Positions 1 to 64,000 of a stretch of DNA of 64,000 bases are shown here, in pieces. Position 1 is the first letter of the stretch. Every line of letters begins with the position of its first letter. The translations under genes were made by a program, and so were the position numbers. Origin of the DNA: Lasiodiplodia sp. COLG20 (Eukaryota; Ascomycota; Dothideomycetes; Botryosphaeriales; Botryosphaeriaceae). The DNA lies in the NCBI GenBank assembly GCA_009801085.1, contig VNWV01000001.1, positions 1,426,001 to 1,490,000 of the forward strand. Direction: 5' to 3'. The notes beneath the pieces are model-generated. The model was not told where the DNA came from, did not search any database, and saw only the letters and a program-made list of their open reading frames with translations.

Positions 1-385
1 CCGATGTTCTGGCCGCGCAGGCTGTCGCGGGTGTAGCCGGCGTCGGAGAGCGCCTGGTAGGAGACCTCGAGCAATAGTCGCTGGTTCGGGTCCATGGTGC
101 GTGCTTCCGCGTTAGAGATGCCGAAGAAGCTGTTGTCGAACCACTCAAGCTGGTCTGGCCTGAGGAAGGAGCCCTGCCTAACATACGATCTTCCGGCTGC
201 CTTGCTATCTGCTAGTTCAGTCTTGGGGGCGTAGAAGTTGTCATCAAGATCCCATCGAGAAAACGGTATGTCACGGAAGGGATCCTCGTCTGAGAGCAAC
301 AAGTTCCACAGGTCTTCGATAGTGTCGGCGCCAGGAAGCCGGGCGTCCATACCCACAATCGATATGACCTTGTCCACGACCTGCG
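1..385 (-). other. PKS module 3: start of a further ketosynthase
   Basis: The last visible part of the frame reads GMDARLPGADTIEDLW, then MDPNQRLLLE, the standard N-terminal KS signature. This is the second KS in the same polypeptide. The catalytic cysteine lies beyond the window. Confidence 0.88.
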
Positions 386-3300
386 GCGCATTGCGGATCA
401 TACAAGATATGTTTGGTGCAGGGCTTTGGATCTGTTGCTGTGGAGAAGTATCCACTGTCGAGGCGGCCGGTGCCGGCGGCGCCACAGGCTGCTGTTCGCT
501 CTCATTCATAATGCCCATGAGTTCCGGCAAACCTTCGAGATACTCCTGTAGTCGCGCTAAGGTGGGGTAGTCGAAGACCAAGGATGCCGAAAGTTTGACA
601 CCAGCACCCAGGCTCGACTGTAGACGGTTACGGAACTCAATTGCCGACAGAGAGTCCATGCCAACGTCGAAGAAAGTTGACGAAGCGCTCGGCATCCTAG
701 CACCAACTGTAGCCTCGACGCAGCTTTGTATCGTCTCAAGTAGGCTAATGGCGGCAGTTGCCTGTCTGTTGGACACGGGAATAGACTTTGTTGCCGGTGT
801 AGTGGCCGCAGGACGGGGCGGAGCGGCCTTCTGAATGACAGAGAATGCACTCACTAGCGATGGCACACGAGTTCTCATTTTGGTGAAAGTGGACCAATTG
901 AACGGCGAGATGCACATCGGTCCCGACAGTGTGCGAGCGTGATCAGACGCAAAGACGGCCTTCAGGAAGCTCTCAGCCTCCGTCTCGGACACCTGGCCGT
1001 GGCCGAACTTGACGGCAAGTTTATTTGCGCCTTTACGAGCTGCCTCACCAATGCCACTAACGGTACCCCACTGTATGCTCAGCGCTGGCAGGCCGCAGGT
1101 ACGTCGGTAAGCGGTGAAGGAATCCAGGAATGCATTGGCCGCGGCGTGATTGCTCTGGCCCGGCGAGCCAAGAAGCGCGGCGCAGGAGGAATAGATGACA
1201 AACTGGCGCAGGAGAGGCTCGTCAAGGCTGCAAGAGTGGAGATGGCGTAGAGCCTCGACCTTGGCGGCGAATACGGTCGAGATGGTAGCGGGAGTCTGGT
1301 TGCGGAGCATGGCATCCCTCAGCGCTCCAGCCGAGTGGACGATGCCTTCAACCCATTCGCCACGTTCTCTGATGCTAGCAAAGACTTCAGCCACCTGGAC
1401 GCCGTTGCTGACATCACATGCCACCTTGACCACCTGATCGGGCTGAGCCACAGCCATCAGTCTGTCCCACAAATGGGTCGAGTTAGAAGACACCTTTCCG
1501 CTCCGGGAGAGAAGGTAGACCTTCCGGCAACCCCGCTCGATCAAGACGATGGCAGTCAGAAGGCCGATACCACCGGTACCACCGGAGATGATGTAAACAC
1601 CGCGCTCGCCACGCGCTTCGCGCTCACGGTCCATCAAATCATGATGTTCCTGGGAGGAAGCCTGGGCGACGATAACAGCCTGGGACTCGCCAGCCTTGGG
1701 ATTCTCCAGCGTCTGCACCTTGTCAAAGCCCGTCGACAGGAGCAGGCCCTCCCACCGCGCCGCCTCCATAAGCGGGTACTCAGGACGCAGGTCCTTGTCA
1801 TCAAAGCGCCACCAGCCCTCGGTCATACCGAACGACGCGTCCGTCATCGGACTCGGGCGCGTAAACTCCGAGAGAACGACAACACCACGTGGTCTCAGCA
1901 GCTGCCTGAGGTTGGCCATGGTCTCGCTCAGCACGCGCGTCGCGTGTATCACGTTGACCGCGACGATGAGGTCGAACGACGAGCTGGCGAAGCCCTGCAG
2001 ACGGGGGTCGCGCTCGGCGTCGAACACGCCGTATGTGACGTGGGCGTTGGGTGTAGTAGTAAGCTTGCCGCTGGCCGAGGCCTTGCGGATGAACGTCTCG
2101 GAGATGTCGGTGAAGTGGTAGTCGACCTCGATCTCGAGCGCGGCGGCCGTCTCCAGCATCCTCCGCGTCGTGCTGCCGCTGCCTGCGCCGACCTCGAGGA
2201 TGCGGAGTTTGCGACGATGTTGCTGCTGCTGCTGCTGCTGTACCAGGGCGGACAGCACGTACTTCACGACGCTGTTGTAGTAGCGGGCGTAGAAGGACTC
2301 GGAGTAGATGCCCTCGGTCTCGGTGTGGCGATCCGTGCGGAAGAGGAGCTCGAGGGGATCGCGTTCGCCGCGGAAGACGGCGCCGTGCTGGCCGTACAGG
2401 GACTTGAGCATGACTAGTTCAGAGGTAACTTCTGGGTAGTCCTTGATCGCTGAATCGATCCAGGCGATCGCATCGCCGAGGTCAGGTGGCACCAACTCCG
2501 ACTGGACGCTGCTGGCGGGCATGTTGCGGTACCGCCTCCACAGCTGTTGAACGAGTGGCACGACATCTGCCTCCGAAGAGACGGAAGCAGCGCCCTGGAT
2601 GAGACTCTGTAGAGCCAGGGAGTTGACAAGGGCGTAGCCCGTGCGAACGCGTGCTAGTTCGGCATCATCCACGTCAACTGGCACAGCGGTGTTCAAGTCA
2701 AGCGTCGGTGGCAGAGCAGTCTCGATGGAGAAATCGAACGCAGGCCTCATCAAATCGATTGCCTCAGCTTCTGTTCCTTGGAATCCTGGATCGGTCAGTC
2801 GGGGCACGTAGCGGCGGCCATCGCGCCAGGCCACTTCGTCCTCCGACGCGTCGAGGGCGGCGTCGAGCACCGCCAAGGCCTGCTTCCACGCTGATGCAGT
2901 CGAGTCGACATCGAGCGTGACGAGGCGAAGCTGGGGGAGCTCCAGCCTGGCGGATCGTAGTAGACCCCATGCGGCCGAGGACTCGGGTGAGCTGCAAGCG
3001 TCGTCCTCTAGCACGAATTGGCTACCCAAAGTAACGACGACGATTGAACGCAGCTCGGAAAGGACAGTTGTGTCGAGAATAGCTTGAAATAGGCGACAGA
3101 GTTGTGAGGTGATTGTATATGCTGTTTCAGTTGGAGAACAGACATAGAGAAGTGTATGAATTGGCTTCTCTGATGTAGTAAGGGGCAATGCAACGTCGAG
3201 TATAGAACCAGCGCCGCAGGCAGTGCGGAGGGCATCGCGGAGAGCAGCAACAGGACCACGCCTTGCAAAGCTAGTACTCGTGACGATACCGAGCACCTGA

Positions 3301-6300
3301 TCGATGTCGATGGCTGTCTTCTCCGGTAGACGGGCAGAGGAGGCTGCGCAAAGGCTCTCTCCAGGGACTGGTTGCAGAGGTGCCCATTCGGTCAAGTACA
3401 GGGACCGCGAGCTGGCAACCAAGGCAACCTGCGACGACACGCGCACCAGGCGAAGGGCTTCAAGCGACAGCAGCACGTTGCCTTCTATGTCGCAAACATC
3501 GACATTGGCCTCGTAGCAGTCTGCAGTCGAGGAGACGACGCGGGACCACACCCTCACCACGGCGTTGCTGCGGTGCTCGCCCATGAAGGCACGCACGCGC
3601 AGACGTCCGAGCGAGCCCACGGCAAAGGCGTCCTTTCCGGCCATGGAGCTCAGGGTTGCGGCACACGTCTGCATGGCGCTGTCGAGCACGCCCGGGTGGA
3701 CGACATAACCGGACGAGCCAGATGCCGGCAGTCGCAGCTCGGCCAGGCACTCGCCGTCGCGGCGGTGTGCGCTCACCATGGCTTGGAACTGCGGGCCGTA
3801 CGCCAATCCGCGAGCAGCGAGCTTGGAACGGAGATCAGTGACATCTACGGCGTTGGTACACCGGTGTTGTATGGTGGCGAGCCGCACACGTTGATGCCGC
3901 TGCGTGGGCTCGACGCGGACTACTGTGGCGCGGGCATGCTCGACGAACTCGTGCGATGGGTCTGCCGCCGACATGACCTGCACTGTGCCATCAGTATTTT
4001 TGTATGTCAGCTGTAGCCACGGTGGCTCCATATCGGCAGCCAACACTACCGGCCGTGAGATGACGGCGTCATGTAGCTCCATTGGCAGCGCCTCGAGAGG
4101 GTGCAGATTGTGGAGTACTTGGTAACCACCCAATGCCAGGTCGAAGACGGCAGCTCCAGGTAGGATCGGGCGCCCACGTACGACGTGATCAGCCACGAGC
4201 TGGATAGTACGGTGGTTAACTTGGAAGCGCACAGCACGCGTTTCTGCATCCAATTGAAGTATCTCGGGGCTGGTGATGAGAGCGTGATAGCCGCGACGCC
4301 ATGGGAAGAACCCTTCGCGGCGCCCTTGACCGACTAGCACAATATTGCTGCCGGTGGGGTCGCATTCGCCTTCTTCGCCGTCCTCGAAGAGGTCATCGCG
4401 CTTGCCGAAGTGCTGCTCATTGGCCTTAACTGCCGCCTGGAGCGTGGCAAGCGTGATCCCTGACTTCGTGGCTACGCTTGATGAACCTAGTAATGCGCAC
4501 GGCGCGGGCAGTCCTGGCGGTACCCTTGCCCACCGCCGCATCATGTCGTAGAGAACGCTCTTGGGACCCACTTCCAATAGTCGTATTCTGCCTGCGAAGG
4601 CCTCTGACACTGCTCGCACAGTTGGTTCGAAAAGCACAGCCTGCAGAGCGTGTCTTACCCAATGGTTGATATCAGGAGCGGCAGCGACCTCAGAAGAAGT
4701 TACTGTGGACCAGAGGCGTACGGTAGTAGGCGCACCGGCGTTAAGACCGTCGATACGCTCCGCAAACTGCTGCATACAAGGCCTCAGCAGCGGCGAGTGG
4801 AAGGGCCGGCTCACTTTCAGGGGGGCGCTGGTGACGCCTTGCCCCAGGTGGCGCAGCAAACACTGTAGGGACTCGTACAAACCGGCCACGGTGGTGAGAT
4901 TGCTGCCGTTGATGGCTGCCACAGCTGCCGTCCCGCCCAGTCCGAGCTCGTCGATCGCCGCCTGAATAGTGGTATGCGGCAGCATGATGGCGTACATGGT
5001 CCCTGTGACGTCTGCCTGCTCCATGATGATGCCACGCTGACAGACCAGGCGCAGGCCAGCCTCCAAGCTCAAGCAGCCCGACACTACTGCCGCCACGATT
5101 TCGCCAATCGAGTGGCCAAGAACCACATCGGCTTGTAGCCCACGCTCCACAAGGGTCTGATAAATTGCGTACTCGATCACGAACAGACTTGCTTGAGAGG
5201 CGTATGCCGGTTTGATGGCCTCGGATCCGTCTGCGTTGGGCTCCAGCAGCGCATTGCGTAGGTCTTCTGGCGCAATCCACGGGGAACAAATCTTGACGCA
5301 GCGATCTACAGTTGCGGCGAACACAGAATCATCGCGGTACAGCTCCTTGGCCATGGAGGCGAACTGGCTGCCTTGTCCAGTGAAGGCGATGACAAGCTTT
5401 TCCTCATCATCAGTCCTGGCCCTGGACTGAACGTCAACATCGGGCATCTTCTTAACCTCCTTTTTGACCGGCTTTGGTGCACGGCTGCGTGCATGTGCTG
5501 GCGGAGATTCGACAATGACATGGACGTTGGTGCCGCCGAAGCCAAACGACGAGCACCCTGCTACCACCGCCCTGTCTGGCCCGCGGCCGACGTCTTCGAC
5601 GCGCTCTGGAAGCTTTGCTACCTCAAAGCCTTCGAATTCGATTCCCGGGTTGATGTTCTCGAGGTGGATGTTCGGTGGAACCTGGCGTTGCTGCACCACG
5701 TTCACGCACTTGATCAAGCCCGCGATACCTGCTGCTGCTTCTGGATGCCCTATATTCGTCTTGACAGCGCCGAGGTATAGCGGACGGATGCGTACGACGT
5801 CTGTTGTCGCTTTTCTTTTGCGTGTCGGCGCCCCGAAGACGGCCTTGAGCGAATGCACCTCGACGGGGTCACCCAGAGCGGTTCCGGTTCCATGGAGCTC
5901 TACGAAGTCGACTTCGTCCGGCCGACGACCTGCGTCGCGGAGAGCCCTTTGCACCACCTCCTGCTGAGCTTTCCCCGAAGGTGCGCTGATGTTCGTTGAA
6001 CGGCCGTCCTGGTTGGAACACGAGCCGGTGATGACGCCCAGCACGGGATCCCCGTCGCGCAGCGCATCCGAGAGTCTCTTGAGGATGACGACACCGCAGC
6101 CCTCGGAGCGGACGTATCCCTTGGCATCGCGATCAAAGGTCTTGCAGAGGCCGTCGGGCGAGAGCATCTTGTTTTGGCAGAAGACGACGTACGGGTCCGG
6201 GTGGAGGATCATGTTGACACCGCCGGCGACGGCCATGTCGGTCCTTCCCAGTCTCAGCGCCTGCACGGCGAGATCGACAGCAACCAAACTGGAAGAGCAC

Positions 6301-9300
6301 GCGGTGTCGATGCTCATTGAAGTGCCGCTCAGGCCAAGCTCGAAAGAAATTCGGTTCGACACGATGGCGGCTGCCGCACCAGTGCCGATGAAGGCTCCAT
6401 CCAGGGGGGCCACCTTCGCCCAGTCCTTGCAAGAGACGCCGATGTAAACGGAAGCATCCCTCCCTGCCATATCCTTCCGCGAATAGCCTGCATCCGTGAG
6501 TGCCGAGTCGACTGTTTCGAGCAGAATCCTCTGCTGTGGATCCATCTGTTGCAACTGCACCTCGGGAATCGAGAAGCGGGACCGGTCAAAATGCTCCGCC
6601 CGCTCCAGAAAGCCTCCTCGGCGCACATATGTTTTGCCCTTGGCCAGCGCGTCTACGTCGCCGTCGTAAACCTCGTCGACGTCGAAACGAGACAGTGGGA
6701 TGTCGACCATGGCGTCTCTTCCGAGCTTCAGACCCTCCCAGAATTCATCGCTCGAGTTCATGCCGCCTGGCATCCGGCAGTCCATGGCAATCACGGCAAT
6801 CTTGTTGCCTCTATCCTCAGAAAGTGCATCGGTAACGCCATTCGGAGCGGTGGTTAGGAAGGGTGATTGAACTGTCGCGGGTAGGGTAATATCTCTCTCC
6901 ACCTGTGATACTGCTGTGAAAGATGGTGGAGCAGCGCGTGCAGCTTCTGCTCGCTCTTCTTCTTGCTCTTCTTCTACTTCTGCCAGCATGGTTGCAATGG
7001 CCTCGGCTATAGCTCTAGTAGTAGCATACTCGTAGATATAGGTGCTCGGTAAAGGAGCCAGGGGAAACAATCTCTTGAGCCCCGCGCGCAGCTCAACGAC
7101 AGCCAGGGAGTCGATACCTGCCTGCATGAGAGGGTCGTCCGCGTCTACTGATCCAGAAGATCCTAGCAATGCCTCGGCTTCGGCGATGACAACAGCTATG
7201 ATTGTGTCGATCGAAGGTACATTGCTTGCCCTTGTTGCTGTTGGTTCCTTTACGCCGTTGGTGGTCTGCGCAAGTTTATTGGCCCCGGAGATAGTTCTCC
7301 CCGCCGTAGAGGCTTTAGTTGCCAGGGTGTTCACACTTTGCTGTTGATTTTGAGCCGTTTTCCATGCACCAATAAAGTCGAGAACGGCAACCTTCTTCGA
7401 ACGAAAGTCGCAAGAACGGATGGCTGTAGTAATGGTCGATCTGGCAACTGCGCTGGGGATGCCACTTTCCTCATCCAAGCGCCACCGGGCCAGCAACGTC
7501 GGTAGGCCCAAGCGGCCACGGCGGAACCGTACGAATGACTCCACTGGATCCTGAAGCGGGTGGTTCCCCTCGCTCTCGATGCCATGAAGGATGACTAGTC
7601 GCCTCGGGATCCTATCCAGACGGTCCAGGTCGACGTGAAGCTGTTGTAAGGCTGTAAATGTAGAGGACTGCGGGCCGCTATCTTTCGTAACCCACACCAC
7701 ACCTCGAACAGCACTGCCCTTCAGTAGCGACTGCACTTCCGGGGTAACGACCTCCCTTCCACGCGTTCCCTCAAAAACTTGGAGATCCACGCCTGCTTCG
7801 TGTGCCAGCTGGAATGCTCGATCCTCCTCATCCTGCGCGTACGAAGCCGCTCCGCCAACTCCGAAGCGGACCCAGATCAACCGACGGGCATCGAAAGTCC
7901 CAATAAGCTCCTGCGCAGCGAGAGCAGTCACGCGGTCGCCCTGCTCTCCAGCAAGCACATACCAGCCCTCGCTCTCCCCCCGCAAGCGCATCGAACCAAC
8001 AGCGCCGCCATCCCACGCCGTCACGCTCTTCTGCGCCACAAACACCGCCTGCTGCTCCAACGCACCGCCCGCGGGCGTACACGCCGACCAAGCAAACCCC
8101 GTCCTGCCCAGCGCCTGCTGCCACGCTTGCGGCGGCAGCGTCGGGTATCCACCACCAGGCCTGAACGCATCCTGTCCCGGCCTTGCCGCCCACCAGCCCT
8201 CCGTCAGTCCGAACGTCGCGTCCAGGAACGCCGACGCCTGCGTCGTGATTTCCTGCAGCACGAGCACGCCGCCCGGCGCGAGCAGCGCGTGGACGTTGGC
8301 CAGCGCGGCCGCGACGCTGGGCGTGGCGTGCAGCACGTTGACGCAGACGACGACGTCGTACTCGCCCGCCGCGAAGCCTTGGAGGGAGGGGTGGCGGGCG
8401 GCGTCGAGCGTCTGCGTGCGGAGGAAGGGGAAGGCGGCGCGGTGCCGGCGGGAGAAGGCGTGGACGAAGTGCGCGCCTAGGTCGGTGAAGGCGTATTCGG
8501 CGCAGAGGCCTGGGTGGTGGTCTTGCAGGAGGCGGAGGAGGGGTAGGGCGGTGCCGCCGGTGCCGGCGCCGACTTCGAGGATGCGGAGACGGCGGTTGGA
8601 GCGCGATGCGAGGGTGCAGAGGTGAGAGATGGTGCGTTCGACGACGCGTTTGTGGACTCGGGCGAGGACGGCTTCGTCGTAGACTTCGGCGGCCCCTCCT
8701 CCTTCGGCCTGCTGGGCGAGGCTGTTCGCTGCTGCATCATTCTTGCCGAAGAGGACGTCGAGAGGCGCGAGACGGCCAAGCAGGACATCGCGGTGGCGCC
8801 CGAGGACGTTGCCCAGGAGCGCAACGGAGGGGCGGAGCGGCGGGCATTCCGTATAGAGCTCCTCGAGCTCTGCCTGTAGCCGACCGGCATCTGTGATGGT
8901 TGAGTGATTAGAGTACTGTTGTCTGGAGTACCGCTCGCACAGCTGCTTGAGGTGAGCAGGTACAGAGTGCTGCAGGTCCTGCTGGCCGAGAGAAGCCACC
9001 GCAGCAACCAGAGACTGCTCCGCCAGCCGGTCCAGCTTCGCGAACGCCCGCTCAAACGTCGCAGGGTCGACAACCGAGCGCAGAGCCTCCGTACAGGCGT
9101 CAGCGAGCAGCCGTTCCATCTCGAACACCTGCTCCCTCTCCCGGAACCAGGCCGCAAACGGGGCCCTCAGCAACGCCTCCTCGTCGCCCGCAGCGTCCAC
9201 CACGCGCCCAGACTCGACCCACGCGGGCTCGAAGAGCCTCGAGCCGTCGCGCAGAGCCATGATTCTACCGCGGGTGCTCTTGAAGACGTTGTTCCCAGCG

Positions 9301-10655
9301 TCGTCCGGCAGCAATAGCAGCCGGCAGAGCGCGTCGGCGCCCTCGCTGGTCGCCGCGCGCGCGTCCACGTCGACCTGCCACACGGCGATTTGTTGCTGCT
9401 GCGAGCCAGCGTGGTAGCGGCCGACCAGCGCCGCGGCGCCCGCGCTGTCCGCCTCGACCTGCCGATCCTCGTAGCCGGTGACGGCGAGCACGCCTTGCGT
9501 GACGAGGACAACTTGCGTTTTGGGCGTGGTCGCAGACAGCCGCTCGCATAGCTCCTGGCAAGGAGCAGTGGCGGCGTTGCTGGGCGCCCCGGGGCGGTTT
9601 TCGGCGGTGGTGATGGAGGCGACGTCGACGATGACGGTGGTGGTGGTGGATTCCTGCTGGGAGCTGCCGTGGTGGAGCAGCGTGGTTGGAGAGAACGAGC
9701 TGATGTCGTGGCGCTGGACGTCCGCGCTGGCGGCCTGCAGTTTCGTGTGCAGGTCGTCGATCAGACCGCTGGCGGATCCTTGGAGGAGGAGGAAATGGTG
9801 GCGAGCGTTGCCGTTGTGGTGCAAGTGGGTTGGCAGCGATGAAGGTACGTCGCTGACGTGCACCCAGTCCACGTACCGGGGACGGAGAGCAGGTACAGCT
9901 TGCTGGGTGTTGCTGTTGGCTGGCGTAGCAGCAGCGACCCTTACAGCTGCGTTCCAGAGCAAAAGACGCTCGGATCCGCGAGATACTGTGCCAGGGAGCA
10001 TAGCATGGAGTGCTACAGATATAGCTTGTTCTCCGCCATCCCGTCCGGCATTTTTGCGAGAGTCTATATTGAAAAGAAGCTCGAATTGGGCAGAGGAAAG
10101 ACCACGTAAGAGGCGCTGTTGCAGACTGAGAAGGCTGTGCGCATGGAAATTCTGGTGGTCAAAAGCAACAAGGTCCACTGCTCTCCAATCCGTCGTGGAG
10201 CCAGGAAAAGCGTGGGCGATGATTCGATCGAAGATGTACGCGAAGAGACGCTCGTCGAGAGAGACTCCTTCCCCGTCCGCTGCTGCTCCGCACAGCATCT
10301 CAGCTGCTTCATCCGGAACCAATTCAGCGTGGTAGTTGGCATCTACTTCCAGGGCCACGGGAAGTGCAGAACCAATTATGCCAGTAGTAAAGAGCGGCAT
10401 CGGCAGGCCATTCTCGCCGTCATCCGGTCCATAGACAACAAGCCTCTCGTCTTCCCCGATGTCGACCACGTACTCCAGATCAGTGGACTGACGGCTCAAA
10501 ATGTTCCGGATAGAATCAAGGTGGAAGGCGGAGTCGAACAGAGATCGCACATCTGCTGTGCGTGCGTGCTGCTGATTGGTGTAGGCGTCTGCGGCGAGGA
10601 AGGCCATGCTGTTCAGCCTGGCCAGCATGTAGCCGACATCCTCAGATTCGGCCAT
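1..10655 (-). CDS. Multi-modular type I polyketide synthase, partial (runs off left edge)
   Basis: The ATG at 10655 has an in-frame TAG upstream at 10809-10811, and the frame stays open to base 1 (over 3551 codons, no intron). Anchor motifs checked in this frame: ACP serine in GIDSL (residue 1183), KS cysteine in DTACSSS (1453), AT serine in GHSIGE (1849), DH histidine in the HxxxGxxxxP motif (2157), MT motifs LEVGAGTGG (about 693) and LEVGAGSGS (about 2820), KR motif GGTGGIG (about 3025), ACP serine in GMDSL (3335), then a new KS N-terminus from about 3425. The order is: unknown N-terminal region, pseudo-KR, MT, pseudo-KR, ACP; KS-AT-DH-MT-KR-ACP; KS. It should assemble a reduced, C-methylated polyketide. 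The AT carries RPFH, closer to the malonyl-type than the methylmalonyl-type signature (inference). Fungal PKSs are normally single-module and iterative, so this layout is exceptional. Product unknown. Confidence 0.93.
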   Translation of the reverse strand, partial: MAESEDVGYMLARLNSMAFLAADAYTNQQHARTADVRSLFDSAFHLDSIRNILSRQSTDLEYVVDIGEDERLVVYGPDDGENGLPMPLFTTGIIGSALPVALEVDANYHAELVPDEAAEMLCGAAADGEGVSLDERLFAYIFDRIIAHAFPGSTTDWRAVDLVAFDHQNFHAHSLLSLQQRLLRGLSSAQFELLFNIDSRKNAGRDGGEQAISVALHAMLPGTVSRGSERLLLWNAAVRVAAATPANSNTQQAVPALRPRYVDWVHVSDVPSSLPTHLHHNGNARHHFLLLQGSASGLIDDLHTKLQAASADVQRHDISSFSPTTLLHHGSSQQESTTTTVIVDVASITTAENRPGAPSNAATAPCQELCERLSATTPKTQVVLVTQGVLAVTGYEDRQVEADSAGAAALVGRYHAGSQQQQIAVWQVDVDARAATSEGADALCRLLLLPDDAGNNVFKSTRGRIMALRDGSRLFEPAWVESGRVVDAAGDEEALLRAPFAAWFREREQVFEMERLLADACTEALRSVVDPATFERAFAKLDRLAEQSLVAAVASLGQQDLQHSVPAHLKQLCERYSRQQYSNHSTITDAGRLQAELEELYTECPPLRPSVALLGNVLGRHRDVLLGRLAPLDVLFGKNDAAANSLAQQAEGGGAAEVYDEAVLARVHKRVVERTISHLCTLASRSNRRLRILEVGAGTGGTALPLLRLLQDHHPGLCAEYAFTDLGAHFVHAFSRRHRAAFPFLRTQTLDAARHPSLQGFAAGEYDVVVCVNVLHATPSVAAALANVHALLAPGGVLVLQEITTQASAFLDATFGLTEGWWAARPGQDAFRPGGGYPTLPPQAWQQALGRTGFAWSACTPAGGALEQQAVFVAQKSVTAWDGGAVGSMRLRGESEGWYVLAGEQGDRVTALAAQELIGTFDARRLIWVRFGVGGAASYAQDEEDRAFQLAHEAGVDLQVFEGTRGREVVTPEVQSLLKGSAVRGVVWVTKDSGPQSSTFTALQQLHVDLDRLDRIPRRLVILHGIESEGNHPLQDPVESFVRFRRGRLGLPTLLARWRLDEESGIPSAVARSTITTAIRSCDFRSKKVAVLDFIGAWKTAQNQQQSVNTLATKASTAGRTISGANKLAQTTNGVKEPTATRASNVPSIDTIIAVVIAEAEALLGSSGSVDADDPLMQAGIDSLAVVELRAGLKRLFPLAPLPSTYIYEYATTRAIAEAIATMLAEVEEEQEEERAEAARAAPPSFTAVSQVERDITLPATVQSPFLTTAPNGVTDALSEDRGNKIAVIAMDCRMPGGMNSSDEFWEGLKLGRDAMVDIPLSRFDVDEVYDGDVDALAKGKTYVRRGGFLERAEHFDRSRFSIPEVQLQQMDPQQRILLETVDSALTDAGYSRKDMAGRDASVYIGVSCKDWAKVAPLDGAFIGTGAAAAIVSNRISFELGLSGTSMSIDTACSSSLVAVDLAVQALRLGRTDMAVAGGVNMILHPDPYVVFCQNKMLSPDGLCKTFDRDAKGYVRSEGCGVVILKRLSDALRDGDPVLGVITGSCSNQDGRSTNISAPSGKAQQEVVQRALRDAGRRPDEVDFVELHGTGTALGDPVEVHSLKAVFGAPTRKRKATTDVVRIRPLYLGAVKTNIGHPEAAAGIAGLIKCVNVVQQRQVPPNIHLENINPGIEFEGFEVAKLPERVEDVGRGPDRAVVAGCSSFGFGGTNVHVIVESPPAHARSRAPKPVKKEVKKMPDVDVQSRARTDDEEKLVIAFTGQGSQFASMAKELYRDDSVFAATVDRCVKICSPWIAPEDLRNALLEPNADGSEAIKPAYASQASLFVIEYAIYQTLVERGLQADVVLGHSIGEIVAAVVSGCLSLEAGLRLVCQRGIIMEQADVTGTMYAIMLPHTTIQAAIDELGLGGTAAVAAINGSNLTTVAGLYESLQCLLRHLGQGVTSAPLKVSRPFHSPLLRPCMQQFAERIDGLNAGAPTTVRLWSTVTSSEVAAAPDINHWVRHALQAVLFEPTVRAVSEAFAGRIRLLEVGPKSVLYDMMRRWARVPPGLPAPCALLGSSSVATKSGITLATLQAAVKANEQHFGKRDDLFEDGEEGECDPTGSNIVLVGQGRREGFFPWRRGYHALITSPEILQLDAETRAVRFQVNHRTIQLVADHVVRGRPILPGAAVFDLALGGYQVLHNLHPLEALPMELHDAVISRPVVLAADMEPPWLQLTYKNTDGTVQVMSAADPSHEFVEHARATVVRVEPTQRHQRVRLATIQHRCTNAVDVTDLRSKLAARGLAYGPQFQAMVSAHRRDGECLAELRLPASGSSGYVVHPGVLDSAMQTCAATLSSMAGKDAFAVGSLGRLRVRAFMGEHRSNAVVRVWSRVVSSTADCYEANVDVCDIEGNVLLSLEALRLVRVSSQVALVASSRSLYLTEWAPLQPVPGESLCAASSARLPEKTAIDIDQVLGIVTSTSFARRGPVAALRDALRTACGAGSILDVALPLTTSEKPIHTLLYVCSPTETAYTITSQLCRLFQAILDTTVLSELRSIVVVTLGSQFVLEDDACSSPESSAAWGLLRSARLELPQLRLVTLDVDSTASAWKQALAVLDAALDASEDEVAWRDGRRYVPRLTDPGFQGTEAEAIDLMRPAFDFSIETALPPTLDLNTAVPVDVDDAELARVRTGYALVNSLALQSLIQGAASVSSEADVVPLVQQLWRRYRNMPASSVQSELVPPDLGDAIAWIDSAIKDYPEVTSELVMLKSLYGQHGAVFRGERDPLELLFRTDRHTETEGIYSESFYARYYNSVVKYVLSALVQQQQQQQHRRKLRILEVGAGSGSTTRRMLETAAALEIEVDYHFTDISETFIRKASASGKLTTTPNAHVTYGVFDAERDPRLQGFASSSFDLIVAVNVIHATRVLSETMANLRQLLRPRGVVVLSEFTRPSPMTDASFGMTEGWWRFDDKDLRPEYPLMEAARWEGLLLSTGFDKVQTLENPKAGESQAVIVAQASSQEHHDLMDREREARGERGVYIISGGTGGIGLLTAIVLIERGCRKVYLLSRSGKVSSNSTHLWDRLMAVAQPDQVVKVACDVSNGVQVAEVFASIRERGEWVEGIVHSAGALRDAMLRNQTPATISTVFAAKVEALRHLHSCSLDEPLLRQFVIYSSCAALLGSPGQSNHAAANAFLDSFTAYRRTCGLPALSIQWGTVSGIGEAARKGANKLAVKFGHGQVSETEAESFLKAVFASDHARTLSGPMCISPFNWSTFTKMRTRVPSLVSAFSVIQKAAPPRPAATTPATKSIPVSNRQATAAISLLETIQSCVEATVGARMPSASSTFFDVGMDSLSAIEFRNRLQSSLGAGVKLSASLVFDYPTLARLQEYLEGLPELMGIMNESEQQPVAPPAPAASTVDTSPQQQIQSPAPNISCMIRNAPQVVDKVISIVGMDARLPGADTIEDLWNLLLSDEDPFRDIPFSRWDLDDNFYAPKTELADSKAAGRSYVRQGSFLRPDQLEWFDNSFFGISNAEARTMDPNQRLLLEVSYQALSDAGYTRDSLRGQNI
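530..6815 (-). other. PKS module 2: KS-AT-DH-MT-KR-ACP
   Basis: KS spans about 6815-5505 with DTACSSS, ELHGTGT and NIGHPE, which supply the Cys-His-His triad. AT spans about 5420-4500 with GQGSQ and GHSIGE. DH spans about 4240-3390 with DHVVRGRPILPG and HPGVLDSAMQ, so both catalytic residues are present. A KR structural half and a methyltransferase follow (about 3290-1700). The KR spans about 1610-1000 and has GGTGGIG, but the usual Tyr of the NYAAAN motif is His (codon 1146-1148). ACP spans about 745-530. No ER is seen. A run of about seven Gln precedes the MT SAM motif, encoded by a CAG-type repeat at about 2219-2240. Confidence 0.88.
6975..10655 (-). other. PKS block 1: pseudo-KR, MT, pseudo-KR, ACP; no KS or AT
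   Basis: Residues 1 to about 270 match no domain I recognise. Residues about 335-475 resemble the structural half of a KR (VVLVTQG then an AVWQVDVD stretch). Residues about 655-860 are a SAM methyltransferase with LEVGAGTGG and TEGWW. Residues about 895-1080 keep the KR outline (VRGVVWV, a GLP segment) but have lost the glycine-rich nucleotide motif and the catalytic Tyr. An ACP follows, with its serine at 1183. The block could load or prime a starter unit, like KS-less loading modules of bacteria, or be a decayed extension module. Both are inference. Confidence 0.75.
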
Positions 10656-10984
10656 GGCCTGTGCAGTGTAAGGAATGTTTGTCTGTTGAAGATTGTGAGG
10701 TAGGCTCGGGGTAGAGGTGGTTAGTGTAGTCGTATTCCTCTGCCCAAAGCGCCTTGAGGCCTCCAGTGAACGAGGGGAAAGATAGTCTCTTTTTGTAGCA
10801 AGTAAGATCTATGGATATGGTGGGGGAAATAATACGAAAGAGCGATCGCGAGATGCTGACTCGCTGGACGTCCTCGCTCGGCCTGACGGACGGACGTATG
10901 CAGAGTACTGCTGGCTGGAACTGTATTGACACATACAGGGGGTTGTTGCAGCTGATGGCTAGCGTGAATTTATTTTTCGCTCAT

Positions 10985-11076
10985 ACCATAGGTATTTGAA
11001 GCTATCGTCCGGATGTAAATGTCGAATTAATAATTATACATTCACGTCCGGATGATAGCTTCAACTACCCATACGT
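10985..11076. repeat. Fold-back repeat, copy A (touches assembly gap)
   Basis: About 92 bp whose two arms are near-perfect inverted copies: GAAGCTATCGTCCGGATG on the left and CATCCGGACGATAGCTTC-like sequence on the right, around an AT-rich centre. It belongs to the same family as the copies near 52.4, 54.7, 54.9, 57.4 and 60.3 kb. No coding capacity, so it is MITE-like. The right end runs straight into the Ns. Confidence 0.85.
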
Positions 11077-11173
11077 NNNNNNNNNNNNNNNNNNNNNNNN
11101 NNNNNNNNNNNNNNNNNNNNNNNNNNNNNNNNNNNNNNNNNNNNNNNNNNNNNNNNNNNNNNNNNNNNNNNNN
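11077..11173. other. Assembly gap (97 Ns)
   Basis: A run of N separates the fold-back repeat from the truncated b5-domain gene. The true gap length is unknown. A hairpin repeat at the contig edge is a likely cause of the break. Confidence 0.99.
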
Positions 11174-11327
11174 AGCGGGAGTGTCTGAGTGCACCTTTGC
11201 CGTGGACGACAATCCACATGTCATTCTTCTTGTTGTGTGCGGCCACTTCTTTTAATGAGTAGATGGGCACCTCGACCTCAGGCTTCCATTGAGCGCCGGG
11301 CTCGGTTCTTGCTTCTGTGGACACCAT
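11174..11327 (-). CDS. Cytochrome b5-domain protein, N-terminal fragment
   Basis: The ATG at 11327 opens a 42-codon stretch ending in KEVAAHNKKNDMWIVVHGK, the typical first part of a cytochrome b5 heme-binding domain. After HGK the family would continue with VYDVT and the heme-ligating HPGG, but here the sequence leaves the family pattern at AAAG|GTGCAC, which may be a splice donor. Everything downstream falls in the gap. It could be a free b5 or the first domain of a larger b5 fusion such as a desaturase or a flavocytochrome b2-like dehydrogenase; the sequence cannot decide. It is divergent from the P450 across about 675 bp. Confidence 0.7.
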
Positions 11328-12002
11328 GATTTCTGCAGAGGAATATCAAAAAAGGAGAAGTTGAAAGTTGCAAAAGTTTCGTTTCCGCGACTGAGGATCT
11401 CCAAGCCTTTTCTTTTCTCTTCTCAAGGGAGACACGGCCGAACGCTACAGGGGTGCTCCACCAATGCCTCAACAATTAAAAAGCATTGTCGCCACGGGGG
11501 ACATTTGGTTGTTGCACGGTGACGTTGCAAGGTCCGTGTCGTCGGCCGAAGAGGCTCGTCCGCGGATGGGTGTACCGAATACGCCCGTAAGTCGGCGGCG
11601 GGTGTGGCGCTTGATTGGCTGCAGGAGGCGTCGTCCAAGCTTTTCCTTCGAGAAGAACCGCAGAACGTCATCGGCGGGCCGAGCCGTGGGCGAACACTTG
11701 TCAGCAGCCGAATCAGTCAGCGCGCATTGGCTGGCAGGCCAGAGATACGCAGTCGGGCCGGCCGCTGCAATCTCTTACAAGGCCGAATGCCTCGGGATCG
11801 CTGCTAGAAACGGGCCTCCCTGCGTCAGTGCTCGGCCGACTATCCTCACCCCGACCGATATACTCGTCCGCTCCCCGTAGACGGGATGAATGCAATTCGC
11901 CCTCCCCTCCCAAACGCCTGCGGAGTATAAGTGCGCTGCGGGCCTCGGCGCAGAGAGAGAATAGTCTCCCCAAGCTCAGATTCCCTTTCCACAACAGCCA
12001 CC
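11328..12002. promoter_or_regulatory. Divergent promoter region between b5 gene and P450
   Basis: This region of about 675 bp separates two start codons facing away from each other. A TATA-like AGTATAAG lies at 11923-11930, about 75 bp upstream of the P450 ATG, followed by a pyrimidine-rich leader. No coding signal was seen. Confidence 0.55.
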
Positions 12003-13733
12003 ATGTCGAATCAATTCTACCTGTGGGGCGAAGACGCCTCCACCGCCATCGACGTCGAGGTCGATCTGCAAGAAAACCTCGACAGCTTCAGACACACCAT
12101 CGCCGGCCAGTTCGCCATAGTCGAGCCGTCAGGTGAGTTTTCCCCGCACTTGCAACACCTTACACATGCAAGGATTATCGTCTGACATTCTGCCTCAGGC
12201 ATCGACTTCCTCGCACCCGAAGGCCACAGCCTCGCCAGCCCGTCCGAGATCGTCGACACACCGGGCCCCATCGCCATCTCAATCGATGGCAAAAAAGTGC
12301 GCGAGGCGCCGGCGCCCAAGGGCCTGCCGTTCGTGGGCAACTACTACGAGATCTTCCCGGACCACCTGGGCAACCACCAGCGGCTGTTCGACCACTACGG
12401 CGCCGTCTTCAAGACAACCAACATGGGGCGCACGACGTACCACACCAACGACCCGGAAATCGCCACCATCGTCTTCTCCGAGTCCGACTTCTTCACCAAG
12501 CTCATCACGACCGAGCACCCGCTCTACGGCATCAAGCAGCCGACCGCCGGCATCTTCCTCGGCGACACCGACACGGAAGACTGGCGCGTCGCACACAAAT
12601 TCCTACCCCCCGCCTTCGGCCCCAAGGCGGTGCGCCACTACGCGCCGACAATGCAGCGCACGGTGGAAAAAGCCTTCGACGTCTTCGACGAGCTCGACAA
12701 GAACGGCGAGGCGTGGAACGTCTACCAGCACATGCTCAAGCTCGGCTCCGAAGCCGTCGGCAAGCTCGTGCTGGGCATGGACTTCGGGCACTTCGAGAGC
12801 GTCGACGCGCCCATCCACCGCATGGTCCTGTGCATCGCGGAATCGCTCGAGCTGAACAAGAAGGTCACGTCCATGGGCGACTGGTACGCGGCGCTGCCGT
12901 TCGGCGACCCCAAGCGGCTCCGCAACCTGCAGCACGAGATGGAGCGCATGCTGGACGACGTCATCGCGCAGTGCGCCGCCGGCGGCACCGAGGACCTCGA
13001 GCTGCAGGAGGCCGCGCTCAAGGCGACGTGCGTCATCGACTACGCCGTCCGCGCCGTCGACAGCAAGGGCGAGCGGCTGCCCAAGAAGAACCTGACCGGC
13101 GCGCTCGTCGTCGCCACCGGCGCCGGCTTCACCACCACCTCCTCCCTCCTCTCGTGGCTGCTTTACGGCCTGGTGACGTACGACGGCATGCAGGAGCGCC
13201 TGCTGCAGGAGCTGGTCGACGCGGGTATCGACGAGGACACGCAGTGGGACGCCGACACCGTCGACAAGCTGCCCTTCCTCGTCAACTACATCAAGGAGAT
13301 GCAGCGCCGCCACAACCCGTCGTTCCAGCCTGCCCGCACCGCAAAGGTCGACCTGGTCCTGCCCGGCGGCTACAAGATTCCCAAGGGCGCGGTTGTCGTG
13401 CCGGCCCTGCACCACATCCACAACAACCCGAAGCTGTGGGATAACCCGGCCAAGTTTGACCCCGATCGCTGGGAGACGGAGAGCGTGAAGAATAGGCATA
13501 GGGGTACTTACCTGCCGTTTGCCACCGGGCCGCGCGGGTGTATTGGGTTTAACTTTGCGCTGCAGGAGGTCAGGATTTTCTTGCCGAAGCTGGTGTACAG
13601 GTACCACTTTACGAAGGTGGGGGATGATGCGGTCGAGTACGATCCTATGTTCCAGCTCATCCGCCCGGTCAACCTGTATGTGCGGGCGGAGAGGAGGCAG
13701 AAGTGGCCGCCGAGGAGCGAGGCGAAGGCGTAG
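12003..13733 (+). CDS. Cytochrome P450, BM3/CYP505-like heme domain
   Basis: Two exons, 12003-12132 and 12199-13733 (intron GTGAGT...CTCAG), give 554 aa. Seen: WRVAHKFLPPAF, like the C-helix WxxAHxxLxPxF of CYP102/CYP505 enzymes; the ExxR motif as EMQR; and the heme loop FATGPRGCIG with the axial Cys at 491. The I-helix reads GAGFTTTS, without the usual acidic residue before Thr. There is no N-terminal membrane anchor; instead about 100 residues precede the proline-rich hinge. No FMN/FAD reductase domain follows, so unlike BM3 or P450foxy it needs a separate electron donor. It probably oxidises a lipid or polyketide (inference), and its position near the PKS and a b5 gene suggests tailoring. 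Confidence 0.9.
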
Positions 13734-14224
13734 GTGTGTTAGGAGTTGCAGCGCATGATGGGCAAAATGGTATATCATTGGGCGGAGTTCTGAGAGGATA
13801 GATAGACGGGCGCGTGTATGCTTCTTTTATATCCCTGTATATGATGTATTATTTCAAAGATTGCAGTAAGCAATTTTTTTACCATCCCATGTATGTTTCA
13901 ATAGAACTTGATTGTAAAAGCAGGTAACTTCATTGATTAGTCACGAGAACCCGAGGTCTACTCAAATTATGGCCTTGTATTATTATATACGTATATTTCG
14001 TACGTGACACGCCAGTTAAAAACTAGTAAAAAAAGAAACATCCGAATCGGTATGAAATGTTGAAATTTGGTGACGTAAGAGAATGTAGGTATAGTGCTTC
14101 CCCAGGTCTCACATATAAATAAAGGTTACTCGATGTCCGACTGTATAGCTTGTCTACGCAAATCAGGTTTGAAAAACAATAATGCGGGTCCTGAATCCAT
14201 CCCTCCTGTCCCCTTAGTCCAATC
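13734..14224. other. Intergenic, AT-rich
   Basis: Convergent 3' ends of the P450 and the AAA+ gene. AT-rich; no gene or clear repeat seen. Confidence 0.6.
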
Positions 14225-16595
14225 CTACACATCCTTCCTACTAAAGTTGAGCTGATAAAGCCCCTCAATGATTTCTTCACTAAGTGGCTTCTTCTGAAAT
14301 TGAGAGATTGAAAGTGCCATGAAAATCAGATTCTTGATCTCTCGTCCGTTGCACTCAAGCTTGTGACCAAGCCGCTCGACGACACTATCGTCAAGTTGAC
14401 TTCCGGAATCCTGAGATCCCAGAATGTTTTTCCAAATGGCCACACGACGATGAGCATCTGGCAGGGTGTAAGGAAGCTGAAGATGTATCCTGGACTGGAA
14501 GGCGTTGTCGAAATCCTCCACTCGGTTGGTCGTCAAGAGTAGGATCCCAGAGTAGTACTCCATAGAGCGTAGGAACACAGTAACGAAAGCGTTCCTGACG
14601 ATATCATCTGACCTACGTTTCGCAAGAAAAACATCTGCCTCGTCGAGAAGCAGTATGGCTTGCCATGCCTGTGCCAACTTAAAGGCCTTGCGAAGTTGGC
14701 TTTCGGCGTCACTCGCCCCAGTACCAAGTTCGCCGCTTGTCACACGAAGAAGAGGCTTCTTTGTGTGCTCAGAGATGACTTCTGCCGAATTTATTAGTAA
14801 CGGTTGCATTCAAATATGCCATTGAACCTACCAGCGGTCAAGGTTTTGCCAGAGCCAGGGGGACCATGTAGCAGAACAGCAAGGCCTTTGCCTTTTCCGA
14901 CAACGATGTCTTTAAAGTCTTGATTAGACTTGCCATGCTGGTTAATCAGTGACTCCAAGGTGTCGCGAGCGAAGGTGTCAATTTGAAGCTTCCCGAAACA
15001 CTCAGTGTCCCATTGAATATCATTCACTTGCTCGACCACAAAGTCCATCCAACACCTATCCTCGAGAGAGTATCCCCGGACAGTTCTTGGCGTGAGCAAA
15101 GCCTGGAAATCTGAGATTTTGTAGCTGGGTGTGTTAGCCACCTTGTTGAAGATTTCATCCAAATCCTTTCTCGAGGGGAAGGTTGATCGGTGAGTTACAG
15201 CTGCTTTCGGGCGTCTTCCAATGAAGCCGGAATGAAGCGGCTTCATTGACCCTGGATTGAACTGGAGATATATAGCATGATCAAGGATGATTCGACCATT
15301 CACCTGTATCTTATTAGCTGATTCCGAATGATTATTAGTCAACCACTTACATGAAACCTGGTTCGTGTGTATGATGGTAGCTCATGCTTTTGGACAAGGT
15401 CAGCTCTGAGACGCTCAACATTTTTCTCCGTTTCTTTGCGTTCCAAATTCCATGCTACGCCTACCAAAGCGAACTTTTAGTATTTATTATACTCTAGGCT
15501 AGCATGTCACATACCTTGATATATTTTGTGACACTGAGAAGTGAGGCATTTCCATCTTCGTCCCCTTTGAATCTGCTCCTCCAGGAAGGCTTTCCTCTTG
15601 CATTCTGGGAGGCTATCCAACGGGAAGATGTCAAGTTCTAGGATGGGACAAGTTCCTGTGTATTTATCAATGCGAACCGTGGTTTCGACGAGGCCGAACT
15701 GATCTTCGTAGCAATTCCATTCGAAACATGTGATTTCGAAGAATTCGAGATTGACCGTGACCCTGGAGACAAGATAAGCTTGGCGCCACCCGTCTGCGAC
15801 AGAGAAGATGATGGAGCCTGGGCGGAAGATAGTCCACAAAAGATCGAACTGAATGCACCCGTTCTTGACGACATCGTCATGCCCCTTAATCCTCTCGTGG
15901 AGCCGCTCTTCAATGAAGTTTGAGAGAAGTTGAATGCTTTCTCTGTCTTCAGCAGTCCGTTCTGTTCTATTCTTATATTCCTCTAGCTCAGCCCTGAACC
16001 AGAAGAGCTCCCTGAATGGCTCTATGATCTTGATCGGCGTTGCGTACAAGTCGATGTAGCGAACATCCCTAAGGCTAGCCCTGATGGCTTGCTGGATGGC
16101 AGGATCCCTGATCTCGAGATGCGTTGAAAGATGGATTCGGAACTTCTTGTGCCATCTCATGGTTCTTCGGAGACAAAGCGAAAAGTTGTCAAACTGTCCC
16201 ATGGTCTTTTTGTTCGCTTTAAACGCTGGAGGGGTCAAAAACTCTTCACTGTCATCCTTGTAGTCGTATTCGTGTTCTGTAACATCAACGAGCTCTTTTT
16301 TCATCTGCTCCTGAGGCTCCTGCGCAGGATTGGCACTTGTGCTGGGGTCGACACTTGTGCTGGGGTCTACACTTGTGTTGGGGTCGACACTTGTGCTGGG
16401 ATTGACATTTGTGCTGGGGTCAACAGTTGTGCTGGGGTCGACAGTTGTGCTGGGATCGGCAATTGTGCTGGGGTCGCTGGGGTTGGCATTTGGGCCGGGG
16501 TCGCCTGTGTTGGGTTCGGTGTTTGCGGTGTTTGCGGTGTTTGTGTCGGAAAGCTGTGGGGGCCGACGTGCTTTTCTGTACTCTGCAAGAGACAT
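14225..16595 (-). CDS. AAA+ ATPase, fungal BCS1-like/DUF7025-type
   Basis: Four exons on the minus strand: 16595-15515, 15460-15351, 15303-14832 and 14781-14225 (introns 54, 47 and 50 nt), giving 739 aa. The phases close exactly. Walker A is GPPGSGKT (544-551), Walker B is ILLLDEAD (597-604), and a sensor region (LLLTTNRV) and an arginine-finger-like FQSRIH follow. This is the AAA core of a large fungal family with an upstream beta-rich N-terminal domain; the exact role is unknown. Residues up to about 110 are a low-complexity DPST-type repeat, then acidic sequence. The ATG at 16595 is chosen because the longer frame begins with TTG. It may act in protein remodelling; no partner is visible nearby. 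Confidence 0.85.
16332..16480. repeat. 18-bp tandem repeat inside AAA+ gene
   Basis: About eight imperfect copies of an 18-bp unit (like GTCGACACTTGTGCTGGG on the plus strand) lie in frame and encode repeats of the hexapeptide DPSTxV near the ATPase N-terminus. Copy number is a multiple of codons, so length variation would keep the frame. Confidence 0.85.
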
Positions 16596-17540
16596 CTTTG
16601 TATTGGAGGTGTAGTAGTGGGATGTTGAAAGAATATAGTTAAGATTATCACACAATTTATATAAACGGAAAGGACGTTGAAAACTTCCGTCGGCGGACTC
16701 CGAACTTGGTGTTAAAAAAATGGGAAGGAAGAAGACAAAAAACGCCTACAGAGGCTTGGAATTGTTCTCCCGGAATGTGTTTTCAAGGTAAGAAGGCAGA
16801 ATGCTCTGGCTAAGAAAAGCCTTGCAGCCAATATGACAGAGGTAAAATAGCACTAGTCCTGAATAAGCGTATATTGCGAAGTTATATCGCCGATTGCTGA
16901 GAATGAATACATGTTATTGGTGCCCGCCAAAGCCCCCGGCAATGCTGGCGATGGCCGTGTCTGGCCGGTCAACGCTTGTGTAACAGTGGCGTGCAGCTCG
17001 GCCTTGCTTCGCCAACTGCGAGGTGGAATCAAGGCTTCCTTCCCACCCTGTTTGAAGCTGAGCCACAAAGCTATGAAAATTCCCCCGCTATCGTAAGCCT
17101 ACATGCATGCGGTGTCTGCAAACTCATTGAAATCCGCGACGCCAAAGGCTTTCGTTGGCAGCGGGAAAATCCGAGTGGAGGCTGAGCTTTCCTTCGAAAT
17201 TTCTGCCTTGTGGAATTTACACGCAAGCACTTGACAAGGCTCCCCGCCGACCATGCTAACTTTTGTACGTGTAGGTCTGATATTGGTGGGTTTTGGAGCC
17301 GTATGTTGCAATTGATAACAGGCATCCATGACCGCTTCCTATTGGACAGGACCACGCGAGCCAGATGAGCCCATTTTCTCACTGGTCGGGAGATGGGGTT
17401 CGCCAGGCTGATTTCTCAGGCGCAGCAGTTAGGCGGTGCTTTGCTAATCCGATTTGGTCTTGACGATAGTAGATATGAAAAATTATATATTTCTGGACTG
17501 AAACGCTACACTATCTACTGTCCTAAGGAGATCATTTACA
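16596..17540. other. Intergenic, divergent upstream regions
   Basis: About 0.95 kb between two divergent genes. No convincing reading frame, RNA gene or repeat was seen. Confidence 0.5.
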
Positions 17541-20057
17541 ATGGACTCTAACACCTCCCAGAGCCTGCCCAAATTCTCCGCTACGAAGTCCGTGGAGTAA
17601 GTCTTCCCGAAATATATGAGAGTGCATTGTGCTTAGATCATTTTGCAGCTTAGCCAGCACGTCTTCACGCAAAAGACGTAGTCTTAGGACACAAGATGAA
17701 CCACGAACACGGGCCGATATTATCATCCGGAGCTCGCACCAGGTCACCTTCGACAAAAACGCTATCCTGGATGCGGCCTCAGACCATGACTGTTACTATG
17801 TTCGCCAGTATTGTCTTCGGAACCTACCGAAGTATGACGACTGCACGGACTATGGTTGTGATGAACAGAAAGCCAAAGGTCTACTCAGCAAGGAAATCGA
17901 CAAGCTCATCAACTTCGCAGTCTTGGATACACCGCCAATGTTTAACAGTCAGGGTTGCTTGGATGGCACCAGCCGCGAGGATTTTGAGAACCTTTCCGGC
18001 CTCTCCGACCAGTTATCATGCATTCTCACGATCTTGCAGCATGACAACTCCAGGCATGGAGTCCAAATTGGCACTGTGGCAGCCCCTGCTGCATGGGACA
18101 CGTTGACTTATACACGAACTCGATTGCGTGTTCGTTATGCCCAAAACGAATCCCACGTGGAAGGGCTTCTTCCGGCAGTGCTACCAGACGAAGAAAAAAA
18201 CGAAGCAGCGTTCCATTACTTACTCGATTATATCCTCGGCGTTATGGCGTGGTGGCTAGTGCGCTGTGCGGATAGCGAGTACTGGAAGAAGAATTTGGTC
18301 TCCATTCTAGCACAATGGGCGGTGAAGATGAAGGTCATTCTAGCTTTCGGCCCTGCTCGTTGTGCTGAGTCAACACTTTGCCAGACCCGCGGCACCATTG
18401 AAGCACTCAAGCTCGAAACTGAGCTCCAAGATGTGGTGATCAGACTTGGTGGGGAAAAGAAAGACGCCGCCTTGGCCCAGACACACACCGATGTGTGCAA
18501 TCTCTACTGTGAAGAGAAGATGAGTCTTCGCGACCCGCTGGAAGCCATCTTGCACAACGTTTTGAATTCCATGAAACAGCACGAGAGGTACGGCAACGAA
18601 GCAGACTTTTTTGAAATTTGCACGATCATTCACCGAAACACCGCAGAGTCAGAAGGTATCAGCAGCTTTCTGGCTGGCCAGCGCCACGGAGATATTGCTG
18701 CATGCTCCGACCTCCGCAAGATCAACATTTGCTACAGCATGTTTCAGCTGCTAAAGCAAAATACGCTTACTTTGGATAGACAAGGGAAATCCGCACCTCC
18801 CAAGTCATCCACGGAGAATGATATCAAAATAACCTTTACGTCCCAACAAGAGAACACTCCCGCCTGTTCGTTGTCCCTTAACAGGATGGACGACGTGATC
18901 TCAGTGCTCGTACCGCTGGTACTGATGACCCCCGATAACGCTGGCAATGTTATGACGTTGGAAGGCGCCACGAATGCATGGGCACATGTAGAAGACCTGA
19001 TCCGGCGTTTCGAGCCACCGCATCCCGGTTTTGCGATGGACTACACACTATCAACGAAACCATGGCGGGATAAATCCAACCGCGATCCAGACGGTAACAT
19101 CTTGGATCCTGACATCGAATCTCTTTCATCGTCGCCTCTTCGGCGCGGTATGACGGGTGTGTCTGAGAAAATTAGCTTGCAAATAGTATCATGTTCTAAT
19201 AAAACAATCCAGCAGATAACCCGACAGCAAACAACTCTCTCGCCAACGACATAACCAAAATGTTCGAAGAGTACAGTGTGGAACTTGAGAAGATGTCGAA
19301 GTGGACCATCACAGCCAACGAGATAATCGTGGAGTGCAAGACTTACGTTACAGTTGTAACGGTTGCCGTTATCTTCTTGGTACTAGGCGGCCTGGCCATC
19401 CCATTCACCGTCGGTGAACGCATTCCCGGCGTCGACCCTTTCCAAATCGCCACGTACACATGGCCACTTGCTGGATTCTTTTTGATCCTCGCAAAAAGCA
19501 TGTACGTTAGTTCTTGGCCCTGGCACGACTTTCTTGACCGACGTGTGGTGTGTCAGTCGGTTTCCGATCTCAGTGATGTCTCTGGGACTAAGCCACAACT
19601 GATACTCCTTTTCCTCCTCAGAAACGAATGGAACAGTTTGCTTGTCACCCGTGGACCGTACAACGGCATGTTCTCTCGATCGTGCGATTCCCGAGATGCC
19701 TCTACAAACAAAGCAAAACAGGCTCGAGCCACGCTCCATCGCGGTCTTGGATTTTCCATCGACGAGCCAGTAGACTTGCAAACCATGCATGCTGCAGGTT
19801 TCGTTGTACTGAAGGTCCGAAATTCAGCAGGTGAGCACTTGATATGCATCGATGGCAGAAAGGGTGGGTGGGATTCAACTAGACGAGGCGAGCGAAGGAA
19901 TTGGATGACTTGTCTCAACTTCAACTACGACGCTCTGGAGAATTATTCCAATGACGCGATGAAGAGGGGGACCGGGAAGCCTCACATGTTGGAGCGTGTT
20001 CCGTTCACGTGGACGAAAGTATTGGGTATTTGCGTCAAATCCTCAAGATTTGGATAG
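17541..20057 (+). CDS. Fungal membrane protein of unknown function
   Basis: Three exons, 17541-17596, 17649-19147 and 19213-20057, give 799 aa. The second intron has a NAGNAG-type acceptor, so its end could also be 19215 (one residue fewer). The N-terminal half (to about residue 480) is soluble and matches nothing I recognise. Two hydrophobic segments lie close together around residues 550-610 (one contains VAVIFLVLGGLAIPF, the other PLAGFFLILA). After them comes a WPWHDFL segment, then RGPYNGMF and FSIDEPVDL. That tail resembles a group of fungal membrane proteins often seen without assigned function. No catalytic motif could be named. Confidence 0.7.
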
Positions 20058-20596
20058 CTTGCGAATCTTTCGATTAGTCTATGCTACGGCCTATAACCTT
20101 TATACGACTGGTTTTATTACTTATTTTCGTAAAAGCCTTTATGTAGCACGTATGAATCCTAACGTACTTAAGCTCTTTTTGAATTCTTTAATTGTTAGTA
20201 AAATCCTCTTCTACGCTGCTAAATAACTAAATATAAAGATACTAATCGTTAAGCTGCAGTTGGCAAAGTAACCATGGCACCGGCTAGCTTGAATAGCTAA
20301 AATATGTCATTTTCTTTTTCATAAATGAGACTCCGAATCATAGGTAAGTTAAATTCTACAGCTATGGTACTGTCTTGGCTTTAGCTTTCGGCTGCAGTAT
20401 CTATCTGTAGCTTGAAGTTGGGAATGCGAACACTGCCATGTAGCATTTATAAGTCCTTATATCTCTTGAACAGCTACATTTACATCACCACGCAACACCC
20501 CTACGAATATTTACCAACGTCCACCTCGCAGCACAATCCTTGCCCAGAGTAAGCCTCTCCCGATTCCAAAAACCCCACCACCCCACCTTCCCCCCC
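20058..20596. other. Intergenic, AT-rich
   Basis: About 0.5 kb, AT-rich, between convergent genes. Nothing supported as a gene. Confidence 0.5.
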
Positions 20597-21215
20597 TCAA
20601 AACAAAAACACGCTCCCCCCATTCCTCCGCTCCCCCTCCCCCTCCCCGCCCTCCACCACCCCCGCCTCCCTCAACCTCTCCTTCAACCTCCCCGCAATCG
20701 CCTTCGGATACTCGGGCGTCCCAATCGCCGGCATCTTCCCCTCCGCCACCAGCCTACTCGTGATACCGTTATCGACCCTGAAAAACGGCACGGGCAGCGC
20801 GGCCTCGGAACCACCACAGGCCTTGGCGCACGCCTGGAAGAGCTTCTGGAACGCCTCGTCGGTGTAGCCGCCGCCGGCGATGACGGCGCGCGGGAAGCCG
20901 CGGGTCGTGAAGTCGTTGGAGCCGAGTTGCGTGTGGAGGGTGGCGGCGGCGGGGGGTGGGGTGGAGGAGGTGTGGGAGGAGAGGATTTGCGGGACTTCGG
21001 TGAGGGTGGCGGGGAGGTCGAAGCCGGCGTAGACGACTGGTTTTGTGAGTGGGTTGGTTGGTTGGTTGGTTGTGTGTGCAGGGGGGTAGGGGAAACGTGG
21101 TGGGGGGAGGGGGAGGAAGGGACGGACCGTCAAATTCAGGGAGCATGTTGGATTTTACTTGGGTGGCTACGGCCTGCGTTGCGCCGCAGACGATGATGGG
21201 GATGGGAGTGGCCAT
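20597..21215 (-). CDS. Small hypothetical protein
   Basis: Two exons, 21215-21128 and 21036-20597, give 175 aa. The 91-nt intron begins GTCCGT and contains a TTGG-type microsatellite. The protein starts MATPIPIIVCGATQ, with a short beta-strand and Gly pattern like a nucleotide-binding fold but too short to assign. A conserved-looking middle (RGFPRAVIAGGGYTDEAF) and a C-terminal Gly/Glu-rich tail follow. The joined frame is continuous and the phase closes. Function not recognised. Confidence 0.6.
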
Positions 21216-21497
21216 GGCGGGGATGGTTGTGGGGGGATTGCTGGTTGGGTAGGTTTTTCGAGGCGCGCAGGGATATGATTTCACTGCTTCTAGTCTTTTG
21301 CAATTATATACGTATCACCGGAGCGGCTTACTAATACCCGGGGGAAGGGGAAGGCCGAAGGTCCGACGAGGAGATAGGGAATTCGTTCAGAGTTTCCAAA
21401 CGTTGAAGGATTCAGCGAGAGCTGACGTGAGATCGGTCTTACGGCGGCGTCTCCATATAAGCCACGGAGCAGTCTGATTTGCCCCGCATCGCCGCAA

Positions 21498-22995
21498 AAA
21501 CAAGAATTCGCAAGCCCAACTACATTTGTTCACGAACTAAGGTCTTTATGGATTGATGCAGTGTGTATCAATCAAGCCAAAATCAAGGAGAGGAACAAAC
21601 AAGCGCAGTTAACGAGCCACAAATACTTTTCAGCGAAGAAGACGCTAAATCAAGAATGCAGAAGAAGCGTACGACTCGCATTTCCTTCATGAACAGTTAT
21701 TCAAGTGGAAACGACACTGTGAAACGAATAGGCTTGAGTTATCAATCGAGGACGATATCTTACCAAGGTAGGAAGAACGAACTGAAAGGGCATTCATGAC
21801 CTTCTTACGCCGGCTGTAGTTCTGTCGTCCCTGGATCATACAGGATACATTAAGCGAGAAGACCATTGTCGTCTGTGGTCAGGACGCTTAAGAATGGTCA
21901 TTGTTATTCCATCAAAAATGATCCTCTGCAGTAAGCGTAATAAATGTGGTTCTAGGGATAGACAGTCCTACCTATCTCAAAAGCCTGGGCCCGATGAAGC
22001 CGCAGTGACGGCGGAAGCGGTTCAGTACAGTTGCAATTGCGAGATCACTGACCCAAAGGATACGGTGGATGCCCTGCTAATGTCCTTTAACCACTGTGAA
22101 CTACAACCTCTTGGCGGAGTCCGTGTACTCAATGTTCACACGACCTGTCATTCAGCAAGAACAAACTTGAGGATTTTGTATTTACTGGGTCCCACAGACG
22201 TTTGCAGCCAATTCTCTCCCGGGTGCCTTCAGCACACTGAGATCCGTTGACATTTTGCTTGAGCCTCCCCGCAGATATCCTGCCGCAATTCCTTTTCCTT
22301 GATTAACGTCTCGTCTTTCCTTCGGTTCAACGGATTCGAAATGGCCTTCGAAGGTTGCAAGCTCGACACCGTTAAATTTGTTACAGACGGGCTACTGGTA
22401 GATAAAGCAAACCACCCCGGCAACACCTCATCTTCGGAGATGATGCGGAAGTGGGAGCGGCTCGCGGTAGAACTATAGCTTCACCGGCCATCCCAGTCTA
22501 TTTGTGAAGCCTTTTATTGCACTTTGAGGGCCCACCACGGCTTCGGTCCATTTTTTGATCCCGAGAAACAGTACTCCCGCTATCCGCCTCCTACACTCTG
22601 TGTTGCATGATAAAATTGGTTTGGTGAGAAGGTGCTAAGGCCCTTTGATAGGTAATACTTCCGCGAGCTGGAAGTGGTCGTTGAGTAGGCAGGAGCAGCG
22701 TATCAGAACACCCAGGAAGCTTCTGATATCGAGAAATATACGACGGCCATAAAGCGGGATTGCAATGACAAAAACTTCTTAATTACCGAGAAGGACTCAA
22801 TGGGGCTGACTTCTCCAGGAGCGGAACCTGGAATCTCCATTGCAAACCTCCAAGGAGAGGTACATCCATTCATTTTAAGCGCTGACCGGGAATCCGCTTA
22901 TTCTCTGACTGGGGCTTCCTACCATGACGACTTCGACGAGCACCATTTCACTTTGGAGAACGTCAGAAGCTTTGGAGAGTTTACGCTGCGCTGAA
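21498..22995 (+). pseudogene. Decayed HET-domain (heterokaryon incompatibility) gene
   Basis: A frame at about 21500-21600 reads FVHELRSLWIDAVCINQ, the core HET motif, and then degenerates. About 0.9 kb further on, pieces in plus-strand frames read SICEAFYCTL and later KNFLITEKDSMGL followed by HPFIL and YSLTGASY, which match the C-terminal half usual in HET proteins (a shared pattern R/K-FFxTExGxxGL...PFxLR...Y). Several stops and frame changes lie between them. The order and spacing fit one gene of normal length that has lost function. Confidence 0.65.
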
Positions 22996-23484
22996 ACGGT
23001 TTGCTTCTTCTGTCCCTCACCTCTCTATCATCTCTTCGGTTCTGGGGTGTACCAGGCACTCAACATCGGTTTTCACGTCGATGAAGGGAAAGCTAGATAG
23101 CAGGCCGCATAGATATGTAGCAATCGGGATAGGTAATTCCTTCAAGAGAGTTTGCAATGGTCACTAAAATGATTGGATGGAGTATGATGTGACTCCAGAC
23201 TAGATCCCAGATCCTGGGGACGTCCCAGTGCGAGGATAAGGCCGCTATGGTATTGAGTTGTCACACCAACAGCTTCTCTCAATCCTTCCTTGAGCAGGTC
23301 CTCGAAACACCTTTACAACAGAAGACCACGAATGCGCAGGTCATGTCAGCCTCGAATAAGGAAAATGAATTTGAAATGCTAGTAGTCTAATCCCGGACTA
23401 CTCTACCATTCTCGGTAACCACGCCCTTACAGGCCCAAACCACCAAGAAAATCGAGAAAGAGGAAAGCAACCAGCCGTACCACC
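22996..23484. other. Intergenic
   Basis: About 0.5 kb between the HET relic and the next gene. Nothing supported. Confidence 0.5.
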
Positions 23485-25649
23485 CTAGGCGCAGACTAGA
23501 GCCGCGACAACCAGAACAAAGCCAACAATAAAAGTCGACAGCACCTCCATCGCCGCAGCGCCTCCTTCCTTCACTCCCTCCTCTCCGTCGCCCAGCTCCG
23601 GCTCGTTCGTGTTCGCCGCAGCAGCAGCCTTTCCACTCGCCGCATCCTCCCTCTCCAAGCCCTCCTTAATCCGCTCCATCACGCCGCCCGCCTCCTCAAA
23701 CCTCTGCTCCCTTTCGAGCCACACGTAGCACGCGAACTCCCAGTCCTCATGACGCCTCTCCTCCCAGCCCTCCGTCAGCACGGCCTTCTGCTCCGCATCC
23801 GTCACCCACGGGAAGAGATTGCCGAAATACGCCACCGCGGTGCTAGCCTTGCGGCTGCGCAGGAACACGACGGTCGGGTGATCGGCGGAGAAGTTAGCCG
23901 CGACGCGGTGGTCGTCCTTCCAGAGCGCGTACGCGGCGCGCGTGCCGTTGGACCAGTTGTAGCACACCGTCTCGAACTCGGCGACGGGCCGCGGCACGAA
24001 CTGCGCGTCGACGCTCGGCCAGTCGACGTTGATGGTGGCCGCGGCGTGGGGGACGCCGGAGTGGCCCGCGGCGGGGATGGTGTTGGGGCCTTCTTCGAAG
24101 ACGATGAGGAGTTGCATTTCGAGGCGGATGATGAGCGAGCCGAAGGCGTGCAGCACGTCCATGGAGCGGCCGTGGAAGGGCGTGGTGTGCGGGTCGGTGA
24201 GGAGCGGGCGGTAGGCGAACTGGGTGGTGGGGGAGGCGTTGGTGAGGTTCGCGAAGTCGACGTGCAGGTAGATCGGCGCGTCCTGCCAGAGCTTGCCGGC
24301 GCAGTAGTTGATGGTCGTGGGCGAGGTGAAGTTCCAGTCGACGACGACGTAGGGGCGGAGGAGTATGCCGGCTTTGCCGAGGCCGGGCACGCTGATGCCG
24401 GCGATGTGGAGCGGCTGCTCGTCGTCGTTGCCTGGGTACATGGGGAACTTCAGGCGGCCCGAGTCTTGGCCTTGGAGGCGGAGCTTCAGCGCGTCGGTGA
24501 AGTCGGTGAAGGTGATGTTGAACCAGCCGAGGCTCGGGGTGAAGTGGCCGTCGGATGAAGGGCTGCGCCAGCCGCCTTGGGTGACGGACACCTTGCCGTT
24601 GAGCGAGCAGTGCGTGCACAGGACCGACAGGTGGTCGCTCTCGTTGTAGTCCGGGCTGGAGGGGAAGTTGAGGGCGCGGTTCTCCAGCGAGTGGTTGACG
24701 TCGATGGTGGCCATCGGGGGAAGGTTGTTGCCTGTGGGGACCACGTCGGCTGTGGGCATGAGCGAGACCGTCTTGGTGGACGGGGCGTTGCTGTCGACGA
24801 AAACGGACGTGACCACGATGCTGCTCGGATGTCTGGGCGCGGCCGAGATGAGACTTGGCTGCGGCTGTCCGTCATCGCTGTCGGGCAGGACTGAGGGGCC
24901 GGCATGGGTGCCGTTGCGCGGATACAGGACGGCTAGATCTTTACGACGGAGCTCGTGCTTGTCCTTGACAGGCTCGTCCGAAGGCGCAGCGCGGGAAGCT
25001 GAAGGTGCAACGCTGGAATCCGAAGTTGCAGCGCTGGAGACCGAAGACGCAGTGCCAGAGGCCGAAGACGCAGCTCCGGACGACGAAGCTTCAGCGTCGG
25101 ACGACGAAGCCTCAGCGAGCTCAGGCGGCACGCTCATGTCTTGACCGAAGATCTGGACGGTATCATCACCAACGAACGCGGTGAAGAAGACCCTGCACGA
25201 GCGTCAGCGTGAGGCTTGGAATCGGAAGGTCAGTACTCACTCAAAGCCGGGGCGGTAACAGCCCGTGTACTCATGAGAGTTGATGATGGCCGTGATCCAG
25301 CCGGCGATGTCGTACATAGAGTCTTCCATGTCCTGGGCGGAGTAGAAACGGAGCTCAACGTAGTGGACAGTGCAGGCGAGGCGGTTGACACGATCGTAGA
25401 AAGCCAAAGGAAGCCCAGCCGAAGCGCCGTCTGTTGCTGTCAGCGACTGCCATTCGTCTTGTCAGGCTCGGCGGACTTACCATTGCTGTATCCGGTGCTG
25501 TCTTCGGCGTTCGAGCTGGCGATAGAGGTGAGGGGCGTGTCGACGGGCGCAAGCTGAGCCTGCGACGCGTCCGACGCGTGAACAAAGCTCATCGAGCATG
25601 CGAGGAGCATGCCCGCGAGCAACATCGTGACGAGGCGGGGGATCTTCAT
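23485..25649 (-). CDS. Secreted/cell-surface protein, probable GPI-type tail, unknown function
   Basis: Three exons, 25649-25481, 25436-25241 and 25192-23485, give 690 aa; the first acceptor may instead be 6 nt later. The N-terminus is a signal peptide with the core VTMLLAGMLLACSMSF. A short conserved-looking domain (LACTVHYVELRFYSAQDM, then HEYTGCYRPGFE) is followed by a Ser/Ala-rich linker of degenerate hexapeptides. A large domain of about 400 aa follows, with many Asn-X-Ser/Thr sites and several Cys. The last 20 or so residues are hydrophobic (FIVGFVLVVAALVCA), preceded by small residues, as in GPI anchors. No enzyme motif recognised. Probably a wall-associated protein. Confidence 0.72.
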
Positions 25650-27001
25650 TCTGAAGACAAGCAGCAGTTCGTGTTGTTGTTGCCAATGGAGAAGTGCTGC
25701 AGGCGGGGCGTGGTTGTTAAGTGCAGGAGGATTGAGGTTGTTAGGTGCAAGAGAAGATCTTGAAGATGGAGGCTTTAAGAGGGCGAAAGTTGAGAGTGAA
25801 TGTCGCGCCCGCCCGCCGCGCGCTAACACGCTTTGGGAAGTGCACGTGAGTGCTTGGTTGCTCGGGGATCCTGCCACTTGCGAAGCAGTGTTATGGACGG
25901 TGCAGCGCTTGGCAACCACCGCCGGGCGCGGCTCTCATGGATGTCCTTATCGGGAGCCCGAAGCACTATCGCGTCTGCCTGGTCCACTCCCAAATTCGAG
26001 CGGAGACTGCCAGGTATCAATTTTGGAAAGCAATGACGCCGCCCGCCGCGCCGAGAGTCCACAGCGCAGCACCCGCCAACCACGGCCCGACCTGCGCCAA
26101 CCGACCGACCGCTCTCATCACCTCTTGCCTTCTCGACCACGAAGACCTGGTTGACATTCAGCTGTGTCTCAAGCGCATATGGCTTTGTGCAGAGCCTCAA
26201 GCTAACCTCTAATATTCCAGCAAACCGAGCAACCACAAGAGGAAGATTCACGGTGGGAAGACTTGTTGAGAGCGGATAGTGCCTCTCTTTCGTTGCATAA
26301 CGAGTTTCCAGATGGCATTTCCTTTCGCAGACACTACAGATTCATGGGGTGCCTGCACTAGTTGCGCTACTTGATGCTACAGTAAGTGCTGCCCTGCCGA
26401 TGGTGTTGTTCTCGAGCGTCGTCTGGCTAACCGAGTGACCAATCAGAACCCCCGCACCCCGCAAACCCCCGGCGACAACGGCGCTCGTTCTTTGACATGA
26501 CATATTCCTACATCAACTCCCATACATCCCATACTATATCCTTCCCTCCTAAGGGTCGTAGACCCGTGATCATGCTTCTCGTTACACCAGGTATGTTACC
26601 ACAACCTCCCCTCGAGTCAATTCCTCTCGTCGGGTCCGCATTACCTTTTCTTACATCTTCATCTTGCACCTCAGCCATAGCTCCAGCTATACAACCATAG
26701 CTAATGCGACACAGTAATAATATGCTAGAAGAGTAGGAACATGTAGTGCCGTTGTCTGATAATGGCTGGGTACCAGTGTTAATTGGCCAAGACTCAGCCT
26801 CGCCGTGGTAACACAAGATGCACAGCCCCGCCCCACATCCCGCTGCCTAAGTGGCCGTCCAATCCTGGACTGTTTTGCCTATGCTGACGTGCATATTCCA
26901 GCCGTACGAACGCGGTCCGGCTGGCCATAAGTGCTGAGTTGTGCCCGCCTCGGAGCGCGCCGTGTCGCACACACCTTCCTCCCTCGATTTCCTCGCTCAA
27001 C
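25650..27001. other. Intergenic, divergent promoters
   Basis: About 1.35 kb between divergent genes. Short open frames here look like chance; no RNA gene or repeat recognised. Confidence 0.5.
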
Positions 27002-30000
27002 ATGGCTGAAGTCATCGGTATACTGTCTGGCGCCATCACGTTCATCGACGCGGGCATCAAAGTTGCAAACCTGCTATCTTCGCTGAAAAACGCTCCGAAA
27101 CGGATCGCAGCCTACCAGGAGGAACTGCAAGGCACCGTCCAATTGGTCAACACCATCAAGAATGACCTTGACCGGTTGAGCAACTGCACAGGATCAATAC
27201 CGTCGTCGCTAATGCCACAGGCGGATCTCGATGAACTTCAACGCTACATCCAGGAAGCCGGCGAGGTGACGAAACAAGTTGAGGCATTCCTCGGTGTTGC
27301 CACAGCATCGTCTCAAGCCGGACGGGTGGAGAAGTCGTGGAAGGCAATACGCGCGCGGAAATTACAGGGAGAGATCACGGAGCGTCTCGAGAGAATGGCA
27401 GGCCTAAAAACGTCGATTCAGTTTTGGTTGAACCGGCAGACCTACCTCATCTCTGCAGGCCAAGTGTATGAGACCCTTTCTCTTGTACAATCTATGTGCT
27501 CTGACAATGTATCTAGTGGTTCAAATATCCATATCAACAGAAGCATACAGGCCTTGCAAGACCGCCTCGACTCTATGGAAGGCCTGCTTCGCACCGCTAC
27601 AAGTAGCGCGGAGGTCTCGATCAGCGCCGCAGTGCAAAGGTCCCAGCATGCAGTTGTGGCCGTGGTGAAGGACGAACTTCGAATGCTACACCAGCCAAAC
27701 TGGGGAAACCAATCAGGACACGCGAGTGCCGCATCCCAGCAAGGAATTGCCAAATTCTCTTTCCCGGCAGCAAATTGCACTTGCAACCGAAGACCCTCTC
27801 CTTATTTCTCGTTGGGACCCATTTACATCCGGGATGACAAAAGGCGCGTCCATGAAGAGCGGTGCCCACTCCGCCATTCTTCCAACCGCAGGATGTTGTT
27901 TGGATTACGGACATCGCTTTGCCACTTCCAATTCGTTGGCTCGTTTGGAGCTCGCGGCTTCTCCTTAGCTCCTCAGGTAAAGCTACCTGGAAGGGTGGTC
28001 GATGCCACTCAATCGAGTACATTCGTGTTCATGAGATCCACTCTCGACCGCGGAAGAGACCCGTTTGAGGATGACAATCCAGTGCAGTCAATTAAAAACA
28101 TATGCTCTGAATTGACGACAGGGCTGAGCATGTGTTTCGCTAATCTCGATGGCTTTGCGAACGACCAGGATCAAGATGGAACAACGCTTCTACATGTTAG
28201 TGTGGATTTGATCTAACATCGTGGCCTGCTGCTAATCGTGGTAACAGGGATTCGTTGAATCCATGGCAACGTTTCAGATGTTGGGCACTGATCTTGCGGA
28301 CGCATTTGATGCGGTCGACTCAGTAGTATCACTCCTTATCTCCTATGGAGCAGATCCGAATGCTACCGTGTCACGGGGTTGGAATGGTGCACGTGGCACG
28401 CCAATGGATCGGGCAATCTGGTTCAGAAAATTGCCTGACTGGGATATAAATGCTGCGGCCGATGGACCTTTTTGGAATGCACTGCTCGAGGCTATTCTAC
28501 AGAAACATGGATGCGAGCTAAGTGACTTTACGAACCCCGGAGCTGCTAATATCAGTACTATCTGGTTGTGCACGCATGATCCCGAGTTTGCCATTGGTAG
28601 CCAATTCCTATCTATAAGTCTTGAGTGTTACTAACGAAACTTAGACCTCGGTTTCCCAGACTATTATCTACCAATGTTTCGCAAGTCCCTTGTCCAACTT
28701 AAGGAAATTACTGCCAAGGGACAAAAGTGGAACGACTACGATAAGCGTTTCCCATCACCGCTAGAGTGTTCTCTCCTCTGGACCGACGGACTTAAACACC
28801 TCCTAGACTGGGGCGTGGACTGCCGCCCCGCTCTGACCACAGCGCTTAAAGCTAATCTTACCTCGGCAATCCGGCTTCTCGTTGCGTATGACTGTCCTGC
28901 GTTCTACGTAGCGCCTAATGTTCCAAAAGTCTTCGATCACGAAACATCGTTGGTGTCTCCAATCTTCTGCGGTGATGCTACCTTCCGGATTACTTTACCT
29001 CACGTTGTCCGGATACGAAGACTGCTATCGGAATATGGATTGAAAGTATTGCCGGAATCTTGGGAAAGGCATCATTTGCAACGCAACATCAGCCGAGGAG
29101 TTCTTCTTGATCAGCATGCACTTGAGATATGGAATGCATTGGAAGCCGGGAATCATCATCCACCCGCTTTTCTCTGGCCTGGAACATTTGCGTCTGTATA
29201 TCATACACTACTACAAGGCCATACAATACGAGGTGGCACCCGTGAGGGCCGTTTGATAACGATGGCAAAATGTCTCTGGGAAGCCGGATTCAGAGACATA
29301 GCTGTGGCCGACTCGGGAGGCTGGACTCCGTTTGATTTAGCTTTCTCCAACGCCGAGTTCAACATTTGTAAATTCTTCCTCTCGAGAGGAGTTCAACCTC
29401 CTTCCGACTCCCTATGGGTGTGCATGAGGCACAATTCACCACCTATTCCAAGCGAGATTCCACCGCGATGGATGATGAAACTGTTTTCGCCATTGGACCA
29501 TGACGAATGCGCTTGTTTCTGCTCGGTCTCTGGCTGCACTCCGGCTATTATCTTGGTTCGCGATCGTGAACGGGGTTATTTGGCTCGAAGACAGCTCGTC
29601 GACGTATTTAAGCGGACCATTTCTCCTGGATCGAGTGAAGAGTGCCACATGGCTTATTTGAGGCTCGAAGTCTTCGAGCGGCTGGGTATGGGCCATACTT
29701 GCTGCCGCAATTGGGCCTACGACAGCGAGAAGAGAAAGATAAGAGAACGTCATGAGGCTATGTGGGAGAAGCTCTCGATGGATGAGATCGAAGAGATTCA
29801 AGCAGAAGACCATGTTCTTCGTCAAGCTTTGGAGGCTTGCATGCAGCTGCTCGAGAATCTTCGGCACGGCTTCAATGGCCGCTTCCGTGATTTCTTGCGA
29901 GCAATCAGGGCAGCCGTGGACTTGATTCTGCCCTTCGAAGATTTGGCTGACGGTGATAGAGTTGCTGAAGTCAAAAAAGAAATTTCCATGAGCGAGGATG

Positions 30001-30500
30001 TCACGTCAAATCAGCTATTCACCCGGGTCGACGAAATTACGGTGTGCGCCATTGTGAGCAATTACCAAAGAATGGCTGCTTGTCTCGGCTCCTACATTGA
30101 TGCAAATATTCAAACCGGACTGAAGAGAGCATTATTTGATTACGCCCCCGAGTTCCAGAGGACGGTGAGAAATATGGAGAGTATGGCCGTGGGCAAGTAC
30201 TCCTCAATGGACGAGGCATATCAGGGGTACTATGCTCCGTATCCCCCACTGAGACAGTCATGGACATTCGAAGCTTCCAAAAAGGCAACTATAACCGACC
30301 TTGTCCACGACTACGTCATCCCGCTTTTTGTAGCACGTGTTATCAGAGATTTGACTATCGGCCGCGCAGAGCTTATACCTCAAGAGATTTTGGACCTTTT
30401 GGAGCGCGAAGGGATAGTTCGGGAGGGAAAGCTGACTGCTCATAGATTAAGGGAGCTCGAAGATATCTTTGCAGAGGGGATTGATATGCTTGCGTTGTAA
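27002..30500 (+). CDS. Fungal protein with STAND-type N-terminal domain
   Basis: Three exons, 27002-28195, 28248-28596 and 28645-30500, give 1132 aa. It starts MAEVIGILSGAITFIDAGIK, the signature of the helical N-terminal domain found on many fungal STAND/NLR-like proteins, followed by coiled-coil-like helices to about residue 230. A Cys-rich patch (CTCNRRPSPYF, then RRVHEERCPL) follows. The C-terminal part holds scattered ankyrin-like units (for example LLISYGADPNA and WTPFDLAFSNAEFNICKFF). No NACHT or NB-ARC P-loop was seen, so it is not a complete STAND ATPase. A role in nonself recognition or signalling is inferred from the family only. The HET gene lies 2 kb downstream on the same strand. 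Confidence 0.8.
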
Positions 30501-32534
30501 TTAGGTGAAGGGGAATGTGAAGGCCGTTTCTGTCACCAAGACTACTTGGCGAATTTACATGGTACTGGGGGGACCTTTCCTTGATGATTCTATTTTCTTT
30601 GTTTCTCTATCTTTCAGCCCGCCAGCAGTGTTGCAAAAATCATCTCATCTGGGACGGGGTGGCTCCACCTCCGTTTATGTATAGAATATAGAGTGCTTCT
30701 CTTTACTGATGATTCATTGTATTTGAAAGTCTACACGCCTATCTCTACGATGAACCATGCCATGTGCAAAGATAATAGCATTCCAAAGCTACTTCAAAAC
30801 CCAAGCGCCTCATTCGCCATCGTCCTCATCTTCCTCTGCCCCTCCGTCAACCCCGAAGGACACAGGGAAAATCCTCCGCACAGAAAGAGTTAGGATCGAG
30901 CACGTATGGAACCAGCAGTAGGGAAGGTGGTACAATGACAAATATTGCTGCATGATTCATACATCGCTGCACCAGTCAAAGCCCGGCCAAAGCCCACACG
31001 GCTAGACGCGCGGCCGACGCCTTCCAGGCAGCATCAGGCACGACGACGACGCGGCTTGCGCCATGTGCCACGATCGCGGCACTCGCTGTACCTTTGAGGC
31101 CGCCCCAGCTCCCACCGCCTGCGGACAGAGGATCCCCGCAGATGCAGGCTGACCAACCAAAGCAACGGTGACCAAGCCAGTGACAGAACCCAGCGCACGG
31201 CGAGCGCGGGCAGACATGCCTTTTCCCAAGCCCACGCGGCGGCCAGGGCTCACAGCCGCCGAGACATTTCGGCCTCGGGCGCAGCCAATGCTTTAGATAC
31301 TATAGTGAAAAAGAAATGGGGTGCATCGGCAAGGACCCGCCGACCTATCCGGATCGCAAGTGACGCGGGGTTCTGTCGTGTCGTTTTCACAAGCTGATTA
31401 ACCCTCGCCGCTCCTCCCGATCTGCCACCTTGGCCGCCACGCTGAAAATGTACAATGCGGACTGGACCAAAGAATCCCTCCACTAACGCCAGAACACTTT
31501 CATGCACCTCCAAAACGCTCACGTCCACCAATCCCACTCCGCTCTCAACGCCACGCACGTCTTCCTGCCCCGCCGAACGCAAACGCGCGTTTCCAGCTCT
31601 CCGCACAACTCCACCGACACAGCCGCCACCGACGCCTGGAACCACAAAGCCTCCGGCTGATCCTGCTCCACCTCCTCCCGCTATTTTCTCGCCCCACCCG
31701 CTGCAGCTCCGCCCGCATATCCTCACGTCGCTGACGTCCAACCCACATTCGCCCGACCCCGCTGCCATGCGGACCGTTTGCCCCATGCGCATGCGCATGC
31801 GCACCTCCAGCGGCACCATCAACGGCGTCGGCATCCGAGCGCAGCACCTTATAGGTAAACAGCCCTTGCTACTCCTTTGGCCTCTGGAAAAAGAGGACAT
31901 GCACCTCTTCACCGCCGTCGCTGCTACTTGCGGCCAGCAGCGGATTCAGGATTAGATGGAGATGGGTGAGGTCGAAGAGTAGAGGGGGTCTGGAGCGCAT
32001 GTTACGGCCGCGGTGAAGGGGTTCTAGGACTATCCAAGCTGGGCGGCGGCGGTATGGGCGGGGTTGCCGGAGGCTAAGCTACTCTGGATTAACAAGACAT
32101 GGATGCAGGAATTTATGCGATGATGGAGATGTTTAGGATTGGCTAGCAGGGACGCAGTGAGAAGTATTCAGAGTGGGGCTATGTTAGGGCTGGAAATCCT
32201 AGTCCGATACGACATCAGGAGTCCACCCAGAGCCTTGTTCCAATCATTCGTTCCTTAAGGTTGTACAAACAGAAATCCTGCTAGAAATGGCGTTGCTACC
32301 CCGCACTTGTGCCAACTCACAAAATGCCCGTGATATGACAGAATCGCGTTGAATTTCTCGAATTTTTCTCACCACCTTAGACCACCCTCTTGCACTGTCC
32401 GTTCAGCTGAAAAGTCCAGTATTGATTCAATATCCTCTGTCCCACCGAAATATTGGATTAACTCGACGTCATTTCACTTGAATCCCGATAGGACACCGCG
32501 AGCAATTCCCGACTGCCTCAGTCCCTTCGACAAA
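30501..32534. other. Intergenic, no confident gene
   Basis: About 2 kb. Proline-rich open frames on both strands at 31.2-31.95 kb overlap each other and look like composition effects. A CATGCGCATGCGCATGCG-type run lies at about 31785-31801. No gene supported. Confidence 0.45.
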
Positions 32535-34699
32535 ATGACCACCGACTCACGAACTCCAACCACGGGAAGCTCCGACTTACTCTGCGATATGTGCTCTCGC
32601 CATTTAGCGGTCGATGACAGCCGTATCGGTGCTACATGGGAGAAGCCTTCAGACGGCGGGATCGGCACGCTCTCATTCCCAAAGGACTATTGTGAGCATT
32701 GGGACGGCCCTAGTGATTTCAGACGAACCATTACATTTCCAGACTTACGGGAACTTTCAAGTCCTCCTGAAGAGAAATGCCGCTTCTGTGCTGCACTCAA
32801 AAGGGCTCTAGTTGATCGATACAAGGACAGAGAATGGTGGGGTTCCTGCGTTGACGAAATACTTGTCGAGATCCAATACGAATGGTCTATCGACTCGAGA
32901 TCGAGTGTAGGGAAGAGCCAAATGAGAAGATCACTATCTTCTCTCTGTGTATCTGTCGACCCACAGAGTGGTCTTCTGCTGCTCTCCTTATCTGGGGATC
33001 AATTTCATTTTCCAATTACTGCAAGCAAAGGTGAGCAACTCGATCTTCTGAACCCAAAGTTATTTACTGTCGAGTGTGAATAGGCCACTGTCGCGACTGG
33101 CTGGGAATCGAAAAAGATCCAGTGGATCTCCTCAATCCGATCTCCGATGGCAATATTCGCTTCGTCCGGCGCTGGTTGGGTGAATACATGGATCATCACC
33201 GCGAAAAATCTCGAATCGAGGAAGGTTTTGCGCCCAAGCGCTTACTCGACCTTGGATTAAGTGGTGAGATGGAATCTCCAATTCGTATCGACACTATTGA
33301 ATCGCCGTCGAAGCCAACCGTCGGGGAGGATAACTTCAGATATGCTTGTTTGAGCTATTGCTGGGGTTCCGGTCCCCTTCCACTGAGGACTACTTCCCAA
33401 ACACTAGCACAATATAAACAGGGCATACCAGTCGACAAATTACCAGCGGTGTTCCATGATGCCATACTCGTCGCCCGAGAACTGGAACTCCGATACCTCT
33501 GGATCGATGCGCTTTGTATCATTCAGGACGATGCGTCAGACTGGGAAGAGGAATCAGGAAGAATGGGCGATATCTTTCGTTACTCTTTCATTACTCTCGG
33601 CGCAGCAACGAGCTCCGCTTGTGACGAACCCTTTCTTCAACGAAAAGAAGTCGACCTACTAGACTTGAATTTTCGATCATCATTGAATCCCGACGTGTCG
33701 GGTCCCTATTCGGTTTCTCTGTTACCGAATGACCACTCCAGCTCTCTGGAACAGGACGTACGCGGATCCATCTGGGATACAAGGGGGTGGGTGTGGCAGG
33801 AGCAGAATATGGCACAAAGAATTCTCTTCTTCGGTCGGAGAACGCTTCACTTGAGATGCCATAGAAATATCATCACGGCCAATGGATATTGTACCGTGGA
33901 TATTACCTCTTCCGCATCATTTAAAATCTCAAAACTGGAAAGGTGGAATGAGTGGATACAGCAATACTCTGGTCGGAAGTTTACCCACGCTTGTGATAAG
34001 CTTGCCGCTACGTCTAGTTTGGCAAAGTCATTGCAGAACATTCTTGGGAGAGAATGCGGAGCACCAACCTATCTTGCCGGGCTCTGGCTGGATGATAGAT
34101 TTCATGAAAACGTGAGGTGGATGCTTGTCGGCAATCATCCCTCATTTGGGAAAATGATGGAATCGCTGGAAAACAGTGAAAAGTACAGTGCTCCCTCTTG
34201 GAGTTGGGCGTCAAGGGATCAAGCAGTTACATGGGTCCTGTATCCGAGAGACAAAGACTTTGAGTTGGAACGCCACAATCTGATACCGGCAAAATCGGAT
34301 ACCATGGTCAAACTCAACCCCGGATCCTCAATCACCGTTCGAGGAAAGATCATTCAAATGTCGCATAGACCTTCCAATGGGGCTTTCGGTCCGAAACGGA
34401 GAAATTATTTGTATGAGAAAGACTACTGGGAGCTCACAGAGTTGGGTGGTCGGATCGAATGTTTCTTGGACTGGGATCCTCACCTAGGGTACGATGGAGA
34501 TCTCGAAGGTCGGCTTCATCTTTTTATTACTTCTGTCAGCACAATACGTTCTCGTCGCGAATTTCCTATCAGCGACTGTGGACTTATTTTGTATCCCATT
34601 GGATTGAAATCTGGCGCGCAGTTTGTTCGTGTAGGGATCTTTGACGCGTATCACGTATCTTTGACTTCGTGGCCAATACGTGAGGTCGACATTTTCTGA
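32535..34699 (+). CDS. HET-domain (heterokaryon incompatibility) protein
   Basis: Two exons, 32535-33030 and 33084-34699 (53-nt intron), give 703 aa. The ATG at 32535 is used because the longer frame begins with TTG. An N-terminal Cys-containing region (LLCDMCSRHL and EEKCRFCAAL) precedes the HET domain. The domain starts at YACLSYCWGSG (residue 252) and includes LRYLWIDALCIIQDD (about 299-313), then RMGDIFRYSFITLGA. Downstream come DTRGWVWQEQ and APSWSWAS, both standard for the family. HET proteins trigger cell death after fusion of unlike strains; the specific partner is unknown. The gene looks intact, unlike the relic at 21.5 kb. Confidence 0.92.
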
Positions 34700-35200
34700 T
34701 GAGATTCGGGCTTTCATACAGGGTTTCATATTTTTACCATAGATCTTTCACTAGAATATCTAGTCAAAGCTACCGCAAGGCTAATGGCGTGGATCATAAG
34801 TGAAGACTCGCCTCCCAACCAAGCAGAAAACATCAGTTCAGTGGCAGCAAAGCATTGGGGTCCGATATATCTCAGGCAAGTACTTTATACAGAAGAAGGA
34901 AAGGGAACTCTCTGGACCAATTACTCAGAATCTTACGCATCATCCATGACATCATTAAATTCGCTGCAACAAAGACTACGTTTCTAACGTTGGCTTCTCG
35001 AGGATCACACTGACTAGACTTGCGCGTCAGCGCTTCTAATAAATCATCCTACCGCTAAACCGGGAAGGTTAAGTTATTGAGGAGATTTTTGGAACCTCCA
35101 ACAGTAGGATACATACAAGCGGTGAGGGAGAAAACGCAAAGTGGGGGACTTGAGGACTCCGACTAATGTTCAGGTTATGAAGACCTCCTCAGTCCGCGGC
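34700..35200. other. Intergenic
   Basis: About 0.5 kb between convergent genes. Nothing supported. Confidence 0.5.
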
Positions 35201-36982
35201 TCAGATGCTCTCCATCCCTTTCGTCACACTCGCCCTCCCCTCATCACCGCTCCTCTCCCCCCTCCCATCCTCCACGTCCACCCCCTTCAAAACCGGAACG
35301 TCCGTTTCGCGGCCCACATCTGGCCCGCTGAACCGCCCCGCCCCCCACGCCTTCACCCCCGCATCAAACAACCCATCAATCTCCTCCAGCGAGCGGCCCT
35401 TCAGCTCCGGCACGAACAAGAACGTCCAGACCGCCGCAGCGAAGCTAAAGCTGCCGTACACGAAGCCCACGCGGCCCCCCAGACCAGCCTGATCCGCGTC
35501 CTGCAGGAACGGATTGACGAAGGTGACCAGCACGCCGACGCTGAAGCCGAGGAAAGTGCCGATGGTGATGGTCTTCTCGCGCAGGTGGAGGGTGGGCGTT
35601 TCGGCGGTGATGATCCACACACTAAGCAGTGGTTAGCTGAGGTGCCCGTGGTTGCAGCGGGGCAGAGGTGCAGCGGGGCGCCAAACATACCACGACGACC
35701 AACAACTCGACAAGAAAAACTGCCACACGAACAGCGCCGCCGTCGCGGCTTTCAGCGCCGCCGCATCATCCGCCGGCGCGTAGCCCGTCACGCCGGCGAC
35801 GACGTACATGCAGACGCCCATGACGACGGCGCCGACGATGAGCGGCAGGCGGCGGCCGATGCGGTCGGCGAAGTAGAAGGGGAAGACGGACGATATCGTC
35901 GTCGTGAAGATCAGCAGGACCTGCGTCTGGTACGTGTTGTGCACGCCGATGGCTTGCAGGAAGACGACGCCGTAGTTGGTGATGAAGCTGTTGCCCTGGC
36001 CGGCCTGGAAGCACTGCACGCCCGCGACGATGAGGGTGCGGCGGAGGTTGGGGCCGCTGGTAGGGGGTCTGGCGTTAGTTTCTGGGGAGGAGAGGGTGTG
36101 GATGGGGAGGGCGTACCGGAAGCAGTCCGCCCACGACGCGGCCTGCAGATGCTGCCTTTGCTCCTTCTCAGCCGCCGCCAGCACGCGCACCTCCTCCTCA
36201 ACCACCTCGCGCGCCGTGCCCCGCCGCAGCAGCAGCAGCACGTCCAGCGCCTCCTCCTCGCGATCCTTACTCACCAGCCACCGCGGGCTCTCCGGCAGAA
36301 ACGGGCCGCCGATCAGCAACACCACCGGCACGACCAGCTGCAGGATGATGATGAGCCGATACGCCCACTGCGACTCCCACGCATACGTCCCCCAGTTCGC
36401 CGTGTTCGCCATCAGCGCGCCGACGAGCAGCCAGCACTGATACGCGTTGACCAGCGCGCCGCGGATAGCTGCTGGGGCGCACTCGGCCTGGTACGCCGGC
36501 ACGGCGTTGCACACGACGCCGAGCGCGATGGTCGTCACGATGCGGCCCGACATAAGCTGCCAGTAGTGGCCGGGCAGGCTGGACGCCTGGACGACGATGC
36601 CGGCGATGGAGAAGGCGGCTGCGAACAGGAAGGTCCGGACGCGGCCCAGGCGGTTGCCGAACAAGCCCGACAGCAGCGCGCCGATGGCCAGCCCGGCGCT
36701 GGGGAGGCCCGAGCCGGCGCTGATCCAGGCGGAGGGGATAATGTAGCTGGAGGTGGAGGGGTCGAAGACGCCGAAGTCGCGCTTGAATTGCGGCATGCCG
36801 AGGACGCCGTTCCAGTAGTTGTGGTCGATGCCGAAGGAGGCGCCGAAGAGCTGCGGGGGATGGGTCAGCTGGAGGAGGGATGAGGATGTGGAGGGCGGAC
36901 GTACCGATGAGTAGGCGCTCACGGCGAAGAGTGGGACGGTCATCTCTTTGACCAGGTCCATATCTTTGAAGTGTTGCTTCAT
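35201..36982 (-). CDS. MFS sugar transporter
   Basis: Four exons, 36982-36905, 36850-36117, 36056-35691 and 35621-35201, give 532 aa with all phases closing. Seen: the early GxD-type start (LFGASFGIDHNYWNGVLG), GNRLGRVR between TM2 and TM3, PESPRWLV at the end of the first half, and FADRIGRRLPLIVGA in the second half. PELKGRSLEEID after TM12 is the sugar-porter C-terminal signature. It imports a hexose or related polyol across the plasma membrane; the substrate cannot be read. It is divergent from the DUF1479 gene across 368 bp. Confidence 0.9.
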
Positions 36983-37350
36983 CTTGGGCGGATGTGGTGA
37001 GTAGCCGCTCCGCGATCTCTGGAATCACTGCCACTTGTGAAGGCGAACTAATTTCGAATCGACTTCATCTTGTAACAACTGGCATTATATGCTCGGCCAG
37101 TATTTGTCGGGCGGTCCGCACGTTATCCGATATATCGACATGGGGGAGTAGCAAGCGGGGAACTTCGACCCTGGTCAACCCCCATTCTTGGACCTCCGCC
37201 TGCGGCCGACACCAGAACAAGTAACTCCGCACAGATCAGATAACTCCGCACTCAACCCCGCCCTCGTTCCTGGAAATTCGATAAGGATAAAAAGGTGCGC
37301 GGGGTCAGGCATGGATGGACAACCCCAAACTTCGACATTCCGATTGCAAC
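36983..37350. promoter_or_regulatory. Shared divergent promoter, transporter and DUF1479 gene
   Basis: 368 bp between two outward-facing start codons. An A/T-rich GGATAAAAAGG lies at about 37285, some 65 bp upstream of the DUF1479 ATG. Shared control is inferred from layout. Confidence 0.5.
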
Positions 37351-38901
37351 ATGTCTACCGCTACAGTAACTCAGACGCAGATGCTCAAGCCGAAGTGAGT
37401 TACCACCTTCCCAGCCACCACTTCTCTCTCTAACCGCAAACCCCGCAGACCCCCGGTCCTCGACCAGCGTTTCGCCGTGCTCAAGCAATCCCTCGTCAAA
37501 CCCGAGCACAAGCAAAAAGTCATCGAGTCCTACGCCCGCCTCCAGCGCGCTCTCGCCGCCGAAGTCGACCTCATCTCCAAGAACGGCCCCGCCATGGTCC
37601 CCGAAATCGACTTCAACGACGTCATGCAAAACGGTCCGCCTTGCCCCCTCTCCTCTCCCCTCCCCTCCCCCCTCCTCTCCCCTCCCCATTCCACCCCCGC
37701 ATCCACCCCCCGCCCACTAACCGCCTGCCGACCCCTAGACGGCACCCTCCCCCCCACCTTCGCCACCCTCGTCCGCGACCGCGGCTGCGTCATCCTCCGC
37801 AACGTCGTGCCATCCGCCCAAGCCACCGCCTGGGAAGCCCAACTAAAATCCTACACCGCCCGCCACCGCAGCGTCGGCGGCTTCCCCGTCGACAACCCGC
37901 AAAACTGGTCGCTCTGGTGGACGCCGCCACAAGTGCAGATCCGCTCGCACCCGCGGGTGCTGGCCGCGATGCGCGCCATCTCCGGATTGTGGCATGTGGA
38001 TGATGAGACACTGCCGATCGACATGGACGCGCAGGTCGTGTATCCGGATCGCTTTCGGATAAGGTATCCGTCTAAGGACGCGGAGTACACGTTGCCGGCG
38101 CACTTGGATTCGGGGGGGATTGAGCGGTGGGAGTGCCCCGCTAACCGGGAGAATTTTAGGAGGATTTTTGAAGGCACGTGGGAGGCGTGGGATGGGTGGA
38201 GGGCGGATGCGCGGCTGGAGGCAAGGAGCGACTTGTACGGCGTCAACGCGGCGTGCAGCTGCTGGCGCTGCATGCAGGGGTGGTTGAGCTTGTCGGAGAC
38301 GGGGACGGGGGAGGGGACGTTGCGGTTGTTGCCGAGCTTGAAGGCGAGTGTGGCGTATATCATGCTGCGGCCGCTGTTTGATGATGAGGGGAGGTGGGAT
38401 GACGGCGAGGCGACGTTTCCTGGGTCGGAGCCGGGGAATACGCAGTTCTTCCCCAGCAAGGAGTGGCATGCCGCGTTGCAGATGGAGAAGTCGATTGTGG
38501 GCATTCCGCCGGTCAGGCCGGGGGATTATGTGTTTTGGCATTGCGATTTGGTGCATGAGGTGGATCGGTTTCATCCGGGGACGAGGGATAGCAGTGTGGT
38601 GTACAATGCGTGTAATCCGCTGACACCGTATAACCTGCAGTCGTTGCTGAGGGTTCGCGAGGCGTTTGGGAAGGCGGCGGTGCCGCCGGACTTTGCGTTG
38701 TATGAGATTGTAAAGGAGCATGAGGGGCAGCATGAGGATCATGGGGCGCGGAGGGAGAATATCTTGAGTAGGGAGGGGTTGCAGGCGATGGGGCTGGAGC
38801 CATATGATGTTGACGCTCCGGGCTTGACTGAGGGGCAGAGGAAGATGAGGCAGATGGCGAATGAGGCGCTTGGGTTCGGGACGGCGGGTGAAAGGCACTA
38901 A
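37351..38901 (+). CDS. DUF1479 family protein (putative Fe/2-oxoglutarate oxygenase)
   Basis: Three exons, 37351-37394, 37449-37633 and 37739-38901, give 463 aa, within the usual DUF1479 range. The second intron (GTCCGC...CCTAG) is 105 nt with no stop, so retention would add 35 residues of Pro/Ser-rich sequence. The family pattern is clear: LVRDRGCVILRNVV, HLDSGGIERWECP and RIFEGTWEAWDGWRADARL. HLD and the later FWHCDLVHEVDRF give a possible metal-binding set (His, Asp, His) on a double-stranded beta-helix. Substrate unknown; the neighbouring sugar transporter suggests a small imported compound. Confidence 0.85.
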
Positions 38902-40709
38902 GCACAGAGACCATTGCTCAATGAAACTTTCTGGGGTGGTGTAGCCGCGATAATTTGTTGAAATAGTTCAATTTGGCTTTTGATTCCACTCATGCTGATG
39001 CGATTGTCGTAGCCTTCCAAGGAGGGCGCTTCCAGGCCCAGAACGAAAGAAGTCCCAGCTTCTTGAGGGTGCTTGGAACACCTCCAATCTTGGAGGCGCT
39101 GGATAATTCGTCATTGACAAACACAACACCGCAGGAGGACGGGGGGGCCGTACAGCAATGTGATGATCAAGCTCGCACCTATATGAGCAAGGTTAATTCC
39201 TGAGGGTAGAATCAGTGGACAGGCATTAAATTCTGATCAGATCAAGCTCGTTAATGCACGTCTGTGGCTATTCTAAGTCAATTCAATTACCGGTAATAGC
39301 TGTTCACTCGGCTTTTCTATATCTCTAAATTGGGGTTTTACTTACTTTACGTTCTAACATGCATTTTACCGTGAGATACGGAGGTAGGGGTGCCGGCGCT
39401 TTCTTAGACCAGCATTTACTGTCCAGGCCCGCGACAAAATAGTGCAGCAACCTGTTGCGGTTATGATGCTATGAGATTAGGAGTAGCCATACATACGTTA
39501 ATTTAGTACATAAGACTTTATATAAGGATACTTAGAGTAGATAATAGTGTAGGTCTAATATCTCTACCGCGTCTTTCCACTCAAGTAAAGGCTATAAGTG
39601 TTGGGAAATACATCCTCCGCTACTAATGAGCTGGATAGCATTGTGGTAATAATTGGACGATCTCCCAGTAATTATGCTGTGCAACAGTAAGCGGGAGGAT
39701 TCTAGCTTCCTGTTCCCGCTTTGCGTTCATTTTTTCAGAGACCAAGGCAAGGCGCATTTGATGTGGATGTACTGACTTTAGTGACCCGGAACTTGTGAAA
39801 CAGTAAGCAGAAGGAAGGATTCCAGTGCTACAGAGTCAACTCGCGCAAGGTGGGCAGGCGGCGTCAGCCTGATTTTGTCTCACCTTGACACAGCTCCCGC
39901 TCTTACCCTTACAATAGTTCGATCCGCACCAATAGTACAGAGGGTAACAGGCGTAAAAGATACTCCGTAGGTAATGCGTTGCAGCCATCTAGTCCCAAGC
40001 GAACGAGCGATACCGTGATACTTAACAATTAGGAGCATTATTTCCGGGCAGAAACATGCAGCAGTCGTAACACCTTATTCATGCTGCTATTCATAGATGC
40101 AACAAGCAGGTGGGACATGCGCCAAATTGGGCGACAGGCAGCAGGCACCATCTAGACCTGAATCTCTGTGGCACATAGTTGACAAAAAATCATCCCATTA
40201 TCTGACAGGCGCTCCAGCGACCCCGGCTAAGACGAAACTTGGTCAACCAGAGTTTATTTTCCAACGCCCTTTCATTCAGCCTTAGGTGTCAGGGTAGACA
40301 CCATCCATCTTTTTACGCAGAGGGCGTAGGATGATATCGATGGAAGCCTTCTCTGCTTAAGGCGTTGTGATGCATGATTACATTTAAGATCGGCTGTCTT
40401 AAGGCCGAAAGAAGGCAAACAGGTATGTAGAAGCAGTAGCTTACGCTTCAAGCTGACATTCCTGGCGGCACAAAACTGTTCATCCGTAGACTTACGTGCA
40501 GCGTGTCTCGGAGAGCATGCGTCAGTCCATCTTCGGAGCCAAGTAGAAATATTTCTTGGCGGGAGTAAATTAATAAATCCCGACGCAAATGTCCGAGGCA
40601 TGTCGTTAAATCAAGCGCCTTCTGCACTGTATGATATTTACGAACTTCTTACTTCAGTCTTACAGAAATCCATCTCTTCTCTGTACCTACCAGAAGGCCG
40701 TCCCCGACC
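38902..40709. other. Intergenic, AT-rich
   Basis: About 1.8 kb, rich in TA and stop codons in all frames, possibly an old mutated repeat. No gene or RNA recognised. Confidence 0.5.
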
Positions 40710-42937
40710 ATGAACGCAAGTAAGCTTATATGAAGACTTCACGGGCGTTAAATAATGACCGAACAGATGTCGCACCAAATGATCTGGCTGTACCAAGGTA
40801 TTATTGGGGCTACAAAGGAACAGTAAATTGGGGTTCCAACAACCGTCGTCATGAGGAAACAATACAAGAGCTACGAGATTGGAACAAGCAACGGCACTCC
40901 AACATTTTTCTCAGATTCGTTCGTCGAGTTCTATCTAGGGCCAAGCTTAACTTCAGGAAACCCAGTTTACATAAGCTTGAAAAGTGCTTGCTACAGTACT
41001 TTCCACTTCGATCGGAATTGAAAGTCTTAGTCTGCGACTTTCGGGACAACGATACACAGGTCAGGACGATCAGGTTCAGCGAGGTTGAGGAAGGTATATC
41101 TTGCCATTGCGATAATATTTAGCTCGTTACTTACAATCGTTAGAGTTTGATCAAAAGCCAGATGATGTCACCCTCCGTTGGATGTACGAAGTCAAGATCT
41201 CAGCGTCCAAGCCAGGTGAATGCTGACTTGATAGACATGCCCCACTTGGAATTGGCATTCTACACTCGGTATCCCGACCGCAATCTCCGCTCAAGCCTCT
41301 GCTGACTCATAATCAACAGTCTACCGCAGAGACCTTTCTCACCAGTGGCTCTGGTGGCATTGGCCGCCCCTTCCACAAAGCAGGCCGCGCTGGATTGCCT
41401 TTCCTGGAGATCGAGACTCATGACTTGAGAAAGTCGCAAACCATACAAAACCTATGCGATTTGATGAAATATCTGAAAGAAGAAAAACAGCTCAACAAAA
41501 AACTGAATAAATTAACGTTCAAAGGCGACAGGAACGAGAGGCTTCAAGAAACCCTTCGTCAGAAAGTAAAATATGTTGCAGACAGAGACATGGGATTTTG
41601 GAGAATGGTGAAGTCTGATATACCATGGCCACTTTCCGAAGGGATTTATCTTGACAGGAATGATCCTCATAGTAACATTCGAAAGGTACCGTTGAAGGCG
41701 GACCAATTCATCTCGAATCATCCATTCTTCCATGGTGTCCATATCGCAAGGAACAGCTTTTGCGCGTTTCATCGAGATGACGGTATTTTTTCCAATTATC
41801 CTTCTTTCCAGACTCTTTCTTACTGGTGCAGGATATCTTCTCACTTTATCTCCCGCTGCCGGTGTCGACATTATTGATATGAAATTCGACCAGCATATCC
41901 ATATGTCCCGTTTTGAGTTGCAAAGCAAGCATGAGGCATCGGCAATCGCATCAGTCATTCATCATTTCGAGAAAGGCACCAGCACCTGGTACAGAAAAAC
42001 CACGGAGTGGTTCATGATGTATCTGATTACGGAACTAGGAGCAACACCACGCACACTCCAGAAGGGGTACAGCGCGCCGTCAGTGATGAGTGCTTATGAC
42101 TTCGTTGTTCATCAACTTGTAATACGCTATAATTCCTTAGCGTGTTGTTAACGCTTCACTGACTACGTGCAGAAAGAGAGGAGATACGAGCCATGGAGAC
42201 GAAACGAAACCATCAAACTAGTCCGGTTGTATCTCGCCTGTATCGATGAACTGGCGATTCTGCAACAAGTCTTCCGCGAGAAAATCGATTTCTTCAAACG
42301 GCTCTGTGAAGATTATGAGCGTTTTGAGACTGAGGATAATGGAGTTCTTCCACATAATGCAGACGGTGAAAAACCTACTGAAAAGATACAGTGTGTGACA
42401 ACTGAGCTGGGAGAGTCTCTTACACGTGCTGACGAGCTCGTGGCGGATTTGCGGGATGCAATGAACACGGTAAGTTTCGCCATTTCTTTGAAATTGCTGA
42501 ACCACCATAGCTGATGCAGATCCATTGGCAAGTTATTCCAGCTTCGAACTATAGAGCAAAACGACCTCGCAATTGTTGCAGACAGTCAGAACAAGGCCGT
42601 TTTCATCTTTACTGCGGTCACGATAATATTTCTGCCACTTTCTTTCTTCACCTCGTACTTTGGCATGAACCTCGACGGGATAGTCAATACGGCTAGGACA
42701 GAGGCATATTTCTGGAAGGTTTGCGGGACAACGAGTATCGCAATTATCCTGATGATCATCATGTATGCTTTTTGGATCAAATTCCGGCCAATGGTCCGGA
42801 CCAACAGGGAGCCACAATCAGGGTTCGAGCTTAATCTGTTTACCAAGCGCAAGCGGGATCCGGAGGGTCGTTTCCCAGTAAAGGGAAGTTATTGGTCAAG
42901 CGAGACCGACGGGACCGATGCTCTTTGGTTTGCTTGA
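40710..42937 (+). CDS. CorA-like Mg2+ transporter-family protein
   Basis: Seven exons, 40710-40719, 40767-41093, 41144-41183, 41235-41782, 41832-42118, 42173-42469 and 42533-42937, give 637 aa; the phases close. The start is uncertain: an ATG at 40730 is also in frame if the first intron is not removed. The family pattern is strong: RWIHAPLGIGILHS, FWRMVKSDIPWPLSEG, TLSPAAGVD, GTSTWYRKTTEWF, RRYEPWRRN, then IEQNDLAIVADSQNKA leading into TM1, which ends FFTSYFGMN. GMN (547-549) is the CorA selectivity signature, and a second TM follows (IAIILMIIMYAFWI). It should form a membrane channel for divalent cations; this large-N-terminus subgroup is poorly characterised. Confidence 0.88.
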
Positions 42938-45900
42938 CTGCTTGACAAGCGCTTGTCAAGCATTAATACGATATATTCCTACTATACTATGCTTAGCTTT
43001 TACTAAAAGGGGTATATCTGAGATTGAAGAATAGAATCTTCGAAAGGCCGTAATTCTGAGAATACGTGACAATACCCTACACAGTACGCGCTAAACTGAG
43101 TATGGTAGCAATCTAATACTTGATGAGTGCTTATTAAGCGTTGAACAAGCAGGGGTATTATCCCACTTGCAAGCGCAAGCGCTTGAGCTTAAAACATAAT
43201 CAAGAGGGCACTCTGAGGCCACTTGCAAGCCGCTTCCGCTTGCTGCGAAACATGGCCACAATTAACTTATGATTGTCCCATGGAAAATGCATTCACGAAT
43301 TGGTGTACCTGTCAAGATATGCAATGATAAAAACTAATTTATCGTCAACTCGCTATTCTATTGCTCTGCGCTTACCATTGTGACAATTCTGCTTTCCATG
43401 AAAGGGAAGAAGCGGCCACTGTTGAGTTTGGCATAGGGAAAAGAGCGCCCGCTATGCTTCTAGCATTTGGCGTCGTTCGGCTCCAGAAGATACGGCACAA
43501 AGAAAAGCCGGCAAAATAGCATTCAAGCATTACCTGGCCAGCCAGTCGTCAACCCATCAGCCTGTCCCGCGGGCCCTCACTAGCCGCGCGAGAGGGACGG
43601 TGTATTGAAGGTGATTGGCCGAGGGTATGACAGGAGACGGCGGGAGGTAAGGCACACAGACAGCGGCGAGTATGCACCTAGCCTTTTATGAAAGGCAGGG
43701 AACGTGCAAGTAGAAGGAGGAGCGCGGATCGTCCTTCCATGCCCCAAATACGGGATTCATGGAAGGAAGGCGACTAGGGCTTTATCGGGCAACGGATGTG
43801 TGATGTGTCTCAGGAATCAGGTACGCTAAATCTGTTTAGTAAAGCACAGCAAGACTACCTCCCGCTAGCCTGGAAAGCCTGCTACTGTCTCGCGCAATCC
43901 AGCCGCCCAGAACGTGGAGAGAGCTACGGGCATCGTCCACCACTGGCAGCGGCAGCCAGCCTCCTTCTACCACCAACGCCGTTCCGTGAGGGTGTCGCAG
44001 TATACTGTGAGTCTCGAGTACCGTAGCGGTGTTATTGTCAACTGAGTTGAGGCGGAAGCAGCGGCTTGGGCTGAAGATGCGCATGAGTGTCGGCGCGGCG
44101 GGCTATGTCGCTCAAGGGTGTTGGCGTGGCGGGCGATCGCGGGATTGAGGGATAGTCATGCAGGGGTCGGCACAATGAAGTTGGCCGGTATTGGTGAGCA
44201 GCCAAAGCTATTGTTGCAACGAGAGTCTGGAGATTTCTGGAAGCGTTGATGCAGCAGCCCAAACATCGTGGCCACTGGCGCCCTGCTCTCCAACGTGTCG
44301 TCCAGTGAAACGCGCCATCACTTCCAACCTTTATGTTCTTCCGTGCCCATGTATGCGCGTGGATGGAGTGGAGGCGGGAGCATGAGCCTGACGGGGCATC
44401 ATCGATTGGGAGCGGACAGTGCGAGTGGACGGCGCGGCGGGCAATGAATGCGAAGCTTTGTCTTAGGCGCAACTGTAGAAGTTAGGAAGTTTCGGGCGGT
44501 TCTATGCGGGTCCTTGCCAGTTGTGCGTGTCGCACGCGGCTGTTGCAGTTGATGGGAGCCACCGAGACGCGCCTTGAGCTGAAGCGCTTCTCGTAGGCTC
44601 GGGCGAACGGGTTGCAGTGTCGGACGACGAAGCCGCATCCATGAAGGCGCCTGATATGAAAGTTGACGGAGGTTCGCAGGTCAGCGTAGAACTGCGGCGA
44701 AGTGACGGGCGCAGGCAGGCCTGTCGCGTCAGTCCTGCGCGGGACAATGTCAACACCAAAGCTCGCGCACCGCGATGCGGGGAGCAGAGCCAGGGCGCGC
44801 CCGATGCGGTGCGCGTCCACCCAAGCCAGCTGCCGGAATCTGGGCGATGGGTGTCACTGAGCTGCTTGCCATGGCTGCGAACCTGCGAGCGCGCCTGTGC
44901 TGTTGTTGGCCAGACGTGCCCGCCTGCCGAGAGGTCAGCCCTGGAACTCGAGACGCTGAACACAGCGCTACCGATGGTGCCTCGAATGCGCGCCTCCGCA
45001 TAATTTTTGCGTCGCTGCTGCCTGTGGTGTTGTGTCGCGCTCAACTGCGGCCGAAGCACTCGCGCGACCAGCCTGCGGAGTCGCGCTGAGGGCCAGCCAT
45101 CTCCAATAGCGGAGGCCAGCGACTAAGGAGTGCAGCTTGCAGTGCTGGTCAATGCCGCTATTGTGAAGACGAGCTTCAACGACGCAGCGACAAGGCAGAC
45201 GCGGCGGCGTCGTCGTCGCGGCAAACAGCAAACGCGCGGCCGGGCGCGCTCCATAAAGCGCTCAACACCATCACCGCCGTCGTTGACGAGACTCAGGGCG
45301 CGAGCATTGCGGCTGCGAAAGCGCCATGAGCAAGGCGCAAGGCGGGCAAACGCGACGTGCAGCGACGACGCGGAAGTGTCTGCAGTGACGGCTCATCGCA
45401 GCGCGACCTTAACACCAAGCTTTCCTCAGCTTCAAGTCAGATCCCGAAGCCCAATCCCAATCTTCTTCCTCAAGGACCTGCGTAATGCAGATCGCTCAAC
45501 GAAAAAGAATTTTTTTTGTTCGCGTCAGCCCCAGATAGTGCAATAGAGGCGACACTGTGCTCTGGACATGAGCGGAGCTCAGCGGCCCAAGAGACCAGTT
45601 CCAAAAACTGGTTTAATCAGGAGAAAAGCCCCACGTAGGAGCGTTCTAGAGATTAAACTAAAAAGAACAGCTACTTCACTTGATCTAAGCCAAAAGGCAA
45701 AGAGAGCTGAAGAAGAAAAGAGGAGCTTTGGGCGACGAGCCGAGGGCTATTTGTAGGCGCGCCAAGACCGCTTGATCGCGCGGCCGTGTGCCTGGCTGGT
45801 GGGGCAAGTGGCAGGACAACGACTCGGCTATGCCCGTTTAGGCGAGGCGGCGAAGGGGAGGGAAGGAACGGGAAGGCTCTGCGGCCCAGCAGACGGGCGG

Positions 45901-47187
45901 AACGACAGCGATGAGACTATCTGCTAGGCTTTCGCTGGGCGATGGTCGTCACGCAGCTGTCTGCGGAAGCCGCTGGCGGATCACACGCGTTGCAAAATGG
46001 CACCCTCGTGAAGGCGGTTGCCTTGTTCTGGCAGCCACGATGAGCCGTCCACGCTGTCGCTGGCTCTGGGTTGGCGGCTTAGCTGCTACCTCCTGGCAGA
46101 GGAGCCCGACGATATCTGCGGGTGGCGCACTGGGCTGCTGGCGGGAGGCTGCTGGTATGAGGCTGCTGGTGTGAGGTGGCTGCGCAGCCCGAACCTGGAC
46201 GCCGGCACCGTTGACGCCGAGGCGCTGGACAAGCGGCGCTGAAGTGAGACAACACATGCCTGACGCGACGTCCGTCGCTCACAGTGAAAGCCTAGACTTG
46301 TATGTCGGCGAGTGTCCTACTATTGAGCTGCAGCGGTGGGGAACAGCCTCCGATTCCGGTGGCTTCATGAGCTGGGTGAACAAAGAACAAGGCTTGGCTA
46401 CATTCGGGTGCCATCCCAGCTCTTGTAGATATTTCGTGAAAATTGTAAGCAGCAGTGCGACGACAAGACAGTCGGAACAGAAGGCCGTGGCTGGGACGTT
46501 TTTGCAAAAGGCCGTGCATGGGCTTTGCAAGAGGGCAGCCCTTTGTCGTTGTGCAAGCCTTGTCTCAAATCTCAGACAAAGAAATCCGAACAAGCACCAC
46601 GAGGCCGAGTACTGGAGAGTAGAGACATGTTCAAGTAAGAACACCTATAGAGGATACTGGGCAAGCGATGGCGAGGGGTCTAAAAATTGATAGATAGCTG
46701 AATGCGATCTCTGTGATGTGGTGATCATCCCAACCGAGAATCTCCCTTCCATGGCTTAGCCACCCTGCGGTGGACCGGCGTCGCAGGATAAAATATCTTA
46801 GAGGGTCCCAAAATGACCTACCAACACAATGAGTGCAAGTTTCTGTTGCGTATGATTTTCCTAGTGGGTTCATGAAAGACAGGGAGATTTCGCGTCCACT
46901 GAAGTTGTTAAGAAAAGCAGAGTTGAGTGAACAAGTTTTCCGACTCCAGGAACACCATATTCTACTCATAGTTCATGTACAACACCAAAATCGAATTCTA
47001 AACAACGACAAACATGCATCTATTTAAACCGTACGAAGGTGTGCTCTTTTCGCTAGATTAAACCACGATCCACACCGAACCCCACCACGAACTGAACTGG
47101 ATTCAGAACGTACAACAACCAACAACAAACCAAACGACCAACAACAACCCCTTCCCACACAAACACCAACTACAATCCACGATCAAC
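42938..47187. other. Long gene-poor interval
   Basis: About 4.2 kb. The first 0.9 kb is AT-rich with repeated CAAGCG/CGCTTG words (a perfect 22-bp palindrome at 42940-42961, more at about 43155-43245). From 43.5 to 46.3 kb it is G+C rich, with short overlapping frames on both strands that look like composition effects. A 62-codon frame at 45568-45756 (Lys/Arg-rich) starts with ATG, but I have no support for it being a gene. Near 46.8-46.97 kb the minus strand reads YGVPGVGK then soon hits a stop, perhaps a P-loop relic. Confidence 0.4.
42940..42961. repeat. Perfect 22-bp palindrome just after CorA-like gene
   Basis: The two 11-bp halves (GCTTGACAAGC and its exact partner) are perfect inverted copies centred on GCGC, starting 3 bp after the TGA. 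It could act in 3' end formation of the transcript or be a repeat edge; neither is proven. Confidence 0.7.
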
Positions 47188-49128
47188 ATGTGTGACAACA
47201 ACAACAACAACCCCTCCCCCCCCTCCTCCCCCACCTCACCCACCTTCACCACCCCCACCCTCCCCTCCCCCCGCCTCACCCCCGCTCCCGTCGAGACGAT
47301 CCTCGACATCTGGGAGCAGCAACACCACCAATCCTCTGCTCCGCGCCCCCGCCGCCGCCGCATCCCCGGTCCACCCCCACCCCCGTCCACCCACCGCATC
47401 GCCACCGCCTACGCCCGCCACCGCGCCGCCGAAAACGCCGCCTACCTCTCCCTCCGCGCCCTCGAGTCCTGGGCCTCGCAGCACTGCACCTGCCCTGCCA
47501 CGACCTTCTCCCGCTCTTCTTCCTCCTGCTGCTGCTCTGACCCCTCCTGCACCACCGCTGCTGCCTCTTCTCACCACGCTCCAGACGACCACGCTGCCCT
47601 CGTCGCACACGCGCTGCGGCGCGGCATCGCGGCCGGCGCGGTGTGGGAGGACGAGGATGCGGATGGCCAGGGGGCGAAGACGTGGTTCCGCGCGCTTGCG
47701 GCTAGCGCTGCGCGGTTGGCGGGGGAGGGGGAGGGGGAGGAGTTGGCGAGGTTGGGGGCGGGGGTGAGGAGGGCGGTGGGGCGCGTGATGAGGGCGCAGG
47801 ATGGGGTGAATGGGGTGGAGAGGGCGATGAGGGGTGAGCGGGGGTGGTTTGAGCGGGGCGAAAGGCAGGCGACGGAGGCGTTGATGAGGACGTGGGGATG
47901 GGAGGAGGAGGATGATGTGGTGGAGGTGAGGGAGCAGGCGGAGATGATGCGCGTGCCGGTGGCGTATAAGGTCGCAGTGGGGGGGTTGGAAGGGTGGGTG
48001 AGGGGGATGGAGAGGAGGTATAAGAGCCTGCTTGGGGAGGTGAGGGGGGTTTATGCGGAGATTGCGGAGCGGGACGGCCATTTGCTTGCAAAGAGTTTTG
48101 CGGATGCGCTGGGTCTCTCGGCGGTGGTGGCGGCTAGCCAGTTGAGGCGAGCGCTGGGCTGGACCCAGGCCGATCTCGATGCCGGTGTGAGTACCATCAA
48201 CTCTGCTACCAGCCAAGGCCGCCCCGGCTCGCCATGGCACCAGCTTATCATCACTAGCATCCCGCACATCGGCGAAATGCTCAGGGATGTGCACTTCGCA
48301 GCCTACAGGCTTTCACACCCAACGACCCGAGACGGGAGGTGGAAAGATGCCGCCCCGGTGCTGGCAAAGTTGAGGCAAGCCCTCGACCGCTACCACGCGT
48401 GGACCATGGCTAACTTTGACAGAGTCCACGTCGTTCTCTGCGCGCGGCTGGCTGAGATGCAGGCCGATCCCATCTACTACAACGACCCGCTCCACGCCGC
48501 CGTCCGCTCCGCCTTCAAGAGCACGACCGGCCTCTTCGTCTCCCCCCGCGTGAAGCCACTCCTTCCCCTCGGCGTGAACCAGAACTGCTTCGCCAGCGTG
48601 CTGCGCCAGCTTGAGCCGCAGCATGCCACGCTTCCCCCTCGTCTCCGCGCCGACTACGATATGATGCGTTCGGTCCTCTTCTTCTACAACCTCGGCATCG
48701 AGGCCAAGCAGAAGCGCGCCCAGTGCGACAACGCCCTCGCTCTGGTCCTCCCAGACGCCTTGGCCGCCCACCGCGAGTGTGCGGTGCGCGCTGCGACGGC
48801 GCGCTGGCAGGAGTACGACGCGAAGTACGCCGAGGTTCTCGACAGCGCGGTCGAGTCGGCCGAGCAGCTGGAGGCGCACAGCATCGCGGCGAGGGATGTG
48901 CTTGCGGCGTTGCGCAACGGCGAGTCGTTGGAGCGGGCGGCCGAGCTGGCCATGTTTGGCACTTTGATGCAGGCTGGGGGCAGGTGCGTCCTCGAGCTGC
49001 TGGAGTGCGCCATCGAGTGGCGCGACAAGGCGGCTGATGCGAAGGCTCACGCTCGCCGCGTCGAGCGCTTCCATGCCCTGTGGACGCGGCCAAAGCGGAC
49101 CGTACAGATGCCCTTCCGCCCGCATTGA
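47188..49128 (+). CDS. Hypothetical protein, helical, Pro-rich N-terminus
   Basis: One intron-free frame of 646 aa from the ATG at 47188, preceded by a CA-rich leader typical of fungal 5' UTRs. Residues 1-75 are Asn/Pro/Ser-rich. Then come a Cys cluster (CTCP ... CCCSDPSC) and a long Ala/Arg/Glu-rich part predicted helical. From about residue 300 the composition is more ordinary, with PWHQLIITSIPHIGEML and SVLFFYNLGIEAKQKRAQ. The N-terminal half has very high GC, and the opposite strand is also open there, so that part of the frame is less certain than the C-terminal half. No family recognised. Confidence 0.6.
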   Translation: MCDNNNNNPSPPSSPTSPTFTTPTLPSPRLTPAPVETILDIWEQQHHQSSAPRPRRRRIPGPPPPPSTHRIATAYARHRAAENAAYLSLRALESWASQHCTCPATTFSRSSSSCCCSDPSCTTAAASSHHAPDDHAALVAHALRRGIAAGAVWEDEDADGQGAKTWFRALAASAARLAGEGEGEELARLGAGVRRAVGRVMRAQDGVNGVERAMRGERGWFERGERQATEALMRTWGWEEEDDVVEVREQAEMMRVPVAYKVAVGGLEGWVRGMERRYKSLLGEVRGVYAEIAERDGHLLAKSFADALGLSAVVAASQLRRALGWTQADLDAGVSTINSATSQGRPGSPWHQLIITSIPHIGEMLRDVHFAAYRLSHPTTRDGRWKDAAPVLAKLRQALDRYHAWTMANFDRVHVVLCARLAEMQADPIYYNDPLHAAVRSAFKSTTGLFVSPRVKPLLPLGVNQNCFASVLRQLEPQHATLPPRLRADYDMMRSVLFFYNLGIEAKQKRAQCDNALALVLPDALAAHRECAVRAATARWQEYDAKYAEVLDSAVESAEQLEAHSIAARDVLAALRNGESLERAAELAMFGTLMQAGGRCVLELLECAIEWRDKAADAKAHARRVERFHALWTRPKRTVQMPFRPH

Positions 49129-49613
49129 AGACGGAACAGGTCATCGTCAAGCTCAACCCCCACTGACCGGACTGCACTCATCCGTGCAGAAAATCTCCTG
49201 ATCCATTTCGGAGAGTCCGACGGGAGCCTCTGCTTTTGCGAATTGTGGAACGTTCCTTCGACAGGCTGTGCAATTGACGGCGTCGCTGATCTTGGCCTTG
49301 GGTAAAGGTTGCGGGAAAGACAGCATGTAAAAAATTGTTTGGTGGAGTGATGTTTCGGATTTCCCCTTTCGGGAGCGCCGCAGTTCCTGCTGGCGTAGTT
49401 AGCTGGACTATAGTTTTCCAATGGAGTTGTGATGTTTTATCGAAATTCTTGTCGCCATGCCTGCCGTGATATTGCCGGCTTCGCCTTTCCCATTGGGCCA
49501 TGATCGGCCCTTGCAGCCTGCAGAAAGCCCTGCAGAAAGCAATTTTGTTTAAAGTCTGAAACATTATGCCGCCCATCATTGCCATTGACGTCTGAAGTGC
49601 TGCTGCTCCGCAT

Positions 49614-49620
49614 GGCTAAA
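49614..49620 (+). promoter_or_regulatory. GGCTAAA word, XlnR/Xyr1-like site
   Basis: An exact match to the GGCTAAA consensus of the (hemi)cellulase activator XlnR, 783 bp upstream of the GH7 ATG. A seven-base word can occur by chance; it gains weight from the second copy 90 bp away. Confidence 0.35.
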
Positions 49621-49703
49621 TGCAGGAACACGTGCGGACCCTGCGGGTAAATCTTAGATTCTGCGGGGATTCCGGAACGGATCGCTGTCTTCCCCACAGG
49701 AAA

Positions 49704-49710
49704 GGCTAAA
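49704..49710 (+). promoter_or_regulatory. GGCTAAA word, second XlnR/Xyr1-like site
   Basis: Second exact copy of GGCTAAA, 693 bp upstream of the GH7 ATG, same orientation as the first. Confidence 0.35.
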
Positions 49711-50323
49711 TGGACCTCGCTGCCCCGGGCGGCAGTCGTGGCATGATTGGCAGAAGATAGGGCCGACTGGGCGGAGCCTGACCTGTTCTGGACCGGGGAA
49801 GACCGGGGCCTGCGCGTGATGCATGCGATAGAGCCCCTCTATATACGAGGCGGCTACTCGGGAAATAGGCGGACCATCGTGCATTCGCCAAGGGCGCTTG
49901 ATCCGAATCGTGCGAGAGGTGGATCAGTGGCGAGAGGACGAAGGTGACGGGGTGTGGGGCGGCACTGAGGACCGACGAGCAACCCCTCGCTAAGCCCTTC
50001 GCAGCCACGCGGAGCCCTTCACGCCGGATCCGCGCCCCGCCTGGAGCCGTGAAACAACCTGCTCGCTGGCCGTCCATCTCGCTTGTGCGCAGTTCCGCCA
50101 ATCACCGCCCCCCGGGCCCTGAATGAAACGTACCCGCCGACAGCTGTCTTCCCACCTCTCTTCCTCGCGCTGCCGGATGGGATGAGTCTCTCGCCTGCTA
50201 TACCGTCTGATGCCAATAACCACCATGCAGCCAATTTGGACCGCACCACGCTTCCGACGGTCCGCAATCCCGTCCAACATGATCGTGGCAACATTCGAGA
50301 AGACTTCCACCAGGAACAGGAAC

Positions 50324-50332
50324 TCTATAAAA
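50324..50332 (+). promoter_or_regulatory. TATA box of GH7 gene
   Basis: CTATAAAAA lies 71 bp before the ATG, the usual place for strongly expressed fungal cellulase genes. Confidence 0.7.
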
Positions 50333-50402
50333 ATGCCCGATGGCGACATCTGTTTCACTCGACATCCAGCAACCACATTCACTTCAGCTTCCTTCTTGCA
50401 CC

Positions 50403-51823
50403 ATGCTTACCCAGGCAGTTCTCGCTACTCTCGCCACCCTGGCCGCCAGCCAGCAGGTCGGCACCCAGAAGGAGGAGGTCCACCCCTCCCTGACCTGGCA
50501 GACTTGCTCCAGCAGCGGCTGCACCACCAACCAGGGCTCCATCGTCGTTGACGCCAACTGGCGCTGGGTCCACAACACCGAGGGCTACACCAACTGCTAC
50601 ACCGGCAACACCTGGAACGCCGACTACTGCACTGACAACACCGAGTGCGCCTCCAACTGCGCCCTCGACGGTGCCGACTACTCGGGCACCTACGGCGCCA
50701 CCACCTCTGGCGACTCGCTCCGCCTGAACTTCATCACCAACGGCCAGCAGAAGAACATTGGCTCGCGTATGTACCTCATGGAGGACGACTCGACCTACGC
50801 CATCCACAAGCTCCTCAACAAGGAGTTCACCTTCGACGTCGACACCTCCAAGCTGCCTTGCGGCCTCAACGGTGCCGTCTACTTCGTCTCCATGGACGCC
50901 GACGGTGGCATGGCCAAGTTCCCCGACAACAAGGCCGGCGCCAAGTACGGTACCGGTTACTGCGACTCGCAGTGCCCCCGTGACCTCAAGTTCATCGACG
51001 GCAAGGCCAACGTCGAGGGCTGGGAGCCGTCCGAGAACGACTCCAACGCTGGTGTCGGTAACATGGGCTCTTGCTGTGCTGGTACGTTTCCCCCCTGAAT
51101 CTTCACTAGAAAAACCAAACACTAACACCCGCTCCAGAGATGGATATCTGGGAGGCCAACTCCATCTCGACCGCCTACACCCCCCACAGCTGCAAGACCG
51201 TCGCCCAGCACTCTTGCGAAGGTGACAACTGCGGCGGCACCTACTCCGCCACCCGCTACGCCGGCGACTGCGACCCCGACGGATGCGACTTCAACTCGTA
51301 CCGCCAGGGCGTGACCGACTTCTACGGCCCCGGCATGACCGTCGACAGCAACTCCGTCGTGACCGTCGTGACCCAGTTCATCACCGACGACGGCACCGCC
51401 TCCGGCACCCTCTCCGAGATCAAGCGCTTCTACGTGCAGGACGGCAAGGTCATCCCGAACTCCGAATCCACCATCGCGGGCGTCAGCGGCAACAGCATCA
51501 CCTCCGAGTACTGCGACGCGCAGAAGGACGTGTTCGGCGACACCACCTCGTTCCAGGACCAGGGCGGTATGGCCAGCATGAGCCAGGCCCTCAACGCCGG
51601 CATGGTCCTCGTCATGTCCGTCTGGGACGACCACCACAGCAACATGCTCTGGCTCGACTCCAGCTACCCCGTCGACGCCGACCCGAGCACCCCCGGCGTC
51701 GCCCGCGGCACCTGCTCCACCGACTCGGGCGCCCCCAGCGACGTCGAGGAGAGCGCTGCCGACGCTTACGTCGTCTACTCGAACATTAAGGTTGGTGACC
51801 TTAACAGCACTTTCTCTGCTTAG
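50403..51823 (+). CDS. GH7 cellobiohydrolase (CBH I type), no CBM
   Basis: Two exons, 50403-51081 and 51138-51823, give 454 aa. A signal peptide ([16 protein letters not shown]) is likely cut before QQVGTQ, giving the N-terminal Gln usual in this family. The catalytic motif EMDIWE spans 227-232: Glu227 nucleophile, Asp229, Glu232 acid/base. The many Cys pairs of the family are present ([25 protein letters not shown]). It hydrolyses cellulose chains to cellobiose outside the cell. The protein ends at DLNSTFSA with no linker or CBM1, so it is the single-domain form. The single intron splits the catalytic motif at Glu227. Exoglucanase rather than endoglucanase is judged from length and loop-rich sequence. 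Confidence 0.93.
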
Positions 51824-52414
51824 AGTGGTGCGACGAGAGGCGAGGGGAACGGAAAAAAAAAAAGAGCATCCTGGAATTTGCCGGTGATGTGTGTGGGGCA
51901 ATTTGTAAATAGGGGGTTGATGATGCGGGGAAAGGTGACATGGGGTGATGATGGGTTGCATGGATCATGATGGTTTTGCGAAACAAAACGAAAAACTCAA
52001 AACTTTGACGCTCGTTTGAGGATGATGACAGGGGGATGTTGTTTATGCCCTTCTTTCTTGTATTTACCTTGACGCAGAGTTTGCTTTTATTCTTGCTGGA
52101 TGGGGTCCGGAAATCAGTTGGAGACTATCCGCTTCGGTAGAAAGATTGCAATCGATTTCCTGCTAAAGCTAATCTACTTGTCCTCGCTTCGTGACGAATC
52201 GAATGCCAAAAAAAAAAAAAAAAGTAACCTGACTATCAAACGACAGCTCCTTCGGCAAAATGCATGAAACCAAAGTGTTTCATGAACTCTGACAACGATG
52301 CAAAGTACCGATGGGTGCTGCAGCCGATGGCTAGCTCGAAGAATTGCAGGGCTTTGGAACATAGTGTAAGTATGCTTCAGCCCTTCTGTTTTCTGTTTCA
52401 CAACGAAGGAGAAT

Positions 52415-52459
52415 ATTTGGGTAGTTGAAGCTACCGTCCGGAGGGGAATGTCGAATCAA
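52415..52459. repeat. Fold-back repeat, copy B (one arm only)
   Basis: GGGTAGTTGAAGCTACCGTC with following GGAGGGGAATGTCGAAT matches the left arm of copies A and F. No right arm was found nearby, so it is a truncated copy. Confidence 0.65.
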
Positions 52460-52461
52460 AA

Positions 52462-52593
52462 ATGGGGTCATTGCCCAACCCTTCCTTTTTGTCACGAAAC
52501 GACCCGAACCCAACCTTTCTTGAAAAATTAATTGCTAAACAAACGTTTGGTTTGGGCGAGAAAGGTTGAGTTTGGTAATGGGGTAATTACCCC
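52462..52593. repeat. Imperfect inverted repeat
   Basis: Starts GGGGTCATTGCCC and ends with the palindrome GGGGTAATTACCCC; the sequences inside these ends (CCCAACC and GGTTGAG) are also roughly inverted. It may be a second kind of small mobile element lying directly beside copy B. Confidence 0.45.
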
Positions 52594-53660
52594 TTCATTC
52601 ATCCTTCGCCTCTGGCGACACTGATGATAGCCCGCCCCCGCATCGGCAACGTAACGATCCCAGTGATTGGGATGAAGGTGGAATGTCTCTAGCTGGGCAG
52701 GACTCACCCCCTCTGACGATGGCGACGATGATACGAAGCTGCCTTCCGAGTACACTCGCCGCGATCAAAATCCGCCAGCTGACTAACCGCGATCGCCCCC
52801 ACGGACAGACGAAGAATTACAGTTGCCATCGCTGATAGCCCCTCCTCTTCCAGCGCCATTTAGCGGTCCAACCACAGCTCACGAAGATAAAACAAAACCG
52901 GTCGATAGCCAGTAAAGCATTCTAGCCTCCAAATCTGCAGGCCAGCATTACAGTGACGCCGCGAGGGAAACTGATGGCCTACCTTCCTCAAATGCTCTTG
53001 ATACAAATATTTATGGGGACACTGGCACTGCTGTTGAAGGTTCAGAAGTTACAGACATTACTAGTGCGCATGAAGGCTCTCTGGAGCTTGTCGATAGCCT
53101 GCAGCAATTAGCGCAACGGACCGACGTCGCTGCAGGTCTGATTGGGCAGTATTCAGCGCCAGAAGGAAATGTCGGCCTCCACCTGAGGTTTGGGAACACA
53201 GACGCTCCTGTAAGTGCTGCTGCTGCTCCGCCGCCGGCAGCACCAGTACAGCAGCAGGATCTTTCACAGACCATAGGCGACGGGTTTTGGCAAGCCATAG
53301 ATTAACTTGACCAGAACGGGCAGAATTCGTCCGACGTAGCCTCTACCCTCGGCGAAAGAAAATCTCAGCCGCAGCCACCGGAGTCAAGCGGTGAGAGCAG
53401 ACAGAAGCCTCGAGGAGAGGTCAGCGAGCACGCAAGCCGAGGAGAGAAGTCCCAGGTCCCACCGCACCCATCCGAGGAGGAGGAAACCGACGGCGCCGAT
53501 GACGAGGACGACGGTGGTTCAGATCGGACCGGGTGGCCACGGTGTCCCACACAGTGACAATCGGGCGAACAAGCGGAGGAGTCAGACAGGCGATGATGGA
53601 TGGGAAACGCAATCGGGTGGTGGCGGAAGCGGCGGCGGCTCACCGCCCAGCGAGAGTGAC
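52594..53660 (+). pseudogene. Stop-interrupted coding sequence, unknown family
   Basis: Plus-strand frames here are clearly protein-like but broken. One reads SDWDEGGMSLAGQD, then after a 1-nt shift DDGDDDTKLPSEYTRRDQ, then stops at TAA. The same frame resumes PRSPPRTDEELQLP, stops at TAA after PVDSQ, then continues through HEGSLELVDSLQQLAQ to GDGFWQAID and TAA, and on to GRTGWP-like sequence with TGA stops. Several stops would be CAA or CGA before a C-to-T change, as expected from RIP or similar decay. A start codon and any introns are not clear, so a real spliced gene is not excluded. Acidic and Ser-rich composition resembles the neighbouring RING proteins. Confidence 0.45.
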
Positions 53661-53880
53661 AGCGGGGCGGGCCCATAATTAGGCTCTGCAACCCAAGATC
53701 TGGTGAGTAGCATGCTGCACGACGTCCTTTCAATATGGGCAGAGCTCTTTTGCCTGCAGCAGCTGCGGAAGCAGCCGGTGCAGCGGGAGCAGCTCCCGAC
53801 GATCGAAGCAGAAGAAAACGCTGACGACCGTGTCGAACAAGAGGAAAACCATCCTTTCGCCGCAGCCCTTTCCGCCAGCG

Positions 53881-54543
53881 ATGACGATGGAGTACCGCCG
53901 CGGCTGGCTGATGTCGACCTGTTTCTTCTCCAGTCTGATCACGCCGCATCTTTGCACGTTGCGTGAACGCGGCAGCAGCATTCCGCTCAAGCCGCCGCTG
54001 CCAATATCTCTGCCTCGGCGTGTTCGAGGGCCGGCGAAGGGAGAACAGAGAGGAGCGCGCGAAGAGGGCGGTGATGTGGTATTTCCGCCGACGCAGCCGC
54101 AGCCGCAGCCGAGACCGTTCTCATCCTCGTCGTCATCGTCATCCGGCAGCCGCCAGAGTGGCGATCGATCAGCAGCAGCAACAGCAGCAGCAGCAATAGT
54201 AGTAGAGCCACCGGTAGTATCAGAAACACCGCCCCGGACATTGTCTCGACAAGAACGACGGGCAGGACAGCGGACGGTGGATCGGGCACAGCGGGAAGCA
54301 GAGCGGGAACAGCGGGCCGCGGCAGGACAGGAGGAACAGGCTGCCCCACCTCACCACGGCTGGTTTCACCGCGACTTATGGTTCCGCCTCGACAGACCGA
54401 CGAGGAATGGTGTATTGCTCATATTGTTTGTTTTCCTGGTGGTAATAACCATCGTCCTCTGGATAGCCTGGTGGAATGATCATAGGAGGATTGCTGATGA
54501 GGAGGCCGCTGCGAGTAAAACTAGACCTGAGAACAGGCGATAA
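53881..54543 (+). CDS. Putative single-pass membrane protein
   Basis: The frame from the ATG at 53881 gives 220 aa. The middle is Pro/Gln/Ser- and Ala-rich (a CAG/CAGCAG repeat on the DNA). An Arg/Glu-rich helix follows (RQERRAGQRTVDRAQREAER). The C-terminus has one clear TM (GVLLILFVFLVVITIVLW) and a short charged tail. The 5' end is doubtful: a nearby GTGAGT...CTGCAG pair at about 53702-53760 suggests an upstream exon that would enter in another frame. The C-terminal TM part is the best supported. Family unknown. Confidence 0.4.
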   Translation: MTMEYRRGWLMSTCFFSSLITPHLCTLRERGSSIPLKPPLPISLPRRVRGPAKGEQRGAREEGGDVVFPPTQPQPQPRPFSSSSSSSSGSRQSGDRSAAATAAAAIVVEPPVVSETPPRTLSRQERRAGQRTVDRAQREAEREQRAAAGQEEQAAPPHHGWFHRDLWFRLDRPTRNGVLLILFVFLVVITIVLWIAWWNDHRRIADEEAAASKTRPENRR

Positions 54544-54681
54544 TGACAGACAATGATGCTGGCGAGTTTTGTTGTCTGGATTCTTCACCGGGTTTCTTGG
54601 AGAAGAGGTAAAGTAGCTTTAGCAGAAAATTAATTGCAATCTTTTATCTCCGGAAACGAAAGGGCTTCAAGTGAAAAAAGA

Positions 54682-54774
54682 TATACATGGGTAGCTGAAA
54701 CTATGCTCCCGATGTGGATGTAGAAATTTTAATTCCAATTCACATCAGTATAATAGCTTCAATACCCATACATG
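54682..54774. repeat. Fold-back repeat, copy C
   Basis: About 93 bp with arms ACATGGGTAGCTGAAACTAT and the partner ATAGCTTCAATACCCATACATG-like end. The inner part has diverged, so this is an older copy of the family. Confidence 0.75.
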
Positions 54775-54885
54775 TTCTTTTCCGTTGTTTTTTTTTAAAA
54801 AAAAAAGAAAAAGAAGAAAAGCTGAAGTATACTTTAGTTAGAGCGAAGAATAGTAGGGCTCCCAAGCTCTATTTTAGAAAAATAA

Positions 54886-54976
54886 CATGTATAGGTATTG
54901 GATGCTATCGTCCAGAAGAAGAAAGTGGAAATAAAAATTCTCCATACACGTCCGAATATCAGCTTTAACTACCCCG
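54886..54976. repeat. Fold-back repeat, copy D
   Basis: About 91 bp: left arm TATAGGTATTGGATGCTATC, right arm TATCAGCTTTAACTACCCCG, with GTCCAGA/GTCCGAA inner words. Diverged copy, 112 bp after copy C. Confidence 0.7.
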
Positions 54977-55195
54977 ATTTACTCTTATTTGTCTCCTTCG
55001 AGATCACTTATGTCGAGGTTGATGTTGGACCATACCCAAAGACAATCCTGGTTGTTTAGACAAGATCTAGAAACAATGCTTTGTTCGGAGATGCAGAAAC
55101 AATGTCTCATGTTCAGACAAGATTCAGAAGCAATGCCTCGCACACAAAACTATTTAACCAGCACCATACCAGACCAATGCAAACCGGAAAACACC

Positions 55196-55723
55196 ATGGC
55201 TACCGAATTCCGCGTCCTGATGGGCACCTTCGCCCTGATCTACCTCGGTGGCAACCTTCTTCCCTGCCTTCCCCCCTTCGTCGCTAACGTCGTCGCCATC
55301 TGCCTCGACGTGGCCATTCTCTTCCTGGACTTCATCTTTTGGCGCGCCGTCGTCATGTACTTCTGGCGCTTGCTTCTCGCTCATGACCAAACCCCGGCTC
55401 CACAGACGCACCCGGCTTTTTTCCTCGTCTGGCGCCGTGGGCCTGCTCCAGCAGCTGCCCGCAATGCGCTCATCTCCTCCATCCTGAACAGCGTCGAGGC
55501 CACACCTGACTTCAGGTGCGCCATCTGCTTGGCTGACGGTGCTGAGGTCGCTGAGGAGGAGCCTGCTCCTGTCGTCGTCAGGCTAGTTTGTGGCCATTAC
55601 TTTTGCCGTGAGTGCATCACGGCCTGGCTGGCCGATAGGCATAACACTTGTCCACTGTGCCGCCGGAAGCTCTTCAGAGAGCCTCGGGTTAGTATTCCCG
55701 TGTACGGAGTGTTCGAGGGGTAA
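55196..55723 (+). CDS. RING-finger protein 1, membrane-associated E3 ligase candidate
   Basis: 175 aa from the ATG at 55196 (ACACCATGG context, better than upstream in-frame starts). The N-terminal 60 residues are hydrophobic and hold one or two TMs (for example VANVVAICLDVAILFLDFIFW). The RING is C3HC4: Cys108, Cys111, Cys132, His134, Cys137, Cys140, Cys152, Cys155. RING proteins of this kind recruit an E2 and ubiquitylate membrane or nearby proteins. The stop codon sits in GGGTAAGT, a good splice donor, so the protein may continue in an unseen exon. It is the first of three co-oriented RING genes. Confidence 0.82.
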   Translation: MATEFRVLMGTFALIYLGGNLLPCLPPFVANVVAICLDVAILFLDFIFWRAVVMYFWRLLLAHDQTPAPQTHPAFFLVWRRGPAPAAARNALISSILNSVEATPDFRCAICLADGAEVAEEEPAPVVVRLVCGHYFCRECITAWLADRHNTCPLCRRKLFREPRVSIPVYGVFEG

Positions 55724-56079
55724 GTTTCTCTTTCGCTAACAAAGTACTTCTTGCGAAAGGAATACGGCGTTGCGAGAGAAGAGAGCTGGCCGGCTGCGTA
55801 AGACTCAGAAAGGAGTGGCAGGAAAAATGTCTCCTGCCGAAAGTGCTTGTTGACTGCCTGATATCTCAGAGCCGGCTGGCTTGTGCTGGTTCGACTGTTG
55901 CTTATTATATTTAGTAAATGACGATTCTTTGGCTTTTCTTTCCATCACTGACTGATCTGCCGTGTTAGCGGCGCGCAATGTTGAACACCGTGCACATTTC
56001 ATGAGCGCCCTCGCAGACCCAGACACTTCCCCACCACCACCACACAATCCACCCAACTTCCCTGAGGCGCCACCTCAAA

Positions 56080-56727
56080 ATGGACGCCCTCTGGGAAATT
56101 TACGGCAGGAGCCGACGGGAGAGGAGTTTAACCCCTATTCCGTCCTACTCTCCCCCTCCCCAGTCCCCGGAGCCGCGCGGCCCCCGCCGTCTCCACGAAA
56201 TCCAGACCGCGGAGGAAGAAGATCGGGCCATTATGATCCTTTCACACCTGAGACCCATCATGTCTCCTGCCAATCTGGAGGACAGCAGGTGTATCATCTG
56301 CTTAGATCCCCTTCCTGAACCAACACATGATGGCGATGCTCTCGCTGTGGAGCTCCGTTGCGGCCACGCTTACTGCCGCGACTGCATTATGCCCTGGCTT
56401 CTCGAGGTGCCCAATGACTGCTGCCCGTACTGCCGCCGCCGGCTCTCGGAGGAACCGTTGACAGTTACGCCTCGTGACGGTTCTGATTCCGAAGCGTCCT
56501 CGTCGGCTATTGGAGAGGAGGAGCATGGCGACACTGTGATGGGTGACGATGATGGAGAGGACCACGATGAGGAAGAAGTTGCAGATTCTGGCGACGAGAT
56601 GGATGAAGACGACCACGACAGAGCCTCGGTTGGCTCCTCGGAGGGGGATGAGGGCGAAGATGATGTGCAGCTGGGCACCATGTACGTTGGCGGCCTCAGG
56701 AGGAGCGCCCGCCACAGGGGAAACTGA
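56080..56727 (+). CDS. RING-finger protein 2, acidic C-terminus
   Basis: 215 aa, intron-free, ATG at 56080 after a CCACCT-rich leader. The RING is C3HC4: Cys71, Cys74, Cys94, His96, Cys99, Cys102, Cys115, Cys118. There is no TM. Residues about 135-195 are extremely acidic (Asp/Glu runs such as GDDDGEDHDEEE), ending in a basic RRSARHRGN tail. It is a candidate soluble E3 ubiquitin ligase; the acidic region could bind basic nuclear proteins (inference). It lies 356 bp downstream of RING 1. Confidence 0.82.
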   Translation: MDALWEIYGRSRRERSLTPIPSYSPPPQSPEPRGPRRLHEIQTAEEEDRAIMILSHLRPIMSPANLEDSRCIICLDPLPEPTHDGDALAVELRCGHAYCRDCIMPWLLEVPNDCCPYCRRRLSEEPLTVTPRDGSDSEASSSAIGEEEHGDTVMGDDDGEDHDEEEVADSGDEMDEDDHDRASVGSSEGDEGEDDVQLGTMYVGGLRRSARHRGN

Positions 56728-57325
56728 AGATTATCACGGCACACTGCTGGCATATGAAGAGATACTGGGAAGTTCAGCCACGCACAAGCAGTCAGCCCTC
56801 CGGAAAGTACCATGAAAACAATAACCAGGCCTAATCAGCAAGGATGAAGAAGGCGTTCTGCGGGAACTTTTCAAGAGAAAAAATGAGTAAGTCGATCTTT
56901 GAATTTGCGAGTACGGATTCTAACAGAAGCAGTCCTCGCGAGCCTGGAGATGTCACGCCAATAGAACATTGGTAGAAAGCTGAACAAAATCACTGTGCCA
57001 TCCATTCTGACTTTCTCTGCCTGCACCCGTCCATTCCGCAATGTGTGATCCGCAAGAGACGTGACATGTCTGGCCCTTTTCCCATCTAAACCACAATGCC
57101 ATCCCTGCCCTAGCGACATCCCAAACAGAGGCGCGCCTCTCTTGCCCAACCCTGCCCGCAACCCTGCGTTGGGGTTGGGAGAAGGCAAGTATGACAAGAC
57201 TATCCTGCTGGCTTTCCGCGACATTTTCTTGACAAGTGCCGGTCTATAGGGAAGTGTCGCAGCCGGCGGCCAGCATTCAGAATAACAAGGACCCAGGCGC
57301 AACCATGCTTCCTAGGGAAAATGGC

Positions 57326-57403
57326 CTTTGTGGGTAGCTGAAGTGTATGTAGAGTTTTGAATTCCACACTCTTGTCCAGACGATAGCTTCAACCATCCAT
57401 GAC
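57326..57403. repeat. Fold-back repeat, copy E
   Basis: About 78 bp: left arm TGGGTAGCTGAAGTGTATG, right arm GTCCAGACGATAGCTTCAAC followed by CATCCATG. Shorter centre than the other copies. Confidence 0.75.
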
Positions 57404-57727
57404 ATGAGCAGGATTTAACGCTAGCCATGGGCGGTGAGAGGGGACTGTAGTGTTAGTGAATGAGTCAATTCTGACTTGGTGCGGAACGCTGGCAGTCATG
57501 GGAAGAGGGTAGCAAACAAATTGCCCCATAACACCCTGCAGTGCATGGTTCAAGAACGATGGCGCTATTGAGTGTACATTCACAGCCACTTTCGCATTCA
57601 TGATCTGCAGCTCTGAGCGGCTCTTCTCCTTACCACGACAAACTCCCCTTCCCAAGCACCTGCGCTCCTCACCCACGGGCAACTCTGACAGACTTTGAAG
57701 TCGGGTTGCAACCGCAACGCTTTCAAC

Positions 57728-59725
57728 ATGCCACCAGTTACGAGGCGCCAGGCGCAAAGGCAAAGGGAGAGCGAGAACGACGATATCGAGAATCCTCCGG
57801 CCACCGTCCCCTCTATGCCAGTCACTGTCCTCCCTAGGCCAGCCACTCCCCCCACTACGCCTCCGTCTACTCATACCGAGGATAGCAGCGATGAGAGCAG
57901 TGAGGAGCGCTTCTTAGTGGAGTATTCCCCTGAGGACATGAGCGATGTTGTGCGTGAGCCGTCGCCAACACGGCTTCTGGTCATCAAGAGGCTTTTGGTA
58001 CCCGGAGTGCCGGACCTTGAGGACCAACCCATCTGCACGATCTGCCAGCACGATTTCCCTAAGCCCACCGCTGACTGCCCTCTTCCTGCGAAAAAGCTGC
58101 CATGCGACCACTTTTTCTGCAACGAGTGCATAACCCACTGGCTCCAGGACCCCTGGTTCGACACCTGTCCGGTCTGCCGCAAGGAAGTGATCACGTACCA
58201 GCCTGGTACCGGTCTGCCTGATGGAGAAGCCGAAAATGATCCCGAGCAGGAGAACGCGGCTCCGGCACTGACCCCGAATCAGGCACGCATCGCAGCCCTG
58301 GAGCAGGCGATCTTCATGAACAACGAAGAGATCCGCCTGTACAACAACTACCTCCGCGAGGCCCAGCAGGCTCCCGGAAACCGCGCCCCCCTCCGGGACA
58401 TCACCGCCACGGGCGAGTTCCACGAGCGTCCCAACGAGGAGAACCGCGGCCGCGTCCCCCTTGGAGAGCTGACCAACGGCATTCCAACCTTCAGCAGGGC
58501 CACGACTCTTCAGGATCTGACGACCCGCGACGCCCAGCGCGCCCAAGCCATCCGGGATGCCGACCGTGCTCGCGTCAACCGCGCCAACCGTGTCGAACGC
58601 ATGTCCCTCTTTCAAGCCTCCAACGGCGGCGGTCCGGTCCGCGGTCGCCACCCGCTCCAGGACGTCACCAACGCGAGTCCGGCCCACAGCCTCCTCGATG
58701 TCGATGAGGACATGTCCGACGTCCAGCCGCAACAGCGCCGCGGCCGCACCCCCTACCCGACCACCCGCGTGCGCCCCAGTACGCCGCCTGCCCGCTCGCG
58801 CTTCGGCCGCAGCCGCAGCCCGATCCGCGACCTGACTAACCCGCGCACCTACCGTTCCCGCCGCGCGCCCATCCAGCTGCCGCAGCTGCTCCGGCCCGGC
58901 CAGCCGCGCGCCCTGACTCCCAGCGACCATGGCCGCGGCGACGGCGGCCGCAGGATCTCCATCAGGTCAACCGCCACAGCGTCGTCCGTCTACACGCTCG
59001 CGCCCTCGGAGCCCCTTTCCACCGGCGAGACCGTCTTCACGCTGGCGCCCGAGTTCCCTCTGGCCGCGGCTGCGAACGACGAAGACTCCATGCTCCGCAG
59101 CGACATGCGCCCGGGCTTCTTCGACGCCGAGGCCATGATCCCCGACCGCTTCTCGAGGGGCGACCCCGACTTTGAGTCTGACTCCGATGACGACGGCTCC
59201 GACGCCGAGACCGCCGGCCGCCGCACCCCGCGCCCTACTACCGGCTCCCCCGACGTACGCCGCCTCCTCTGGTCCCGCAGCTCCGTCTCGCCCACCCCTC
59301 GCGCCTCCAGCTCCAACCTGGCGCCCAACCTCAACGCAACCTGGACCCCCCTCCAAGGCTACTCCACCACCGTCCTTATCGACGTCGCTTGCCTCCGCTC
59401 GCAGCGCGCACTACTCCTCAACGCCATCCGCTTCGCCGGGCGCGGGCAAGCCGAAGAAGCGTTCCGCGCGATGCTGCGCGTGGCCGAGGCCTCTGACGGT
59501 CGCGCCGTCGCTGTCGATCCGCTGTTCCGCGCCATGGAGCAGGCGGGCCGCGACGAGCTGGTGGCGCTGGCGCGCACCCAGGCGAGTGGGGTGGTGAACA
59601 GGATGAATAGTCCCCTGCGGCGCAGGAGGATTTTTGAGGCGGGAGGGGTGGTGGGGTTGAGGCCGGAGATTGTGGATGCCGTCCGCAGGCTGGCGAGGAG
59701 GATGGTTAATTTGCTGAGGGGTTGA
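57728..59725 (+). CDS. RING-finger protein 3 with destruction-box-like repeats
   Basis: 665 aa, intron-free, ATG at 57728. The RING is C3HC4: Cys103, Cys106, Cys126, His128, Cys131, Cys134, Cys147, Cys150. A helix follows (ARIAALEQAIFMNNEEIR). Then a long Arg/Pro/Ser-rich, probably disordered part carries a recurring motif: RAPLRDITA (219-227), RVPLGELTN (242-250), TTLQDLTT, RHPLQDVTN (307-315) and RSPIRDLTN (363-371). Two of these fit the D-box consensus RxxLxxxxN exactly. The C-terminal 120 residues are ordered again, with a helical RALLLNAIRFAGRGQAEEAF region. It is a candidate E3 ligase whose level may be controlled by the cell cycle (inference). Confidence 0.85.
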   Translation: MPPVTRRQAQRQRESENDDIENPPATVPSMPVTVLPRPATPPTTPPSTHTEDSSDESSEERFLVEYSPEDMSDVVREPSPTRLLVIKRLLVPGVPDLEDQPICTICQHDFPKPTADCPLPAKKLPCDHFFCNECITHWLQDPWFDTCPVCRKEVITYQPGTGLPDGEAENDPEQENAAPALTPNQARIAALEQAIFMNNEEIRLYNNYLREAQQAPGNRAPLRDITATGEFHERPNEENRGRVPLGELTNGIPTFSRATTLQDLTTRDAQRAQAIRDADRARVNRANRVERMSLFQASNGGGPVRGRHPLQDVTNASPAHSLLDVDEDMSDVQPQQRRGRTPYPTTRVRPSTPPARSRFGRSRSPIRDLTNPRTYRSRRAPIQLPQLLRPGQPRALTPSDHGRGDGGRRISIRSTATASSVYTLAPSEPLSTGETVFTLAPEFPLAAAANDEDSMLRSDMRPGFFDAEAMIPDRFSRGDPDFESDSDDDGSDAETAGRRTPRPTTGSPDVRRLLWSRSSVSPTPRASSSNLAPNLNATWTPLQGYSTTVLIDVACLRSQRALLLNAIRFAGRGQAEEAFRAMLRVAEASDGRAVAVDPLFRAMEQAGRDELVALARTQASGVVNRMNSPLRRRRIFEAGGVVGLRPEIVDAVRRLARRMVNLLRG

Positions 59726-60489
59726 TTGTGTGTGTGCTGCTGCTGTTGGACGGTTGGTGGGAGCGGCTGATACGACGATTTTGCTGGGATTGCTGATTAC
59801 GATTGCGAGGAGACCGACATACTGGAGCAGCTGCTGTTTGCGAAAAAAAGACGAGATTGGGATACTGATACTGCAGCGGCTGCCTTTTACGAGAACGATC
59901 AGATTGCGATACTGCCCGGGCCAGCTGCTTTTTACGAGAGAAACGAGACAGACATATTGCAGCAGCTGGGCCTTGGGACCGATATTCTGGAGGAGCTGGA
60001 GCTTTCAAAAAAAGACTAGATGGAGATGTTAGATTAGCTCGAGCTTGGAACCAGATAGACTAGATTGTGCGCCAAGATATGTCCCTAGCTGATAGGGACT
60101 TCGAGGATGCCATGTGGGCTTCTCTCTGGCGGCACTGTAGCTTAGAGCGCTGAAGCGCCATGTGAATTAAGAGGGATACCTTAGCTTCTGATGCTACAAA
60201 TGGTGAACCGTGATGATAGCCAAGTTTGTGCTGTAGCCTCAATCTCGTGAAGCCAAACCCCAAGCCCACGACCAAATTGAACCACCAGAGCGCCGACATA
60301 TCTAGGATAATAACGTAGGGAGCTGACGCTATCGTCCGGACGTAAATGTAGACTTATTTAATCGACATTTACGTCCGGACGATAGCTTCAGCTCCCTACG
60401 TAGGTCGGGTTCACTTGCTTGCGAGGAGAATCATAGAGAATCAATTTGTCTTTTAGTACTACCATTGCCTAGAAGCCCGATCCCTGAGT
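59726..60489. other. Intergenic
   Basis: About 0.76 kb between convergent genes. From 59780 to 60020 a repeated pattern of GATAYTGSAGCAGCTG-like words recurs several times, a diverged short tandem array. Copy F of the fold-back repeat follows. No gene seen. Confidence 0.5.
60313..60401. repeat. Fold-back repeat, copy F (nearly perfect hairpin)
   Basis: 89 bp. The left arm starts ACGTAGGGAGCTGACGCTAT and the right arm is its inverse with a single visible difference, around a short AT-rich loop. It is the best-preserved copy, so probably the youngest. Target-site duplication is unclear. Confidence 0.9.
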
Positions 60490-61746
60490 TCAGCGCTTGG
60501 TGGCAGGCACTGTGGCAACCTCGTTGGTCTTGATAGACTGAGCGACCTCGAGATAGTACGAATGGATCCACCCATACCCAAGCATCTCCAGTCCCTCCCA
60601 CATGTCCGTGACGACGACTCCCTCGCGGTTCGCCGGATCAAACGTGTCCGGGCCCTCAACCTTAGAGATCCATAGCTCCCTGTCGGCCGGCAGGACCCCA
60701 CCCGCAAAGAACCGTCCCCCCTCCAAGGCAAATTGGCAATACCAATCCTCCTCCTCCTCGATGATAACCATGTGCTCGTCGTCGAACACAAAGCCGCGCT
60801 TGGTTTCGCCCCACTTGAGGTGGTTGTGACGCATAGCGCAAAGAACTATCAGATGACCGATCCTGATGCCTTTCTTGCTCCTGGCTACGCATTCGTGTAG
60901 GTCTCGCAGCGGGATCCTGACGCCATCGGTCTTGTCGACTGAGCCTCCGAAGTAGAATGCCATGAGGGAGGTGCAGGTCTTGGTGAGATAACAGTTCCGA
61001 TAAGGGATCAAGTCGAAGAGCGTGACAGGGTTGGAAGAATACCCAAAGAACGTGCATTCCTTCAGCCAGGTGCTCAGATTCTGGGTGATACTCAGGCCAA
61101 CCTCCTCAACCTTATCGTTGACGTCGTCAGTGTCGTCGAGCGAAGAATCGGCCTCACTTTCGCTATCCTCCAAGGCTTCCGACGCTCTGTACTGCAGTTC
61201 CTTCGCGTCTTCGCAGCATCCAGAGTGATAGTTCGGGCAGATATCTGCATCGAAGATGAACATGCCTCGAGAAAGCTTCTCGTCGCCCTGAAAGCTGATA
61301 TCAATCGTTCTGGAGATACCGAACACGTCGGCGAGTAAGGGGTGGAACTCCAGTTCATTCCAAGGACGGTAGGTGTACAGTACACGGCCATGATGGCCGC
61401 CGAGCCTTCTTGGGAGGTTCCAAAAGAAGTCGCTGTGCAGAAAGTCTCTCCAGGCGGCCGGCGCCTCATGGCGACTGTAAACTTTAGCCCTTCCATTGAC
61501 AATCATCTCGGAACGCATAGACGTGCTGTTCGCAATAAGCTTGACGGATTCTTTCCAGCTGCGGTTGACCAGGCGGCATGTCATGAGGTCCCTCAGGCCC
61601 GCAGTGCGATTGTTTGTGTCGTAGACAAGTGACTTCAAGATCGACTCGCGCATCTCGGCAATACCAAAGACACGGTGAACGGCGGACTGCGCTTCGTTGC
61701 TTGCCGATCCGGAGGTCGGCTCCAGAGGTGGCTGGACGGTCTGCAT
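60490..61746 (-). CDS. F-box-like hypothetical protein
   Basis: 418 aa from the ATG at 61746 (GCCATGC context); the longer frame starts with GTG and lacks protein-like sequence. Residues about 22-75 (VFGIAEMRESILKSLV then TCRLVNRSWKESV) have the helical pattern of a fungal F-box. A large domain of unknown type follows, with an acidic stretch (SESEADSSLDDTDD) and later FDDEHMVIIEEEEDWYCQF. F-box proteins link targets to SCF ubiquitin ligases; that role is only suggested by the N-terminus. Intron-free. Confidence 0.7.
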   Translation of the reverse strand: MQTVQPPLEPTSGSASNEAQSAVHRVFGIAEMRESILKSLVYDTNNRTAGLRDLMTCRLVNRSWKESVKLIANSTSMRSEMIVNGRAKVYSRHEAPAAWRDFLHSDFFWNLPRRLGGHHGRVLYTYRPWNELEFHPLLADVFGISRTIDISFQGDEKLSRGMFIFDADICPNYHSGCCEDAKELQYRASEALEDSESEADSSLDDTDDVNDKVEEVGLSITQNLSTWLKECTFFGYSSNPVTLFDLIPYRNCYLTKTCTSLMAFYFGGSVDKTDGVRIPLRDLHECVARSKKGIRIGHLIVLCAMRHNHLKWGETKRGFVFDDEHMVIIEEEEDWYCQFALEGGRFFAGGVLPADRELWISKVEGPDTFDPANREGVVVTDMWEGLEMLGYGWIHSYYLEVAQSIKTNEVATVPATKR

Positions 61747-62133
61747 GGCGATCGGACGACGAGGGTGCCAAGGCGTTGCGGCGGCGTGGATGGGAGTCGT
61801 GATTGAGTGACGGTGTTGAAGGCAGCGCACCCAGCTGTCGCGCACAAGATTTAACACCCCGTCATCGCGCATAAGATCTAACACCCACCCGGCGCAAGTT
61901 CTTCCGGCCGATATCCCGTTCGGGCATCCATCCATCACTATCCGGAAGGGCCCTCTTCTTCCTCCCTCCTCACCCGTTCACTCCTCCACCATCCATCCTC
62001 TCACTCCGCCTCACCCGCCTCACCCCACCACCACCGCGCCGCATCCGCCCAGCGCCAAAAGCCCATCCAACCGCCTCGCCAACCCCTCCAAGCTCTTCAA
62101 AACCCACAATCCAAACCTCTCGCAACCGCAACC
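61747..62133. promoter_or_regulatory. Divergent upstream region, F-box-like and small TM gene
   Basis: 387 bp between two outward-facing ATGs; pyrimidine-rich on the right side. No other gene seen. Confidence 0.45.
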
Positions 62134-62637
62134 ATGCAAAAACAACTCCTCGCCTTCATCATCGTCGGCATCTCCCTCTCCGGCCTGATCCTCGGCTCCG
62201 TCGTCATCTTCTGCTTCGTCAAAGCCTTCCGCGAAGCGCACCTGCTGGACGACGGCATCCCCGGCGCCGAGTACTACCGCGGCCCCAGCTACTCGATGGA
62301 AGAGCTCCAGCGCCGCAAGGACCTCGCGCGCTCGAAGAAGCAGCAGAAGCGCCGCGCCCGCAACGGCAGCGCCGACACCAGCATCACCAACAACACCACC
62401 AAGCGCGGTCGCTCCAGCAAGCCGCGCTAGCGCTCCAACAGCTTCACCAGCACTTTCCGTCCCGCTGCTACCCGTGTCATGAATAGCATTAGTGCTAATA
62501 CGAGCATGACGCATCTCGTGCCCTTCCGCAGGCAGAGGTCGGCGGAGGATGTCAAGTTGAAGCATGTGCCGTTCTATTGGGAGAAGGGCGCGATGAAGGG
62601 GAAGAGGAGCGGGTCCGCGCCGCCGTTGAGGTGGTGA
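62134..62637 (+). CDS. Small single-pass membrane protein, frame interrupted by TAG
   Basis: The ATG at 62134 (CAACCATGC) opens 98 codons to a TAG at 62428-62430. There is one TM near the N-terminus (LLAFIIVGISLSGLILGSVV), then a basic region (SKKQQKRRARNG). Past the TAG the same frame stays open for 68 more codons with ordinary composition (FRPAATRVMNSISANTSM, then LKHVPFYWEKG) and ends at TGA 62635-62637. The options are a nonsense mutation, a sequence error, an intron I cannot see, or stop readthrough. If only the first part is real, the gene is 62134-62430. Family not recognised. Confidence 0.55.
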
Positions 62638-62639
62638 AT

Positions 62640-62832
62640 CATCGTCGTGGTCCTCGTCGTCGTCGCAGAAGCAGCAAGACTAGCACAACAGGAACAGAAA
62701 AAGCGACAGCAGAAGCGACAGAAAACGAAGCAGAAGCAGAAGCGACAGAAAAAGAAGCAGAACACGAAGAAGAAAAGAAAAGAAGAGAGAAAAGGAAATA
62801 GCAGCAGTGCCAAAAGCGGAGCGTGGAGCTGA
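62640..62832. repeat. Purine-rich low-complexity tract
   Basis: A long run of GAAGCAGAAGCGACAGAAAA-like words just after the small TM gene. The plus strand is open here but encodes only Lys/Arg/Gln runs. Probably not a gene. Confidence 0.65.
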
Positions 62833-62837
62833 TGATA

Positions 62838-64000
62838 GTTCAGGCCTTCTTAGTGTTTGGCTTTAACATTTGCTCTGATATGCCCAGGCTTGGGGCGTTG
62901 GATGGATTGGCAAGGTGCCGCTTCACGCTGCGTATGAAGAGCGCCTCTCTTTTGTCCGGTTACAATTGGTGTTGAGTCTTTTTGCGAGATCTTCCTGGAA
63001 GTGCGCTTGATAACGAATCTCTGCAGCACGACAAGGAGTGTTGCGTCTGTCCTCCTGATTGAGGACCTTGGCCTGGAAGCTGGACATGAAAGGTTCCGTA
63101 GTTCAGCATAGCAATATCATGCAATAGGCCGTCCGTGAATACTTGCCTTTGAACATGTTGACTCTCAGTCCTTCCAATATACAAGAGAGATGGCACAGCC
63201 GATGCGGCAAAGTTTGATCCATGAAAGGTCATGACTATAGCAGCCAAAGGTTGTATTATATATGCTTCATCGTCAGTCATGCTCGTTTCTGATTCTGCGC
63301 GTCAGCGGCGTGCCGCACGTACCCTCGCTCCACGCCTAGTGACCACGGGTCAGCTTCGCAGAGGTCATGCCGCGTGCGCTCCGATCGTTGAAAGACATGG
63401 AGGATGGCCATTAGGCCTTGGGTCACGCATGCCATGAAGAAGTGGTCAAGCCCCAGCACTCCCGAGACGGAGAGAACCTCAAGTTTTTCCCCAGCGGGTC
63501 AACGCCACGGAAATATAACATCTACAAGACCAGGATTGTAGCCTCCACCATCTGTATGAGGTGGGTGTAGCAGACTCAACAAAATGTCCAGCCTGGAGGA
63601 GAAGGGATACGACGCATGATGACCCGTAGGATGTCTGCAGGCAACGTATATTTCACGAAACAGATATCTTGAAAAGAGCACAGAGCAAACAAGGGAATTT
63701 TTGAAATGGAATAATGAATTTTGTAGTAATCGCCTCGCTGCCCATCAAAACAATTTTGAGTAGCCTATCGACTGGGCTTCGTGAGGCGCGCTCTTGCGGA
63801 GACAATCTACACGAGTCCTGCAGCGGACTCCCTCTTGATACGTATGGCCTTGCCGCTTTTTTCTTCTCCTTGACACTACTATTCCTGCTGACCATGGTGG
63901 TGAATGCTCATTGTTTGCGAACAGTATGCTGGGGGTGGGCGCGTGATATCTCTAATGTGACCACGATACATCCAAGAAGACGGCAAAGTCCAAAGAACGT
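62838..64000. other. Right end, unassigned; possible broken minus-strand gene
   Basis: Minus-strand frames have protein-like pieces in order: FSRYLFREIYVACRHPTGHH (about 63680-63620), VLGLDHFFMACVTQGLMAIL (about 63460-63400), and TDDEAYIIQPLAAIVMTFHG (about 63280-63220). They are in different frames with stops between them. They may be exons of a spliced gene or a pseudogene. No family recognised and no start chosen. Confidence 0.3.

Follow-up and report, generated by a model that had tools for sequence, protein, structure and literature searches.

A bimodular type I polyketide synthase gene in Lasiodiplodia and its probable place in a modular assembly line

The bimodular PKS gene and its surroundings

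The window, by which we mean the whole analyzed stretch of 64,000 nucleotides of Lasiodiplodia sp. COLG20 (C1:1426001-1490000, in an assembly of 43.5 Mb and 88 contigs), contains at its left end most of a bimodular type I polyketide synthase (PKS) gene on the minus strand (1..10655, continuing to -6822 = C1:1419178), delimited by its open frame and by full-length relatives. The frame starts with an ATG at 10655, with an in-frame stop 52 codons upstream, and runs to the window edge through 3,551 amino acids and zero stops, as described in the initial annotation, which also expected that further modules could follow outside the window. Leftward extension bears this out: it completes the second KS, adds DH, ER, MT, KR, ACP and TE domains, and reaches a stop after a total of 5,825 amino acids and 17.5 kb. 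The chance of 5,825 codons without a stop has a log10 P near -99 for the GC content of the window (55.6%) and of -82 for 60% GC. An assembly gap of 97 N (11077..11173) lies 5′ of the start codon and outside the frame.

Pfam searches in pieces and domain mapping, together with a reading by eye of the two ψKRs, give the order N-extension–ψKR–MT–ψKR–ACP / KS–AT–DH–MT–KR–ACP / KS–(no AT)–DH–ER–MT–KR–ACP–TE. The two ACPs, the complete KS and the start of another one noticed earlier in the window were all found by Pfam, and AT, DH, two MT and KR domains can be added to that list. All of them read on the minus strand, with ACP0 (6996..7190, residues 1156-1220; Pfam, GIDSL motif) followed by KS1 (5496..6806; Pfam, with its Cys-His-His motif), AT1 (4533..5384; Pfam, GHSIGE and RPFH), DH1 (3411..4268; Pfam, with both HxxxGxxxxP and LDxxxQ), the C-methyltransferase MT1 (1686..2513; Pfam, alignment and tree), KR1 (864..1631; Pfam, motif QSNHAAAN, with His in place of the catalytic Tyr) and ACP1 (537..731; Pfam, GMDSL). 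The start of KS2 occupies 1..374, and the remaining part of this module and of the protein (KS2-DH-ER-MT-KR-ACP-TE, with no AT) lies to the left of the window at C1:1419178-1426000, as found by Pfam on the extended frame. Motifs of the KS (Cys-His-His), DH, ACP and TE domains of the protein are intact, and the catalytic Tyr is a His in both KR1 and KR2.

The N-terminal region of the protein lacks a KS. Its first 280 residues (9816..10655) match no family, and Pfam gave no family within residues 1-640. A C-methyltransferase, MT0 (8016..8678, residues 660-880), was found by Pfam and aligned by hhalign to MT1 with 99.8% probability. On either side of MT0, two stretches resemble degenerate KRs by eye: residues ~281-490 (9186..9815) would be a probable structural pseudo-KR, from a reading of the sequence and the alternating strands and helices of a low-confidence model, and residues 895-1100 (7356..7973) a probable degenerate KR, read from the sequence and undetected by Pfam or hhalign. 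The AlphaFold model of residues 1-1140, computed with four relatives, had a mean pLDDT of 35.4, and its fold was unusable. An hhalign comparison in which the N-terminus and residues 890-1140 were set against the protein's own DH, KR, KS, AT, ER and linkers recovered the MT0-MT1 pair and nothing else above 20% probability, a null result that says little about the N-terminus because the profiles were built from five near-identical sequences.

Next to the PKS gene there is a cytochrome P450 gene on the plus strand (12186..13730; PF00067, 3e-67), a possible tailoring enzyme, and MFS and P450 pieces were found on the far side of the PKS gene. Fungal markers of the window include a U2 spliceosomal RNA gene (45514-45710), genes of the HET and DUF7025 families and a SesA match below the curated cut-off, and the named Lasiodiplodia relatives of the PKS also speak for a fungal host; a 5.8S rRNA search of the genome gave no match. 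The SesA match lies near a HET-domain gene within 26888-34696, and SesA-like and HET-domain genes are typical parts of fungal allorecognition. Three RING-finger frames stand in a row on the plus strand at 54935-59722. A repeat of ~75-125 bases adjoins the 97-N gap (10948-11072) and occurs again at 52319-52393, 52420-52463, 57340-57450 and 60316-60398, as well as at ~64083-64374 of contig C43; it matches itself in both orientations at two sites and looks MITE-like by eye.

At least four full-length relatives of the window protein were found in a search with residues 1280-2480 as query, in which the best 120 of 2,031 matches were examined and 2,142 candidates scored, so that further fungal relatives may rank lower. 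Their sizes are 5,827 (97% identical) and 5,842 amino acids (96%), 5,741 in L. hormozganensis (92%, with the best local alignment covering 63% of the query, compared to 100% in the other three) and 5,752 in L. theobromae (P0005, 85%), and the frame shows neither a stop nor a frameshift. The 21 motif strings tested are all conserved in the five proteins (window protein and four relatives). KS1 is 98-99% identical across the relatives, whereas the linkers at 1101-1150 and 1226-1280 fall to 70-81% and two other linkers to 81-96%, a pattern that fits selection on catalysis. In database entries, the relatives were named automatically, one example being 'Narbonolide/10-deoxymethynolide synthase PikA1'. 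A module-2 relative with a TE, P0122 (on a 60,552-base contig), has no MT between its ER and KR.

A six-KS gene and the make-up of both proteins

Contig C43 carries a second PKS gene, an open frame of 10,887 codons with six KS (C43:1045-33705), whose first Met is residue 30, leaving 10,858 amino acids from there. This second multi-KS frame supports the multi-KS assembly line proposed in the initial annotation. After an initial ACP come, in order, KS-KR-ACP, then KS-AT-DH-ER-MT-KR followed by some four ACPs in tandem, KS-DH-ER-MT-KR followed by a pair of ACPs, KS-AT-DH-MT-KR-ACP, another KS-KR-ACP and, at the end, a KS without ACP. All eight KS of the window and C43 proteins (hereafter, the line) retain the Cys, both His and the Lys. 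The C43 protein finishes with this KS and a short tail, and its relatives P0127, P0242 and P0243 terminate alike; P0127, from L. theobromae (3,981 amino acids), is 92% identical to the C-terminal part of the C43 protein, and P0242 and P0243 are ~53% identical to it. The contig also carries ERG4/ERG24, LysM and GH18 (chitinase) genes, together with an FSH1-type serine hydrolase gene ~1.4 kb past the PKS. Contamination was considered and discarded, given these genes of C43 and the fact that C1 is an 8.46-Mb contig with U2 snRNA and HET genes.

Module 2 of the window protein has no AT, and a genome-wide search with PF00698 gives a single AT in the window frame and two on C43, which means that five of the eight KS modules of the line lack an AT and three have one. 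Neither near C1:1.42 Mb nor on C43 was a free-standing AT, of the kind expected in the cluster of a trans-AT PKS, found among the 34 genome-wide matches to PF00698, which include short frames elsewhere (e.g. C34:1431710). The His motifs of the three ATs read RPFH, HAFH and HAFH, and we take the three domains to be malonyl-type. In a quick AT tree, the AT of C43 module 4 groups with those of Chromera and Cardiosporidium (support 96), and C1 AT1 and C43 AT2 are long unplaced branches.

The replacement of Tyr by His in the KRs was surveyed among 929 KR matches in the P0002-P0351, C1 and C43 proteins, of which 144 without the motif were left out and 785 counted. A His occupies the position of the catalytic Tyr in 38 of 42 KRs that follow an MT (22 of 26 without the line and its relatives, which contribute 16 of the 38), whereas KRs with no preceding MT keep the Tyr in 737 of 743 cases and have a His in three. 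The closest pair comprises the KR of C1 module 2 (MT, His) and that of P0122 (no MT, Tyr), which are sisters at 100. A test of the MT-His link with independent pairs had four starred pairs only and gave a median p of 0.125, and in the host fungus' own HR-type PKSs the Tyr is retained beside the MT in three out of three. Judging from sequence, KR1 and KR2 may be inactive, in which case the DH and ER would stand idle; since these DH and ER partners appear intact, activity of the KRs seems favoured. A reading of the Tyr-to-His change as decay was rejected, as the same change accompanies embedded MTs elsewhere.

A further particularity is the order ER-MT-KR. The ER precedes the MT in three of the six MT stretches of the line and in 4 of 15 of its relatives, an order found in none of the 70 MT stretches of other proteins (11 of them being MT-ER-KR) and absent from four other PKSs of the host fungus. 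As the line, its relatives and Chromera were the sources of the ER model, some ERs may have been missed in this comparison.

Phylogeny and origin

Out of 17 KS loci fetched from the fungus' own genome (L017-L033), six whose single-frame KS covered more than 85% of the model entered the trees and intron-split ones were left out, so that the fungal references are six full-length KS from one genome. The near-copies P0002-P0004 and P0243 were omitted, P0122 was represented in the KS tree by 311 residues, and the label 'bacterial' takes in proteins without an assigned organism; P0124 could be protist or bacterial. A quick tree of 103 KS joined 13 rows of the line (including orthologues), five of alveolates and three of P0124 at 100, apart from 76 'bacterial' rows and the six own ones. 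The rows of a second tree, drawn from the best matches to the KS of the line and of the fungus itself among 1,293 KS, were 80: 11 of the line (including P0242 and P0122), eight from three named alveolate proteins (Chromera, Cardiosporidium and Durusdinium; no algal proteins), three of P0124, six own fungal and 52 'bacterial'. In this tree, whose bootstrap stopped short of full settling, a clade of 24 rows at 100/100 gathers the 11 rows of the line, the eight alveolate rows, the three of P0124 and two of Acinetobacter seifertii (P0268). The latter protein is a hybrid NRPS/PKS, and its two KS sit within the alveolate and fungal-line clade, beside P0124.

All eight KS of the line are found in this clade and the six own full-length fungal KS outside it; nesting of the line among these six fungal KS, which would have spoken for two fused fungal genes, was not seen. 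The free tree does not recover the line as monophyletic, but constraining it to be so improves the tree by 4.4 units (p-AU 0.596), so that a single origin fits. A clade of the line with the three reducing-type KS of the host is disfavoured, being 27.9 log-likelihood units worse, with an AU p of 0.0895 that gives no rejection at 0.05. The earlier suggestion of a transferred or independently built assembly line is thus upheld in that the KS stand apart from the six own fungal KS, within the limits set by this p value and by references from one fungal genome. We infer a transfer from outside the fungi, for which the mixed composition of the clade (alveolate, bacterial in the case of Acinetobacter, and P0124) leaves more than one possible donor.

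In the MT tree, the line's MTs cluster together (support 80) apart from the fungus' own MTs, with a warning from the program that long branches meet within the group, and MT0, itself one of these long branches, is placed among the MTs of the extension modules of the line, with the same support and under the same warning. A scan of prokaryote genomes gave best values of 49-50% identity among the matches listed, and of 50 stretches from IMG/VR one proved to be related, with 40% identity to the query. This stretch (L117, IMGVR_UViG_2791355361_000004), filed as viral, encodes a PKS-type KS.

Proposed assembly line, alternative readings and known systems

Modular type I PKSs bear at least two KS-to-ACP modules per polypeptide with intact catalytic residues, and the window protein has two KS and three ACPs and the C43 protein six KS, with catalytic residues intact in the KS of both and in the ACPs and TE of the window protein; the single KS module of a fungal iterative HR-PKS does not describe the window protein. 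We consider it probable that the product of the window gene is a functional type I PKS of several modules that makes up the downstream half of a non-iterative line, with the C43 protein as the upstream half. In L. theobromae, the relatives of the window gene (P0005) and of the C43 gene (P0127) are each filed on a contig of 371,828 bases, and therefore both genes can be read as a single line of eight KS in which one module is divided between the two proteins, a split module being the simplest reading because a KS is missing at the start of the window protein and a spare one stands at the end of its C43 counterpart. Counting against this interpretation are the separate contigs of the two genes in this assembly, the five AT-less KS modules with no free-standing AT near either gene, the unusable fold of the N-terminus and the His of KR1 and KR2. 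A comparison of C43 with C1:1411001-1490000 by blastn showed no joining overlap. A junction of C43 with C1 at the gap (11077-11173) was discarded, as the same comparison showed only PKS paralogy and short repeats.

If both proteins work jointly and every module acts once, as we would propose, the chain would begin on the loading ACP of the C43 protein and extend across its six KS, the last of which, an orphan, would pair with the N-terminus of the window protein, which has no KS (ψKR-MT-ψKR-ACP), as one split module. The chain would then pass through KS1-AT-DH-MT-KR-ACP and KS2-DH-ER-MT-KR-ACP, to be released by the TE. The three malonyl-type ATs (C43 modules 2 and 4, and C1 module 1) would serve the eight KS, either directly or with a trans-acting AT, and methyl branches would derive from SAM through the six embedded C-methyltransferases and not from methylmalonyl-CoA. 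The predicted product would be a polymethylated reduced chain or lactone. A fuller version, which we offer tentatively and with some doubt, is that Lasiodiplodia has one eight-KS, two-protein line of ~16,700 amino acids with a split module; its ancestor would be a modular PKS of alveolate (or alveolate-and-Acinetobacter) type that came into the fungal family, grew by internal duplication and swapped methylmalonyl extenders for SAM methylation, through an ER-MT-KR arrangement unseen in the compared relatives.

Other explanations can be weighed against these data. With neither KS nor AT at its start and an intact TE at its end, the window protein might act alone: its KS-less N-terminus would be a loading module, where a malonyl from AT1 or from a trans AT would be methylated by MT0 and decarboxylated or passed on, the two KS modules would extend it, maybe repeatedly, and the TE would free a short product. 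Bacterial KS-less methylating loading modules such as AprA and GphF offer a precedent for it. However, MT0 clusters with extension-module MTs (support 80, under the long-branch warning), both KR-like flanks look by eye like remnants of an extension module, and the likely partner on C43 terminates in a KS without ACP, which make this explanation unlikely.

Much less credit can be given to an ordinary fungal iterative PKS family made bimodular through the fusion of two fungal reducing PKS genes, which we hold to be very improbable. Although the AU test leaves a clade with the three reducing-type KS unrejected at 0.05 (p = 0.0895), the constrained tree is 27.9 log-likelihood units worse and the free tree gives a separate clade at 100/100, the MTs of the line stand apart from fungal MTs, its KRs have a His beside the MT where three fungal HR-type enzymes have a Tyr, and the ER comes before the MT in three of six MT stretches. 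Least probable of all, in our opinion, is a genuine frame, open by chance, that encodes a decaying or silent enzyme. The loss of the catalytic Tyr of the KRs would speak for it, but the 21 motif strings are kept in all five proteins, and the Tyr-to-His change is usual in methylating modules (38 of 42, or 22 of 26 without the line and its relatives) and need not mean decay. The reading that we prefer is still that of the downstream half of a modular line.

Fungal type I PKSs are nearly always single-module and iterative, multi-KS lines being typical of bacteria and some protists. Thynne et al. 2019 (doi 10.1093/gbe/evz037) reportedly found modular PKSs in three wheat-infecting fungi. Passages of a text from 2021 call reports of fungal modular PKSs 'extremely rare', citing Thynne et al. 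2019 for three wheat pathogens, and describe the lack of modular PKSs in fungi as 'mysterious', with the absence of methylmalonyl-CoA and the toxicity of propionyl-CoA offered as a possible explanation (PMC8708903). Another source assigns both Lasiodiplodia and three Eutiarosporella species that infect wheat to the Botryosphaeriales (PMC8336260), and this trio of species would presumably be the fungi of Thynne et al. 2019; P0242, P0243 and P0122 (46-53% identical) could be genes of that work or others. Eukaryotic assembly-line PKSs of nematodes, dinoflagellates and apicomplexans are treated in portions of a further text where 'Lasiodiplodia' does not appear (PMC10394414). Among the literature matches listed, with subscription journals mostly outside their scope, there was no described line of Lasiodiplodia or another fungus save the report cited in PMC8708903, nor any metabolite traced to the window gene.

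The modular organization, malonyl-looking ATs and six C-methyltransferases of the line could together make a branched bacterial-style polyketide without methylmalonyl-CoA, and with the line the reason for the lack of modular PKSs in fungi can be put to a direct test. In a host genus of plant pathogens, the line also connects the evolution of fungal PKSs with that of alveolate ones.

Successive KS modules, ACPs, a C-terminal TE and a long intron-free frame are shared by the line and by bacterial modular type I PKSs (DEBS, CurL), and among PDB entries the KS1 score is 377 bits for CurL and 297-331 for those of DEBS, compared with 297 for fungal LovB, 283 for PsoA and 227 for norsolorinic acid synthase (the top entry, 557, is a total over two stretches). 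Unlike these bacterial enzymes, the line is eukaryotic, shows the order ER-MT-KR and lacks an AT in five of eight KS modules though three have one. The KS-AT-DH-MT-KR-ACP set of module 1 of the window protein is that of fungal HR iterative PKSs (LovB type; L019, L020 and L021 in the host), which in contrast have a single KS, work iteratively and, in the three host enzymes, keep the Tyr of the KR where the line has a His; the KS of L019-L021 are 35-42% identical to C43 KS among the matches listed and are not within the best 500 for C1 KS1 and KS2. With the alveolate modular PKSs of Chromera velia, Cardiosporidium and Durusdinium, the line shares the 100/100 KS clade and the grouping of the C43 module 4 AT (Chromera and Cardiosporidium), and the Chromera protein, with three full KS and one AT found, has AT-less modules like those of the line. 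Noniterative algal PKSs are likewise generally without an integrated AT, and MT domains are missing from most algal trans-AT PKSs, according to parts of PMC4661987. In the Pfam lists of the three alveolate proteins there is no C-methyltransferase, whereas the line embeds six. Given the report cited in PMC8708903, fungal modular PKSs are not wholly new.
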